Source: Xanthobacter autotrophicus
GTDB lineage: Bacteria > Pseudomonadota > Alphaproteobacteria > Rhizobiales > Xanthobacteraceae
Length of the DNA: 52,362 nucleotides
Assembly: GCF_030015065.1 (NCBI RefSeq)
Contig: NZ_JAIVFN010000014.1
Coordinates: 1-52,362 of the forward strand
Direction of reading: 5' to 3'
Every line of letters begins with the position of its first letter. Position 1 is the stretch's first letter. The position numbers and the translations under genes were made by a program. The notes under the pieces are model-generated. The model did not search any database, was not told the origin of the DNA, and saw only the letters and a list, made by a program, of their open reading frames with translations. This document shows positions 1 through 52,362 of this stretch, piece after piece.

Positions 1-66
1 GCCCTCGGCGGCAGAACGCCGGAGGAGGTCCATACGGCCTGCGACAGCATCGACATGGCGGCGTAA
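1..66 (+). CDS. IS3-family transposase, C-terminal end (cut by window edge)
   Basis: Frame 1 is open from the first base to a TAA at 64-66 and gives 21 residues beginning ALGGRTPEEV. The L-G-G-R-T-P-x-E motif is typical of the last 30 residues of IS3-family OrfB (DDE, rve-type) transposases. Only this tail lies in the window, so catalytic residues cannot be checked. A likely terminal inverted repeat follows about 45 bases downstream, and a gene fragment without its own start follows that, so this looks like the right end of an insertion sequence that interrupted a gene. Confidence 0.7.
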   Translation, partial: ALGGRTPEEVHTACDSIDMAA

Positions 67-110
67 CGCACACCAGAACCAAGCTTAGCAAAGCCGCCAA
101 TCTGTCCGCC

Positions 111-127
111 AAACCGGGACCACCTCA
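111..127 (+). repeat. Putative right terminal inverted repeat of the IS3-family element
   Basis: The bases read AAACCGGGACCACCTCA. Read outward-in on the other strand this is TGAGGTGGTCCCGGTTT, which has the TGA start and G/C-rich composition common at IS3-family ends. The left end is outside the window, so the repeat cannot be confirmed by pairing. The interrupted gene fragment begins immediately afterwards. Confidence 0.4.
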
Positions 128-128
128 C

Positions 129-524
129 GCTCGGCCGGACGCCGAAGACAGCGGCAAGCAATTATGCCACCTCGTGGCGATCTCCATGGACCACAGGGGT
201 GTGCCGGTCGAACTGTTCACCACCAACCAATGGGTGACGGACGAATGGCTTTATCCTGCCGATGCGGTGATCCCGCTGATTGATCGGTTCGCTTTCTCCG
301 ATCCGGGCGCTGCACCCCTTGCCGCCCGGTGGCTCGCAGCCTTCATCGCCCTCCACCAGCCGGTGATCGCCCGACTGCTGCAAGAACGCGATGCGGCGCT
401 CGAAATCGGAACCGCCGGAGGCGCAGGAAGGTGGGGCGATCCGGACTTGGGGGTCCTCTCGCGGCGTCCGGTCGATATCGACGGCTGGATCACCGCGGTT
501 CGAGGAGCGCGCCAAGACCGGTGA
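129..524 (+). pseudogene. Hypothetical protein fragment, 5' end lost at the IS3 insertion
   Basis: The reading frame is open from just after the presumed IS end at 128 to a TGA at 522-524, with no ATG near its beginning. An internal GTG at 174 is the first possible start. The middle has a natural protein look: acidic and aromatic residues around NQWVTDEWLYPADAV, then a helical stretch rich in Ala and Leu. I do not recognise the family. The last 35 residues are Gly/Arg-rich and may follow a frameshift. It is best read as the 3' remainder of a gene broken by the IS element, though a short independent gene from GTG 174 cannot be excluded. Confidence 0.4.
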
Positions 525-622
525 GGCGACTCACGAGCGCCAGCGCCCCGAATGTGTTGTAGACTTCTGTTTTGACGCGCGTTCTTGGCGCAGGATCGCA
601 ATCCACTTTTGCTTAAATCCTT

Positions 623-865
623 TTACGGGCGAGGCTCGCCGGCATTGCGGAACAGCTCTGCGAGCTTGTCTTCCGTGCCGCGATCCAGCGCCTCCGCATG
701 TCCCGCTTCACGCAGCAGTGTCACCGTCTTCGCCAGTTGATCGACATATCTGCGGCAGTGCTTGCACATCATCAGATGCAGCCGAAATTGCGCGCGTGCC
801 GACCAGCTCAACTCCTGATCGAGATAGGCGCTCGCCTTTTCGGTCACTTCGCGGCAACTCAGCAC
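623..865 (-). CDS. Zinc-binding anti-sigma factor (ZAS / zf-HC2 type)
   Basis: An 80-residue cytoplasmic protein with the anti-sigma zinc signature H-x3-C-x2-C (His30, Cys34, Cys37) and an extra Cys4, as in ZAS-domain proteins that bind and inhibit a cognate ECF sigma factor, often with release on thiol oxidation. The start is a GTG preceded by CGGAGA. It lies 81 bases downstream of the ECF sigma gene on the same strand, the usual sigma/anti-sigma order. There is no membrane segment after the zinc domain, so a soluble redox- or metal-responsive role is more likely than envelope sensing. The pairing with the sigma factor is inferred from adjacency. Confidence 0.85.
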   Translation of the reverse strand: MLSCREVTEKASAYLDQELSWSARAQFRLHLMMCKHCRRYVDQLAKTVTLLREAGHAEALDRGTEDKLAELFRNAGEPRP

Positions 866-946
866 GATACGTCTCCGAAATTCGATCCAGGGCTCTTTAT
901 ACGAACGAAAGGAGGATCCTTCTCAGTCTCGCAGTTCATCCTACTG

Positions 947-1621
947 TTACACTTTTCGCGTCGTGCGAGGCGCGCTGCCCATTTCCGGCCGAGCGAGCAG
1001 CGTCTCCATGGCCTGGCGCAGCCGGGCGCGGCCGCGGTGGAGGAGCACGCGCTGATTGGCCTCGCTCACGCCGAGGATCGCGCAGGCCTCCTCCGGTTCC
1101 AATCCCTCGACGTCGCGCAGGATGATGACGCTGCGCTGGGCCGGCGGCAAGGTATCCAGCGCCGCACGCACATGCTCCAGCATCTGGCGTCCCGCGACAA
1201 TGCGCTCAGGGGTGAGGTCGCACCAGGAGGTTGGAGGATCGGCCCACATGCCGTTGGGTTTAAAACGACCGGGATCGACAGCGGGATCCCCGTCCACGCC
1301 CAGGTCCGAAAAGGTGATCGTGCGTCCATCACGCGCGCCGCGCGTGCGGGCCTTGTTGACCAGGACGCCGAAGATCCAGCTCTTGAGGGAGGACCGCCCC
1401 TCAAAACCGGAGAGGCCGGTGATCACGGCGACCCAGGTATCCTGAACCACCTCCTCGGCGGTCGGGCGGCTTTTGACGAAGGTGCGGGCCAGGCTGATCA
1501 TGGCCCCGTTGAGGCTGCGCACCAGTTCGCGGAAAGCAACCTCGTCCCCCGCCCGCAGCCGCGCCACGGCCTCATCCGGTTCGGTTTCACCCGGGCCGTG
1601 CTGCTTCCCTCCACCCATCAT
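947..1621 (-). CDS. ECF-family RNA polymerase sigma factor
   Basis: A 224-residue sigma-70 family protein of ECF size. Region 2 covers about residues 25-105 and includes the EEVVQDTWVAV core-binding and -10 recognition segment. Region 4 is near the C-terminus (LPPAQRSVIILRDVEGLE, then a helix-turn-helix with LGVSEANQRVLLHRGRAR). The tandem start ATGATG at 1621 overlaps the end of the GDCCVxC gene, so the two are translationally coupled. The zinc anti-sigma gene follows, and the TetR and NrtS genes precede in one leftward operon. The target regulon is unknown. The divergent thioredoxin/CcdA genes are a reasonable candidate. Confidence 0.92.
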   Translation of the reverse strand: MMGGGKQHGPGETEPDEAVARLRAGDEVAFRELVRSLNGAMISLARTFVKSRPTAEEVVQDTWVAVITGLSGFEGRSSLKSWIFGVLVNKARTRGARDGRTITFSDLGVDGDPAVDPGRFKPNGMWADPPTSWCDLTPERIVAGRQMLEHVRAALDTLPPAQRSVIILRDVEGLEPEEACAILGVSEANQRVLLHRGRARLRQAMETLLARPEMGSAPRTTRKV

Positions 1622-1887
1622 GGCCCCCGCTTAGGTTTAAGCCCCGAGCATTCGTTCTGAGCCTCGCCCATCGACCCGGCCCGCTGCGCTTGCATCGGGG
1701 GACAGGGCACCGATCCGTATGAGCAGAAGACGCAGCAATCGCCCGACTTGGGTCGCAGCACAACGCCGCATGTCTTGCACGCATAAAAGAAAAGACATGC
1801 ATCTTCAGGCATCGGCTCCGACGCGATGGCGCCGCAGTGCGGACAGGTGATGATGCCCTCGCGCATCAGAGGCGCGGCCGGGGTCAT
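1618..1887 (-). CDS. GDCCVxC-domain small protein
   Basis: An 89-residue Cys-rich protein. It has a CPHCG knuckle at residues 15-19, a CKTCG knuckle near residue 38, and the hallmark G-D-C-C-V-F-C-S-Y-G-S-x-x-C-P-P motif in the middle. Small proteins with the GDCCVxC motif are a recognised family, in some members with selenocysteine replacing a cysteine. The two paired CxxC knuckles suggest metal (zinc) binding. The biochemical role is not established. The start codon overlaps the NrtS stop (ATGA) and its end overlaps the sigma-factor start, so it is the middle cistron of a tightly coupled operon with nitrate/nitrite transport and stress sigma genes. Confidence 0.8.
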   Translation of the reverse strand: MTPAAPLMREGIITCPHCGAIASEPMPEDACLFFYACKTCGVVLRPKSGDCCVFCSYGSVPCPPMQAQRAGSMGEAQNECSGLKPKRGP

Positions 1888-2234
1888 CGCTTCATTTCCG
1901 CGTCGGTGTAACGGCGCGCGCGCTCACGAGACGAACCATCAGGCGTTGCGTCTTCCGCCTGGCTCTCCGTCGCAGGAGGGGGCGAGCGAGGGGGCGCCCC
2001 GGTGCAGTTGGCGTCCCGTTCCTGGCGCAGGCGGTACGAGACGGCGCCATAGGTGGCGACACAATAGGGCACGATGAATGTGAGTGCGATTTTGGTCCAA
2101 TCGAGCGCGCGTCCGCCCACCATCGCGTCGCCCTGGTTGATGAGGTTAAGGACGGTGCCCACCACCGCGGCGACGCCGAAGGACCGCCGGGGAATACCGG
2201 ACTCCAGGGCATGGGAGAGAAAGCGCATGATCAT
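1884..2234 (-). CDS. nrtS: NrtS-like nitrate/nitrite transporter
   Basis: A 116-residue protein with two hydrophobic segments (about residues 13-35 and 48-72) separated by the short loop NLINQGDAMVGGRALDWTK. This NQGD loop with a second helix containing IVPYCVATYGAV matches the small NrtS nitrate/nitrite transporters. The C-terminal 40 residues are polar and probably cytoplasmic. I chose ATG 2234 because GGGAGG lies five bases upstream. An ATG at 2273 directly after the TetR stop would add 13 residues. It overlaps the next gene by ATGA. Transport by NrtS is known from cyanobacteria; here it is inferred from similarity. Confidence 0.7.
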   Translation of the reverse strand: MIMRFLSHALESGIPRRSFGVAAVVGTVLNLINQGDAMVGGRALDWTKIALTFIVPYCVATYGAVSYRLRQERDANCTGAPPRSPPPATESQAEDATPDGSSRERARRYTDAEMKR

Positions 2235-2274
2235 GATGCCTCCCGGATGGCGGCCGGATCCCTCATCGGCCATC

Positions 2275-2853
2275 TCAGCGCTCCCGCGGCGGCAGCGCGG
2301 ACCGGACGATGCTCTCCAGGAGCGCGCGGTCCTCACCCAAGCGGGCGAGCACGCGGACCGAGATGACCGCCGACAGGAGGCGGCGGGCAACATCCTCGGA
2401 GCGCATGCCGGCGTCGACGGAACCCTCCTGCTGCGCCCGTTCGATGGTGCGGCGAAATCCGTCCTCCACTTCCTTGAGACCGTCCCTGATGTCCGCACCG
2501 AGTTCGAGATCGATGGGCGCAACCTCCATGGCGGCGTTCACGAGGAGGCAGCCACGGCGATCGCAGAGGGAGGCGGCAACAAGGTTCGCGAAGAAATCGT
2601 GCAGAGCAGCCAGCGGATCGGCGGCGGCATCGAGTTCAGCCATCCGCCGTCGCGACGAGAGGTCGAGATAGCGCTGGAGCGCGCGGATGAACAGCCCCCG
2701 CTTATCTCCGAACGCATTGTAAAGGCTCGCTCCGCCCATCTGCATCCGGGCCGCGAGGTCCCTGATCGAGGTCGCGCCATATCCCTTCTCCCAGAAGCCG
2801 GCGACGGCGGCGTCGATGACTTCTTCTTCGTCGAAGGCGCGGTGTCGTCCCAT
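2275..2853 (-). CDS. TetR/AcrR-family transcriptional regulator
   Basis: A 192-residue regulator. The N-terminal helix-turn-helix spans about residues 8-52 (FDEEEVIDAAVAGFWEKGYG, then TSIRDLAARMQMGGASLYNAFGDKRGLF, the classic TetR pattern ending in the Y-x-x-F-x-x-K motif). A helical ligand domain follows with two cysteines in a CDRRGC segment. ATG 2853 starts at the canonical N-terminus. The reading frame continues upstream but without family resemblance. It heads the leftward nrtS/sigma operon and faces the thioredoxin gene. A palindrome in the intergenic space (2902-2927) is a plausible operator, so it may repress both directions. Confidence 0.9.
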   Translation of the reverse strand: MGRHRAFDEEEVIDAAVAGFWEKGYGATSIRDLAARMQMGGASLYNAFGDKRGLFIRALQRYLDLSSRRRMAELDAAADPLAALHDFFANLVAASLCDRRGCLLVNAAMEVAPIDLELGADIRDGLKEVEDGFRRTIERAQQEGSVDAGMRSEDVARRLLSAVISVRVLARLGEDRALLESIVRSALPPRER

Positions 2854-2901
2854 GGCGCGTGCTCCTTGAAACGTGACCTGTGCATTGGGGATCTTCGTTG
2901 A

Positions 2902-2927
2902 TTTTTTAGATCGCCCGATCAAAAAAA
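2902..2927. promoter_or_regulatory. Palindromic operator candidate between tetR and the thioredoxin gene
   Basis: The segment reads T6-A-GATCG-CC-CGATC-A7. The GATCG/CGATC arms are perfect with a 2-base spacer, and the flanking T and A runs extend the dyad to about 26 bp. It lies 48 bases upstream of the tetR start and 29 bases upstream of the divergent thioredoxin start, where TetR-family regulators usually bind. Binding by the adjacent TetR is inferred. Confidence 0.5.
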
Positions 2928-2955
2928 CAAGCACCGATTTTTCAGGAGGACCTTC

Positions 2956-3360
2956 ATGAAACGACTGCACCCGCTGCTCGCCGGCCTGACCTGCGCTCTG
3001 GTCCTGCTCGGATCGCACCTCTCCGCTTCCGCCGCCGAGCGCAAGCCCTTCGACCCGGCAGCTTTTGCTGCTGCCCAGGCGGCGAGTGCACCCATTCTCG
3101 TGGAGATCTCGGCCCCCTGGTGTCCCACCTGCAAGGCGCAAAAGCCCATCATCGATGCCCTGGCCGCGCAGCCGGAGACCAAGGCTTTGGTCATCTTCGA
3201 GGTGGATTTCGACACGCAGAAGCCCGTGGTTCGGGGCTTCAAGGCGCAAAGCCAGAGCACCCTGATCGCATTTCGGGGCAAGACCGAGACGGCGCGGTCG
3301 GTGGGCGACACCAACCCCGCTTCGATCGCCGCGCTGGTGAAATCGTCACTCGCCCGGTGA
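2956..3360 (+). CDS. Periplasmic thioredoxin-fold protein
   Basis: A 134-residue exported protein. Residues 1-27 form a Sec signal peptide (hydrophobic core LTCALVLLGS, cleavage near ASA-AE). A thioredoxin fold follows with the active site WCPTCK (Cys56 and Cys59), an FEVDFDTQK strand and a C-terminal helix. The usual cis-Pro is replaced by QSTLIAFRG, so substrate binding may differ from classical thioredoxins. An AGGAGG ribosome site lies 8 bases upstream of the ATG. The CcdA gene follows 10 bases later and probably delivers electrons across the membrane to this protein, a common thioredoxin/CcdA pairing. Confidence 0.88.
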   Translation: MKRLHPLLAGLTCALVLLGSHLSASAAERKPFDPAAFAAAQAASAPILVEISAPWCPTCKAQKPIIDALAAQPETKALVIFEVDFDTQKPVVRGFKAQSQSTLIAFRGKTETARSVGDTNPASIAALVKSSLAR

Positions 3361-3370
3361 GGCGCGGCTC

Positions 3371-4093
3371 ATGACCTTCGGCGACAGCTTTCTCGCATTC
3401 CTGGCCGGCATCCTGTCGACGCTGTCTCCATGCGTGCTGCCCATCCTGCCCTTGGTCTTGGGGGCAGCAGCCTCGCAACATCGGCTGGGGCCTGTCGCAT
3501 TGGCGGGCGGCCTTGCCTTGTCCTTCGTCACCATCGGCCTCTTCGTCGCGACCATCGGCTATTCCATCGGTCTCGATGCCGGGGTGTTTCGGGCCGTCGC
3601 AGCGGTGCTGCTGATGTCGGTCGGCCTCGTTTTGCTCGTGCCGATCTTCCAGGCGCGGCTGGCAAGTGCGGCAGGCCCGGCGTCCGGCTGGGCGCAGGAG
3701 CGGTTTGGCGGCTTCTCCGCCACCGGGCTGAAGGGGCAGTTCGCCGTCGGGCTATTGCTCGGCGCGGTCTGGAGCCCCTGCGTCGGTCCCACCCTCGGGG
3801 CCGCGTCCGTTCTCGCCGCCAAAGGCGAGAACCTCGGCGAGGTGGCCCTGGTCATGCTCGCCTTCGGCCTCGGCGCGGCCTTGCCGCTGCTGGGGCTGGG
3901 GATGCTCTCGCGCGAAGCCATGATGCGCTGGCGTGACCGGCTGCTGCAGTTCGGCCAAGGCGGCAAGTCCGTGCTCGGCGCCCTCCTCATCATCATCGGC
4001 CTGCTCATCCTGACGGGCCTCGACAAGCGCCTGGAGGCGGCCCTGGTGGAGGCTTCCCCCGCTTGGCTCACCCATTTGACCACGCAGTTTTGA
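3371..4093 (+). CDS. ccdA: CcdA-family thiol-disulfide electron transfer membrane protein
   Basis: A 240-residue membrane protein with about six transmembrane helices. It keeps the two CcdA/DsbD-gamma cysteines in P-C-V-L-P context at Cys21 (STLSPCVLPILP) and S-P-C-V-G-P context at Cys137. These transfer reducing equivalents from cytoplasmic thioredoxin to periplasmic acceptors. It lies 10 bases downstream of the periplasmic thioredoxin, its likely partner, and upstream of a TlpA-like protein that is another candidate acceptor. Length and topology fit CcdA rather than full DsbD. Confidence 0.9.
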   Translation: MTFGDSFLAFLAGILSTLSPCVLPILPLVLGAAASQHRLGPVALAGGLALSFVTIGLFVATIGYSIGLDAGVFRAVAAVLLMSVGLVLLVPIFQARLASAAGPASGWAQERFGGFSATGLKGQFAVGLLLGAVWSPCVGPTLGAASVLAAKGENLGEVALVMLAFGLGAALPLLGLGMLSREAMMRWRDRLLQFGQGGKSVLGALLIIIGLLILTGLDKRLEAALVEASPAWLTHLTTQF

Positions 4094-4119
4094 CCGGTCT
4101 CCGGATGCGGAGGCAATCC

Positions 4120-4257
4120 ATGACCGGCCTCGACATTCTGTTTCTGCACCAGCCATTGCGCACGCTCGGGGTCGTCCTGCCGTTCGGTCGTGATGGCGTG
4201 GTGCGCAGAGCGCGCCGCTGGCTGCGAGCCGAGGACAGGCGAGACCGAAACCGATGA
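4120..4257 (+). CDS. Possible small protein between ccdA and the dehalogenase gene
   Basis: A 45-residue frame starting MTGLDILFLHQPLRTLGVVL and ending in an Arg-rich tail. The ATG is preceded by GGAGG at a good distance (bases 4109-4113). The N-terminal half is hydrophobic enough for one membrane helix with positive residues after it. I do not recognise the family. It fills the gap between ccdA and the dehalogenase gene and stops 13 bases before the latter. The good ribosome site is the main support. It could equally be chance coding in GC-rich DNA. Confidence 0.35.
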   Translation: MTGLDILFLHQPLRTLGVVLPFGRDGVVRRARRWLRAEDRRDRNR

Positions 4258-4270
4258 GGAGGGCATCCAC

Positions 4271-4960
4271 ATGAATTCCGTACCGCTTCAGGGAATCCGG
4301 GCCTGCGTCTTCGACGCATACGGGACCCTGTTCGACGTCTCGTCCGCGGCGCAGGACTGTGCCGATGTGCTGGCAGACAAATCCGCCCCGCTTGCTGCGC
4401 TGTGGCGCGACAAGCAGCTTCAATATACTTGGCTGCGCGCCGCGCAGGGACGGCACGCTGATTTCCATCAGGTGACCGGTGATGCGCTCGACTTCGCCCT
4501 GGAGACCCTGGCGATCAGCCATGCGGGCCTGCGCGAGCGCCTGATGGGCCTTTATTTCACCCTACGCCCCTTTCCCGAGGTGAGCGATGTTCTGCGTCGC
4601 CTCAAGGCGGCCCGACTGCGTCTTGCCATCCTGTCCAACGGCAGCCCCGCAATGCTCGACGCCGCGGTCAAGGGCGCTCAGCTCGGCGACGTCCTCGACG
4701 CGGTGCTGTCGGTGGAGGACGTCGGGGTCTTTAAACCCCACCCCAAGGTCTACCAGCTTGCGCTCGATCGGCTGGACCTGCCCGCGTCGGCTGTGTCCTT
4801 CCAATCGTCCAATGCGTGGGACGCCCACGCGGCATCGGCGTTCGGGATGCGGGTCATCTGGTGCAACCGCTATGGGCAAAGACCCGAGCGGCTCCCCGGG
4901 AGGCCCGATCGCATGGTGACGTCCCTTGCCTCTCTCCCGGAACTGGTCGGGGCGGCGTAG
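4271..4960 (+). CDS. Haloacid dehalogenase type II (HAD superfamily)
   Basis: A 229-residue HAD hydrolase of the L-2-haloacid dehalogenase subfamily. It shows the nucleophile motif FDAYGTLFD (Asp15), motif II LSNGSP (Ser122, Asn123), Lys155 in FKPHPKVY, and the SSNAWDAHAA motif (about residues 179-188) typical of type II haloacid dehalogenases, which displace halide from 2-haloacids with inversion. I chose ATG 4271 for the GAGGAGGG ribosome site and because the family begins directly before the first motif. It lies between redox genes, which does not suggest a pathway. Substrate is inferred from subfamily only. Confidence 0.88.
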   Translation: MNSVPLQGIRACVFDAYGTLFDVSSAAQDCADVLADKSAPLAALWRDKQLQYTWLRAAQGRHADFHQVTGDALDFALETLAISHAGLRERLMGLYFTLRPFPEVSDVLRRLKAARLRLAILSNGSPAMLDAAVKGAQLGDVLDAVLSVEDVGVFKPHPKVYQLALDRLDLPASAVSFQSSNAWDAHAASAFGMRVIWCNRYGQRPERLPGRPDRMVTSLASLPELVGAA

Positions 4961-5098
4961 GCGGGCTCAGGACGGCGGACCGGACGACGACGGCTTGGAG
5001 CGATGCGCGCGCACGTCGGCACCGCGCACTGTCGACGCGCTGACGCCGGCCGCTGATCACAACACATGGAACAGCTTCCCATGCGGGCGCGAAGTCTC

Positions 5099-5683
5099 AT
5101 GAACAGGCGGGCAGTGATCGGCGGCCTCGCCAGCCTCATCTGGCCGTCCGCCGTCGGGGCACAGATGCCGCCGCTCCAGGATGATCCGCCCGAGCTGCGA
5201 ACGGCGCGGTCGCAATTCATCATCGTCGCGGGGGGCGGTGTCCTTTCCCCGGTGAACGTCGAGCGGATGGACGGGAAGCGGATCGATCTGTCGTCCTTTC
5301 GCGGCCGCGTCGTCCTGCTGAGCTTCTGGGCCACATGGTGTCCGCCTTGCCGGCGCGAGGTCCCGCAACTGGAGCAACTCCAGGCCATGCTCCGCGGAGA
5401 GAAGATCGAGATCGTCGCGGTCTCCATCGATCGCTCAGGTACGTCGGTGGTGAAGCCGTTTCTCGATCGGCTCGGGGTCCGCAAACTGACGCCTTATCTC
5501 GATCCGGGCGGACAACTGACGCAAGCTCAGGGGCCCGACGCGAGGCCGCTGTTCAGGCTCTACGGGATGCCCATCTCCTACATCATCGACCGCCACGGCC
5601 GCGTGGCCGGCTATTTCAGTGGCGAGATGGACTGGACATCGCCCGCAGCGCTCCGGCTCCTGCGCTATTACGCGGATCCTTAA
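5099..5683 (+). CDS. TlpA-like exported thiol:disulfide reductase
   Basis: A 194-residue protein from the ATG at 5099. The N-terminus MNRRAVIGGLASLIWPSAVGA is a signal peptide with a twin-Arg look but no full Tat consensus. A TlpA/ResA thioredoxin fold follows, with FWATWCPPCRREVP (Cys81, Cys84), a strand containing VAVSIDRSG, and the cis-Pro loop GMPISYIIDRHGRV. Such proteins reduce periplasmic disulfides, for example in cytochrome c or CuA maturation. An in-frame ATG at 5066 would give a longer N-terminus. It probably receives electrons from the CcdA protein encoded 1 kb upstream, though that gene is separated by the dehalogenase. Confidence 0.88.
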   Translation: MNRRAVIGGLASLIWPSAVGAQMPPLQDDPPELRTARSQFIIVAGGGVLSPVNVERMDGKRIDLSSFRGRVVLLSFWATWCPPCRREVPQLEQLQAMLRGEKIEIVAVSIDRSGTSVVKPFLDRLGVRKLTPYLDPGGQLTQAQGPDARPLFRLYGMPISYIIDRHGRVAGYFSGEMDWTSPAALRLLRYYADP

Positions 5684-5782
5684 GACTATCGGGGGCAGGC
5701 GGCACAGGAATTCAGATACCATTCCGCAAGGCGAACCAACAGGAGGTGACGAGTTCGGATTCCGGCTCGGCCGCGGCGAGGA

Positions 5783-5896
5783 TCAAATATCGATGCCCTC
5801 GACCAGGGTGACTCCGGGCTCGATTGTCGACCGCCACTCCTGACGCGGATGTCCGTATTGCGGGAATCGATCCAGCGTCAGCGGTTGGTTTGGCAT
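5783..5896 (-). CDS. 37-residue small protein downstream of the PNPOx-like gene
   Basis: A short frame encoding 37 residues (begins MPNQPLTLDRFPQYGHPRQE, ends GVTLVEGIDI). The ATG is eight bases after the stop of the upstream flavin-protein gene and is preceded by GAGGTGCGTC, which gives a good ribosome site. The composition (Pro, Gln, Tyr, His, Trp, Glu) is protein-like and unlike the Arg/Ala-rich random frames nearby. I do not recognise the family. It may be a small accessory protein co-translated with the upstream gene, or the remnant of a longer one. Confidence 0.45.
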   Translation of the reverse strand: MPNQPLTLDRFPQYGHPRQEWRSTIEPGVTLVEGIDI

Positions 5897-5904
5897 GACG
5901 CACC

Positions 5905-6528
5905 TCATCTTGCCCGCGGCTGCGCCGCCTGCCGCGCCAGCTCGGCCTCCAACTCGGCGATCCGGGCCGTCAGCGGCGCCGTCACCGCGCGCACCTCATC
6001 GAGCGTCAAGCGCTCGGTAATGTGCTGGGGGCAGTTCCAGTCGAAGCCCTCGACCGTGATGACGAAGCCCCGCTCGATCCGCGCCCTGTAGTCCGGCATC
6101 TCAAGGCGCGACAGCACCGCCTCATCGTCGGACCCGACGATCTTGGCGCGGCCGAACAGCTTGAGACGGGTCTTGTTCGGATAATCCATGAAGAACAGGG
6201 ACACCCGCTCGTCCGTCATCAGGTTCCCGACGCTGACATACTGGCGGTTGCCGCGGAAATCGGCAAAGCCGATCGTGCTCTCGTCGAGCACGCACACGAA
6301 CCCTGTCGGTCCGCCGCGATGCTGGATATAGGGCCAGCCCGTCTCGCTGACAGTGGCCATGTAGAGTGAGTTCCGGGCCGCGATGAACCCGACCTCGGCA
6401 TCCGTGAGCCGGTAATTCACCGCATGGGGCAAGTGCTCCATCCGGGCATAGGACGCTCGGCTGCCCAGGTCCTCCTGCACCTTCTTCACCATGGGTGTGA
6501 AGGCGATCTCCGCGAAGTGGTGTGGCAT
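5905..6528 (-). CDS. Pyridoxamine 5'-phosphate oxidase-like FMN-binding protein
   Basis: A 207-residue split-barrel flavoprotein. The core at about residues 40-130 (VGFIAARNSLYMATVSETGWPYIQHRGG, then ADFRGNRQYVSVGNL and FFMDYPNKTRLKLFGRAKI) is the PNPOx-like FMN-binding fold. The C-terminal 40 residues form a Leu/Ala heptad helix that could mediate dimerisation. ATG 6528 is chosen because a strong GAGGAGGAC ribosome site precedes it; the frame extends 18 codons further upstream. Substrate is unknown. The AhpD-like gene upstream on the same strand suggests a peroxide or quinone detoxification unit controlled by the divergent LysR gene. Confidence 0.85.
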   Translation of the reverse strand: MPHHFAEIAFTPMVKKVQEDLGSRASYARMEHLPHAVNYRLTDAEVGFIAARNSLYMATVSETGWPYIQHRGGPTGFVCVLDESTIGFADFRGNRQYVSVGNLMTDERVSLFFMDYPNKTRLKLFGRAKIVGSDDEAVLSRLEMPDYRARIERGFVITVEGFDWNCPQHITERLTLDEVRAVTAPLTARIAELEAELARQAAQPRAR

Positions 6529-6597
6529 GATGTCCTCCTCCATCCGCCCCAGAGACGGATGGCGCGGCCGAAGCCGCGCCATGTCGCCATCGCCGGG

Positions 6598-7143
6598 TCA
6601 AGCGGCCGTGTTCAACTCGATCGCCGGGAAGTCGATGTCGATCTGGGTGGCCTTGCCCAGCAGGTTGGTGAAGATGTTCATGGCCACATGCGTGATGATC
6701 TCGATCACCTCGGCGTCGGAGTGGCCCGCCGCGCGGACCGCGTCAAACTCGGCCTTGCTCACCTGGCCCGTATGCGCGACCAGCGCGCGGGCAAAGCCCA
6801 GGGCGGCTTCCGCCTTGGCGTCCGAGGACCGGCCCGCACGGTTGGCGAGCATCTCCTGAGTGTCGAGGCCGGCCTTTCGGCCGATCGCCGTGTGCGCCGA
6901 GACGCAATACTGGCAGGCATTCTGCTCGGCGACCGTCAGGGCGATGCGCTCGCGCGTCCGCGGGTCGAGCACGCCGGCGCCGGCGATCCCGTAGAGGCCC
7001 AGGAAGGCGCTGAGCGCGGCCGGCGAATTCGCCAGCACACGGATGAAGTTCGGTACCATGCCGAGGCCGGACTGGACGGCGTCAAGCAGTTGCTTGGCCT
7101 CGCCAGTGGCGGTCTGGGGGTCGATGACGGCAACACGAGCCAT
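6598..7143 (-). CDS. Carboxymuconolactone decarboxylase / AhpD-like family protein
   Basis: A 181-residue all-helical protein. It carries the AhpD-type redox motif C-x-x-C-x3-H (Cys77, Cys80 and His84 in NACQYCVSAHTAIG), preceded by the conserved RERIALTVAEQ helix. Family members are peroxidase-related or alkylhydroperoxidase D-like thiol enzymes. ATG 7143 gives the normal N-terminus MARVAVIDP; an upstream extension is possible but unlike the family. It is 128 bases from the divergent LysR gene, the classical arrangement for LysR control, and is followed by the FMN-binding protein gene after 69 bases. Confidence 0.9.
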   Translation of the reverse strand: MARVAVIDPQTATGEAKQLLDAVQSGLGMVPNFIRVLANSPAALSAFLGLYGIAGAGVLDPRTRERIALTVAEQNACQYCVSAHTAIGRKAGLDTQEMLANRAGRSSDAKAEAALGFARALVAHTGQVSKAEFDAVRAAGHSDAEVIEIITHVAMNIFTNLLGKATQIDIDFPAIELNTAA

Positions 7144-7271
7144 GGGATTGGTCTTTCCGTATCTGATGGTGCGGTGCGCCTCGGCGCCGCTCCCGTGCAA
7201 TCTGGCTCACCGCGCCGTTTGAAAGAATGCCCGAGATGTGGAACGATTTATTTCGCACGGAGGAATAATGC

Positions 7272-8222
7272 GTGGACCGGCTGCATGAAATCGAGGTGTT
7301 CATCGCGGTGGCAGACGCCGGCAGCTTCGCCAAGGCCGGCGCACGGCTGCGCCTGTCGCCGCCGGCGGTGACGCGCGCCATTTCTGCGCTCGAGGACCGC
7401 CTCGGCGCGCGCGTCTTCAATCGGACGACTCGCAGCGTGACCATCACCGATGTCGGCCGAAGCTTCCTGGAAAGCGCACGGCGCGTCCTCACCGATCTCG
7501 ACGCGGCCGAGAAGGAAGCAGTCGGCGAAACGGCCATGCCGCAAGGCCACCTCACCATCACGGCTTCGGTGACGTTTGGGCGATCCGCGCTTCCACCGGT
7601 GGTCTGCGCCTTCCTTGCTCAGCACCCGCGCGTGTCGGCATCCGTTCTGCTGCTCGATCGGGTCGTGAACCTCGTCGAGGAAGGCATCGATATCGCCGTG
7701 CGCATCGGTCACCTGCCGGATTCGAGCCTGATGGCTAAAAGGATCGGCGCGGTCCATCGGGTCCTGGTCGCAAGCCCGGATTACCTCGCAAGGCGCGGGG
7801 CGCCGGTCGCACCCACCGACCTGCGGCTCCATTCCATGATCGCCTTCACAGGCCTCATGCCAAACCGCGAATGGCGGTTCCTGAACGGACAGAAGCAGGG
7901 CAGCCTGAACCTCAACCCGACCTTCGAAATCAACGACGCAGTGACCGCCATCCAGATCGCCGAGAAGGGGCACGGCATCGCCATTGCCCTATCCTACATG
8001 GTGAGCGACCAGATCCGCGCCGGAACGTTGGTGGCCGTCCTCGACGCATTCAAGCCACCGGCCCAGCCGGTGCATCTGGTCTATCCGCACGCCCGGCTCG
8101 TCGCGCCCAAGATTCGCGCCTTCGTCGATTTTGCGGCGCCTCGGCTGAAGACCGCCCTCGATCAATTGATGTGGAGAGGCGCGGGCGACCCCCGACAGGA
8201 CGCTTCGGGGCGAGCGTCCTGA
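7272..8222 (+). CDS. LysR-family transcriptional regulator
   Basis: A 316-residue regulator. The N-terminal winged helix-turn-helix is at residues 1-60 (HEIEVFIAVADAGSFAKAGARLRLSPPAVTRAISALEDRLGARVFNRTTR), followed by a periplasmic-binding-like effector domain from about residue 90. It starts at GTG 7272 with GGAGG nine bases upstream; the nearby ATG at 7268 is out of frame. It is divergent from the AhpD-like and FMN-protein genes, which it probably controls in response to an unknown small molecule. The last 15 residues are Arg/Asp-rich and may be an extension beyond the folded domain. Confidence 0.92.
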   Translation: MDRLHEIEVFIAVADAGSFAKAGARLRLSPPAVTRAISALEDRLGARVFNRTTRSVTITDVGRSFLESARRVLTDLDAAEKEAVGETAMPQGHLTITASVTFGRSALPPVVCAFLAQHPRVSASVLLLDRVVNLVEEGIDIAVRIGHLPDSSLMAKRIGAVHRVLVASPDYLARRGAPVAPTDLRLHSMIAFTGLMPNREWRFLNGQKQGSLNLNPTFEINDAVTAIQIAEKGHGIAIALSYMVSDQIRAGTLVAVLDAFKPPAQPVHLVYPHARLVAPKIRAFVDFAAPRLKTALDQLMWRGAGDPRQDASGRAS

Positions 8223-8456
8223 CAGCTGAAAGCCTACGCTTCAGTATTCGGTCCGAGCCCGATGGGCGGACGCCCCAAGAAACCCGGGACGATTGTCTCC
8301 GATCTGGGCCGCATCCACCGTCATATCGTTCCTCTCCTCGGCTCGCGTCGCGTCAGGGAGCTGACGAAAGCCGACGTCACGAAGGCCATGAAGGACATCA
8401 TGGCCGGGAAGACACGCATCACCGTCAAGACGAAGAAACTGCGCGGAGAGCGCTGA
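8223..8456 (+). pseudogene. Site-specific integrase remnant (tyrosine recombinase N-terminal part)
   Basis: The frame is open from right after the LysR stop to a TGA at 8454-8456. It encodes GGRPKKPGTIVSDLGRIHRH, then a segment LLGSRRVRELTKADVTKAMKDIM ending KKLRGER. This is the core-binding (SAM-like) domain found before the catalytic domain in phage- and island-type tyrosine recombinases. No catalytic R..HxxR..Y region follows, so the gene is a stub. Together with the IS3 end it marks earlier insertions in this stretch. No tRNA or attachment-site repeat could be recognised next to it. Confidence 0.6.
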
Positions 8457-8561
8457 CGGATATCCGAAAGGGCTTCCTCCACCCGCCGCTCTACAAACCG
8501 CTCAAACATGCCATCCCCGAATCCCGGACAATCGGAAGCAGTGATATCGGCTGATTGGAAG

Positions 8562-9971
8562 TCAATGGCCCGCCAATTGGAATAGCATGGGTCGCCATCT
8601 GGAAGCGTAAGGGGAAGCCTTCCCCTGCGGTCGAGCAGCCCGGCGAGCCGCACTCCCACTGGCACCGGCATGCGCCGCTGGCGCATCGGCACCCGCACTA
8701 TCCCGATCTCCATCATCGTCACGGGCACGGACGGCCTGGGGCCGGGGCGTCTCAGGGGAGGCGCGCGCCGCCCGGCGCGTCAGGGCGGGCACCGTCACGA
8801 ACAGGGCCGCGACGACCGCGAAACCGGCCCCTGCGGCAAAGGTCGCCGCGGAGCCGATCCGCTCCCACAGCACCCCCGCGACGACGCTCGCCACCAGCAT
8901 GGCGACGCCGGTGGCGAGGTTGAACAGACCGAACGCCGAGCCCCGCAGCGTCGCGGGCGCGTGCTGGGCTACAAGCTTGGCGAGCAGGCCCTGGGTGAGC
9001 GCCATGTGCGCGCCCCACAAGGCGATGCCGAGAAAGGCGCCCCAAAGGCCCGGCGCGAACGCCAGCATCAGGTCCGCGCCGATGAGGACTGCCAGCCCCA
9101 CCAGCAGCGGGCGCGTGGGTGAGGCCTGGTCGGACCAGGCACCGGCGGGATAGGCGCCGAGCGAATAGACGACGTTCATGGCCACGAGAACGAGCGGCGC
9201 GAGGGCCAGCGGCAGGCCCTCGTCGTGCGCCTTCAGCACGAGGAAGGCTTCGCTGAACCGCGCGAGGGTGAACACCACGCCGATGGCGACGACGCCCCAG
9301 AACGCGCCGTCGAGGTGCCGGAGATCGGCGAGGCGCACCGGCGGCGGACGGCCGACGGCGCCCTCCTCCCCGATGGCGCGATCCTCGACCCCCAGGATGA
9401 CGCACGCCACCGCGAGCGCGCCGGGGATGAGGGCGAACCAGAACACCGTTCGCATGTCGTCGGCGAACAGCGCCATCAGCGCGATGGCGAGGAGCGGCCC
9501 GAGGAACGCGCCGACGGTGTCGAGCGCCTGTCGCACCCCGTAGGCGCGCCCGCGGATGGAAGGCGGCGTGACATCCGCCACCAGCGCGTCCCGCGGCGCG
9601 CCGCGCATTCCCTTGCCGATGCGGTCGGCGAAGCGCGCGGCGAATACCATCGGCGGCGCGCCGGCGAGGGCGAAGAACGGCTTCGACGCGGCGCCCAATC
9701 CATAGCCGATGAGGATCAGCGGCTTGCGCCAGCCGATGCGGTCGGACAGGTAGCCGGAAAAGACCTTCACGATGGCGGCGGTGGATTCGCCCACCCCCTC
9801 AATGAGGCCCACCACGGCCACGCTGGCTCCGAGGGTTGCGGTGAGAAAAAGGGGCAGCAGCGCGTGGATCATCTCCGACGAGATGTCCATGAACAGGCTC
9901 ACGAACCCGAGCGCCCAGACGGTTCTCGGGATCGACCGGCGCTTATCGGTGTCTTGAGCCGGAGCATGCAT
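8562..9971 (-). CDS. MFS transporter with an abnormal C-terminal extension
   Basis: A 469-residue major facilitator protein with twelve predicted membrane helices over about residues 15-395. The loop-2 motif GYLSDRIGWRKP follows helix 2, and the DRIGKGMRGAPRDALVAD segment lies between helices 4 and 5. The substrate is not evident. ATG 9971 is chosen because it sits just before the first helix region; the frame continues 13 codons upstream. The last 75 residues are Arg/Ala/Asp-rich, lack membrane character and overlap a His-rich frame on the opposite strand. This suggests that the native stop was lost at a recombination junction near 8780. Confidence 0.8.
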   Translation of the reverse strand: MHAPAQDTDKRRSIPRTVWALGFVSLFMDISSEMIHALLPLFLTATLGASVAVVGLIEGVGESTAAIVKVFSGYLSDRIGWRKPLILIGYGLGAASKPFFALAGAPPMVFAARFADRIGKGMRGAPRDALVADVTPPSIRGRAYGVRQALDTVGAFLGPLLAIALMALFADDMRTVFWFALIPGALAVACVILGVEDRAIGEEGAVGRPPPVRLADLRHLDGAFWGVVAIGVVFTLARFSEAFLVLKAHDEGLPLALAPLVLVAMNVVYSLGAYPAGAWSDQASPTRPLLVGLAVLIGADLMLAFAPGLWGAFLGIALWGAHMALTQGLLAKLVAQHAPATLRGSAFGLFNLATGVAMLVASVVAGVLWERIGSAATFAAGAGFAVVAALFVTVPALTRRAARASPETPRPQAVRARDDDGDRDSAGADAPAAHAGASGSAARRAARPQGKASPYASRWRPMLFQLAGH

Positions 9972-10032
9972 GATAGCTCTCAACTTGACGAACCCGACCG
10001 ACGCCCACAAGGGCTCATGCGCCCTCGTCCCG

Positions 10033-10473
10033 TTACGCTGCGCGCACCTGCGTCATCATGCCGAGCCCGTGTGGCCGAGGTGGCAGTGGAGGAACCACGA
10101 CCACATGGCCCGCGTCGAAGGCGGTGGTCACCGGCGCATGGGCGGGAACGACCACCGTATCGCGCACCGACCCGGAAAAGCGCTGTCCACCGATGCCCAC
10201 CACCTGGAAATGATGCCCGTGCAGGTGCATCGGGTGCATCATGGATGTGGGGTTCATGAAGGTCATCTCCGCCCTCTCGCCCTGGCGCACGTCGAAGGGC
10301 CGGTGCCCGCCGCGGATGTGGCCGTCAATGACCCGGCGAGAGCCGGGCTCTTCGCCGAACATCACCGTATAGCGCGTGTCAGGTTGCCGTGGCGCGACGG
10401 GCTTTGCCGCGGGTAGCTTCAGTTCGAGGGAGAGGTCGGCCAGCCCCGGGGAGTATCGGCTCCGTCCGCCTCG
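10033..10473 (-). pseudogene. Multicopper oxidase, C-terminal remnant with two frame changes
   Basis: About 145 residues are open directly after the rhodanese stop, with no start or N-terminal cupredoxin domains. The segment MMHPMHLHGHHFQVVG near residue 75 is the H-x-H-x-x-H copper motif of the last cupredoxin domain. The final H-C-H motif is present only in another frame: bases 10098 down to 10064 read WFLHCHLGHTGS after a +1 change, and a -1 change returns to the frame ending GMMTQVRAA. The gene is thus truncated and has lost its type 1/type 3 copper ligands in frame. It was probably a CopA-like copper oxidase. Confidence 0.75.
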
Positions 10474-11394
10474 TTATCTGAGCTGCGTCTCAACCGGCAG
10501 GCCGTGCCTGCTCCAGGCCAGCATGGAGCCGTCATAGAGCATGACGTCCCGGTAGCCGAGCAGTTCGTGCATCACGAACCACGAGATGGCGGAGACATGG
10601 GCCGTGTTGCAATAGGCCGCCACCGTCTGCCGGGGACCGAGGCCGACGGCTGTATAGGCGAGGGCGAGTTCCTCCTTCGGGCGATAGGTGCCGTTGGCGG
10701 CAAAATTCGCATCGAAAGGAAAGAGCCTCGCGCCGGGAATGTGGCCCGCCTTCACGATGTTCGGGCGCTTCTCCAGGCCCACATAGAAGCTGAAGAACCG
10801 GGCGTCGAGGATGCCCGCATCCTTGCGCGTCTGGAGCGCCTCCATCTGGGCCGTGTCGGCGAGGAATTCGCGGCGCGGAGGCCGGGCCTTGAAATTCCCC
10901 GTCTGCGCCGCCTCGTCCTCGCCCCACACCTCGCGGTTCTCGGCCACCCATCTGGTCGTGCCGCCGTCGAGGATGGCAACCTTGTCGTGGCCATAATATC
11001 TGAGCTGCCAATAGACGTAGGCGGCATAGCCCGCATCGTCCGGTCCCCGCCCCCGATGGGTGAGCACGACGAGCGTGTCGTCGCTCACCCCGACCGATCG
11101 CATGAGCGCCGAGAACGCCTCGGGCGGGAGGTTCATGTCGGTGATTTCCACGCCGCGTTCGGTGGTGGTGCCACGGGCCTTGCGGAAGTCGAGAGGCACC
11201 GCGCCGATCAGGTGGCCGCCCTCCTTGTAGCTGGTGTCGTCATTGCGCACGTCGAGGACGAGGACCTCCTCCTGGTGGGCTGCGAGCCATTCGCTCGAGA
11301 CCAGCGGGCCGGGAAGGTCCAGGGCGGCGGCGGGCGGCGCGGGCACGGCCGCGAGGAACCCGAGGGCAAGCATGCCCCATACCAGTTTGAACAT
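10474..11394 (-). CDS. Exported rhodanese-type sulfurtransferase (two-domain)
   Basis: A 306-residue protein with a Sec signal peptide (residues 1-24, hydrophobic LVWGMLALGFLAAV, then A-A-A-L). It has two rhodanese domains. Domain 1 (about 30-150) keeps VLVLDVRND and ILDGGTTRWV but has no cysteine in its active loop. Domain 2 (about 175-300) has the active-site Cys262 in YCNTAHVSAI, a loop unlike the usual C-G-S-G-V-T. Such enzymes transfer sulfane sulfur from thiosulfate or persulfides, here in the periplasm. It follows the ArsR-rhodanese fusion on the same strand, 49 bases away, so both probably form one sulfur-responsive unit. Confidence 0.85.
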   Translation of the reverse strand: MFKLVWGMLALGFLAAVPAPPAAALDLPGPLVSSEWLAAHQEEVLVLDVRNDDTSYKEGGHLIGAVPLDFRKARGTTTERGVEITDMNLPPEAFSALMRSVGVSDDTLVVLTHRGRGPDDAGYAAYVYWQLRYYGHDKVAILDGGTTRWVAENREVWGEDEAAQTGNFKARPPRREFLADTAQMEALQTRKDAGILDARFFSFYVGLEKRPNIVKAGHIPGARLFPFDANFAANGTYRPKEELALAYTAVGLGPRQTVAAYCNTAHVSAISWFVMHELLGYRDVMLYDGSMLAWSRHGLPVETQLR

Positions 11395-11443
11395 TGGCGT
11401 TTCTCCCATTCTTGTTGGTTGGGACTTCGGCGACGGCGTCGTG

Positions 11444-12109
11444 TCAGCCTGCCGCGACGGGCAGCCCGGCGGCGCGCCATTCCGGCATTCCGTCTTCCAT
11501 GCGGCGGGCCGAGAAGCCCCTGGCGCGCAGGCGTGCAACAGCCTCCACCGCGAGCAGGCAATAGGCGCCGCGGCAATAAGCAACGATCTCCGTCGCCGGA
11601 TCGAACTCGGCGAGGCGGGCATCGAGCTCCTCAAGCGGGACGCTGACGGCTCCGGGCACGTGGCCGAGGTCGAACTCCTCCCGGGGCCGCACGTCGATCA
11701 CCGTGACGAGGCCCGCCTGCGCGCGGTCCACAAGGTCGGCGCGACCGACGGGCTCAAGCCCGTCCCGCCCGTCGAAATAGCGCGCAAGCAGAGCACCCAC
11801 AGACGCGACATTGCGTTCCGCCGTCTGCCGCAGCACCGACATGAGCTGGACGACCCCGTCGTCCGCCAGCCGGTAGAGGACGAACTTGCCGTCGCGGCGG
11901 GCCTCCAGCAGGCCCGCACGACGCAGCTGCTGCAGGTGCTGGGAGGCATTGGCCATGGAGAGCCCGGTCAGCCGGGCCAGCGCCTCCACGCTACGCTCGC
12001 CCTGCGCGAGGTGCTCCAGCAATTCCACGCGGTGCTCGTGGCCGAGGGCGCGCGCCACCGCGGCCAGCTCGGCGAACAGAGCGCGTTTGGGATCCGTTGA
12101 CTTGCACAT
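11444..12109 (-). CDS. ArsR-type regulator fused to a rhodanese domain
   Basis: A 221-residue fusion. Residues 10-95 are an ArsR/SmtB winged helix (LGHEHRVELLEHLAQGERSV, then LTGLSMANASQHLQQLRRAG). Residues 120-218 are a rhodanese domain with VIDVRPREEFDLGHVPGAV and an active loop AYCRGAYC (Cys179 and Cys184). Fusions of this kind are predicted persulfide- or sulfide-sensing regulators. Apart from Cys2 there is no cysteine in the DNA-binding half, so sensing probably uses the rhodanese cysteines. It is divergent from the DsrE-like and MFS genes, with an inverted repeat in the gap, and upstream of the exported rhodanese. Confidence 0.9.
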   Translation of the reverse strand: MCKSTDPKRALFAELAAVARALGHEHRVELLEHLAQGERSVEALARLTGLSMANASQHLQQLRRAGLLEARRDGKFVLYRLADDGVVQLMSVLRQTAERNVASVGALLARYFDGRDGLEPVGRADLVDRAQAGLVTVIDVRPREEFDLGHVPGAVSVPLEELDARLAEFDPATEIVAYCRGAYCLLAVEAVARLRARGFSARRMEDGMPEWRAAGLPVAAG

Positions 12110-12127
12110 GATGGTAACGATACATCA

Positions 12128-12145
12128 TTCAAGCGATAACTTGAA
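12128..12145. promoter_or_regulatory. Inverted repeat, operator candidate for the ArsR-rhodanese regulator
   Basis: TTCAAG-CGATAA-CTTGAA is a perfect dyad with 6-base arms and a 6-base spacer. It lies 19 bases upstream of the ArsR-rhodanese start and 58 bases upstream of the divergent DsrE-like start. AT-rich bases follow (ACGTATAAT, a possible -10 element). The size and position fit an ArsR-family site. The assignment is inferred. Confidence 0.5.
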
Positions 12146-12202
12146 CGTATAATTGTCCTGCCCATGCCGCGAGGGCATCGTGGGGTACAGGCGGAGTCGG
12201 AC

Positions 12203-12556
12203 ATGCACGCGCTGTTCATTCTCAACGATCCGCCCTACGGCACGGAGCGCGTCTATAACGGCCTGCGCCTCGCCGCCGGCATCCTCAAGCAGGATGCGGG
12301 AAACCGGGTCACCGTGTTCCTCATGGCGGATGCCGTCGCCGCCGCGAAGGCTGGCCAGAAGACGCCGGACGGCTATTACAATGCGGAGCGCATGCTGAAG
12401 CGGGTCCTCGCCGGCAAGGGCGAGGTGCTTCTGTGCGGCACCTGCATGGACGCCCGGGGCCTCTGCGATGCCGATGTGACGCCGGGCGCGCGGCGCAGCA
12501 CCATGGATGAACTCTCGGCCGTCACCGTTTCGGCCGACAAGGTCCTGGTGTTCTGA
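12203..12556 (+). CDS. DsrE/DsrF-like sulfur-relay protein
   Basis: A 117-residue protein with the DsrE-like fold: FILNDPPYGTERVYNGLRLA at the N-terminus, a VTVFLMADAV strand, and a Cys-bearing segment LLCGTCMDARGLC with Cys78, Cys81 and Cys88. Proteins of this family carry persulfide sulfur between partners. ATG 12203 starts directly before the conserved N-terminal strand; an in-frame ATG at 12164 would add 13 atypical residues. Its stop overlaps the start of the MFS gene (TGATG), so the two are co-translated. Divergence from the ArsR-rhodanese regulator places it in the same sulfur-handling set. Confidence 0.85.
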   Translation: MHALFILNDPPYGTERVYNGLRLAAGILKQDAGNRVTVFLMADAVAAAKAGQKTPDGYYNAERMLKRVLAGKGEVLLCGTCMDARGLCDADVTPGARRSTMDELSAVTVSADKVLVF

Positions 12557-13755
12557 TGACCGCACCCGCCATTGCGCAGGCGATGCCGCGAAGCCGCATG
12601 ATCCGGCAGGTCGCGCTGCTCTCCGCCGCCCAGGCGCTGTTCCAGACGGCATCCGTCATGGTGATGACGGTGGCCGGCCTTGCCGGGGCCGCCATCACCC
12701 CCGCGCCGGAACTCGCCACGCTGCCGGTCGCGGCCATGTTCCTCGGCACGGCGATCGGCATCGCCCCGGCATCCCTGTGGATGGCCCGCGTGGGGCGAAG
12801 GGTCGGCTTCGTGGCGGGCGCCGTGCTGGGAACCCTCGGCGGCCTCCTGGGGGCGCTCGGAATCTTTTATGCGTCGCTGCCGCTGCTCTGCCTCGGGACC
12901 GGCCTCGTCGGCGCCTATCAGGCCTTCGCGCAATTCTATCGCTTCGCCGCGGCGGAGGTGGCCACCGACGCTTTTCGCCCCCGCGCCATCTCCTTCGTCC
13001 TGGCCGGCGGGGTGGTGGCCGCCATCGCCGGACCGATCCTCGGGCGCTTCGGTGGCCCATTGCTGGCGGCGGACTATGCGGGCTCGTTCCTGATCCTCGC
13101 CGTCGTTTCGCTGCTGGCGGCGGGTCTCCTGCAGGGCGTTGACGTGCCGCGCCCCACCCAGAGCGCATCGAGCGGCGGGCGACCGCTGGGCGCGATCGTC
13201 CGGCAGCCCGGCTATCTCGTGGCCCTGTTCGGCGCGGCCACGGGCTATGGCGTGATGATCCTCGCCATGACGGCGACCCCGCTCGCCATGCTGCACCATC
13301 AGCACGACCTTTCGGCCGCAGCGACGGTGATCCAGATGCATGTGCTGGGAATGTTCCTGCCGTCCTTCTTCACCGGCGCGCTCATCTCCCGCTTCGGGGT
13401 GCTCAAGGTGATGCTGGCCGGGGCGTTCCTGCTGGCGGGTCATGTTCTCATCGCGCTGTCGGGCACGCAATTCCTCGCCTTCGCCTCCGCGCTGGTCCTG
13501 CTGGGCGTGGGCTGGAACTTCCTGTTCATCGGCGGCACCACGCTGCTCACACGCTGCTACGCGCCGGAAGAGCGCGCTCGGGCGCAGGCGGCCAACGACC
13601 TCGTGATCTTCATCGTCGGGGTGGCGACCTCGCTCGGCGCCGGCGCGATGCTGCACCTGCTCGGCTGGCAGATCATGAACGCCGTGCTGCTGCCATGGCT
13701 CGCCCTCGCGGTCCTCGCCCTCGTCTGGCTCGGCTGGCGCGAGGGGCGGGTTTAA
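12556..13755 (+). CDS. MFS transporter, probably of the sulfur-handling set
   Basis: A 399-residue membrane protein with about twelve helices. The helix 2-3 loop has WMARVGRRVGFVAGA, a normal MFS motif A position. A His pair (LHHQHDLS) sits in the central cytoplasmic or periplasmic loop near residue 250. Translation is coupled to the DsrE-like gene by the TGATG overlap. The pairing of DsrE with a permease suggests export or uptake of a sulfur compound, but the substrate cannot be read from sequence. It ends 5 bases before the convergent histidine kinase gene. Confidence 0.85.
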   Translation: MTAPAIAQAMPRSRMIRQVALLSAAQALFQTASVMVMTVAGLAGAAITPAPELATLPVAAMFLGTAIGIAPASLWMARVGRRVGFVAGAVLGTLGGLLGALGIFYASLPLLCLGTGLVGAYQAFAQFYRFAAAEVATDAFRPRAISFVLAGGVVAAIAGPILGRFGGPLLAADYAGSFLILAVVSLLAAGLLQGVDVPRPTQSASSGGRPLGAIVRQPGYLVALFGAATGYGVMILAMTATPLAMLHHQHDLSAAATVIQMHVLGMFLPSFFTGALISRFGVLKVMLAGAFLLAGHVLIALSGTQFLAFASALVLLGVGWNFLFIGGTTLLTRCYAPEERARAQAANDLVIFIVGVATSLGAGAMLHLLGWQIMNAVLLPWLALAVLALVWLGWREGRV

Positions 13756-13759
13756 ACGG

Positions 13760-15130
13760 CTAGACCTCACGCGACGCGTTCGCCCAAGCTTTGGCCCCAA
13801 GCTCCGGCGTCGGCAGGCGGACCGTCGCCCGCAGGCCGCCTTCCGGCCGGTTGGACAGGCTCACCTCGCCCCCATGGGCGCGCAGGATGGCGCGGGCGAT
13901 GGGCAGGCCGAGGCCTGCGCCACCGGTCTCGCGCGAACGGGAGGTCTCCAGCCGCTCGAAGGGGTCGAACACCCGCTCCAGGTCCGCCTCCGGAATGCCC
14001 GGCCCGGCATCGTCGATGGTGACGAAGGCCGCTTCCCCGGCATGGCTGATCCCGACCGTCGCGCCCGCGCCATAGCGCTGGGCGTTCTCCAGGAGGTTGC
14101 GCAGCGCGCGGCGCAGGGCCATCCGGCGGAGCGGGAGGATGTGCGGCGTCGACACGACGAGGGTGACGGGCGGGCCCGAGGCGGAAAGCTCCGCCGCGAG
14201 ATCGGCCAGGAGGCCGGTCAGGTCCACCGGCTCCAGGGGCTCCGCCACCGACACGCCGCGCGCGAAGGCCAAGGTGGCCTCGGTCATCTCCTGCATCTCG
14301 TTGAGGATGAGGGTCATGCGCTCGCGGATCTCGTCGTCCTCCACCATCTCCGCACGCAGCCGCAAGGCGGTGATGGGCGAGCGCAGATCGTGGCCGAGCG
14401 CCGCCAGCATCCGCGTGCGCTCGCCGATCATCCTGAAGAGCCGCTCATGCATCCGGGCCAAAGCCTCGGCGAGCGCACGCACCTCGCGCGGGCCGTCGCG
14501 CGGCAAGGGCGGCGGCTCGGCGCCGAGCCCGAAGGCGTCGGCTGCGGCGGCCAGCCCGCGCAGGGGACCGGTGATCCGCTTGAGGCCCAGCCAGAGCGCG
14601 CCGAGAAGCAGCAGCAGCGTCAGCAGGGTCGAGGCGAGCGCCTGCGGCGGCAGATGCATGCCGGGCCGCTCCAGCCGGGCGGCGGCGTTGAGCCAGAGGC
14701 CATCCGAGAGCGGCAGCGAAAGGCGCAACTCGGCCGGGGCGATGCCGTAGTCCCTCAGCCATCGCATGGGGGACGGTGGCCCATGGCCGCGATGAAAGGT
14801 GTCCCAGGCCTCCTGCGCGCGGGCGCCGGGCCAGTCCACCGCAATGTCCGAACGGCCCTCAGGTACTGCAGGATCGGGGGAGAGCGCGAAGCGCAGGGCA
14901 CGGGAGGTGGCAGCCTCCACCAGTTCGCCACGCACGGGCGCGGGGCCCCCGTCGACGAGCCTGGCGAGCCGCGTCGCGTGCTCGGCCGCCATGGCCCGCT
15001 GATCCGCCCGGATGATCGCGCCCCGCTCCGCCGTGAACAGCCAGAAGCTGGCGATCTGGCCAACGATCATGGCCGCCACCGAAAGTAGGGCCACCTGGGC
15101 CAGAAGGCTGCGGGGGAGGGGGAATTTCAT
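13760..15130 (-). CDS. Sensor histidine kinase (EnvZ/OmpB-like class)
   Basis: A 456-residue membrane kinase. Helix 1 is at residues 8-33, a periplasmic domain extends to about 165, helix 2 is LASTLLTLLLLLGALWLGLK, and HAMP is at about 185-235. The DHp domain has the phosphoacceptor His near residue 248 in GHDLRSPITALRLR. The catalytic domain has the N box LLENAQRYG, G1 DDAGPGIP and G2 GGAGLGLPIA. The start overlaps the response-regulator stop by ATGA. The periplasmic domain lacks a metal-binding pattern I could recognise. The likely target is the nearby EF-hand/cytochrome b561 set or the exporter genes, inferred from position. Confidence 0.93.
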   Translation of the reverse strand: MKFPLPRSLLAQVALLSVAAMIVGQIASFWLFTAERGAIIRADQRAMAAEHATRLARLVDGGPAPVRGELVEAATSRALRFALSPDPAVPEGRSDIAVDWPGARAQEAWDTFHRGHGPPSPMRWLRDYGIAPAELRLSLPLSDGLWLNAAARLERPGMHLPPQALASTLLTLLLLLGALWLGLKRITGPLRGLAAAADAFGLGAEPPPLPRDGPREVRALAEALARMHERLFRMIGERTRMLAALGHDLRSPITALRLRAEMVEDDEIRERMTLILNEMQEMTEATLAFARGVSVAEPLEPVDLTGLLADLAAELSASGPPVTLVVSTPHILPLRRMALRRALRNLLENAQRYGAGATVGISHAGEAAFVTIDDAGPGIPEADLERVFDPFERLETSRSRETGGAGLGLPIARAILRAHGGEVSLSNRPEGGLRATVRLPTPELGAKAWANASREV

Positions 15131-15861
15131 CTCGCCTCCCGCACATCGGCGGCGAGGCTGTAGCCGCCCGCCCGGATGGTGGTGATGATCTTCGGCTCGG
15201 CCGGGTTCACCTCGATCTTACGGCGCAGGCGGCTGACCTGGTTGTCGATGGTGCGGTCGAAGGCGTCGGCGCTGCGGCCGCTGGTCAGGTCCATCAGCTG
15301 GTCGCGGGAGAGCACGAAGCGGGGCCGCTCCAGAAAGGCCACCAGCAGCTTGAATTCTGCGGTGGTGAGGGCGACCTCCCGTCCGTCCGCCGCATGCACG
15401 AGTTGGCGGCTGTCGGTATCAAGTACCCAGCCGGCAAAGGCCAGCTTGCGCCCGCCGAGGGCGCCCGCCAGCAGTTCGGGCCGCTCGCTGCGGCGCAGGA
15501 TGGCTTTTACCCGGGCCAGCAGCTCGCGGGGGCTGAAGGGCTTCACCAGATAGTCGTCCGCGCCGATTTCGAGGCCGACCACCCGGTCGGTCTCCTCCGC
15601 CAGCGCGCTGAGCATGAGAATGGGCGGGCCGCCAGCAGCGCTCAGGCGGCGCGCCGCCGACAGCCCGTCCTCGCCCGGCATCATCACGTCGAGGATCACG
15701 AGATCGAAGCGTCCGCCCCGCAGATGCTCGTCCATCTCGGCCGCCGACTTTGCGGTGGTGGCGCGCAGGCCATTCTTCTCCAGGTACCGGCCGACCGCGT
15801 CGCGGATCTCGCGGTGATCGTCCACGACCAGGATGTGGGGAATGTGAGGGTGCTCGGCCAT
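15127..15861 (-). CDS. OmpR-family response regulator
   Basis: A 244-residue regulator. The receiver domain has HILVVDDHRE (acidic pair near residues 14-15), the phosphorylation Asp in LVILDVMMPGEDG (near 57) and the conserved Lys in YLVKPFSPRE (near 108). The C-terminal winged helix (about residues 145-240) ends with the DRTIDNQVSRLRRKI recognition helix and a GYSLAAD wing. It is the first gene of a pair with the histidine kinase. It is divergent from the EF-hand gene, with 171 bases between, which is where it may bind. Confidence 0.94.
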   Translation of the reverse strand: MAEHPHIPHILVVDDHREIRDAVGRYLEKNGLRATTAKSAAEMDEHLRGGRFDLVILDVMMPGEDGLSAARRLSAAGGPPILMLSALAEETDRVVGLEIGADDYLVKPFSPRELLARVKAILRRSERPELLAGALGGRKLAFAGWVLDTDSRQLVHAADGREVALTTAEFKLLVAFLERPRFVLSRDQLMDLTSGRSADAFDRTIDNQVSRLRRKIEVNPAEPKIITTIRAGGYSLAADVREAR

Positions 15862-16032
15862 GGGGCAGGTTTAGCGCCTCCTTGGACGACCCGGAAAACC
15901 AATTGTCGCGTCCGGTCGCGAAGCCAGGGCTTGCGACAGAGCGATACACTTCGCCCCTTCCCCCGATATCCTCCTGCGACGCAGCCCGCCCACCTTCGCC
16001 CCATCGACACGCACAAGCGATGAGGTGAGGAC

Positions 16033-16566
16033 ATGAAACGCAAGACGCTCGCGATCCTGGGCGCCGTCGCCGCAATTGCCGTGGTCGGCGCTCTCTCCAT
16101 CCCCGCCATTGCCGGTGGCCCGGGCGGCTGCTGGGGCCGCGGTCCCGGCTTCGGCATGATGGGCGGCCATGGCGGTCCCGGCTGGCAGGGCATGGGTGGC
16201 CCAATGGGCGGTGGCATGGGCGGTGGCATGCATGGGCCTATGGGCCGCTTCGCCGCCGCGCAGGTCTACATGACCTTCGACGCCGACGGCAACGGCACAG
16301 TGACCGTCGCCGAGGCGGAGGCCGGCATCGAGAAGCTGCGGGCGAGCCATGATGGCGACGGCAACGGCACCTTGTCCCGCGAGGAGTTCGGCAAGCTCTT
16401 CGCCGAGGTGACGAAGACCATGGCTGACCGCCCCTTCGCCATGCTCGACGCCAATGGTGACGGCCAGCTGAGCGCCGAGGAGATGCGCTTCCCCGCCCAG
16501 ATGATGGCGCGGATGCAGGCGTGGCACGGCCAGCAGGCTGCGCCCGGCGCCAAGCCGGGGAAATGA
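16033..16566 (+). CDS. Exported EF-hand protein with a Gly/Met-rich segment
   Basis: A 177-residue protein with a signal peptide (residues 1-27, ending PAIAG). A low-complexity Gly/Met/His segment follows (about 28-72, repeats of GGPM and GGGMGGGM). It then has three EF-hand loops at about residues 83-94 (DADGNGTVTVAE), 107-118 (DGDGNGTLSREE) and 139-150 (DANGDGQLSAEE). The acidic loops should bind Ca2+. The Met/His-rich part could bind copper. It begins ten bases after a GAGGTGAGGAC ribosome site. The cytochrome b561 gene follows after 63 bases. It is divergent from the two-component genes and a plausible target of them. Confidence 0.85.
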   Translation: MKRKTLAILGAVAAIAVVGALSIPAIAGGPGGCWGRGPGFGMMGGHGGPGWQGMGGPMGGGMGGGMHGPMGRFAAAQVYMTFDADGNGTVTVAEAEAGIEKLRASHDGDGNGTLSREEFGKLFAEVTKTMADRPFAMLDANGDGQLSAEEMRFPAQMMARMQAWHGQQAAPGAKPGK

Positions 16567-16629
16567 CCTGGAGCAGGTGGCGGCCCCGCGCGGGGGCCGC
16601 CACCTCGTCCGACACGGAAAGGAGAGGAC

Positions 16630-17127
16630 ATGACCGCCCCCATCACCACCGGATATTCCCGCACCCAGATCGCCCTGCATTGGGCCGTTGCGGCCCTCGT
16701 TGCCGCCCAATATCTCTTCAACGATGCCATCGCCGAGGCCTGGAGCGCTTATGTGCAGGGCAAGGCCTACGGCTTCGACCCGCTGGTGCTCGCCCATGTG
16801 GCGGGTGGCGTCCTCATCCTCGCCCTGGTCCTGTGGCGCATCGCCCTGCGCACGACGCGCGCCGCGCCGCCGCTGCCCGAGCGCGAGCCCCCGGCGCTCG
16901 CCGTGTTGGCAAGGGTGACGCATCTTGCCTTCTATGCGGCGCTGATCGGGCTTTCGGCCACCGGGGCCCTCGCCTGGTTCGTCGATGTGCGGCCCGCCGC
17001 CGGCGCCCACAACGTGCTGAAGGTGGTGCTGCTGGCGCTGATTGCCCTGCACGTCCTCGCCGTGATCTTTCACCAGAGCGTGCTGAAGAGCGGCATCATG
17101 CAGCGCATGGTGCGTCCCGGCGTCTGA
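16630..17127 (+). CDS. Cytochrome b561-family membrane protein
   Basis: A 165-residue protein with four membrane helices and histidines at the positions used for two b-type hemes: His18 in QIALHWAVAAL, one in VLAHVAGG, one in RVTHLAFYA, and His residues in ALHVLAVIFHQ near the end. Bacterial b561 proteins carry electrons from ubiquinol, for example to superoxide. An AAAGGAGAGGAC ribosome site precedes the ATG. It is probably co-transcribed with the EF-hand gene upstream and ends 21 bases before the convergent ABC gene. Confidence 0.9.
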   Translation: MTAPITTGYSRTQIALHWAVAALVAAQYLFNDAIAEAWSAYVQGKAYGFDPLVLAHVAGGVLILALVLWRIALRTTRAAPPLPEREPPALAVLARVTHLAFYAALIGLSATGALAWFVDVRPAAGAHNVLKVVLLALIALHVLAVIFHQSVLKSGIMQRMVRPGV

Positions 17128-17148
17128 GGGCGGGGGCGTCGTGGGATC

Positions 17149-17862
17149 TCAGGCGGGTGAAACCGCTTCGGCTTCCAGCCGGCCATCGCGAAGGGCAAAG
17201 ATGCGGTCGAAGCGATCAAAGATCTTCTCGTCGTGGGTGACGGCGATGATCGCGGCATCCTGATCGATGGCGACCTTGCGCAAAAGATCCATGACGATCC
17301 CGGCGCGCTTGGAATCGAGAGCCGCGGTGGGCTCGTCGGCCAGGATGATGCACGGGCGATTGGCCAGCGCGCGCGCGATCGCGACCCGCTGCGCCTCGCC
17401 GCCCGAAAGCTTGGCCGGCATCGCCGAGCGTCGATTGCCGACCTCCAGATAGTCGAGGAGCTCGGCCGCGCGTGCCCGGGCCGTCTCGGCATCCTTGCCG
17501 GCCAGGCGCAGGACGAGGGCCACATTCTCGGTTGCGTCGAGAAACGGGATCAGGTTGTGGAACTGAAAGATGAAGCCGATCTTGTCCAGCCGCAGACGCC
17601 TGAGATCCGACCTCAGCCAGCGACCATCCTCGATCACGCGCTCGCCATCGAGCTCCATCGCGCCGGACGAGGCGTCGAGGATGCAGCCGATCACGTTCAG
17701 CAGTGTCGTCTTGCCGGATCCTGACGGACCCAGCAGAGCCACCACCTGGCGCGGGTAGACCGTCAGCGAGACGTCGCGCAGGGCGTCGACACGCGTTGCT
17801 CCCGTGCCGAAATGCTTGGAGATGTGATCGAGCCGAACCAGGGGATCACCGGCCAATGGCAT
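17149..17862 (-). CDS. ABC transporter ATP-binding protein (LolD/MacB/DevA type)
   Basis: A 237-residue ATPase with Walker A GPSGSGKTT (residues 45-53), the Q-loop FQFHNLIPFLDATENV, signature LSGGEAQRVAIARAL, Walker B IILADEPTAAL and H-loop AVTHDEKIF. The family serves FtsX-type permeases that drive periplasmic or outer-membrane processes rather than solute import. It is the last gene of a three-gene leftward operon, 5 bases after the permease gene. The substrate is unknown. Confidence 0.93.
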   Translation of the reverse strand: MPLAGDPLVRLDHISKHFGTGATRVDALRDVSLTVYPRQVVALLGPSGSGKTTLLNVIGCILDASSGAMELDGERVIEDGRWLRSDLRRLRLDKIGFIFQFHNLIPFLDATENVALVLRLAGKDAETARARAAELLDYLEVGNRRSAMPAKLSGGEAQRVAIARALANRPCIILADEPTAALDSKRAGIVMDLLRKVAIDQDAAIIAVTHDEKIFDRFDRIFALRDGRLEAEAVSPA

Positions 17863-17867
17863 GTCGC

Positions 17868-19001
17868 CTAACCTCCGAGCGCCGTGGCGGGATCAACCCG
17901 CAATGCCGCGCGAACACCCAGGCCGCTCGACGCGATGCAGACCGCAAGCACGACCAGGCCGAGCCCGGCCACATTGTCCACATCGAGGACCACCCGACGC
18001 GGGAAGTGATCCTTGATGGCGAAGATCATGGCCGTGCCGAGCGCGAACCCAATCAGGCCGAGCGCCAGCGCCTGCTGCACGATCATCAGGACGATCGTGC
18101 GATCGGGGGCGCCGATCAGCTTGAGCGTCGCGATCTGCTTCAGCTTCTCCATGGTCATCGTATAGATGATGAGGGCGATGATCACCGCGGACACAAAGAG
18201 CAGGATTGTCGTGAACAGCCCGATCTGGCGCCGGGCGCGATCGACCAGCGAGCGGGACAGGATATCCTCCTGCTCCGCCTGCGTGATGGCCGAAAAGTGT
18301 TTCCATCGACGAATCGTCTCCGCCACGGCATCCACTGACGCTTTGGGCTGAAGGCGTGCGACGACGGCATTCACCGTGTCGCGACCGGCCGCCGCGGTTC
18401 CGCGTGCGATCTGGACGCGGGCCGCGGGAGGACCGAGATCGAACTGCAGCTTCTGCGCATCGCCCAACGTGATGTAGACCGCCGGGTCGCCGCCGGAATT
18501 GACCTGGTGCCGGGTCAGGCCGACGACCGCGAACGTGTTGCGCCCGAGATCGATCCTGTCGCCGAGAACAAGTCCGCTCGCCTGGTCGGCGACCATCTCG
18601 AAATGGCTGCGCACGATGGCGCGTCCTTCCGCGATCTCCGGCGGTCCCCCGGGCCGCGTCGGCTCATAGCCGATGACGTAGAGACGGAGCTTGCGGCCTT
18701 GATGCTCGGCCTCGACGGTCTGGTAGGTGATGCCGCCGGCTGCGGTGACGCCGGCGATGCGCGCCACCGCCTCGCGGACATCGCCCGGAATGCGGGACGC
18801 TTCGGCGAAGGGGCCGCGCGAGTTGGCTTCCACGACCCAGAGATCCACCGCCGGAGCACGCGCAATCGTCAGGGCGTCAACGACGATGCCGCGATAAATT
18901 CCGATCATCGCCATCACCACCCCGAGCAGAAGGGCGAGCCCCAGGCAGGTCAGCAGGAAGCGCCCGAGGTTGTGGCAGATGTCGCGATAGGCGAGGTTCA
19001 T
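17868..19001 (-). CDS. FtsX-like ABC permease (DevC type)
   Basis: A 377-residue membrane protein: helix 1 at residues 13-37, a large extracytoplasmic domain to about 250, then three C-terminal helices (TTILLFVSAVIIALIIYTMT onward) typical of the FtsX/MacB permease domain. The conserved TLKLIGAPDRTI cytoplasmic segment lies between helices 2 and 3. The start overlaps the stop of the membrane-fusion gene by ATGA, so the three subunits are made together. Such DevBCA-like systems export compounds through the envelope with an outer-membrane channel, which is not encoded here. Confidence 0.9.
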   Translation of the reverse strand: MNLAYRDICHNLGRFLLTCLGLALLLGVVMAMIGIYRGIVVDALTIARAPAVDLWVVEANSRGPFAEASRIPGDVREAVARIAGVTAAGGITYQTVEAEHQGRKLRLYVIGYEPTRPGGPPEIAEGRAIVRSHFEMVADQASGLVLGDRIDLGRNTFAVVGLTRHQVNSGGDPAVYITLGDAQKLQFDLGPPAARVQIARGTAAAGRDTVNAVVARLQPKASVDAVAETIRRWKHFSAITQAEQEDILSRSLVDRARRQIGLFTTILLFVSAVIIALIIYTMTMEKLKQIATLKLIGAPDRTIVLMIVQQALALGLIGFALGTAMIFAIKDHFPRRVVLDVDNVAGLGLVVLAVCIASSGLGVRAALRVDPATALGG

Positions 19002-20230
19002 GGGGCGCCGGCCTCGATGACGCGCGCGGCACGGCCCTCCTTGAAGGCAGGATCGACCTGCGTGACGACCAGCGCTCCCTCGGGCAGGCCGCCGAAGATC
19101 TCGAGCCGCCCATCTTCGGTGCGATGGCGAAAGGCGACGAGACGGCGCTCGAGGCGCCCCTGCTCGACGGTCCAGACCTTGCCTTCCCGCCCGTCATAGC
19201 CTTGCACGGCGGCTTCCGGAACGAGCAGCGCCTTGTCGAGCGTGGCGACAGAGATCCAGAACTCGACTTGCTCGCCGAGGAAGATGCGGGGCGGAGGATT
19301 GTCTCCCTTCACATAGATGCGCCGCTCTTCCGTGACACGGTCGCTTTCAAGACCGATGCGCGCCACGCGCCCGGCGAAGCTCTGCTGCGGGGTTGAGCGC
19401 CTGCGGGCCTCCACGCGCTGGCCCTCCTCGATGAAGCCGGCACGCGCCTCGTCCACATAGGCCAGCCCCCAATAGGTGCCGACCGCCACGAGGGAAAAGA
19501 TGGGCTCCCCCGGATTGACGACGCTGCCGGCCTCCTTGTGGCGCGCGATGACGATGGCGTCGTAGGGTGCGACCAGCGTGCGATGGCGCAGCATGGTCTG
19601 CTCAAACTGCAGCTGGGCGCGCGCATCGGCGAGTTGGGCCTTGGCGCTTGCAAGCTCGCTTTCCGCCACAAGCGCATCCGCATTGGCGACAGCCTCGTCG
19701 CGCAGCGTCTCCTCGGCGACCTGCTGGGAGACGATGTCGCGTCCCGCCAGGGTTTGCTTGCGCCGGTTGGCCACCTGCTTCTGGGCGAAGACGGCCTTCG
19801 CCTTCTGGAGGTTCGCCTCGGCGCGGCGGATGTTGACCTCCGCGATCTCCGCTGCGGCCACCGCCTTGGCAACCTTGGCCTCCTGCTCCCCCGCATCGAG
19901 GCGCGCAAGCACCTGCCCCTGGGACACGCGGTCCCCATGATCGGCCAGAAGCTCGGTGAGGGTCGCACCGACCTCGAAGCCGATCTTGGACAGCACCTGG
20001 GCCTCGACGGTGCCCAGGCCGAACACCCGCACAGGCACGTTTTGCTCTGGATATGCGACACTGACGGGAATGGGTCTGCTGCCGGCGAAGAAGACCCCCG
20101 CCGCAAGCACCGCGACCGCCGCGGCGGACAGGGCCACCGTCCTGAGCATCCGTCCCTTGGGACGCCTTTCGGCGGCGCCAGCGGATGAGGAAGGCATGGG
20201 CGGCTGCGCCTCGTCTTGTCCGTCCGACAC
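18998..20230 (-). CDS. Periplasmic membrane-fusion protein (HlyD/DevB family)
   Basis: A 410-residue adaptor. One N-terminal membrane anchor lies near residues 30-50 (ALSAAAVAVLAAGVFFAGS). A lipoyl-type half follows (VGATLTELLADHGDRVSQGQ), then a long Ala/Lys/Gln coiled coil (about 115-220), the second lipoyl half (LVAPYDAIVIARHKEAGSVV) and beta-barrel domains. I chose GTG 20230 because AGGAGGTG lies directly upstream. ATG 20197 is a shorter alternative. It links the FtsX/ATPase pump to an outer-membrane channel. It is the first gene of the exporter operon. Confidence 0.88.
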   Translation of the reverse strand: MSDGQDEAQPPMPSSSAGAAERRPKGRMLRTVALSAAAVAVLAAGVFFAGSRPIPVSVAYPEQNVPVRVFGLGTVEAQVLSKIGFEVGATLTELLADHGDRVSQGQVLARLDAGEQEAKVAKAVAAAEIAEVNIRRAEANLQKAKAVFAQKQVANRRKQTLAGRDIVSQQVAEETLRDEAVANADALVAESELASAKAQLADARAQLQFEQTMLRHRTLVAPYDAIVIARHKEAGSVVNPGEPIFSLVAVGTYWGLAYVDEARAGFIEEGQRVEARRRSTPQQSFAGRVARIGLESDRVTEERRIYVKGDNPPPRIFLGEQVEFWISVATLDKALLVPEAAVQGYDGREGKVWTVEQGRLERRLVAFRHRTEDGRLEIFGGLPEGALVVTQVDPAFKEGRAARVIEAGAP

Positions 20231-20656
20231 TTTCACCTCCTGCCAGAAGTCTCCACAGCGTCGCACCGACATCCGGGTGAGGCCGATATCAGCATCATTT
20301 CGGACGCGGCGCATTGCTCGGACCTCGGGCGATCCTCGGTAGGCTCAATGCGCGCGGCGACTTCGAGCCTCTTCAACGGATCCAGCCCCGCCTGCACCAG
20401 CACAATCGGGATCAGACGGGCATCCACGTTCGGGAATATTCTGACCATACATCAAGCCAGCATTACACATTGCCTGATTCGACGTGGCCATAAGCGACCA
20501 TTCCGCGCCGGCGGGCGGTGCGGTGCGGTGCGGACGTAAAACCTGCCGCTTGAGTTCTCTCAATGCGGCATCCGCCACTCTCGGGTGTTCTTCGCCATGG
20601 AGATGCCTGTTCAAGGTCGATGGCGCCTCGTCGCGGCGTGAAAGAGAAACGTAGAC
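20231..20656. other. Intergenic region between the exporter operon and the ferric-reductase-like gene
   Basis: About 425 bases without a supportable gene. A short run of GCGGT repeats occurs at 20514-20533. A leftward frame (20233-20448) has no ribosome site or family resemblance. The region must hold the divergent promoters, but no clear -35/-10 pair could be fixed by eye. Confidence 0.4.
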
Positions 20657-22009
20657 ATGCGACACATCAAGCTGGCCCTTTTCGGCATCCTCGCTTTCAT
20701 GTCCGTGCTGTGGATCGCAGCGGAGCCTGGGGTGTTCCAACGGAATGGCTTCTTCGCGGTGCGGGCGGTAGCGGCGCAATATACCGGCGTCCTGGCCATC
20801 GCCGTCATGAGCGTGGCGATGCTGCTGGCCCTGCGCCCGCGCTGGCCCGAGCGCTGGATGGGCGGGCTCGACAAGATGTATCGCCTCCACAAATGGCTGG
20901 GCATCACCGCCCTTGTCGTCGCCGTCATCCATTGGCTGTGGGCGCAGGGGCCGAAATGGGCCGTGGGCTGGGGCCTGCTGGAGCGACCCGTCCGCGGCCC
21001 ACGCCCACCCATCGCGAACCCGGTCGAGGCCTTCTTCTCAAGCCTGCGCGGCACCGCCGAGGGCATCGGCGAATGGGCCTTCTACGCGGCCGTGGCGCTG
21101 ATCGCGCTGGCCCTGATCCGCGTCTTTCCCTACCGCTGGTTCTACAAGACCCACCGCCTGCTGGCGGTGGCCTATCTGGTGCTGGTGTTCCACACGGTGG
21201 TGCTCCTGAACTTCGCCGACTGGATGACGCCGCTCGGCGCGGTGATGGCCCTGCTGCTGGCCGGCGGCACCTTCGCCGCGGGCGTGGTGCTGGCGCGCCG
21301 GGTCGGCGCCGCGCGGCAGGTGAAGGGGCGGATTGCCGAGATGAACTATTTTCCGGGGGTGAAGGTGCTCGAAACCATCATCGATGTGCCGGCCGGCTGG
21401 CCGGGGCATCGGGCGGGCCAGTTCGCCTTCGCCCTGTCGGATGCCTCCGAAGGCGCGCATCCCTACACCATTGCTTCGGGCTGGCATCCGGACCATCCAC
21501 GGATCACATTCATTACCAAGGAGCTCGGCGACCACACCAGCCGCCTCAAGGAGCGGCTCAAAGTGGGCCAGGAGGTTCGGGTCGAGGGGCCATACGGCTG
21601 CTTCACCTTCGACGACGACTGCCGCCACCAGATCTGGATCGGCGGCGGCATCGGCATCACCCCGTTCATCGCGCGCATGAAGCACATGGCCCTGCGCGGC
21701 GAGGCGCCCGACTGGCCGGAAGGACAGACGGCGGACCTGTTCCACGCCACCTCCGATGTGGACGAGGGGGCGCTCGCCAAACTCGGGTACGACGCGCGCT
21801 CCGCCAACGTGCGCCTGCACCTGCTGGTCAGCCCGCGCGACGGCCGGTTGACCGGCGCCCGCATCCGCGAGGCCGTGCCGAACTGGCGCGAGGCCAGCAT
21901 CTGGTTCTGCGGTCCCGCCGGCTTCGGGGCGGTGCTGCGACGGGATTTCGCCGCCGCAGGGTTTCCCGTGGAGCAGAGGTTCCATCAGGAGCTCTTCGAC
22001 ATGCGGTGA
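20657..22009 (+). CDS. Ferric-reductase-like flavocytochrome (FRD/NOX family)
   Basis: A 450-residue membrane oxidoreductase. The N-terminal half has about six helices with heme-ligand histidines in RLHKWLGITALVVAVIHWLW and YKTHRLLAVAYLVLVFHTVV, the spacing found in ferric reductases and NADPH oxidases. The C-terminal half has an FAD-binding barrel with HPYTIAS (about residues 274-280) and a nucleotide domain with GGGIGITPF and WFCGPAGFG. Electrons go from NAD(P)H through FAD and hemes across the membrane. The acceptor could be Fe(III), Cu(II) or a protein methionine sulfoxide partner. It stands alone. Confidence 0.9.
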   Translation: MRHIKLALFGILAFMSVLWIAAEPGVFQRNGFFAVRAVAAQYTGVLAIAVMSVAMLLALRPRWPERWMGGLDKMYRLHKWLGITALVVAVIHWLWAQGPKWAVGWGLLERPVRGPRPPIANPVEAFFSSLRGTAEGIGEWAFYAAVALIALALIRVFPYRWFYKTHRLLAVAYLVLVFHTVVLLNFADWMTPLGAVMALLLAGGTFAAGVVLARRVGAARQVKGRIAEMNYFPGVKVLETIIDVPAGWPGHRAGQFAFALSDASEGAHPYTIASGWHPDHPRITFITKELGDHTSRLKERLKVGQEVRVEGPYGCFTFDDDCRHQIWIGGGIGITPFIARMKHMALRGEAPDWPEGQTADLFHATSDVDEGALAKLGYDARSANVRLHLLVSPRDGRLTGARIREAVPNWREASIWFCGPAGFGAVLRRDFAAAGFPVEQRFHQELFDMR

Positions 22010-22316
22010 GGCTGGCTCAACCTGTTGTGTCCAAATCGGAGGCGGGAGCCCGGACGGTGCGCAGAACCGCTGACCGCGGTTCCTCGTTGCGGCGGCTCAC
22101 CGCCTGCAGACATGCCTCCTGCTGTGGTTGGGAAGGGACCCGCGCATCTGCCGTTGCTCGTCAACGGCGCGACGGTGGTGGGACCATCAGGCGGACGACA
22201 ATCCCGACGACATCAGCCAGACCGAACAGGCCCGACGAGACGGGCCGGTCGCGACAAAGTACGTCAGAGGCGGCGGGCATCCGCCCAGGCCGGCGGCGAG
22301 GCCCGCCCCGTCACGC
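22010..22316. other. Intergenic region without recognisable content
   Basis: Between the flavocytochrome stop and the convergent Spy-like gene there are 307 bases. I see no credible coding frame, strong terminator or repeat. The composition remains GC-rich. Confidence 0.4.
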
Positions 22317-22883
22317 TCACATCATGCATCCCATGCCGGTGAGCAACTCGTTGGCCTTCTTTTTCTGGCCATCGCTGAGCGCGGCGTAGAGGCCGCTTAG
22401 CGGCTGCTTCATGTCCTTAAGAGCGGCGGCGCGGGCTTCCATCACCGCGATACGGGACTCCAGGCGCTCCACCGGCGTGTCGGCGTCAAAGCTGGCGCGC
22501 ATGGCCTGGCGCAGGCCCTGCATGCTGACGAAATTGTTCTTCATCACCACCACATAGGCGTCCCATGCCTTGGCCTGCGCATCGGTGACGCCGAGCTCGG
22601 CCTTCAGGAAGGCAGCTCGCCCCTCAATGAAGGCGGGCAGCTCGCCATCGGCATCACCGGTCATCCAGCCACCGCAGCCGCCCATCATGCTCCGGGCCGC
22701 GCGCTGGAAGCCGGGGCCCCAGCCGCCCTGGCCGGGACCCATATAACCCGCACCCTGACCCATCATGCCCGGACCATAGCCGGGCCCACCGCCCATCTGG
22801 GCGCTCGCCGGCACGGCGGACAATGCCGCCGCGACCAGCGCGAACGCTGCGACGCCCGTGACGGAAAAAGACTTGATCTTCAT
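22317..22883 (-). CDS. Spy/CpxP-family periplasmic protein (LTxxQ)
   Basis: A 188-residue exported protein. Residues 1-28 are a signal peptide ending PASAQ. Residues 29-75 are Gly/Met/Pro-rich with a MMGGCGGWM cluster. The rest is helical with the LTxxQ-like element LSDGQ near the C-terminus. The family includes Spy and CpxP, which protect periplasmic proteins, and many relatives linked to metal stress. The Met-rich segment resembles the one in the EF-hand protein encoded 6 kb upstream and suggests copper or other soft-metal binding. A GGAAGGGAGAG ribosome site precedes the start. Confidence 0.8.
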   Translation of the reverse strand: MKIKSFSVTGVAAFALVAAALSAVPASAQMGGGPGYGPGMMGQGAGYMGPGQGGWGPGFQRAARSMMGGCGGWMTGDADGELPAFIEGRAAFLKAELGVTDAQAKAWDAYVVVMKNNFVSMQGLRQAMRASFDADTPVERLESRIAVMEARAAALKDMKQPLSGLYAALSDGQKKKANELLTGMGCMM

Positions 22884-23130
22884 GACGCTCTCCCTTCCTG
22901 TGGGCGGACACGTCCGCCCCTCCGACCTGAACCGGGGTTGAGCCCGAGCATTTTAGGCGCGCTTGCGCCTCCTGCCGCGTCGATCCACGCGCAATGCCCC
23001 AATCGTGATGCAGGACGGACGGCTTCCGCGGTCCTGTCGCGCGACCCACAGCGGCGGGCGGGCACACCCGAAACTGTCGTCACCGATGGCCGGCATCACC
23101 GCGCTACCGGCGATAGACCTCGATCAAAAA

Positions 23131-23151
23131 ATGCGTTTGCACGCATATGCG
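23131..23151. promoter_or_regulatory. Nested palindromes upstream of arsR, operator candidate
   Basis: ATGCG-TTTGCA-CGCAT (23131-23146) is a dyad with 5-base arms. CGCATATGCG (23142-23151) is a perfect 10-base palindrome overlapping it. They lie 21-41 bases before the ArsR start at 23172, the normal place for autoregulation by ArsR/SmtB proteins. Binding is inferred. Confidence 0.5.
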
Positions 23152-23171
23152 CATGAGCGTAAATAGATCCC

Positions 23172-23471
23172 ATGCAGCCTGCACTCACTCTTCTGTCGGC
23201 CTTGGCCGAACCCACCCGCCTCGCAGCGGTGCGCCTCCTATGGGACGGGCGCGAGCATTGCGTCTGCGAGCTCGTGCGCGTCCTCGGTGTCACCCAGTCC
23301 CGCATGTCGCGCCATATGGCGGTGCTCAAGCAGGCGGGCGTCGTGGTGGATCGGCGAGACGCCCAATGGGTGCGCTACCGTCGCAATCCCGAATTGCCGG
23401 CCGAGCAGGCAGCCATCATTGATGCTGTCCTCAACAGCCTGAACACCTCGTCCGATAGGAGAGCAGCGTGA
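23172..23471 (+). CDS. ArsR-family metal(loid)-responsive repressor
   Basis: A 99-residue winged-helix repressor: ALAEPTRLAAVRLLWDGREH, then CVCELVRVLGVTQSRMSRHM as helix-turn-helix. The C-V-C pair at about residues 31-33 matches the ELCVCDL metal-binding motif of ArsR proteins sensing arsenite or similar soft metals. The stop overlaps the GTG start of the permease gene. It heads a four-gene operon (permease, small thioredoxin, OsmC-like) and probably represses it through the palindromes just upstream. Confidence 0.92.
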   Translation: MQPALTLLSALAEPTRLAAVRLLWDGREHCVCELVRVLGVTQSRMSRHMAVLKQAGVVVDRRDAQWVRYRRNPELPAEQAAIIDAVLNSLNTSSDRRAA

Positions 23472-24532
23472 GCGCTGACCTGTCATTGACCGGGCGCAAG
23501 CCGCCGCGGGAGGCATCGCCTCTGGCCTGGGCGGCGGCGACCGTCGCGGCGATCGCCCTCTGGTTCGTGGTCTATGCCCAGCTCGCGCCGTTCTCCCAAT
23601 GGCTGGTGGCCCGCCTGCCGGTGGAGCCGGGCAGCCATCTTGCCGAGGCGGTCGCGTTCTTCATCTACGACACGCCCAAGGTGCTGATGCTGCTGACGCT
23701 GGTGGTGTTCGCCATGGGCGTGGTGCGCAGCTTCTTCTCCGCCGAGCGCACCCGTGCGCTGCTCGCCGGAAAGCGCGAGGGGCTCGGCAATATCGCGGCC
23801 GCCGGCCTCGGCATCGTCACGCCCTTCTGCTCCTGCTCGGCGGTGCCGCTGTTCGTCGGCTTCGTCTCCGCCGGCGTCCCCCTCGGCGTGACGTTTTCCT
23901 TCCTCATCGCCGCGCCCATGGTCAATGAGGTGGCGCTGGGCCTGCTGTTCGCGCTGGTCGGCTGGAAGGTGGCGCTCACTTATCTGGCCTTCGGCCTTGC
24001 GGTGGCCATCGTCGCCGGCTGGGTCATCGGGCGCCTGCATCTGGAAGGCTGGCTGGAAGACTGGGTGCGCAATGTGCGCGCCGCTCCGCTCGAACTGCCG
24101 CCAAATGGCATGACGCTGGTGGATCGCATCAGGGCTGGTCTCGACGCGGTGCGCGACATCGTCGGCAAGGTCTGGATGTGGATCATCGCCGGCATCGCGG
24201 CGGGCGCCTTCATCCACGGCTACGTGCCGGCGGATCTGCTCGCCTCCATCATGGGGCGGGATGCGTGGTGGTCGGTTCCGGCGGCGGTCCTGCTGGGCAT
24301 TCCCATGTATTCCAACGCCGCGGGCATCATCCCGGTGGTGGAGGCCCTGCTGGCCAAGGGGGCGGCGCTTGGCACCGTGCTCGCCTTCATGATGGCGGTC
24401 ATCGCTTTGTCCCTGCCGGAAATGATCATCCTGCGCAAAGTCCTGAGCCTGAAGCTGATCGCCGTGTTCGTGGGCGTGGTCGGCACCGGCATCCTCGCCG
24501 TGGGTTTCCTGTTCAACGCGCTGTTTTCTTGA
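23468..24532 (+). CDS. DUF318-type permease (ArsP-like)
   Basis: A 354-residue membrane protein with about nine helices. The hallmark TPFCSCSAVPLFVG at residues 118-131 has the paired cysteines of this permease family. A second conserved segment GIPMYSNAAGIIP lies near residue 277. Relatives such as ArsP export organic arsenicals; others move uncharacterised metals. The GTG start overlaps the arsR stop, and the small thioredoxin gene follows after 19 bases. The substrate is probably a thiol-reactive metalloid, inferred from the ArsR and thioredoxin neighbours. Confidence 0.9.
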   Translation: MSADLSLTGRKPPREASPLAWAAATVAAIALWFVVYAQLAPFSQWLVARLPVEPGSHLAEAVAFFIYDTPKVLMLLTLVVFAMGVVRSFFSAERTRALLAGKREGLGNIAAAGLGIVTPFCSCSAVPLFVGFVSAGVPLGVTFSFLIAAPMVNEVALGLLFALVGWKVALTYLAFGLAVAIVAGWVIGRLHLEGWLEDWVRNVRAAPLELPPNGMTLVDRIRAGLDAVRDIVGKVWMWIIAGIAAGAFIHGYVPADLLASIMGRDAWWSVPAAVLLGIPMYSNAAGIIPVVEALLAKGAALGTVLAFMMAVIALSLPEMIILRKVLSLKLIAVFVGVVGTGILAVGFLFNALFS

Positions 24533-24551
24533 AACAAGAAAGGCGAAGGCC

Positions 24552-24788
24552 ATGAAAGAGGTGAAGGTGCTCGGTCCCGGCTGCTCCCGCTGCGAGGCAA
24601 CGGCGCAGATGGTGCGCGACGAGGCGGCCAAGCTCGGGCTCGACGTCACGGTGGAAAAGGTCACCGACTATGCGGTGATCGCCGGCTACGGCATCGCCTC
24701 GACCCCCGGCATCGTCATCGACGGCAAGGTGGTGCACGCGGGCGGTCTGCCGAAGCCGGACGATGTCGCCCGCTGGCTCGCGGCGTGA
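24552..24788 (+). CDS. Small thioredoxin-like protein (redox-active disulfide protein 2 type)
   Basis: A 78-residue single-domain protein with the N-terminal active site GPGCSRCE (Cys11, Cys14), the cis-Pro strand IASTPGIVIDGKVVHAG and a C-terminal helix. This short thioredoxin type is regularly encoded next to DUF318 permeases. It may reduce the permease's CSCS cysteines or its substrate. It has a GAAAGGCGAAGGCC ribosome region and is followed by the OsmC-like gene 7 bases after its stop. Confidence 0.92.
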   Translation: MKEVKVLGPGCSRCEATAQMVRDEAAKLGLDVTVEKVTDYAVIAGYGIASTPGIVIDGKVVHAGGLPKPDDVARWLAA

Positions 24789-24795
24789 GCGCCGC

Positions 24796-25200
24796 ATGCT
24801 GGAATATAAGGTTCGTGCGTCGCGCATCGACGCTCACGGCAGCCTCGCCCGGACGAAAGAGGCCGAGATCACCCTCGACACCGACATCGGCGGGCGCGCC
24901 GATGCATTCAACCCGGCGGAACTGTTTCTCGCCGCCATCGCCCCGTGCATGATCAAGGGCATCGAGCGGGTGGCCCCGATGCTGAATTTCGAATTGCGCG
25001 GGGTGGAGGTCGCGCTCCATGCCGTTCGGCAGGATGCGCCGCCGAAGATCATCTCGGTGGATTACGAATTGATCATCGACACCGACGAGACGGAGCAGCG
25101 CCTGGCTTTGCTCCACACCAACGTCCGCAAGTACGGCACGATTTCGAACACTGTGGCGGAAGCGACCCGATTGGACGGGACCATCCGAAGGAAGGCATGA
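24796..25200 (+). CDS. OsmC-family protein lacking the second cysteine
   Basis: A 134-residue OsmC-like protein from the ATG at 24796. It keeps FNPAELFLAAIAPCMIKG with the first cysteine near residue 54. The segment that normally carries the second one reads VRKYGTISNT, with Gly where OsmC/Ohr proteins have Cys. A standard two-cysteine peroxidase cycle is therefore unlikely; it could act with an external thiol, perhaps the thioredoxin encoded 7 bases upstream. It is the last gene of the arsR operon. No terminator hairpin was seen in the 220 bases that follow. Confidence 0.85.
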   Translation: MLEYKVRASRIDAHGSLARTKEAEITLDTDIGGRADAFNPAELFLAAIAPCMIKGIERVAPMLNFELRGVEVALHAVRQDAPPKIISVDYELIIDTDETEQRLALLHTNVRKYGTISNTVAEATRLDGTIRRKA

Positions 25201-25423
25201 GCGTCGTGGGCGTGCGGACCCCGCCAGCGCGCATGCGATCAGTCGTGATCCATGAAAGGCCAAGTCCATGACGAAACGAAACGTGCGCACCGGCACCCGG
25301 TGAGCACGGCGATCGGCATACCCTTTCGGCGGTAATGCTCTGCTAGGCATCCACAAGCAGACGTTTCCGAGGTCCACAAAGGATCATCTCCAGCCCAGCT
25401 TGACAGCCATCCGCGGGGGAGAT

Positions 25424-25708
25424 CTAGAGCAGATCTTCCCATTGTCGTGCGCCGTGCACGACACGGACGATCTCCGCCCCCTCGTCGATCTGGCGGTACA
25501 AAATCAAGTAGTTGCCGGCTGGGAGGCTTCTCAACTCAGGCCGCACCTCCGGCCGAGCAACGCCGATGCCTGGCATCTCCCCGATCCGCTGGCAACGGCG
25601 GTAAATATCTTCGTACCAGTGTCGGGCCGCCGAAGGATTGTCCTCGGCAATGTAAAGGGCGATGGCTTCGATGTCCGCCTCGGCCTGTGGTCGAAGCCGG
25701 TAGCTCAT
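25424..25708 (-). CDS. parE: ParE/RelE-family toxin
   Basis: A 94-residue basic toxin of the RelE/ParE superfamily. It begins YRLRPQAEADIEAIALYIAE and ends in the beta-hairpin NYLILYRQIDEGAEIVRVVHGARQWEDLL, as in ParE toxins that inhibit DNA gyrase. Its start overlaps the antitoxin stop by ATGA, giving the usual antitoxin-first operon. ParE rather than RelE is suggested by the ParD partner. The pair is 360 bases outside the left edge of the large inverted structure. Confidence 0.9.
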   Translation of the reverse strand: MSYRLRPQAEADIEAIALYIAEDNPSAARHWYEDIYRRCQRIGEMPGIGVARPEVRPELRSLPAGNYLILYRQIDEGAEIVRVVHGARQWEDLL

Positions 25709-25986
25709 TCTCCCCCACGCCCAGCAATCTTGGCATCGAGCTTCTGCCTGATCCGGGCGAAGGCTTCCTCACCATCGACAGCGGGGCCGCTGCTCATGCC
25801 GGCATCCCACAACCGCCCCAGCTCTTCGACGGCCTTGGCACGCAGCGTCCTCCGGTGCTTCCAGTCGCGCAGGGCCTCCCGCATGACCTCGCTCGCCGAC
25901 GCATACTCGCCGGTCTCGACCACCTCACGCATCATCGCCGCCATTTCAGGGGTGAGGGCGACACTCACCTTCTCGACATTGGCCAT
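25705..25986 (-). CDS. parD: ParD-family antitoxin
   Basis: A 93-residue antitoxin. The N-terminal ribbon-helix-helix is EKVSVALTPEMAAMMREVVE, then SASEVMREALRDWKHR, the CopG/ParD pattern. The acidic, flexible C-terminal half would wrap the toxin. I chose ATG 25986, with AGGAG nine bases upstream; the longer upstream frame has no family resemblance. A palindrome 24-41 bases upstream is the likely autoregulatory site. Confidence 0.9.
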   Translation of the reverse strand: MANVEKVSVALTPEMAAMMREVVETGEYASASEVMREALRDWKHRRTLRAKAVEELGRLWDAGMSSGPAVDGEEAFARIRQKLDAKIAGRGGE

Positions 25987-26009
25987 GAGATCGTTCTCCT
26001 TTTGTCCTA

Positions 26010-26027
26010 TAGTAGGCAAGCTTACTA
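26010..26027. promoter_or_regulatory. Palindrome upstream of parDE, operator candidate
   Basis: TAGTAGGCA/AGCTTACTA forms an 18-base dyad with seven of nine positions paired (arms TAGTA and TACTA are perfect). It lies 24 bases before the parD start, which suits autoregulation by the ribbon-helix-helix antitoxin. An AT-rich CCTATAGTA overlaps it and could be part of the promoter. Confidence 0.5.
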
Positions 26028-26349
26028 CCAACAGCAAGCGGAGAGTTTTCGGAAGTCGGGAGCAGCCCGGCACCATCTCCAGCAAAGATGCTGCGCACCG
26101 CCATGACGGTGCGTAACGGCTAAGGCCGCGCTGGTTCAGTTCGTGCCCCCAAAGCAGGCGTTCCAAAGGGCCGCAACGGGTCACAGCCCGTAAGCGCGCC
26201 AGAGGGAGAGATCCCCGCAGTCCTCAGCCGAGCCGCATGGCCATCGCCCCCTTTTGCGTCCGCTCCGATTTACGGCTCTGAGGGAAGGGCTTCCCTACTA
26301 ACACGCTGCGGGTCTCCGGCGACCCGTCTGCGGGGTTGTCCTGCAACGA
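26028..26349. other. Intergenic region between parDE and the left arm
   Basis: About 320 bases without a credible gene. A palindrome GGGAAG-GG-CTTCCC lies at 26282-26295. The rest has no recognised element. Sequence similarity to the right arm begins only at 26350. Confidence 0.4.
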
Positions 26350-26377
26350 GTCGAGAGTGAGAGGTTGGCCGGTTCGG

Positions 26378-26425
26378 CCATGACGGGTTGTGGACTGGGA
26401 GAGAGGCTCCCGGCGCCCGTCATGG
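26378..26425 (+). promoter_or_regulatory. Structured 5' leader of the first DUF932 gene (copy A)
   Basis: The outer stem CCATGACGGG (26378-26387) pairs with CCCGTCATGG (26416-26425) over 10 bp. The inner stem CTGGGAG (26395-26401) pairs with CTCCCGG (26407-26413) around the loop AGAGG. The ribosome site GGAG begins inside the 3' foot of the outer stem, 10 bases before the ATG at 26435, so folding could mask it. Three more copies precede the other arm genes. Confidence 0.7.
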
Positions 26426-26434
26426 AGACGACCC

Positions 26435-27631
26435 ATGACTCAGGTGGAGATTCTGGACGCGACGCCCGCTGGTGCGGGCGCCTACAAGGTGGATGTGAGC
26501 CGCGGCGAGCGGATCGGCCGCGTGTCCTCGGAGTGGTTCTCCCGGCCCGACGACGAGCGCTACCTGTCCCTGTCGGACCTGTTCACCGCAGTGTACGGCC
26601 GGACCGAGCACAGCAGGACGCGGACGGTGGAGAGCGCGGCGATCCGCGTCGAGGCGAGCCGAGAGGACGCCGAGCGCCTGATGCTGGTGTTGCCGGGCTC
26701 GGACGCACCCGTCGCCCCGACACATTGGAGCTTCGGCCAGCTCGCGAGCCTCGTCGGCGCCCCAGCGGCCTATTTGCGCCAGCTCCCCGCACCTCTTGCC
26801 GGCATCAACCTGCAATATGGCCTCACCTCCAATCGCGCCGAGCAGGTCAAGACACTTGAGATCGAGGATGGTCGCGTCGAACTGCGCGCCGTCACCGGTC
26901 CCGACTATGGCCGCATCTTCGACCATGAGCTGGTCGCCGCCGTACAACGCATCGCCGGCAACGGCACGGGGGACACCCGCTGGAAGGTGCCGGGCGTGCT
27001 CGACTGGTCGACCGGCATCTACAATCCCCGGGTCGACATCACCAGGGATACGACGACGCTCTATGCCTCGGATCGGGACGTCTTTCTGTTCCTGGTGGAC
27101 GACCTCAATCCCATCGAGGCCGGCCGTCTACCCGACGGTTCGCCCGACCTCTATTTCCGCGGCTTCTATTGCTGGAACTCGGAAGTCGGGGCGAAAACGC
27201 TTGGCATCGCGAGCTTCTATCTGCGCGCCGTGTGCCAGAACCGCAATCTGTGGGGCGTCGAGGATTTCGAGGAGATCACCATCCGCCACTCCAAATACGC
27301 CGCCTCGCGCTTTGCCCATGAGGCGGCGCCGGCGCTGACCCGCTTCGCCAATTCCTCCCCCCTGCCCTTCGTCAACGGCATCAAGGCGGCTCGCGAGAAG
27401 ATCGTGGCCCGCTCGGATGAGGACCGCAGCGCGTTCCTGCGCAAGCGCGGCTTCTCCAAGGCCGAGACGGCCAGGATCATCGAGACGGTGCTGATGGAGG
27501 AGGGCCGTCCACCCGAGAGCGTCTTCGACTTCGTGCAGGGCATCACCGCCGTCGCGCGGGACAAGCCCCACCAGGACGCCCGGCTCGATCTGGAGGCGCG
27601 GGCGAAGAAGCTGCTCGACCGGGCTGCCTGA
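26435..27631 (+). CDS. DUF932 protein, left-arm copy
   Basis: A 398-residue DUF932 protein, a family common on alphaproteobacterial plasmids and integrative elements near ParB-like and anti-restriction genes; the biochemical role is not settled. Recognisable parts are VSSEWFSRPDDERYLSLSDL (about residues 30-49), WSFGQLASLVGAPAAYLRQL, a central NGTGDTRWKVPGVLDWSTGIYNP region, FRGFYCWNSEVGAKTLGIAS and a C-terminal Lys-rich helix. I chose ATG 26435, preceded by the hairpin leader and GGAGA. The right-arm paralogue has the same length but differs strongly in its first 30 residues. Confidence 0.85.
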   Translation: MTQVEILDATPAGAGAYKVDVSRGERIGRVSSEWFSRPDDERYLSLSDLFTAVYGRTEHSRTRTVESAAIRVEASREDAERLMLVLPGSDAPVAPTHWSFGQLASLVGAPAAYLRQLPAPLAGINLQYGLTSNRAEQVKTLEIEDGRVELRAVTGPDYGRIFDHELVAAVQRIAGNGTGDTRWKVPGVLDWSTGIYNPRVDITRDTTTLYASDRDVFLFLVDDLNPIEAGRLPDGSPDLYFRGFYCWNSEVGAKTLGIASFYLRAVCQNRNLWGVEDFEEITIRHSKYAASRFAHEAAPALTRFANSSPLPFVNGIKAAREKIVARSDEDRSAFLRKRGFSKAETARIIETVLMEEGRPPESVFDFVQGITAVARDKPHQDARLDLEARAKKLLDRAA

Positions 27632-27744
27632 GTTCCGGAAAGCCGGAGATGCGGATTGCCGTGTCTCCGGCTCCATATGGTCCCAGCTTTCCAGATCGTC
27701 GGGTTTGCGGCGCCGTCCTCAGAGGCAGAGGGCGGCGCTGTGCT

Positions 27745-27793
27745 TCATGACGGGTTGAAGGCCAGAGAGAGGTTCTCCGGCCGCCCGTCGCGG
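27745..27793 (+). promoter_or_regulatory. Structured 5' leader of the left-arm parB-like gene (copy B)
   Basis: The stem GACGGG (27749-27754) pairs with CCCGTC (27784-27789), extended by a T-G wobble, then an A/C mismatch and further pairing. The inner part has GGCC/GGCC and GAGA/TCTC pairing around a GAGGT loop. GGAG follows directly and the ATG is at 27805. It has the same layout as copies A, C and D. Confidence 0.65.
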
Positions 27794-27804
27794 AGAAGCA
27801 TCCC

Positions 27805-29904
27805 ATGGCCACGGCCGTTCAGAAGATCACCCTTTCGTCGTCCCGCGACATCCCCTTCAACAAGCTGGTGCTCAGCCAATCCAACGTCCGCCGGGTGAAG
27901 GCCGGCGTCTCCATCGAGCAACTCGCCGAGGACATCGCCCGGCGCGGCCTGCTGCAGGGCCTCAATGTCCGCGCCGTCGTCGATGCAGACGGTGTCGAGA
28001 CCGGCATGTTCGAGATCCCGGCTGGCGGCCGGCGCTACCAGGCGCTGGAGCTCCTGGTGAAACGCAAGCGCCTGGCCAGGACCGCGCCGGTGCCCTGCGT
28101 CGTGCGTGAGGGCGGCATCGCCGAGGAGGACTCGCTCGCCGAGAACGTCCAGCGCGCCCCGCTGCATCCCCTCGACCAGTTCCGTGCCTTCCTGGCACTC
28201 CGCGAGAAGGGCCAGTCCGAGGAGGAGATCGCCGCCGCCTTCTTCGTGTCGGTGGCGGTGGTGAAGCAGCGGCTGAAGCTCGCCTCGGTCTCACAGAGGC
28301 TGCTCGACACCTATGCCGAGGACGGCATGACGCTGGACCAGCTCATGGCGTTCACCGTGTCGGGCGACCATGAACGCCAGGAGCAGGTGTTCGATCGGCT
28401 GCAACAGGCCTACGACAAGCAGCCTCATGTCATCCGGCGGATGCTGACCGAGGGCGCCGTGCGCGCCTGCGACAAGCGGGCGCGGTTCATCGGTGTCGAG
28501 GCCTATGTGGAGGCCGGCGGCACGGTGCTGCGCGACCTGTTCCAGGGCGACGACGGCGGCTGGCTGCAGGATGTCACCCTCGTGGACCGGATGGTGGCCG
28601 ACAAGCTGAAGGCGGAAGCGGAAGCCATCGCCGCCGAGGCCTGGAAATGGATCGAGGTCGCCCCCGACTTCGCCTACGGCCACACCTTCGGCCTGCGCCA
28701 GCTGCGCGGCGATCCGGTTCCCATGTCGATGGAGGAGGAAGCGGCCCGCGATGCCGTGCAGGCGGAGGTCAACCGCCTGTCCGAGGCGTATCAGGACGCC
28801 GACGAGCTGCCCGACGAGGTCGACGCGCGCCTGGGCGAGCTTGAGGCGGCTCTGGAGGCGATGGACGCGCGGCCGCTGGCCTTTGATCCTGCAGGGGTCG
28901 CCCGTGCCGGTGCGTTCGTGAGCATCGGTCCTGAGGGCCGCCTGCGGATCGAGCGCGGCTACGTCCGGCCGGAGGACGAACTGCCGGTCGAGGCGGACCC
29001 CGACGCGGAGGACATCGGCGAGGTCGCCGCGGTGTCGGCCACCCACGACATCGACCACACCGTGTCCGCCGATGCCCAGGCAGTGGAGCCGGAGGAGGAT
29101 GACGGCCTGTCGCCGATCTCGGACCGGCTGATGACGGAGCTCACCGCCCACCGCACCCTCTGCCTGCGCCAGGCGCTCGGCGACCGTCAGGACGTAGCCT
29201 TCCTCGCGGCGCTCCACGCTTTGACCCTCAAGGCCTTTTATCCCTACGGCCTGGACAGCTGCCTGGAGCTGGATCTCAAGAGCGTCAGCTTCGGCACGCA
29301 GGCGCCGGGGCTGAACGACAGCGCCGCCGCCGAGGCGATCCGGATGCGGCACGAGAGCTGGGCAAAGGCATTGCCGAAGGAGTCCGCAGAGCTGTGGGAC
29401 GCCCTGGAAGGCTGGGAGGCCGATAGCCGGTCCGCCCTCTTCGCCCATGTCGTCAGCCTTTCGGTCAATGCCGTGCAGGAGGCCTGGAACCGCCGGCCCC
29501 GGGCGCTCGCCCATGCGGACCAGCTGGCCCAGGCTGTCGGCCTCGACATGGCGGCGGCCGGCTGGCGACCGACCGTGGACACCTTCCTCGGCCGCGTCAC
29601 CAAGCCCCGCATCCTCCAGGCGGTCACGGAGGCGAAGGGCCAGCGCGCCGCCGAGCGGATCGCCCACCTCAAGAAGGGCGACATGGCCACCGAGGCGGAG
29701 ACCCTGCTCGCGGACACTCGGTGGCTGCCCGAGCCGCTGCGCACGGCCGGCATGAAAAGCCCCGAAACCGGGGAGACGACGGCGCTGGACTCCGTCGTCG
29801 AGAAAACGGCGGAAAACGACGGCGAAACGGCCGTGGTCGAAGGCGACGGCTTCGACGACACTGACGAAGCCTCGGACGCTCCCGTCCCCTCTGCCGCTGA
29901 ATAG
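27805..29904 (+). CDS. ParB/RepB/Spo0J-like partition protein, left-arm copy
   Basis: A 699-residue ParB-family protein. The N-terminal ParB domain (about residues 15-115) has IPFNKLVLSQSNVRRVKAG and IPAGGRRYQALELL with the G-x-R-R motif, and AENVQRAPLHPLDQFRAF. A helix-turn-helix follows (SEEEIAAAFFVSVAVVKQRLKLA). The long C-terminal part, acidic in the middle, is typical of plasmid/ICE ParB-like proteins rather than chromosomal ParB (about 300 aa). No parA partner lies nearby, so a role in partition is doubtful; nucleoprotein assembly on the mobile element is an alternative. It ends before a strong terminator. Confidence 0.88.
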   Translation: MATAVQKITLSSSRDIPFNKLVLSQSNVRRVKAGVSIEQLAEDIARRGLLQGLNVRAVVDADGVETGMFEIPAGGRRYQALELLVKRKRLARTAPVPCVVREGGIAEEDSLAENVQRAPLHPLDQFRAFLALREKGQSEEEIAAAFFVSVAVVKQRLKLASVSQRLLDTYAEDGMTLDQLMAFTVSGDHERQEQVFDRLQQAYDKQPHVIRRMLTEGAVRACDKRARFIGVEAYVEAGGTVLRDLFQGDDGGWLQDVTLVDRMVADKLKAEAEAIAAEAWKWIEVAPDFAYGHTFGLRQLRGDPVPMSMEEEAARDAVQAEVNRLSEAYQDADELPDEVDARLGELEAALEAMDARPLAFDPAGVARAGAFVSIGPEGRLRIERGYVRPEDELPVEADPDAEDIGEVAAVSATHDIDHTVSADAQAVEPEEDDGLSPISDRLMTELTAHRTLCLRQALGDRQDVAFLAALHALTLKAFYPYGLDSCLELDLKSVSFGTQAPGLNDSAAAEAIRMRHESWAKALPKESAELWDALEGWEADSRSALFAHVVSLSVNAVQEAWNRRPRALAHADQLAQAVGLDMAAAGWRPTVDTFLGRVTKPRILQAVTEAKGQRAAERIAHLKKGDMATEAETLLADTRWLPEPLRTAGMKSPETGETTALDSVVEKTAENDGETAVVEGDGFDDTDEASDAPVPSAAE

Positions 29905-29924
29905 CACCGGCGACCTGCGCGACG

Positions 29925-29952
29925 GGCCCACCGGCGACGGTGGGCCTTTTCT
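29925..29952 (+). terminator. Rho-independent terminator after the left-arm parB-like gene
   Basis: The stem GGCCCACCG (29925-29933) pairs perfectly with CGGTGGGCC (29938-29946) around a GCGA loop and is followed by TTTTCTT. It lies 20 bases after the parB stop and 15 bases before the truncated primase start, so it should limit read-through into the RIT element. Confidence 0.8.
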
Positions 29953-29966
29953 TATGGAGGTCCATC

Positions 29967-30155
29967 ATGGCGCAATCGCCCCATGATCTGGCGCGCCGTC
30001 TCGCCGAGCGCGCGGAAGCGGTGTGCCGCCACTATCTCTCCAATGGCCGGCGGCAGGGGAACTACTGGCAGGTGGGTGACGTGCGCAATACGCCCGGCCA
30101 CTCCATGTTCGTGCGTCTCAGGGACTCTCCGAAAGGGCCGGCCGGCAAGTGGACC
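29967..30155 (+). pseudogene. Primase-like gene, 5' part only, cut by the RIT left end
   Basis: The 63 codons match the N-terminus of the intact primase-like protein at 30266 (shared HDLARRLAERAEAVCRHYLS, then YWQVGDVRNTPG and a TDY ending). After base 30155 the frame runs into the RIT end and stops at 30266. TGGAGG precedes the ATG. No continuation of the gene is found beyond the element. The right arm holds the same fragment cut at the same base in opposite orientation. Confidence 0.8.
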
Positions 30156-30240
30156 GATTATGTTGCGCCGAGGGTTATGTTGCGGGCGCGCGCCGGGCGG
30201 CGGTGTTGCGAGGGCTCGGCAGCTTCTGCACAACATAATC
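30156..30240 (+). repeat. Left inverted end of the RIT element
   Basis: An 85-bp end beginning GATTATGTTGCGCCGAG and ending ACAACATAATC. It contains two direct copies of TTATGTTGCG near the outside, a third related GTGTTGCG, and an inverted CAACATAAT at the inside, so it looks like an array of recombinase-binding sites. It matches the reverse complement of 34602-34686 with about nine differences counted by eye. Confidence 0.85.
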
Positions 30241-30265
30241 TCAGCCCGTCAGGGAGGGTCGCGTG

Positions 30266-31309
30266 ATGCCCCGCGACGCTTCCGAGCTGGCGCGGCGTCT
30301 CGCCCGCGACGCCGAGGCAGTCTGCCGCCATTACCTCTCCAAGGGCCGACGCCAGGGCCGCTACTGGACGGTGGGCGACGCGCGCAACGCGCCGGGCCGG
30401 TCGATGTTCGTGCGGCTGAGCGGGCCGGATTCCGGCCCCGGCGCAGCCGGGCATTGGACCGATGCCGCCTCGGCCGAGCACGGCGACCTGCTCGACGTGA
30501 TCCGCAAGAGCTGCGGGCTCGTCGAGTTTCGCGATGTTGCCGAGGAGGCCCGGCGCTTCCTGTCGCTGCCCCGCGCCGAACCGCCATATGAGCCGAGACC
30601 GCCCGCTCCGACCGGTTCGCCCGAGGCGGCGCGGCGGCTCTGGGCCATCACGAAGCCGATCGTCGGCACCTTGGCCGAGGCGTACCTGCGCGCCCGCGGG
30701 ATCACGGACCTGAGGGGATGTGAGGCCCTCCGCTTTCATCCGCGCTGCTGGTATCGTCCGGACGAGCGTGCGCCGACCGAGAGCTGGCCGGCGATGATCG
30801 CGGCGGTCACCGATCTTTCCGGCGCCGTCACCGGCGTGCATCGTACCTGGCTTGCCCCGGACGGCTTGGGCAAGGCGCCGATCGACACGCCGCGACGAGC
30901 CATGGGCGTTCTTCTCGGCCATGCCGTTGGGTTCGGCGCGGCCGGCGACGTCCTCGCTGCCGGCGAGGGCATCGAGACGATGTTGTCGCTGCGATGCGCG
31001 ATGCCCGCCATGCCGATGGCGGCCGCGCTCTCAGCCAGCCATCTCGCTTCTCTCCAGTTCCCGCCAGGGCTCCGTCGGCTCTACATCGCGCGCGATGCCG
31101 ATGCCGCAGGCGAGACGGCGGTCGCGGCGCTCACCGAGGCCGCCGAAGCCGCTGGCGTCGAGGCGCTGGTCCTTTCCCCGCAACTTGGGGACTTCAACGA
31201 GGACCTGCTCGCGTTCGGCCTCGGCGCCGTTCGCGCGTCGGTGCGCGCTCAGCTCGTCCCGCAGGATGCGGTCCGCTTCATGCGGCGGAGGATGGCGAGG
31301 ACAGGGTGA
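30266..31309 (+). CDS. Toprim-domain primase-like protein carried inside the RIT element
   Basis: A 347-residue protein. Residues 1-100 are the N-terminal domain shared with the truncated copies (ELARRLARDAEAVCRHYLSK, YWTVGDARNAPG, HWTDAASAEHGDLLDVI). The C-terminal Toprim region has the catalytic Glu in AAGEGIETMLSLR (about residues 237-249), and Asp residues in YIARDADAAGETAV (about 277-290). Such proteins occur on plasmids and integrative elements and may prime DNA synthesis. GGGAGGG precedes the ATG at 30266; a GTG at 30263 is also possible. It converges with ritC 25 bases downstream and is the only complete copy here. Confidence 0.82.
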   Translation: MPRDASELARRLARDAEAVCRHYLSKGRRQGRYWTVGDARNAPGRSMFVRLSGPDSGPGAAGHWTDAASAEHGDLLDVIRKSCGLVEFRDVAEEARRFLSLPRAEPPYEPRPPAPTGSPEAARRLWAITKPIVGTLAEAYLRARGITDLRGCEALRFHPRCWYRPDERAPTESWPAMIAAVTDLSGAVTGVHRTWLAPDGLGKAPIDTPRRAMGVLLGHAVGFGAAGDVLAAGEGIETMLSLRCAMPAMPMAAALSASHLASLQFPPGLRRLYIARDADAAGETAVAALTEAAEAAGVEALVLSPQLGDFNEDLLAFGLGAVRASVRAQLVPQDAVRFMRRRMARTG

Positions 31310-31334
31310 CCGACGCCGGCACCCCGTCTCCGAC

Positions 31335-32330
31335 TCACAATGCCTTCAGGAAGGCCATGAGGTCCTTGTCCTCCTTCCATGAGCGAGCGGGCCGTGGCTG
31401 CCCCACCTCGCAGAGCGCGACGGCGTTGGCCTTCAGCGTGAGGTCGATCTCGGCATAGATGTTGGTCGTGCTGATCGACACGTGTCCGAGCCAGGCACGG
31501 ATGGTGTTGATGTCCACGCCGGCGAGGACCAGGTGGCAGGCCGTGGTGTGCCGGATCATGTGCGGCGTTATCGTTCGATCGGCCAGTCCCGGGACCTTGG
31601 CCGCACAACGCTCGATGAGGCGGTACACCCCGAAGCGGGTGAACGGCGTCCCGAGCCGGCTGACGAACACGGCGTCTTCGGTCGCGCGGCCGCTGATCTC
31701 GTCCACCAGAACGCGCTCGGTTTCCGGCCATAGCGGGCAGTGCCGCGTCCTGCCGCCTTTGCCGTGCAAGGTGGCGAGATCGTGCCCGCCGTTCCGCAAT
31801 CCCATCTGCAGATCGCACACCCTTAGCTGGGTGGCTTCGGAGACCCTTGCGCCGGTATTGTAGAGGAAGAGCAGAAGCGCGTACTCGCTCCGGCCGCGTC
31901 GGGTCTTGCGGTCGGGCGTCGCCAACATCGCCTCCATCTCCGTCCTGGTCAGCCATCCGACCGGCGGCGGCATGGACCGCTTCGACGCGATGGCCCGGAT
32001 GTGACCGCACCATTCAACATGGATCGGGTCCCGGCTGCCGACGAAGCGCGCGAACGCCCGGATGGCGGCCAGTCGCTGATTACGGGTCCGGGCGGTGCAA
32101 CCTCGATCTGTCTCGATATGGGCGAGGAACTGCAGCACGTGTCCGGACGTCAGGTCCCACACGGCCAACCGGTCCACGGGCTTGCGTGCCTTCCGGCTGA
32201 TAAAGGGCAGCAGCAGACTGAAGGTGTCGCGGTAACTCTTACGGGTGTTCCGGGCGAGATTGCGTTCGGTGACGATGTGCTCGCCCAGGAAGCGGCGGAG
32301 CCAGGGGCCGAGGGCTGCGAGGTCAGACAT
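31335..32330 (-). CDS. ritC: Tyrosine recombinase, third of the RIT trio
   Basis: A 331-residue site-specific recombinase. The N-terminal SAM-like DNA-binding domain (about residues 10-110) has NLARNTRKSYRDTFSLLLPF. The catalytic domain has the first Arg in NTGARVSEATQL, the H-x-x-R in HMIRHTTACHL, the late His in WLGHVSISTTNIY and the nucleophilic Tyr at the end of that motif. All catalytic residues appear present. ATG 32330 follows GGGAGG and overlaps the ritB stop by 8 bases; an upstream ATG at 32348 is possible. It is the last gene transcribed and is nearest to the passenger gene. Confidence 0.9.
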   Translation of the reverse strand: MSDLAALGPWLRRFLGEHIVTERNLARNTRKSYRDTFSLLLPFISRKARKPVDRLAVWDLTSGHVLQFLAHIETDRGCTARTRNQRLAAIRAFARFVGSRDPIHVEWCGHIRAIASKRSMPPPVGWLTRTEMEAMLATPDRKTRRGRSEYALLLFLYNTGARVSEATQLRVCDLQMGLRNGGHDLATLHGKGGRTRHCPLWPETERVLVDEISGRATEDAVFVSRLGTPFTRFGVYRLIERCAAKVPGLADRTITPHMIRHTTACHLVLAGVDINTIRAWLGHVSISTTNIYAEIDLTLKANAVALCEVGQPRPARSWKEDKDLMAFLKAL

Positions 32331-33273
32331 GCCGACCTCCCTCTGCATAGCGGGCGAACCGCAGCGACGCCTGTTCCAGCAGCTCCGGCGTCATCGACAG
32401 GTAGACCTTCGTGCCCTCCAGATCGGCGTGACCGAGATAGGTGGAGAGCACCGGCAGCAGCCGTTGCACATCGGCGCCCTGCCGATACCAGCTCGTCAGG
32501 CGATGGACCGCGAAGCTGTGCCGAAGGTCGTGCAGGCGCGGGACCTTCCGACCACCTGCCGCGCGGTGGATCCCGACGACGCGCCGCAGCGTGTCGAACG
32601 CGGCCTGCACGGTGCTGCTCGCGAGCCGAGTTCCGTCCTGGTTCGCCAAGAGCAAGGCGTTCTCGCCTTGGGCAAGCCCGCCGCGCCCACGCAGGGAGAC
32701 GTGTCGGTCCAGTACCGCTGCGAGCTGTGGTCCGACCGGAACTAGGCGGCTCTTGTAGAACTTCGTGGCCCGGATGGTCAGGACGGCGTTCGCCAGATCG
32801 ACGTCGGCCAACGTGAGCCGGGTCGCCTCACCAAAGCGTAACCCCGCCGCGTACAGCAGGAGAAGCAGGGTGCGGAACGTCACCGCATCCAGCTGGACCG
32901 CGCCGCGCCGGCTTGCCTCCACGGTCGCGGGATCGAAGAGGCGCGCAAGCTCATCGCGCGAGTAGATGTAGGGCGGTGCCCGAACGGGCGATCTCGGCGC
33001 GTCGACCGGCATGGGCGAGCGGGCCGCATGGCCGCGGCTGATCGCGTGACGCCAGAAGCCGGCAAGCGCATAGTACCTGTTCTCGCGGTGACGCGTCGGC
33101 GGGCCCTCTCCCGCGAGGTAAGCCAGGACCTGTCCCGTGGTGGCCGCGTCGCAGGCGGCATCGCCATCGGCATGGTCAAGGAAGCGGCGCAGCAGGTTCG
33201 CGCCGGTCGTGAACTTCGCGCCGTGAGCCCGTCGCCAGAGCACATAGCGTTCGATCGCCTCGCGCAGGATCAT
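32323..33273 (-). CDS. ritB: Tyrosine recombinase, second of the RIT trio
   Basis: A 316-residue recombinase. It starts ILREAIERYVLWRRAHGAKF. The catalytic part has Arg in AAGLRFGEATRL, H-x-x-R in HDLRHSFAVHRL, the late His in YLGHADLEGTKVY and the Tyr in that motif. The ATG at 33273 overlaps the ritA stop by ATGA, which requires coupled translation. Open frame continues upstream inside ritA but without recombinase features. It has no independent ribosome site of note. Confidence 0.9.
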   Translation of the reverse strand: MILREAIERYVLWRRAHGAKFTTGANLLRRFLDHADGDAACDAATTGQVLAYLAGEGPPTRHRENRYYALAGFWRHAISRGHAARSPMPVDAPRSPVRAPPYIYSRDELARLFDPATVEASRRGAVQLDAVTFRTLLLLLYAAGLRFGEATRLTLADVDLANAVLTIRATKFYKSRLVPVGPQLAAVLDRHVSLRGRGGLAQGENALLLANQDGTRLASSTVQAAFDTLRRVVGIHRAAGGRKVPRLHDLRHSFAVHRLTSWYRQGADVQRLLPVLSTYLGHADLEGTKVYLSMTPELLEQASLRFARYAEGGRHV

Positions 33274-34529
33274 GCCAGGCCCTCCAGGTCGAGAGCGGCC
33301 ACCTCGCGAAGCGCTGCGAGGTCGACCTTGGCGTAGATCGTGGTGGAGGACGGATCGCGATGGCCGAGGAAGTCCCCGATCACCTTCATCGATGTACCCT
33401 GATCCAGGAGGTGCTGGGCCGCCGCATGCCGCAGGGCGTGAGCCCCACGTCGTCCGGTGACGATGCCGATGCCGGCCAGCCGGTCGCTGACGATCTTGCC
33501 CAAGGCTCTTCGGTCGAGCGGGCGGATGGGCGCGCGCGTCGTGAAGAAGAGACTGCGGCCGAAGCCGGACGGCCGCGCCTCCCTGATGTAGCGCAGGATG
33601 GCGTGGCCGACGCCCTGCGACAGCGGCCACAGATGGGTCCGGCCCGGTTTCGGGCAACGGACCCGGAGCATGGCGTTCTCCCAGTCCAGATCGTCCAGCC
33701 GCAGCCCACCGACCTCTCCGGTCCGAAGCCCGTACCCGATGAACAGCATCAGGATGGCCCGGTCGCGCTTGTCGACCGGGCGGTCGCCCCCAACCGACGC
33801 CAGCAGGCGCACGACATCCTCGCGCCGCAGCCCCTTCGGCACGCCCTCGTCGGCCATGAAGCGGGGTGCCACGATGCCCGCAGCGAGGCCCGCTCGGCAC
33901 CAGCCGCGCATCTCGGCGTACAGGAAGAACGCCCTTAGCCGCTGCGCATAATCATGTCTCGTCCGGCGGCTCCAGGCGCCACGCTCGTGCTCCGCCGCCA
34001 TGGCATCGTCGATGTCGGCCATGCCGACGACGCTCAGCCGGACGCCTTTGGCAGCCAGCTGGCCGAAGAAGTGGTCGGCCGCCTTGCAGTAGCTTTGCAC
34101 GGTCGCATCGGAGAGCCCACGATCCCCGCGCGACCATCGTGCAAAGGCCTGGACCTCGCCATGATGCGGATGGCGGCAGTCGCCATCATCTTCGAGCCAG
34201 CCCAGAAAGGTGAGCCATCGAACACCGTTGCTAACGAAGCGGTCGCGCGTCTTGGGCGACGCGGCCCGATCGCACCGGCGTCCCCTCGGCTGCGCCCATA
34301 GCGCCGCGGCAGCCTCGATCCGTGACCGGCTCACCCGGTCGCCATCTTTAAGGTCCAGAAGGCGCACCAAGCTCAGCTGATCGTTGGCACACTTGCGCAA
34401 GGTTGATCGTCTCGTGCCGGTCGCCTTCAGATGAGCAAGGTATCGCTCCCGCTGCTCTGCGAGCGGCGCCGCCCGATACGGGTTGGCGGTGTGGGGGAAG
34501 AAGATGTCATCGAACACGCTGGCCTCCAT
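33270..34529 (-). CDS. ritA: Tyrosine recombinase, first of the RIT trio
   Basis: A 419-residue recombinase, longer than its partners because of an added N-terminal region (about residues 1-130) before the SAM-like domain (LSDATVQSYCKAADHFFGQL). The catalytic domain has Arg in GYGLRTGEVGGL, H-x-x-R in HALRHAAAQHLL, and the final His and Tyr in FLGHRDPSSTTIY. It is the promoter-proximal gene and starts 72 bases inside the right inverted end, so its promoter probably lies in that end. Confidence 0.9.
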   Translation of the reverse strand: MEASVFDDIFFPHTANPYRAAPLAEQRERYLAHLKATGTRRSTLRKCANDQLSLVRLLDLKDGDRVSRSRIEAAAALWAQPRGRRCDRAASPKTRDRFVSNGVRWLTFLGWLEDDGDCRHPHHGEVQAFARWSRGDRGLSDATVQSYCKAADHFFGQLAAKGVRLSVVGMADIDDAMAAEHERGAWSRRTRHDYAQRLRAFFLYAEMRGWCRAGLAAGIVAPRFMADEGVPKGLRREDVVRLLASVGGDRPVDKRDRAILMLFIGYGLRTGEVGGLRLDDLDWENAMLRVRCPKPGRTHLWPLSQGVGHAILRYIREARPSGFGRSLFFTTRAPIRPLDRRALGKIVSDRLAGIGIVTGRRGAHALRHAAAQHLLDQGTSMKVIGDFLGHRDPSSTTIYAKVDLAALREVAALDLEGLA

Positions 34530-34601
34530 GTTGTTGGAGGCTTGATCTTCCTGACGGAGCGGGGCGGCGGAAGCTATGTTGGTCGAAACCGCTCAGACAG
34601 G

Positions 34602-34686
34602 GATTATGTTGCGCAAGAGCTGACGATCGCTCGCAACACCGCCGTCCAGCGCGCGCCCGCAACATAACTCTCGGCGCAACATAATC
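34602..34686 (-). repeat. Right inverted end of the RIT element
   Basis: The reverse complement of the left end with about nine differences, and the same 85-bp length. It keeps GATTATGTTGCG at the outer edge, the second GTTATGTTGCGGG copy and the inner CGCAACATAATC. Most differences fall in the inner third, as expected if the outer sites are the recombinase targets. It abuts the right-arm primase fragment exactly as the left end abuts the left one. Confidence 0.85.
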
Positions 34687-34875
34687 GGTCCACTTGCCGG
34701 CGGGGCCTTTCGCGCTGTCCGTCAGCCGCACGAACATGGAGCGCCCGGGCGTGTTGCGAACATCGCCCACCTGCCAATAGTGCCCCTGCCTCTGGCCAGC
34801 GGAGAGATAATGGCTGCAGACGGCTTCCGCCTGCCTGCCGAGCCGTCGGGCGAGGTCATGCGCTGCATCCGACAT
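34687..34875 (-). pseudogene. Primase-like gene, 5' part only, cut by the RIT right end
   Basis: The 63 codons correspond to the left-arm fragment (HDLARRLGRQAEAVCSHYLS, YWQVGDVRNTPG) and end at the same TGGACC boundary, after which the frame reads into the RIT end. TTGGAGCGTCCCC precedes the ATG. The remaining two thirds of the gene, including the Toprim region, are missing. Confidence 0.8.
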
Positions 34876-34965
34876 GGGGACGCTCCAACAGAAAGGCCCG
34901 CCGTCCGGGCCATGCGACAGGGGGAGCGCGAGGCGACGGGCGGCGGGCCAAGTTGCCCGGGAGGA

Positions 34966-37029
34966 TTATTCGGCAGCGATCGGGGGAGAGATCGCTTCGG
35001 GCTCCTCACTATCGGCGAGGTCCTCGCTGTCGCCCATGGCCGTTGCGCCGTCCTTCTCCGCCGCCTCTTCGCCGGCGATGTCGCAGGGCTGGGTTCGCAG
35101 GGCTTCCGGGAGCCAACCGCTGTCGGCGAGGAGGGTTTCGGCCTCCCGCGCCATGTCGCCCTTCTTGAGGTGGGCGATCCGTTCCGCCGCGCGTTCCCCC
35201 TTCGCCTCGGTCACCGCCAGCAGGATGCGGGCCTTGGTGACCCGGCCGAGGAAGGTGTCCACGGTCGGCTTCCACCCGGCCGCCGCCATGTCGAGCGACA
35301 CCGCCTGCGCCAGCCGGTCGGCATGGGCAAAGGCGCGCGGACGCCGGTTCCAGGCCTCGTGCACGGCATTGACCGAGAGGCTCACCACATGGGCGAACAA
35401 GGCGGCGCGGCTGTCGTGCTCCCACCCGCTCAGGGTGTCCCAAAGTGTACCCGGCTCCTTGGGCAACGCCTTGGCCCAGCTCTCATGGCGCACGCGGATG
35501 GCCTCGGCCGAAACGCTGTCGTTGAGGCCTGGCGCCTGGGCGTTGAACGACACGCTCTTGAGATCGAGCTCGAGGCAGCTATCCGAGCCATAGGCGTAGA
35601 AGGCCTTCAGCGTGAGGGCGTGGACTGCGGCAAGGAAGGCCACATCGGGCTGCTCACCGAGCGCATGGCGCAGGCCGAGCGTCCGATGGGTGGTCAGCTC
35701 CGTGAGCAGCCGGTCGGAGATCGGCGTGAGGCCGTCTTCCTCCTCGGGCTCCGCAGGGGCATCGGGTGTGGCCGCCTCCTGGAGAGGAGTCGAGGGCATG
35801 GCAGACCCATCATGGCTCTCGGCGGGACGGTCTTGGTCCTCCTCGACGGGCACCTCGTCCTCGGGACGGACATAGCCCCGTTCCACCCGGAGCTTGCCAT
35901 CCTGCGCGATGCTGACGAATGCACCGGCACGAACGACCTCGGCAGGGTCGAACACGACGGGAGGCGCTTCGAAGGCCTCCAGCATCGCCTCGAGTTCGCC
36001 AAGGCGGGCGTCGGTCTCTTCGGGAAGCTCGTCGGCATCGGCATATTCTTCGGAGAGGCGATCGTATTCCGCCTGGGCGGTCTCTCGTGCGGCCTCCTCC
36101 TCCTCGGTCACCGGCGCGGGCTCGCCCCGCAACTGGCGCAGGCCGTAAGTGTGGCCATAGGCGAAGTCCGGCGCCACCTCGATCCACTTCCAGCCTTCAC
36201 TCCGGATCGCGTCGGCCTCGGCGGCAAGCTTCTCCGCCACCATCCGGTCGACGAGGGTTACGTCCTGCAGCCAACCGCCATCATCGCTCTGGAACAGGTC
36301 GCGCAGCACCGTGCCGCCGGCCGTCTCGTAGGCTTCGATGCCGATGAAGCGGGCCCGCTTGTCGCTGGCCCGAACCGCGCCTTCGGTCAGCATGCGCCGG
36401 ATGGCATAGGGCTGCTTGTCGTAAGTCTGGGCGAGACGCTCCAGCACCTGCTCCTGCCGCTCATGGTCGCCCGACACGGTGAATGCCATGAGCTGGTCGA
36501 GGCTGAGGCCATCCTCGGCGTAGGTGTCGAGCAGCTTTTGAGAAAGGGAGGCGAGCTTCAGCCGCTGCTTCACCACCGCGACCGAGACGAAGAAGGCGGC
36601 GGCGATCTCCTCCTCGGACTGGCCCTTCTCGCGCAAGGCGAGGAAGGCGCGGAACTGGTCGAGCGGATGCAGCGGCGCGCGCTGGACGTTCTCGGCCAGC
36701 GAATCCTCCTCGGCGATGCCGCCCTCCCGCACGATGCAGGGCACGGGCGCGGTCCGGGCGAGGCGCTTGCGCTTCACCAGCAGTTCCAGCGCCCGATAGC
36801 GCCGTCCGCCGGCCGGGATCTCGTACATGCCGGTCTCGACCCCATCCGCATCGATCACGGCTCGGACATTGAGGCCCTGGAGCAGGCCCCGTCGGGCGAT
36901 GTCCTCGGCGAGCTCCTCAATGGAAATGCCGGCCTTCACCCGGCGGACGTTGGACTGGCTCAGGACCAGCCTGTTGAAGGGGATGTCGCGGGACGACGAA
37001 AGGGTGATCTTCTGAACGGCCGTGGCCAT
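34966..37029 (-). CDS. ParB/RepB/Spo0J-like partition protein, right-arm copy
   Basis: A 687-residue paralogue of the left-arm protein. The first 180 residues are nearly identical (IPFNRLVLSQSNVRRVKAGI, IPAGGRRYRALELL, AENVQRAPLHPLDQFRAF and the SEEEIAAAFF helix-turn-helix). The acidic middle region and the C-terminus have diverged, with a net loss of 12 residues. ATG 37029 lies just after leader copy C; the frame extends further upstream without homology. Near-identity of the DNA-binding half implies both copies recognise the same site, while the variable part may differ in partners. Confidence 0.88.
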   Translation of the reverse strand: MATAVQKITLSSSRDIPFNRLVLSQSNVRRVKAGISIEELAEDIARRGLLQGLNVRAVIDADGVETGMYEIPAGGRRYRALELLVKRKRLARTAPVPCIVREGGIAEEDSLAENVQRAPLHPLDQFRAFLALREKGQSEEEIAAAFFVSVAVVKQRLKLASLSQKLLDTYAEDGLSLDQLMAFTVSGDHERQEQVLERLAQTYDKQPYAIRRMLTEGAVRASDKRARFIGIEAYETAGGTVLRDLFQSDDGGWLQDVTLVDRMVAEKLAAEADAIRSEGWKWIEVAPDFAYGHTYGLRQLRGEPAPVTEEEEAARETAQAEYDRLSEEYADADELPEETDARLGELEAMLEAFEAPPVVFDPAEVVRAGAFVSIAQDGKLRVERGYVRPEDEVPVEEDQDRPAESHDGSAMPSTPLQEAATPDAPAEPEEEDGLTPISDRLLTELTTHRTLGLRHALGEQPDVAFLAAVHALTLKAFYAYGSDSCLELDLKSVSFNAQAPGLNDSVSAEAIRVRHESWAKALPKEPGTLWDTLSGWEHDSRAALFAHVVSLSVNAVHEAWNRRPRAFAHADRLAQAVSLDMAAAGWKPTVDTFLGRVTKARILLAVTEAKGERAAERIAHLKKGDMAREAETLLADSGWLPEALRTQPCDIAGEEAAEKDGATAMGDSEDLADSEEPEAISPPIAAE

Positions 37030-37041
37030 GGGATGCTTCTC

Positions 37042-37090
37042 CGCGACGGGCGGCCGGAGAACCTCTCTCTCTGACCTCCAACCCGTCACG
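37042..37090 (-). promoter_or_regulatory. Structured 5' leader of the right-arm parB-like gene (copy C)
   Basis: On the minus strand CGTGACGGG pairs with CCCGTCGCG over nine positions including one G-T wobble. The inner part contains GGTC/GGCC and a GAGAGAGAGG purine run opposite TTCTCC. GGAG overlaps the foot of the stem and the ATG is 12 bases further on. It is very similar to copy B and differs at the outer stem in a way that preserves pairing. Confidence 0.68.
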
Positions 37091-37204
37091 AAGCACGGCG
37101 CCGCCCTCTGCCTCTGAAGACGGCGCCGCAGAACCGACAATCCGGAAACCTGGAACGACACGGAGCCAGAAACACGGCGATCCGCATCTCCGGCTTTGCG
37201 GATC

Positions 37205-38401
37205 TCAGGCGGCCCGGTCGAGGAGCTTCTTTGCCCGGGCCTCCAGATCGAGGCGAGCATCCTGATGCGGCTTGTCCCGCGCCACCGCTGTGATCCCCTG
37301 CACAAAGTCGAAGATACTCTCCGGCTTGCGGCCTTCCTCGGCGAGCACGGTGTCGATCACCTTCTGCGTCTCTGCCTTGGAGAAACCTTTGCGACGCAGG
37401 AACTCGGTACGGTCTTCATCGTTGCGCGCCACGATGCGCTCGCGCGCCGCCCTGATGCCGTTGACGAAGGGCATGGGCGAGGAGTTGGCGAAGCGCTCCA
37501 GGGCCGGCGCCGCCTGATGGGCGAAGCGGGAGGCGGCGTATTTGGAGTGGCGGATGGTGATCTCCTCGAAATCCTCCACGCCCCACAGGTTGCGGTTCTG
37601 GCAAACCGCCCGGAGATAGAAGCTGGCGATGCCCAGCGTCTTGGCGCCAACCTCCGAGTTCCAGCAATAGAAGCCCCGGAAGAACAGGTCGGGCGAGCCG
37701 TCAGGCAGTCGGCCGGCTTCAATGGGGTTGAGGTCGTCCACCAGGAACAGGAAGACGTCCCGGTCAGAGGCGTAGAGCGTGGTCGTGTCCTTGGTGATGT
37801 CGACGCGGGGATTGTAGATGCCCGTCGACCAGTCGAGCACGCCCGGCACCTTCCAGCGCGTGTCGCCGGTGCCATTGCCGGCGATGCGGCGCACGGCGTC
37901 CACCAGCTCATGGTCATAGATGCGGCCGTAGTCGGGACCGGTCACCGCCCGGAGTTCGACGCGCCCCTCCTCCACCTCCAGCGTCTTCACCTGCTCGGCG
38001 CGGTGCGACAGCAGGCCGTGCTGCAGGTTGATGCCGGCCAACGGTGCTGGGAGCTGACGCAGATAGGCGGCGGGCGCCCCGATGAGGCCCGCCAGCTGGC
38101 CGAAGCTCCAGTGGGTCGGGGCCACAGGCGCCTCCGCCCCGGGCAGCGCGAGCGTCAGCCGGTCCGGAGCCTCCCGGCTCGCCTCGACGCGGATGGCGGC
38201 GCTCTCCACGGTGCGCGTCCGGCTCCGGTCGGACCGCCCGCGCACCGCGCCATAGAGCTCAGACAGGGAAAGGAAGCGCTCGTCCGCCGGCCGGGAGAAC
38301 CACTCGGAGGACACGCGGCCGATCACCCCGCCGCGGTTCGCATCCACCCTGTATCCGCCTGCCACTTCCCGGCTCGTCTCTAGAACCTGAACCTCAGTCA
38401 T
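37205..38401 (-). CDS. DUF932 protein, right-arm copy
   Basis: A 398-residue paralogue of the left-arm DUF932 protein. It shares VSSEWFSRPADERFLSLSEL, WSFGQLAGLIGAPAAYLRQL, GNGTGDTRWKVPGVLDWSTG, FRGFYCWNSEVGAKTLGIAS and the final LDLEARAKKLLDRAA. The N-terminal 30 residues and several surface positions differ. ATG 38401 follows leader copy D. Keeping two intact diverged copies suggests both are functional. The gene is the outermost one of the right arm, 420 bases from the ndvB 3' end. Confidence 0.85.
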   Translation of the reverse strand: MTEVQVLETSREVAGGYRVDANRGGVIGRVSSEWFSRPADERFLSLSELYGAVRGRSDRSRTRTVESAAIRVEASREAPDRLTLALPGAEAPVAPTHWSFGQLAGLIGAPAAYLRQLPAPLAGINLQHGLLSHRAEQVKTLEVEEGRVELRAVTGPDYGRIYDHELVDAVRRIAGNGTGDTRWKVPGVLDWSTGIYNPRVDITKDTTTLYASDRDVFLFLVDDLNPIEAGRLPDGSPDLFFRGFYCWNSEVGAKTLGIASFYLRAVCQNRNLWGVEDFEEITIRHSKYAASRFAHQAAPALERFANSSPMPFVNGIRAARERIVARNDEDRTEFLRRKGFSKAETQKVIDTVLAEEGRKPESIFDFVQGITAVARDKPHQDARLDLEARAKKLLDRAA

Positions 38402-38411
38402 GGGACCAAAC

Positions 38412-38461
38412 TCCGTGACGGGCGCCGGAAGCCTCTCTCCCGATCTTCAACCCGTCACGGA
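38412..38461 (-). promoter_or_regulatory. Structured 5' leader of the right-arm DUF932 gene (copy D)
   Basis: On the minus strand TCCGTGACGGG (38461-38451) pairs perfectly with CCCGTCACGGA (38422-38412) over 11 bp. The inner stem CGGGAG pairs with CTTCCG around the loop AGAGG. Compared with copy A the outer stem has G-C where A has A-T, a compensatory change. CGGAG at the foot of the stem is the ribosome site for ATG 38401. Confidence 0.7.
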
Positions 38462-38488
38462 AATCCGATCCAACCTCTCGCTCTCGAC

Positions 38489-38819
38489 AATGCGGTCGGA
38501 ACGCCGGCCGAATACCGAAGAGCGTCTCGCTCGGGTGGATGGTATCCCGCCGGATTGACGCGTGAGGGAGCGAGGCTGTCACTGCCTCGGGAGCGCCATA
38601 AGCAGAAGTTCGCTGCGGTGAGGGCGAACGGCCGGTATGGGGCCGACAGCGGACAGTCCGGTATTGGAAACTTCGCACGATAAGCGGACATGTCGCCGAT
38701 GACAGTCGTGGGCAGGAACTGACCCAAAGCTGACGTCCGGAACGTCTGGTCTCCGGCACCAACCTGCGCAATGTAACCTTCTGATCCAGCTCGCCATTGC
38801 GTAGAGGTTGGACGTGACA
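38489..38819. other. Intergenic region between the right arm and ndvB
   Basis: About 330 bases with no credible gene. Fragments such as AAGCAGAAGTTCGCTGC and ATAAGCGGACATGTCG resemble degenerate non-coding filler often seen in rhizobial genomes, and a related ATAAGCGACCATTCCG occurs at 20490-20505. The ndvB stop lies at the end. No clear terminator was recognised. Confidence 0.35.
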
Positions 38820-41800
38820 TCAGGACGGCACGTCTAGCCCAAGCGTAACGCGGATGGGGTGATCTGCAGGCCAATCCTCCAGAGCGATGAGCAGCGGGTT
38901 CACCGGCAGTGCGACCCCATCCAGCGTGGCGGACACAATGCCCCGGCTCACACCCTGCGGATTTTCCACTGTGATGCGATATCGCGCCGAGCCGTGGCGG
39001 ATCGTCAGCTCGAAGCCCGGCCACTCCCGCGGGATGCAGGGATCGAGGCGGAACATGCACCCTTCCTTGCGCAGCCCGAGGATGCTCTCGATCCCCGCCC
39101 GTTGCATCCAGCCCGCCGAGCCCGTGTACCAGGTCCAGCCGCCGCGGCCCGCGTGGGGCGGCTCTGCATAGATGTCGGCGGCGAGCACGTAGGGCTCGAC
39201 CTTGTAGCGCAGGACGTCGGAGCGGGTCCGCGCGTGGTTGATGGGATTGAGCATGGAGAACAGGGCCGCGGCCCTGTCGCCATCTCCCAAGGCTGCGAAT
39301 GCCATCACGGACCAAAGCGCCGCATGGGTGTATTGGCCGCCATTCTCGCGGATGCCCGGCGGATAGCCCTTGATGTAGCCGGGATCGAGCGGCGTCCTGT
39401 CGAACGGCGGCGTGAACAGCAGCGCCAATCCTTCGCCCGGCCGGATCAGCTCCCGCTCCACCGCCGCCATGGCGCGGACGGCCCGTGCGGGATCGCCCGC
39501 GCCTGACAGCACCGCCCAGGACTGCGCGATGGAATCGATACGGCATTCCCCGCTCATGGCCGAGCCCAGCGGAGTGCCATCGTCGGAGAAGGCGCGGCGA
39601 TACCATTCCCCGTCCCACGCCGCGCGGTCGAGCGCAGCGCCAAGCCCCTCCGCATGGGCCCGCCATCGCGCGGCGCGCAGATCGTCTCCCCTTGCGTCGG
39701 CCAGGGGGGCGAACGCCGTGAGGGCCGCGTGCAGGAACCAGGCGAGCCAGACGCTCTCGCCCTCGCCGCCTTGGCCCACGCGGTTCATGCCATCGTTCCA
39801 GTCGCCGGTTCCGATCAGCGGCAGGCCGTGGCGGCCCAGCGCGAGACTCTGGTCCAGGGCGCGGGCGCAGTGCTCGAACAGGGAAGCGGCCTCGTCGGAG
39901 ACGGTGGGTGGGAAGAAGGCTTCGTGCTCGCTTATATTGAGCTTCTGGCCTTCCAGGAAGGGCACCCTTTCATCCAGGACGCCACGGTCGCCGCTCACCT
40001 TCACATAATGGGCGGTGGCAAACGCGAGCCAGGCGCGATCGTCGGAAATGCGGGTGCGCACGCCCCGCCCCGAATGGGGCAGCCACCAATGCTGCACGTC
40101 GCCTTCGACGAATTGCCGTGCGGCGGCCCGCAGCAGGTGCGCGCGCGTCATGTCCGGACGCAGCGGGGCAAGGGCCATTCCGTCCTGGAGCTGGTCGCGG
40201 AAGCCGTAGGCGCCGCTCGCCTGGTAGAAAGCCGAGCGCGCCCACACCCGGCACGCCAGCGACTGGTAGAGCAGCCAGCCGTTCAGCATGATGTCCATGG
40301 CGCGGTCCGGTGTGCGTACCTCGACAGCGCCGAGGATATCGTCCCAGCCCTTGGTCACTTCGGCGAGGACTGCGTCAAGGTCGGCGGCGCGGAACCGGGC
40401 GATCAGTTCGCGGGCCTCCGGCGCATCGGCACCTTCACCCAGGAGGATGACGATCTCCGCGCTGGCATTCGGGCGCAGGTGCACGGTCGACCGCATGGCC
40501 CCGCAGGGATCGAGGCCTGCCCCCACGAGCCCGGAAAGCGGCGCGAGCCGCCTGAGCGCCGCGGGGTCGGCGAGGGTGCCGTTTCGCCCGATGAATTCGC
40601 GGCGGTCGCCCGTCCAGTCGGTCTGGCGTCCGCCCATGTCGAGGAAGGCGACGCGTGACCCGAAATCGCCGTTCCAGGGATTGCAGGCGAACAGGGCCCC
40701 GGTCTCGCTGTCGATGGAAGTCGCCACGAAGGGCGCCGTGGCGGAGCGCGATGGACCGAGCACCCATTCCGCGTAGGCGGTGAGCGAGAGCCGTCGCGGG
40801 CGGCTTGTCAGGTTGCGCAGTGTGAGGCGGGAGATCTTGACGGCCCCCTCGACCGGCACGAACTGGACAAGCTCGCTCGCTATGCCATGGGCCGCATGGG
40901 TGAAGACGCTGTAGCCCCGGCCGTGGCGGGCCGCATAGGTGGCCGCCTCGTCGCGCATGGGCAGGGCGGTGGGCGTCCAGACGGCGCCGGTCTCATCGTC
41001 CCGCAGGTAGAAGGCTTCGCCGGTGCGGTCAGTGACCGGATCGTTCGACCATGGCGTGATCAGGTTTTCCCGGCTGTTCTGGGACCAGGTGGAGCCGCTG
41101 CCCTCGGCTGCCACCTGGAAACCGAATGCGGGATTGGCGACGACATTGATCCACGGCGCCGGCGTGGACCGGCCCGGGCCGAGCACCGTCACATATTCGC
41201 GTCCATTGTCGGCGAATCCGCCGAGGCCGTTGAAGAATTCCAGCTCCGGCAGCGGAGGCGGCGGCTCGGGCGCCGCTGCACGGAGTCTGAGAGGCACGCT
41301 TGGGGTGGATTCGGCTGCGCTGATCCGGTCCAGCTGCTCCACGAGGCTGCCGCGCTGGGCCACGAGTACGATGCGGGCAATGGAAGACAGGAGCGATCGC
41401 GTTTCCGCCGGAATGAGATCGGCGCGCAGCACGAATACCCGTCCCGTAGGTCCATTCCGCTCCGCCTGCGGCTGCGATCGGCTGGTGCGGACGAGTGCCT
41501 CGAGCGCGATCTGCAGATCCTGCACATAGGACGACTGGCGCTCGTTGAGGATCACCAGGTCCACCGCGAGCTGCTTCATGCGCCAGTATTCGTGCGCCTT
41601 CAGGAGTTCATGGGCGACATCGACATCGTCGAGGTCGGAAATGCGAAGCAGCACGATGGGCAGGTCACCGGAAATGCTCTGCGCCCAGAGGCCGGACTGC
41701 GGCCCCCCGCCGCGAAGGATCGTGTCCGACGCGGGGCGTAACGTCGGCGCAGCGTAGATCGCATAGCCGGCGAGCCGCTGATATGTGGCCGCATCGCCTG

Positions 41801-44800
41801 CCGTGATGCCCAAGTGGTAGAGCTCGACCTGAGCCTGCGTCCAGGCGAGGGTTGCCGCGCGGCCATACGCGGCGGTATCGTTATGCTTGTCGATGCCGTC
41901 CAGCAGCGCGCCGCGGGTGGACGTCGCCACGGTCCAGAACGCGACACGCGCCATTCCGCCCGGTTCGATCCGCACCCGCCTGCGCAGGGCGAAGATGGGG
42001 TCGAGCACCGTCCCGATCGTGTTCGACAGAGGGCGCCCGTCGATGACCGCGATGGGGGTGCGCACACCATGGCCTCGACCCAGGAAGCGCGCACGGTCGG
42101 TTTCGACCTCTGGCGTGCCGATGGCTTCGCCTTCCAGCACGCTGAAATGGCCGGCCCAGATTTCCGGCTCGCCCGGGGCGCGCCGCCGGCGCGTGGCCAG
42201 GATGGCGCCGATGTCGGCGAGGTATTCCGTCTCGACGAACAGCTTGAAAAAGGCGGGATGGGCGATGTCGGAGGCCTGAGGCGCCAGCACCAGCTCGGCG
42301 TAGGAGGTGATTTCCAATTCCCGGACGCGGTTGCCCGTGTTGGTGAGGCTGACGCGGCGGACCTCCGCATCGTCCTCGGCGGAGACGAGCACGTCCAGCG
42401 CCGTCTCCAGCGTGCCGTCGCGGCGGATGAATTCCGCGCGGTCCTCGTGAAAGGTCACGTGATAGGCGTCCGGCTCGACGCCGCTCGGCTGGAAGCCACA
42501 CGACCAGACCTCCCCGCTGTGCACGTCGCGGACAAAGACGTAGGAACCGAAATCGTCGCAGGTCGCATCCTCGCGCCAGCGGGTGATTGCGAATTCGCCC
42601 CAGCGGCTGTAGCCGGAGCCCGCGGCGGTGAGCATGGCGGCATAGCGCCCGTTGGAAAGCAGGTGGGTGGCAGGCGTGGCCTGCCGGGCAGACGTGAAGG
42701 CGCGCCCGGCGGGTGGCTCCAGATCACGGGCCCGCGCCGCTGCGCGCCCGTCCGCCGACCAGGGGCGCACCACCGCGACGTCACGGGGCGTGCGCTCCTG
42801 AAGCAGGAGTTCCGTGGCCTGGACCATGGGCTCGGCATGGAAGCGCGCGCGCATGATGCCGCCCAGAAGCGTGTCGGCGACGGCAACGATGGTCATGCCT
42901 TGGTGATGCGCCATGAAGGCCTGCACCACGGCGCGGCTCTCGCCTGCCGGGAGGCGGCTCGTGGTGTAGTCCAGCGCCTCGTAGAAGCCGTAGCGGCCAC
43001 GGGCGCCGGCCTCGCGGAGCTGGGCCAGATTGGCGCAGGCGGCGATCGGGGCGGCCATGGCGGCAAGCGCGGTCGCATAGGGCGCGATCACCAGATTGTC
43101 GCCGAGTCCCCGCTTCAGCCCGAGGCCGGGAACGCCGAAATTGGAATATTGATAGGTCAGTTCCAGGTTGCGGGCGTTGTAGGCGGATTCGGAAATCCCC
43201 CACGGCACCCCCATGCCGGCCGCGTAGTCGATCTGCCGGTGAACCACCAGCCGGTTGGTCTGGTCGAGCAGGCTGCCGGCCGGCGCGCGCATGATCAACG
43301 AGGGCATCAGATACTCGAACATGGAGCCCGACCAGGAGATCAGCGCGGCGCCGTGGGCAATGGGCGTCACCGAGCGCCCGAGACGGAACCAGTGGCGGGC
43401 AGGGACATCGCCCTTTGCGATGGCGAAGAAGCTTGCGAGCCGGGCCTCCGAGGCCAGAAGGTCGTAGCAGCTCGGATCGAGCGTGCCCTCGGCCACCAGA
43501 TAGCCGATGGACAAGAGATTGCGGCTGCGGTCCAGGAGGAAGCTGAATTCCATCTCGAGAGCCATGGCGCGGGCGGTGTTCTCGAGCGCGGCCAGGCGAA
43601 ACCCCAGATTGGTTTCATCCGTCGGTCCATCCGCCAGATCGCGGTGGTGACTGGCGATGGCGTCGAGGCTGGCCTGTGCCCAGAACAGCAAGTCCGAGCC
43701 CGGCGCGTCGCCGCGTTCGGTGGCCAGGGCCCGCGCGATATCCACCATCGTTTCCGCAGCGGCGGCGAGATCCGCCAGCCGGCAGGACATATCCTCACCG
43801 GCCGATAAGGCCCGGCGTGCGGCGGTGGCGAGGGTGGCGAGTGCTTCGTCCAATTGTGGGAGGGTCACGGTCTGGGTGCGGCGCCCGTCCGCAAGAAGGC
43901 CGGCCTCTTCGCGGGCCAGGTCCAGAGCGTCGGCGATCCCGGCAAGACGCTGCGTGATCGGCTGCGCGGACGCCTTCCAGTCCCGCAGCGCGTTGGCGAG
44001 CGCGATGAGATGCCCGGCCAGGTTTCCGCTGTCGACAGTGGAGACGTATTTCGGATCGAGGGCGCGCAGGTCGCTGGTGTCGTACCAATTGTAGAAATGG
44101 CCGCGGAAGCGGGGGAGGCCGGACATGGTGCGAAGTGTCGCCTCCAGACGGCGCACGGCGTCGCCGGTTCCCAGCCATCCGAAATCGCGGGCGCTGGCGA
44201 CTGACAGCAGATAAAGGCCCATGTTGGTCGGCGACGTCCGCCGCGCCAGCACCGGCGCGGGGGCTTCCTGGAAGTTGTCCGGCGGCAGGGCGTGGTCCGC
44301 ATCGGTCACGAAGGTCTCGAAGAACCGCCAGGTGCGCCGAGCGGTCAGCCGCAGCGTTCGGGCCTGCGCCTCCGACATCCGCAGTTGGTCCGCCGAATGA
44401 GGCGAGCGACTGACGAAGCGCGCCACCGCCGGCGATGCAGCCCACGCCGCGGCGAAGAGCGCCGCCAGCGGCCAGGCACCCCGTCCGGCGACCCCCGCAA
44501 CAAGCAGTGCCACGCCGGCGATGACAAGCGCGCCGGCCATCCGGCGATAGGAGCCGGCACGATCAAGACGTCGGGCAAGGCTCGCCTGCGCGGCCGGCAC
44601 CCATTCCAGCAGGTGCCGGCGGGTGACCAGCAGCCGCCACAGCGTGCGGGCGATGGCATCGCCCATCAGCCATGCCTCGTAAGCAAGGAACACCACCGCG
44701 AGTGCGGATTGCACCATCGCCAGACGCAGGTCTCCCAGGAGGGCGCGCAGATGACTGGAGATGGCGATGCCGCGCTGACGGGGCACGATGGCGGCGAGGA

Positions 44801-47393
44801 CCGGAATGAGATTGGGCAGCGCGAGGGTGAACAACACAACGGCGGTCCAGAACAACGCGGCGGCGAAAGGCAGCGTCCAGCCGGCGACAAGGGCCGCGAC
44901 GGCCAGGGGCGCGGACAGGGAGCGGCGCAGATTGTCGAGCATCTTCCAACGCCCCATCACGGGGATGGCGCTGAAGCCCCGGGTGGCGCCGGGGAGCTGG
45001 GGTCCGCTTCCGAAGATCCAGGGCAGAAGCTGCCAGTCGCCACGCGCCCAGCGATGGCGTCTTAGGGCGCTGACGTCGTAGCGGGCGGGAAACTCCTCCA
45101 CCACTTCCACGTCGGAGGCAAGGCCGGCACGCGCGAACACGCCCTCGAAGAGGTCATGGCTGAGGAGGGTCGAATCCGGCACGCGGCCTTTCAAGGAGGC
45201 CTCGAAGGCATCCACGTCGTAGATACCCTTTCCGGCGTAGGAGCCTTCCCCGGACAGGTCCTGGTAGACGTCGGACACGGCCGAGCCGTAGGGGTCGATG
45301 CCGCTCATGGAGGAGAAGGTGCGCTGGAACAGCGATCCTTCCTCGCCCATGGGCAGGGACGGCGTCACCCGCGGCTGGAGGACCCCATAGCCTTCCACCA
45401 CCCGCCCCGCCGCCGCATCGAAGCGGGGCCGGTTGAGCGGATGGGCCATCTTGCCGATGAGCCGGCGGACCGTGTCGTGCGGCAGCCGGGTATCGGCGTC
45501 CAGCGTCACCACATAGCGCACGTCCTCCGGCAGCCTCGGCGGGCATTCGGCGATGTCCATGAAGGTGGTATCGGCGGCACCGCGCAACAGGCGGTTCAAT
45601 TCGTGGAGCTTGCCGCGCTTGCGCTCCCAGCCGATCCAGCGCCCCTCGCCCGCGTTCCAGACCCGCCGCCGATGCAGCAGGGCGAACCGGGCGCCGCCCG
45701 GCGTGGGCCCATAGCGGGCATTGAGGCGGGCGATCCCTGCCGCGGCCACGGCGACCAAAGCGTCGTCGCCGGCCGCGTGCTCCGTCTCGGAATCAGTCCA
45801 GTCGGACAGGAGCGCGAAATAAAGATCGCCTTCGGGGCTCGCGAGGTGGTGGATTTCGAGCCGCTCGACATTTTCTTCGATGGATGCAGCACTCGTCAGC
45901 AGCGTGGGGACGGCCACCAGAGTGCGCAGATGCGAGGGAACGCCGTCACGCAATTCCAGCGCCGGCAGCGCCGTCGCCCCGAAGCCGAAGCTCATGGCGC
46001 GATTGACCAGCGCCACCGCGGCGTCGATCGCCGGCAAGGTCCCGAGCGGGGTGAGCAGAACGAGCTGTGCCGCGCCGATGCCGGCAGAGGCCAGGGCGAG
46101 CATCGGCAATGCCAGCAACGCCACGGCCGCGATGGCGATCGCCCCCACGTACCCGCCGATGCCGAAGGCCCGGTTCAGATGGGTGGAGATGCTGCCGATG
46201 GGCAGGCGAAAGCCGAGCTGACGCTCGAACGCCCGCCGCCCGGCTCCGATCAGGTGGTAGCCGGCATCGCAGTCGCGGCGGGGCCCCTCCGGGTCGCAAT
46301 GCTCGGCGCGAGCCAGTTCAGTGGCGGCGATCGCCTCACGGGCGACCTCAAGCTCGCTGCGGCGTGATCCGCGCGCCAATTGCTCGATCGCGTCCCGGTA
46401 GAGATTGCGGGTCGGAAAGTCCATGGCGTCATAGCCGCTTCCGGCAGCCAGCATGGCATGCACGCAGCTGGTGCGCTCGAACATCTCCTGCCAGTCCAGG
46501 TCGGAGATCAGACGCAGGCTGGTGATGATGTTGCGAATGGTCACGTTCGCCGCGCCCTGGCTGCGATGCACGTCGCGGACAACCGTGTCGGCCGTCGTAT
46601 GCCGGGCCGCCAGCCGCTGATCGAGCCAGACGAGGGCAGGCGTGATCCCGGGATCCTGGTCGCGCAGCCGGTGGACCAACTGCACGGCGAAGGCATCGGG
46701 GAGCCCGTCCTGCTCATGCTTGGCGAGCACAGTTGCAACGGGCTGGCTGGGGCCGCCGCCGACGCCCAGCAGACGATCGGCCAAAGCATCGGCGTCGCGC
46801 CGGGCGATGCGGTCATCGACGATCGCCTGGGCCAGACGCCGGAGATTCTCGATGAGCACGATCCGAAAGGTGATGGAGACCGCCCACAGCTCGCCAATGG
46901 TCAGCGGCTGGACCTCCTGGTAGGCCCTGAGATAGCGCGACAGCATCTCGGGATCGAAGCGGCTGTCGGTATGGGCGACGAACGCCCAGGCCACCCCGAA
47001 CACGCGCGGATATCCGACGAAGGGCCCGGCGGCGAGCTTGGGAAGCTGACGATAGTATCCCGGCGGCAGATCGGAGCGGATCTCCTGGATCTGCTTTTCC
47101 ACCAGATGGTAATTGTCGATCAGCCATTCCGCCGAAGGGGTGATGGCGCCGCCTTCGGCGACGGCCGCGGCAATGGCACGGTAGGCCGCCAGCAAAGCGG
47201 CGCCATTGTCGGCGAGGCGGACCGAGAGCGCATGTCCCTTGGTGAGCCGAGGCTCCACCGGTTGCGCCTCGGCCAGGCTGCGGGCGTGCTCTTCGAGCCG
47301 CTCCATACCGAAGAGCTCTTCGCGGACAGGCTGGTCGTCCCAGAGGGATGACGCGGACGTACGCCCGATAGCGCGGAGAAGAAGTGCGAGCAA
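38820..47393 (-). CDS. ndvB: Cyclic beta-1,2-glucan synthase
   Basis: A 2857-residue membrane enzyme, the normal size for NdvB/ChvB. Membrane helices occur near residues 400-470 and 830-980. Between them is the GT84 glycosyltransferase with VVTLDADTRLPHD (D-x-D) and RHRWARGDWQLLPW (Q/R-x-x-R-W-like). The C-terminal 1500 residues hold the glucan-binding and GH94 phosphorylase-like domains with GTGDWNDGMNRVG, IRENGGQYTHAA and WTWYTGSAGWMQR. The enzyme starts, elongates and cyclises osmoregulated periplasmic glucan from UDP-glucose. The start is an inferred TTG at 47393 after AAAGG, since the conserved N-terminus precedes the first ATG (47306). It stands as a single gene. Confidence 0.95.
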   Translation of the reverse strand: MLALLLRAIGRTSASSLWDDQPVREELFGMERLEEHARSLAEAQPVEPRLTKGHALSVRLADNGAALLAAYRAIAAAVAEGGAITPSAEWLIDNYHLVEKQIQEIRSDLPPGYYRQLPKLAAGPFVGYPRVFGVAWAFVAHTDSRFDPEMLSRYLRAYQEVQPLTIGELWAVSITFRIVLIENLRRLAQAIVDDRIARRDADALADRLLGVGGGPSQPVATVLAKHEQDGLPDAFAVQLVHRLRDQDPGITPALVWLDQRLAARHTTADTVVRDVHRSQGAANVTIRNIITSLRLISDLDWQEMFERTSCVHAMLAAGSGYDAMDFPTRNLYRDAIEQLARGSRRSELEVAREAIAATELARAEHCDPEGPRRDCDAGYHLIGAGRRAFERQLGFRLPIGSISTHLNRAFGIGGYVGAIAIAAVALLALPMLALASAGIGAAQLVLLTPLGTLPAIDAAVALVNRAMSFGFGATALPALELRDGVPSHLRTLVAVPTLLTSAASIEENVERLEIHHLASPEGDLYFALLSDWTDSETEHAAGDDALVAVAAAGIARLNARYGPTPGGARFALLHRRRVWNAGEGRWIGWERKRGKLHELNRLLRGAADTTFMDIAECPPRLPEDVRYVVTLDADTRLPHDTVRRLIGKMAHPLNRPRFDAAAGRVVEGYGVLQPRVTPSLPMGEEGSLFQRTFSSMSGIDPYGSAVSDVYQDLSGEGSYAGKGIYDVDAFEASLKGRVPDSTLLSHDLFEGVFARAGLASDVEVVEEFPARYDVSALRRHRWARGDWQLLPWIFGSGPQLPGATRGFSAIPVMGRWKMLDNLRRSLSAPLAVAALVAGWTLPFAAALFWTAVVLFTLALPNLIPVLAAIVPRQRGIAISSHLRALLGDLRLAMVQSALAVVFLAYEAWLMGDAIARTLWRLLVTRRHLLEWVPAAQASLARRLDRAGSYRRMAGALVIAGVALLVAGVAGRGAWPLAALFAAAWAASPAVARFVSRSPHSADQLRMSEAQARTLRLTARRTWRFFETFVTDADHALPPDNFQEAPAPVLARRTSPTNMGLYLLSVASARDFGWLGTGDAVRRLEATLRTMSGLPRFRGHFYNWYDTSDLRALDPKYVSTVDSGNLAGHLIALANALRDWKASAQPITQRLAGIADALDLAREEAGLLADGRRTQTVTLPQLDEALATLATAARRALSAGEDMSCRLADLAAAAETMVDIARALATERGDAPGSDLLFWAQASLDAIASHHRDLADGPTDETNLGFRLAALENTARAMALEMEFSFLLDRSRNLLSIGYLVAEGTLDPSCYDLLASEARLASFFAIAKGDVPARHWFRLGRSVTPIAHGAALISWSGSMFEYLMPSLIMRAPAGSLLDQTNRLVVHRQIDYAAGMGVPWGISESAYNARNLELTYQYSNFGVPGLGLKRGLGDNLVIAPYATALAAMAAPIAACANLAQLREAGARGRYGFYEALDYTTSRLPAGESRAVVQAFMAHHQGMTIVAVADTLLGGIMRARFHAEPMVQATELLLQERTPRDVAVVRPWSADGRAAARARDLEPPAGRAFTSARQATPATHLLSNGRYAAMLTAAGSGYSRWGEFAITRWREDATCDDFGSYVFVRDVHSGEVWSCGFQPSGVEPDAYHVTFHEDRAEFIRRDGTLETALDVLVSAEDDAEVRRVSLTNTGNRVRELEITSYAELVLAPQASDIAHPAFFKLFVETEYLADIGAILATRRRRAPGEPEIWAGHFSVLEGEAIGTPEVETDRARFLGRGHGVRTPIAVIDGRPLSNTIGTVLDPIFALRRRVRIEPGGMARVAFWTVATSTRGALLDGIDKHNDTAAYGRAATLAWTQAQVELYHLGITAGDAATYQRLAGYAIYAAPTLRPASDTILRGGGPQSGLWAQSISGDLPIVLLRISDLDDVDVAHELLKAHEYWRMKQLAVDLVILNERQSSYVQDLQIALEALVRTSRSQPQAERNGPTGRVFVLRADLIPAETRSLLSSIARIVLVAQRGSLVEQLDRISAAESTPSVPLRLRAAAPEPPPPLPELEFFNGLGGFADNGREYVTVLGPGRSTPAPWINVVANPAFGFQVAAEGSGSTWSQNSRENLITPWSNDPVTDRTGEAFYLRDDETGAVWTPTALPMRDEAATYAARHGRGYSVFTHAAHGIASELVQFVPVEGAVKISRLTLRNLTSRPRRLSLTAYAEWVLGPSRSATAPFVATSIDSETGALFACNPWNGDFGSRVAFLDMGGRQTDWTGDRREFIGRNGTLADPAALRRLAPLSGLVGAGLDPCGAMRSTVHLRPNASAEIVILLGEGADAPEARELIARFRAADLDAVLAEVTKGWDDILGAVEVRTPDRAMDIMLNGWLLYQSLACRVWARSAFYQASGAYGFRDQLQDGMALAPLRPDMTRAHLLRAAARQFVEGDVQHWWLPHSGRGVRTRISDDRAWLAFATAHYVKVSGDRGVLDERVPFLEGQKLNISEHEAFFPPTVSDEAASLFEHCARALDQSLALGRHGLPLIGTGDWNDGMNRVGQGGEGESVWLAWFLHAALTAFAPLADARGDDLRAARWRAHAEGLGAALDRAAWDGEWYRRAFSDDGTPLGSAMSGECRIDSIAQSWAVLSGAGDPARAVRAMAAVERELIRPGEGLALLFTPPFDRTPLDPGYIKGYPPGIRENGGQYTHAALWSVMAFAALGDGDRAAALFSMLNPINHARTRSDVLRYKVEPYVLAADIYAEPPHAGRGGWTWYTGSAGWMQRAGIESILGLRKEGCMFRLDPCIPREWPGFELTIRHGSARYRITVENPQGVSRGIVSATLDGVALPVNPLLIALEDWPADHPIRVTLGLDVPS

Positions 47394-47492
47394 ATGGACC
47401 TTTCCATCGTGCGGTGCGGCCCACGATCGGTTCAGTGAAGAGCGGTGCCGGAGGGCCGCGCCGCGCGATCTTATGACCGGTGGAGCAACGGT

Positions 47493-47714
47493 CTAATCCT
47501 CGATCGTGTCCGCGAAGGCGCGGGCGAACCGGATTGCCATGGCCCGCGCGTCCGCCTGGAGCTGCGCATTGCTCTTTGGCGCGGCGGAGCTGTTGCGGAC
47601 AGGAATCTCGAGTGTGACGGTTCCCCCACCGCTGTCTTGCTCACGCCAGATCACCCTGGCAAGGACGTGCTCGGCGTCGAGCGACTGGAAAACGATGTGA
47701 AGGCCCTTGTTCAT
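47493..47714 (-). CDS. Conserved-looking small hypothetical protein
   Basis: A 73-residue frame from the ATG at 47714: NKGLHIVFQSLDAEHVLARV, then a strand-like GGGTVTLEIPVRN and a C-terminal helix ADARAMAIRFARAFADTIED. The mix of beta strands and an amphipathic helix looks like a real small domain. I do not recognise the family. It lies 106 bases after the DUF1488 gene and probably belongs to that leftward set of small genes. Confidence 0.6.
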   Translation of the reverse strand: MNKGLHIVFQSLDAEHVLARVIWREQDSGGGTVTLEIPVRNSSAAPKSNAQLQADARAMAIRFARAFADTIED

Positions 47715-47820
47715 GGCGATCTGGGCGCCTTTCTCGCGTCGGGTCGGGCAGGACGCGCGACGAGCCTCTCGCGGTGTGTCTCGCGAACGTGCCGTGGCCT
47801 CGTCCAAAAATGCGCCGGCC

Positions 47821-48084
47821 CTAGAAGTCGGACGCGGCGAGGCGGTGGAAGTTTTGCCTGCGACGCGCATAGACACCGCTCGCGACGCGCTGGATCTGGC
47901 CCCTGTTCATGTCGAAGGCCCGCAGAGAGGCCTCTTCGTCCTGCCCGCCCTGGGGATTGAATCGCTTCAGGGCGTCAGCGTCGAGATTGAACACGATCTC
48001 AAAGGCGGAATCGTGCCCCCAGAAGGTCACGCAGCGCCTGACCGGATCAAAGATGCGGCTGGCATTGGGAAACTGGAGTGACAT
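47821..48084 (-). CDS. DUF1488 family protein
   Basis: An 87-residue protein with the DUF1488 pattern: FPNASRIFDPVRRCVTFWGH near the start (F-x-x-x-S-R, then V-x-F-W-G-H/Y-D), FEIVFNLDADAL in the middle, and a basic C-terminus. The family is widespread in Proteobacteria and of unknown function. The start follows AGGAAAG and overlaps the end of the upstream small gene by 38 bases, which suggests translational coupling. Confidence 0.75.
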   Translation of the reverse strand: MSLQFPNASRIFDPVRRCVTFWGHDSAFEIVFNLDADALKRFNPQGGQDEEASLRAFDMNRGQIQRVASGVYARRRQNFHRLAASDF

Positions 48085-48415
48085 TGGTCTTTCCTGTGAT
48101 GGCTGCGTCCACCTGGTTGGCGGCGACGGAAGACGTCAGGTCGCCGTTGCCGGCCGATGGCTGGTGATCCTTCAGCATGGCGGCCTCCAGCTCGACGGGG
48201 TCGATATCGAGGCTCGCGTACCGGCCCTGAGGAGCCGAAATCGCCGGGATATGCAGCACCGTCGCCACACGTCGGTAAGCGATGAAGGAGAGGCCGAGAA
48301 TCTGCTCCTCGTCGGTCACAACACGGTAGGTCCCAGCCGGCAAAATGCCATCGACATTGCTCAGGCGAAAGGGATGATCGAATGAAACCATGGTTTCACG
48401 GGTTCGAATGTTCAT
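48047..48415 (-). CDS. Conserved rhizobial-type hypothetical protein
   Basis: A 122-residue protein whose first 80 residues look conserved: RETMVSFDHPFRLSNVDGIL, then PAGTYRVVTDEEQILGLSFI and AYRRVATVLHIP. This layout is known to me from rhizobial hypothetical proteins of similar length. The last 40 residues are polar and may be unstructured. GAGGTG lies seven bases before the ATG and ten bases after the stop of the 42-residue gene, so both are in one transcript with DUF1488. Function unknown. Confidence 0.72.
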   Translation of the reverse strand: MNIRTRETMVSFDHPFRLSNVDGILPAGTYRVVTDEEQILGLSFIAYRRVATVLHIPAISAPQGRYASLDIDPVELEAAMLKDHQPSAGNGDLTSSVAANQVDAAITGKTNVTPVSQCQPHL

Positions 48416-48424
48416 GATAACACC

Positions 48425-48553
48425 TCAATTTTTCTTCTTTGGAGGCCCTACGGACACGGGAGACCATTTTGCGAAGACTGGCTGCGCCTCAGGTTCCTTG
48501 ATCTTTTTCGGCTTCTTGGATTCGCGGTTGCCGCGCAGCTGACCTTTGGCCAT
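48425..48553 (-). CDS. 42-residue Lys-rich small protein
   Basis: A 42-residue basic protein (MAKGQLRGNRESKKPKKIKE at the start, PPKKKN at the end). Short proteins starting MAKGQLR.NRE.KKPK are common in rhizobia and annotated as hypothetical. The strong AGGAGG ribosome site ten bases upstream supports translation. The Lys-rich sequence suggests nucleic-acid or ribosome association, which is unproven. It is the first gene of the four-gene set of small proteins, after the cspA terminator. Confidence 0.75.
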   Translation of the reverse strand: MAKGQLRGNRESKKPKKIKEPEAQPVFAKWSPVSVGPPKKKN

Positions 48554-48615
48554 GTGCGCCTCCTGTGTGGTCCGTCGGTTGATGCCGGGGGTGAAACGAA
48601 AACAGGGGTGAAATG

Positions 48616-48652
48616 AAAAACGCCTTGCCCTCTCAGGGAGGTTGCAAGGCGT
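48616..48652 (-). terminator. Rho-independent terminator downstream of cspA
   Basis: On the minus strand ACGCCTTGC (48652-48644) pairs with GCAAGGCGT (48628-48620), with further CCTC/GAGG pairing inside, followed by TTTTC. It lies 130 bases after the cold-shock gene and before the 42-residue gene, and separates the two transcription units. Confidence 0.7.
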
Positions 48653-48779
48653 CGGGCGCCCTGCGGGGCGAAGGGGGGCGCATCGCCGCCGAAGCTGCCG
48701 GTACATCCGCGGTCAGCGACAGGATCGAGATGCGCGGGGCCGCCGCTTCCGAACACTTCCGGGACGACGGCCAATCAGA

Positions 48780-48992
48780 TCAGCTCAAATCCTTGAGCAT
48801 GTCGGCGGCCATCTTGCCGCTCTTGCGGTCAGCGACCAGTTCGAAGCTCACCTTCTGGCCTTCACGCAGATCGCCAAGTCCCGCGCGCTCCAGGGCGCTG
48901 ATGTGGACGAAGGCGTCGTTGCCGCCCGCATCAGGGGCAATGAATCCAAAGCCCTTCTGGGCGTTGAACCACTTCACGGTTCCCTCAGTCAT
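48780..48992 (-). CDS. cspA: Cold-shock protein (CspA family)
   Basis: A 70-residue single cold-shock domain: TEGTVKWFNAQKGFGFIAPD with RNP1 (KGFGFI) and the RNP2 variant AFVHIS, then GLGDLREGQKVSFELV. It binds single-stranded RNA or DNA and prevents structure. The length is normal. The ribosome region GAAAAGGCTTCCCC is weak, as often in csp genes whose long leaders control translation. More than 370 non-coding bases separate it from the divergent transglutaminase gene. Confidence 0.95.
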   Translation of the reverse strand: MTEGTVKWFNAQKGFGFIAPDAGGNDAFVHISALERAGLGDLREGQKVSFELVADRKSGKMAADMLKDLS

Positions 48993-49371
48993 GGGGAAGC
49001 CTTTTCAATTTGATATTTAGCTTACCGGCACGCAACGCGCGGCTGGTCGTCGAAATCGCGTTTTCAGGCGAGAATTTTTGCTTGGCCGCAGTAAACTTCT
49101 GCGAGAACCCAAGTTATCAGGCTTTCTATCGACCCACTCAATATGCTCCTGAATGCCGCAATTGGCAATGACATTTATTTATTGAGCCTGCCGCCACCAA
49201 AAGGTGGCACGTTTCGTGCTGAATATACGGCTAGCGCCGCAGGCATTCCGCAGTGTTTACCCTATGAACGCCGTTCAGATCCAAGGCGCTCTCGCCTCCG
49301 GGCCTCCGGCGAGGCACTGCTGCGGTTTGCTTTTGTATCCCAGCCACCGCCTCATGACTCGATGCTGCCCG
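48993..49371. other. Intergenic region between cspA and the transglutaminase gene
   Basis: About 380 bases, locally AT-richer than the genes (49060-49230). It holds a small hairpin GCCACC-AAAA-GGTGGC at 49193-49208 not followed by a T run. The cspA leader and promoter should lie in the first 200 bases. No credible gene is seen. Confidence 0.45.
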
Positions 49372-50247
49372 ATGGAGCGCCCATTGATCACCCTCCAGAT
49401 CCACCACATCACCACCTATCGCTTCCATCGGCCGGTGACATTCGGCCCTCACAGGCTGATGCTCCGCCCGCGTGAAAGCCGCGACCTGAGGGTGACATCG
49501 AATCATGTGGAGCTGACACCGGCGGCGACGGTGGACTGGGCCCAGGATGTCTTCGGCAACGCGGTCGCCACGGCGACATTTTTCACCAACAGTGATCATC
49601 TGGTGATCGAGAGCACGACAGAGCTGCAGCTCGATGTCGTGCCATGGCCGGTGTTCGCCATCGCGGGCTCCGCTGTGTCCTTCCCGTTTCGCTATTCCGA
49701 CGACGAATGGACCGATCTCGGCGCATTGGGCGTCCCCCAGTTCCCTGACGTCTCCGGGCGGCTGCGGAGCTGGGCGCTCGGTTTCGTCCGGGGAAATTCC
49801 ACCGATACACTCTCCCTCCTCAAGGATCTGAGCGCCGGCGTATCCCAACGGATCTCCTATCAGAGCCGCGACGAGGAGGGGACGCAGTCGCCAACGCACA
49901 CGCTTGATCGTGGTTGGGGCTCATGCCGCGATTTCGCGGTGCTGTTCGTCGAGACTGTACGCAGCCTCGGCTTCGGCGCGCGCATCGTGTCGGGCTATCT
50001 CTACAATCCGGCCGGAACTTTCGCCGGCCCTCAGGGGGCGGGCTCAACTCATGCCTGGGCGGAAGTGTTCGTGCCCGGGGCGGGCTGGATCCCGTTTGAT
50101 CCGACCAACCGCAGCATGGGCGGTTTCAATCTCATCCCGGTGGCGGTGGTGCGCGACATCCGCCAGGCCATTCCGGTGCAGGGCAGCTTCGTCGGCGACA
50201 GCGGCGCCTTCCGGGATATGACGGTGGACGTCCACGTCACGTCATGA
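49372..50247 (+). CDS. Transglutaminase-like cysteine protease family protein
   Basis: A 291-residue protein. The N-terminal bacterial transglutaminase-associated part (about residues 5-90) has ITLQIHHITTYRFHRPVTFG and HRLMLRPRESRDLRV. The catalytic domain has Cys in RGWGSCRDFAVLFVE, His in GSTHAWAEVFVPG and Asp in GWIPFDPTNRSMGG. Similar genes are common in rhizobia; the substrate is not known. I chose ATG 49372; another ATG at 49354 would add six residues. The stop overlaps the convergent nhaA stop by six bases. Confidence 0.88.
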   Translation: MERPLITLQIHHITTYRFHRPVTFGPHRLMLRPRESRDLRVTSNHVELTPAATVDWAQDVFGNAVATATFFTNSDHLVIESTTELQLDVVPWPVFAIAGSAVSFPFRYSDDEWTDLGALGVPQFPDVSGRLRSWALGFVRGNSTDTLSLLKDLSAGVSQRISYQSRDEEGTQSPTHTLDRGWGSCRDFAVLFVETVRSLGFGARIVSGYLYNPAGTFAGPQGAGSTHAWAEVFVPGAGWIPFDPTNRSMGGFNLIPVAVVRDIRQAIPVQGSFVGDSGAFRDMTVDVHVTS

Positions 50248-51587
50248 AGCGATAGGGCGCCGCAACCCGGAAGATGTCAGGAAGGTCAGGGTGAGCAGCC
50301 CCCCGGCAGCCGAGACCACCGACGCCGCCAGGATTCCGAGTTTCGCCGAGGTGAGCAGTTCCCCCTCGAACGCCATCTCGGCGATGAACAAGGCCATGGT
50401 GAAGCCGATGCCCGTGAGCATGGCACCGGCCGCCAGCACGCCCCAGGAGAGCTCGGCCGGACGCTGGCCGAGGCGCAGCGCGACGGCGATCGCGCTGAAC
50501 ATCACGATGCCCGCAGGCTTCCCCACGACAAAGCCGGCGAAGACGGCAAATGCAAGCCCACGATGGAATTCAGCGGGTACGATGCTGACGCCGGCATTCG
50601 CCAGGGCAAAAAGCGGCATGACAGCAAACGCGACCCAGGGATGGAGCAGCATTTCCAGGCGCTCGATGGGCGAAAGCGCCTCGCGGGCGGCGATGCCGGC
50701 CCGCCGCAGGTCCTGTCGCCCCTTGCTGTCGCCGGCCCAACGCTCGCCTGGGGATAGGCGACCACCCGATCGAAGATCGCATGCAGGCGAATGCCGCTGA
50801 CCCAGCGTCGGGCCGGCGTCATGAGACCAAGGATCACGCCGGCCAAGGTCGGGTGAATGCCGCCCGAATCCAGCGCCAGCCAGATTGCTCCGCCGATGGC
50901 GAAATAGGCCGGGATGGAGCGGATTCCCAACCGCGAGATGACCGCCACCAGGGCAAATCCTGTTCCTGCAAGGGCGATGGGGAGCCAGGAGATGGACCCG
51001 CCATAGCCGATGGCCACCACCAGGATCGCTCCCACATCGTCAAAGATCGCCAGCGACAGCAGGAACAACCGCAGGCTCAAGGGAATGCGGTTGCCCAGGA
51101 CCGCGAGCGCCCCGATGACGAAAGCGGTATCCGTCGCCATGACAACGCCCCAGCCATGCCAGCCATCGCCGCCGCCCTGCAGGAGCAGAAACAGGGCCGC
51201 CGGAACCGCCATTCCCCCGAGCGCTGCCGCGAGCGAGAGCGTAATCGTCCGGAGATCACGCAGTTCTCCCAGAACGATTTCGCGCTTCAGCTCCAAAGCG
51301 ACAACGAAGAAGAAGAGCGTCATCAGACCATCGTTGATCCAATGCTGCAGGGATCGGGAAAAGCTGATCGGGCCGATCTCCAACCCGACGCGCGTGTCCC
51401 AGACTGCGAGAAACGGCTTCGCCCAGGGAGAATTGGAGAGCACCAGGGCCACAATAGCGGCAAGCAGCAGCGCTGCGCCGGCCATGCTCTCTATGCGCAG
51501 GAAGCGCATGAACGGTTTGGTAAAGCGGTCGGCGGGCTCCTGAGGAAGCCGCCCGAGGCCGTTCGCCATCTTGTTCGTGCGGTGCAT
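50242..51587 (-). pseudogene. nhaA: Na+/H+ antiporter NhaA, interrupted by a frameshift
   Basis: Two frames together give a complete NhaA of about 448 residues. The first part (51587 to about 50754) has the N-terminal helices, HWINDGLMTLFFFVVALELK, and the transport motif LLSLAIFDDVGAILVVAIGY with the Asp pair. The frame then leaves NhaA at a run of four G (50750-50753 on the plus strand). One extra base restores GERWAGDSKGRQDLRRAGIA, then RLEMLLHPWVAFAVMPLFAL to the stop at 50242. The simplest explanation is a one-base deletion in the homopolymer, either a true mutation or a read error. If true, the product lacks its last four helices. Confidence 0.85.
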
Positions 51588-51660
51588 TTTTGGTTCGCCC
51601 TCGGAACACGCCGAAGACGACGACGCGCGCGGCATCGCAACGCGTCTATCCAAGGTCGCA

Positions 51661-51987
51661 CTACGTCTTCACAGTCATGCTGGCGGGGGCGTCCTTATGC
51701 TCGTGTAGAAAGCGCGCGATGAGCGCCTTCAGCTGCGCTGGATCGCCCGTGCTGGCGGTGGCGTTCGCAAAGAGCGCGCGCTGAATCGCCGTCGGCAGCA
51801 GGTTCCACTCCTTGACCACGGCTACACCCAAATGCTCGAGAACGCGCCGCTCCGGTCCCGTCAAGGCGTTGACCGACCAGGAGGCCTCGGACCGAGGCAT
51901 CTGAGAACCGCCCTCCCCCTCCCAGCGCGCGACCGCGGCCGCCATCTCCGTAGCATCGAAGGGCTTGTTTTGGTGGATATCATTCAT
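51661..51987 (-). CDS. Hypothetical protein, 108 residues
   Basis: A soluble 108-residue protein: acidic N-terminus (NDIHQNKPFDATEMAAAVARW), then ASWSVNALTGPERRVLEHLG, and a helical part PTAIQRALFANATASTGDPA. The Trp, Pro and charged pattern is protein-like. I do not recognise the family by name, although proteins of this layout occur in rhizobial genomes. AGGTATTCACG precedes the ATG. It lies 73 bases upstream of nhaA on the same strand and may be co-transcribed. Confidence 0.65.
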   Translation of the reverse strand: MNDIHQNKPFDATEMAAAVARWEGEGGSQMPRSEASWSVNALTGPERRVLEHLGVAVVKEWNLLPTAIQRALFANATASTGDPAQLKALIARFLHEHKDAPASMTVKT

Positions 51988-52362
51988 CGTGAATACCTAG
52001 CACATATCGTCCTGATTTACAATTTTCGCCTCTGTTTGCTTTCGCGGTGCGGCAAAACGGCTTTTAGCTTGACCGTTTTCATTTGGCGCGCGGCGGCTTT
52101 CTGAGAAACGTCTTCTGACATTGCGCGCGAGATGCACCATTCCATGGCTTCCTGGCAGTGGCCGGACGACCGTTTCGCGGCACGCGTTGGCTGGGCATAA
52201 GGGCAGTCGAGAGTCCGGTTGTGGTCGGCACCCAAATGCCCGCTATTGTGAAGGGTTTCGGATGCCGGCCCGATCACGACGGTGGGGCTGGTCACGCGGG
52301 CCGGCGTCGGAAAGCCTCCAGGGGAGGAAACCGCGGTCCGACGAGCGCGATGGTTGAGGTCT
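51988..52362. other. Right edge of the window, no firm gene
   Basis: About 375 bases. A leftward open frame at 52017-52295 (92 codons) has no ribosome site or family resemblance. The AT-rich stretch 52000-52040 could hold the promoter of the 108-residue protein gene. Nothing else was recognised. Confidence 0.35.

Follow-up and report, generated by a model that had tools for sequence, protein, structure and literature searches.

RIT elements are widespread. Those described have three adjacent, overlapping tyrosine recombinase genes in an element of about 3.5 kb, and insertions have been found inside genes, including radC, the tnpA gene of IS66 and a transposase gene; the portions of these reports used here leave the ends unsettled, with inverted repeats of 28-29 or 34 bp, and consider the need for three recombinases hard to understand (PMC3414803, PMC2864759, PMC8138268, PMC10214605). 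The portions of two of them that bear on mobility report no laboratory movement of a RIT (PMC10214605, PMC3414803). In the cited excerpts on related systems, SE and Tn554 are described as carrying a 6-bp stretch of donor flank to the new site (PMC10214605), and Islander catalogues islands that restore the tRNA gene they split (PMC4383910).

The window analyzed here is the whole 52,362-nucleotide stretch of Xanthobacter autotrophicus DNA, contig C14 of a 5.04-Mb assembly in 594 contigs. At its center lie three adjacent tyrosine recombinase genes on the minus strand (31335-34529), each encoding a Phage_integrase domain: ritC (31335..32348), ritB (32323..33273, start inferred from relatives), and ritA (33270..34529), with overlaps between ritA and ritB and between ritB and ritC. 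The names were assigned by gene order and similarity among relatives. The trio is enclosed by 83-bp terminal inverted repeats (TIRs) at 30158..30240 (plus strand) and 34602..34684 (minus strand). Each TIR contains the motif TTATGTTGCG twice, 17 bp apart (at 30158 and 30175 on the left, at 34675 and 34658 of the minus strand on the right), plus an inverted copy about 71 bp in (at 30229 and 34604, respectively), and one of the six copies of this 10-mer has one mismatch. With three mismatches allowed, the paired motif occurs at two sites in the genome, namely these two ends, and the genome holds one element of this TIR motif type. A second RitC-like recombinase gene set was seen elsewhere in the same genome (G000:C61:10748-13267), with 40% identity at best.

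Directly outside each TIR lies the 6-bp core GACCGA (30152..30157, plus strand; 34685..34690, minus strand), placed within Trp-Thr-Asp codons of a toprim primase gene. Both element ends therefore cut this gene at the same codons, and the 5' half is retained at each. The left primase fragment (29967..30266, plus strand) continues in frame through the TIR to a stop in the TGATG at 30264-30268, and the right fragment (34507..34875, minus strand) reads through the TIR into the start of ritA. These features are best explained by a RIT-type site-specific element whose clade inserts at one codon position of plasmid or island primase genes. Mobility can be argued indirectly for the relatives, where the locus pairs L025/L026 and L030/L031 suggest movement.

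The earlier note on this DNA had placed the RIT between two diverged, inverted arms of identical gene order, and this is borne out by comparison of the window with itself using BLAST, which returned one long inverted repeat (26350-30240 versus 38488-34602) with 79.7% identity over 3940 columns. The repeat goes beyond the junctions given in the earlier note (30155/30156 and 34686/34687) and extends into the TIRs because these are inverted copies of each other as well. In the left arm, a DUF932-like gene (26390..27631, plus strand; Pfam DUF932 below cut-off, E 0.0056) is followed by a ParB-like gene (27805..29904, plus strand; ParB_N below the Pfam cut-off; TIGR00180). The right arm carries their counterparts on the minus strand, a DUF932-like gene (37205..38401; Pfam DUF932 below cut-off, E 0.0026) and a ParB-like gene with ParB_N above the Pfam cut-off, whose true start probably lies further inside the long open reading frame 34966..37305. 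Beyond the right arm, at 38820-47393, a 2857-aa open reading frame resembles cyclic glucan synthases; it had been considered as a strawberry-notch gene, which was rejected as Pfam gives GH94 and glucoamylase-type domains.

Dating of the arms by synonymous divergence, which the earlier note had proposed, agrees with its view that they are no recent palindrome. Left and right arms differ by a dS of 0.67-0.73 (about 0.7), whereas the right arm and a similar empty site on contig C6 of the same genome (88% identity, primase uninterrupted) differ by only 0.42-0.49. Within the genus, sequences of the left arm type were found with 93.7% identity over 25381-30157 (L136) and 94.7% over 25724-30157 (L137), and one of the right arm type with 89.4% (L143, genome G487), all three with an uninterrupted primase gene. 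Since each arm type occurs with an intact primase in genomes of the same genus, two old lineages were joined rather than one copied in place. An inverted duplicate that diverged where it arose would account for the gene order and end point common to both arms, but we give this origin next to no probability and have discarded it, as the left-right dS exceeds that between the right arm and C6 and separate genomes hold each arm type. The 3' halves of the two broken primase genes were absent from the window's own assembly in an own-genome search.

Between the left TIR and ritC lies a complete primase gene (30266..31309, plus strand; DUF7146 and Toprim_3). The earlier note had correctly assigned primase 5' parts to both arms but had overlooked that this complete gene is part of the element. 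In a phylogenetic tree of primases, in which stop codons in primase fragments were entered as X, element-borne primases separate from target primases with a support of 0.85. Within the element group, a ritA-side and a ritC-side sub-lineage are mostly, not always, kept apart, and the window copy is of the ritC type. An assignment of the complete gene to the left arm was rejected, as it groups with the element primases.

The relatives of RitA used here comprise 82 loci: 74 from genome contigs, 3 from viral contigs and 5 from plasmids, the latter taken from the best 30 of 595 matching plasmid records. Close relatives, defined by a RitA identity of at least 61% to the window, account for 49 of the 82. 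In these, inward-facing primase genes stand beside the trio on both sides in 22 loci, on one side in 9 and on neither in 18; nine of the last are contigs of at most 3.4 kb, but seven measure 5.3-11 kb. Among the other 33 loci (RitA below 61%), a primase match was found in one only (L074). The window element has one of the two possible copies. The ritA leader behind its right TIR is matched in two relatives (L038 and L040) by the one located after their ritA-side primase, so the ritA-side copy has probably been lost here. Other genes can be included as well, with urease genes and nikR between trio and primase in Haematobacter and a permease and a channel gene at this position in Aminobacter. 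Ten primase pairs gave pN/pS values of 0.24-0.44.

The broken target gene and the spare gene are connected in a uniform manner. Of 29 ends that bear a primase, 28 have a target frame that stays open through the TIR for 34-35 codons and ends in TGATG over the ATG of the spare primase; counted by distinct TIR sequence, this holds for 22 of 23. The one exception (L047) also has TGATG at the end of the frame, but the called gene start differs. Ends without a primase have a frame open that far in 9 of 66 cases, a comparison set that may include chance motif matches. As the interrupted frame closes in the TGATG at the spare primase, the element replaces its broken target, and at the level of sequence it carries what restores the disrupted gene as a new cistron. 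The operon could thereby still make a whole primase from the spare copy, presumably by translational coupling. With an inward-facing copy at each end, the gene would be restored whichever way the element is oriented, and among relatives the trio occurs in both orientations with respect to the target. In the window, it is the left operon that gained the spare primase, while the right one runs on into the genes for the recombinases. Three further loci of the family (L135, L144, and L145) keep the order 5' fragment-TIR-primase, and the 18-20 kb of downstream sequence covered contains no RIT genes; they are possibly scars of a lost element whose spare primase survived.

A second regularity concerns what lies between TIR and target. 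For a census of ends, 91 loci were entered, 41 of which had both ends by the motif rule; 10 were set aside with a contig end within 36 bp of a TIR, and the 31 kept have at least 36 bp outside each TIR. Counting these insertions, which are partly dependent (e.g., L025/L026, L030/L031, and L081/L082), 25 have one end joined directly to the target and one end with a linker, 6 are direct at both ends (the window, L055, L103, L122, L028, and L072), and none has two linkers. The linker is a palindrome of about 20 bp, for instance TTATGTTGAACTGCACATAA, between 6-bp cores. In only 11 of the 25 direct-plus-linker elements do the two ends share an identical 6-bp core next to the TIR, a core that varies between elements; in the other 14, the cores differ between the ends, some by one base and others fully. 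A core that is the same at both ends yet different between elements points to two sites of inverted polarity. In two contigs of metagenome-assembled genomes (L030 and L031), the element and the target 5' flank are common, the 3' flank is different and the linker is reversed. The RITs of pHG1 did not show these motifs.

Three further observations were made in this survey. A perfect linker palindrome, TTATGTGGAGCTCCACATAA, lies at G000:C2:135602-135621 in the window's own genome (L150), about 210 bp from the end of the locus, and is followed by a TIR-like array of the variant motif TTATGCGGAG (twice, plus one inverted copy); it is probably the end of another RIT-type insertion. Among RITs of other phyla, an annotated group II intron reverse transcriptase gene adjoins the element in L121 and L123. 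L084 and L085, likewise RITs of other phyla, sit in a sequence that resembles domain V of a group II intron.

Inverted-homologous flanks were found in 4 of the 6 direct-plus-direct elements versus 0 of the 25 direct-plus-linker elements (Fisher test, 0.0005; 0.0025 when the window, which had started the search, is excluded). The earlier note had called for a search for the arm-RIT-arm order elsewhere, and similar symmetric forms indeed exist around other RITs. In Acidocella (L055), primase 5' fragments on either side of the RIT are 95% identical over 131 bp up to the contig end. A phage contig from IMG/VR (L103) has two colinear phage-tail arms, each spanning about 7.7 kb and carrying tape-measure genes, with 64-73% nucleotide identity in the aligned pieces. 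Another metagenome record (L104) carries the RIT and left arm as in L103, and on its right side a linker and head genes, so that one RIT is seen in a symmetric and a simple form. A Megaera plasmid (L122) has inverted flanks with 98.5% identity over 204 bp. This repeat is presumably the end of an IS66-type transposase gene. The flanks of the remaining two direct-plus-direct elements, L028 and L072, are unrelated, and in L028 another recombinase gene and IS91 lie next to the element end. Among 12 further loci (L112-L123), long symmetric arms were found only in L112, which is the L103 contig again, with L122 reaching 237 bp. A RitA search at E<=1e-80 that covered 297 genomes from the order returned the window's own genome as the single match; a different draw, of 391 family genomes, contained this element type.

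That C14 falsely joins two loci at the element is improbable. An assembly in 594 contigs invites the suspicion, and in close relatives contig breaks are frequent within the element or next to it. However, the two TIRs differ from each other, and the junction regions have no exact match longer than 32 bp, which makes a misjoin at a short repeat unlikely. The genome has the paired motif nowhere but at these two ends, and symmetric forms are also present in other assemblies, including a closed plasmid. We regard it as highly improbable that arm, RIT and arm together work as one symmetric mobile unit, which the earlier note had raised as one option. Symmetric forms do recur around different RITs, but the content, length and divergence of the arms differ in every case, and comparison of the window with itself gave no further repeat at the outer ends. 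What is repeated is the element from TIR to TIR; among the matches listed for the 391 family genomes, there was no second full-length match, the whole 12 kb matching only the window's own record.

That a RIT joins two related but diverged backbones head to head, as the earlier note had it, is supported; absent from that account were the primase carried by the element, its TIRs, the linker rule and the way in which the target gene is replaced. We favor, at a probability of roughly 0.6, a route in which the inner core lets the recombinases link each end of the element to a separate copy of the target, on the same half in both. An ordinary RIT insertion has one direct end, the other carrying the approximately 20-bp palindromic linker flanked by 6-bp cores. 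Of these cores, the one that lies between linker and inner TIR would be a second recombination site of inverted polarity. If this inner core recombined with the target of another related island, the free TIR would be joined to the 5' half of that island, and the linker would be dropped during this second joining. The product would be 5' half-RIT-5' half with inverted arms.

Homologous recombination would give the same product, and we consider it an unlikely but serious alternative. Here, the RIT recombinases would have made only the original insertions, and two islands with oppositely oriented copies of the element would have joined their 5' halves by a crossover inside it. Since two opposite copies align along their full length, a crossover anywhere within them leaves direct ends on both sides; both orientations relative to the target are seen, and copies of an element recur within a genome or sample (L030/L031 and L084/L085). 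The same process should also give elements with two linkers, but 0 of 31 were found, though the symmetric cases are few, and there is a single element with this type of motif in the window's own genome. Inner-core joining by the recombinases, for its part, should yield a partner product in which a lone linker stands between two primase 3' halves, and no such product was found. The unrelated flanks of L028 and L072, the sharing of one core by both ends in only 11 of 25 elements, the 18 close loci with no element primase seen, the single copy in the window and the lack of these motifs in the pHG1 RITs also weigh against this route. Searches of the window's own genome gave no linker next to a primase, and no lone linker stood out among the plasmid matches listed (40 of 94 records), where, besides known carriers, H88 matched the last 6 linker-side bases.

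The relatives suggest that replacement of the target gene and joining of two targets both recur. We tentatively extend this to a general view, in which our confidence falls somewhat short of even: these RITs could be double-ended joiners that fuse target-sharing replicons, islands or phages head to head at one codon, the inverted spares keeping the gene alive in either orientation of the element. The inner inverted core beside the palindromic linker would let the recombinases fuse two targets. Double-ended joining, if true, would offer mosaic plasmids, islands and phages a dedicated way to arise. The analysis provides a testable RIT anatomy of TIR motifs, 6-bp cores and palindromic linker. It also describes a RIT clade whose members substitute inverted spare copies for the target gene they break, some of them with further genes on board, and a signature by which the junctions of related replicons fused head to head can be recognized. 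Provisionally, inverted spare target genes, the linker and head-to-head RIT fusion are not described in the titles and abstracts of the literature searched.

Compared with known systems as far as the consulted portions of the literature describe them, the window element resembles RITs in its trio of overlapping recombinase genes, its insertion inside a gene and its inverted terminal repeats. It differs from the described RITs in its 83-bp TIRs, the carried primase, the cargo of some relatives and the symmetric forms, and those portions make no mention of a spare target gene, a linker or the joining of two targets. As in SE, GInts and Tn554, several tyrosine recombinases act as a set, and the 6-bp cores have a counterpart in the 6-bp flank stretch of SE and Tn554 (PMC10214605). 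The excerpts on SE and GInt give four conserved genes of other kinds, including Tfp/GinC and Srap/GinD, whereas three recombinases and a toprim primase are all that was recognized between the TIRs here, and the elements of this kind have long TIRs and a palindromic linker. Like the islands of the Islander excerpts, the window element supplies the sequence that restores the broken gene (PMC4383910), but unlike them it does so with a complete protein gene, which in this clade is often present twice and inverted, behind a TGATG junction.
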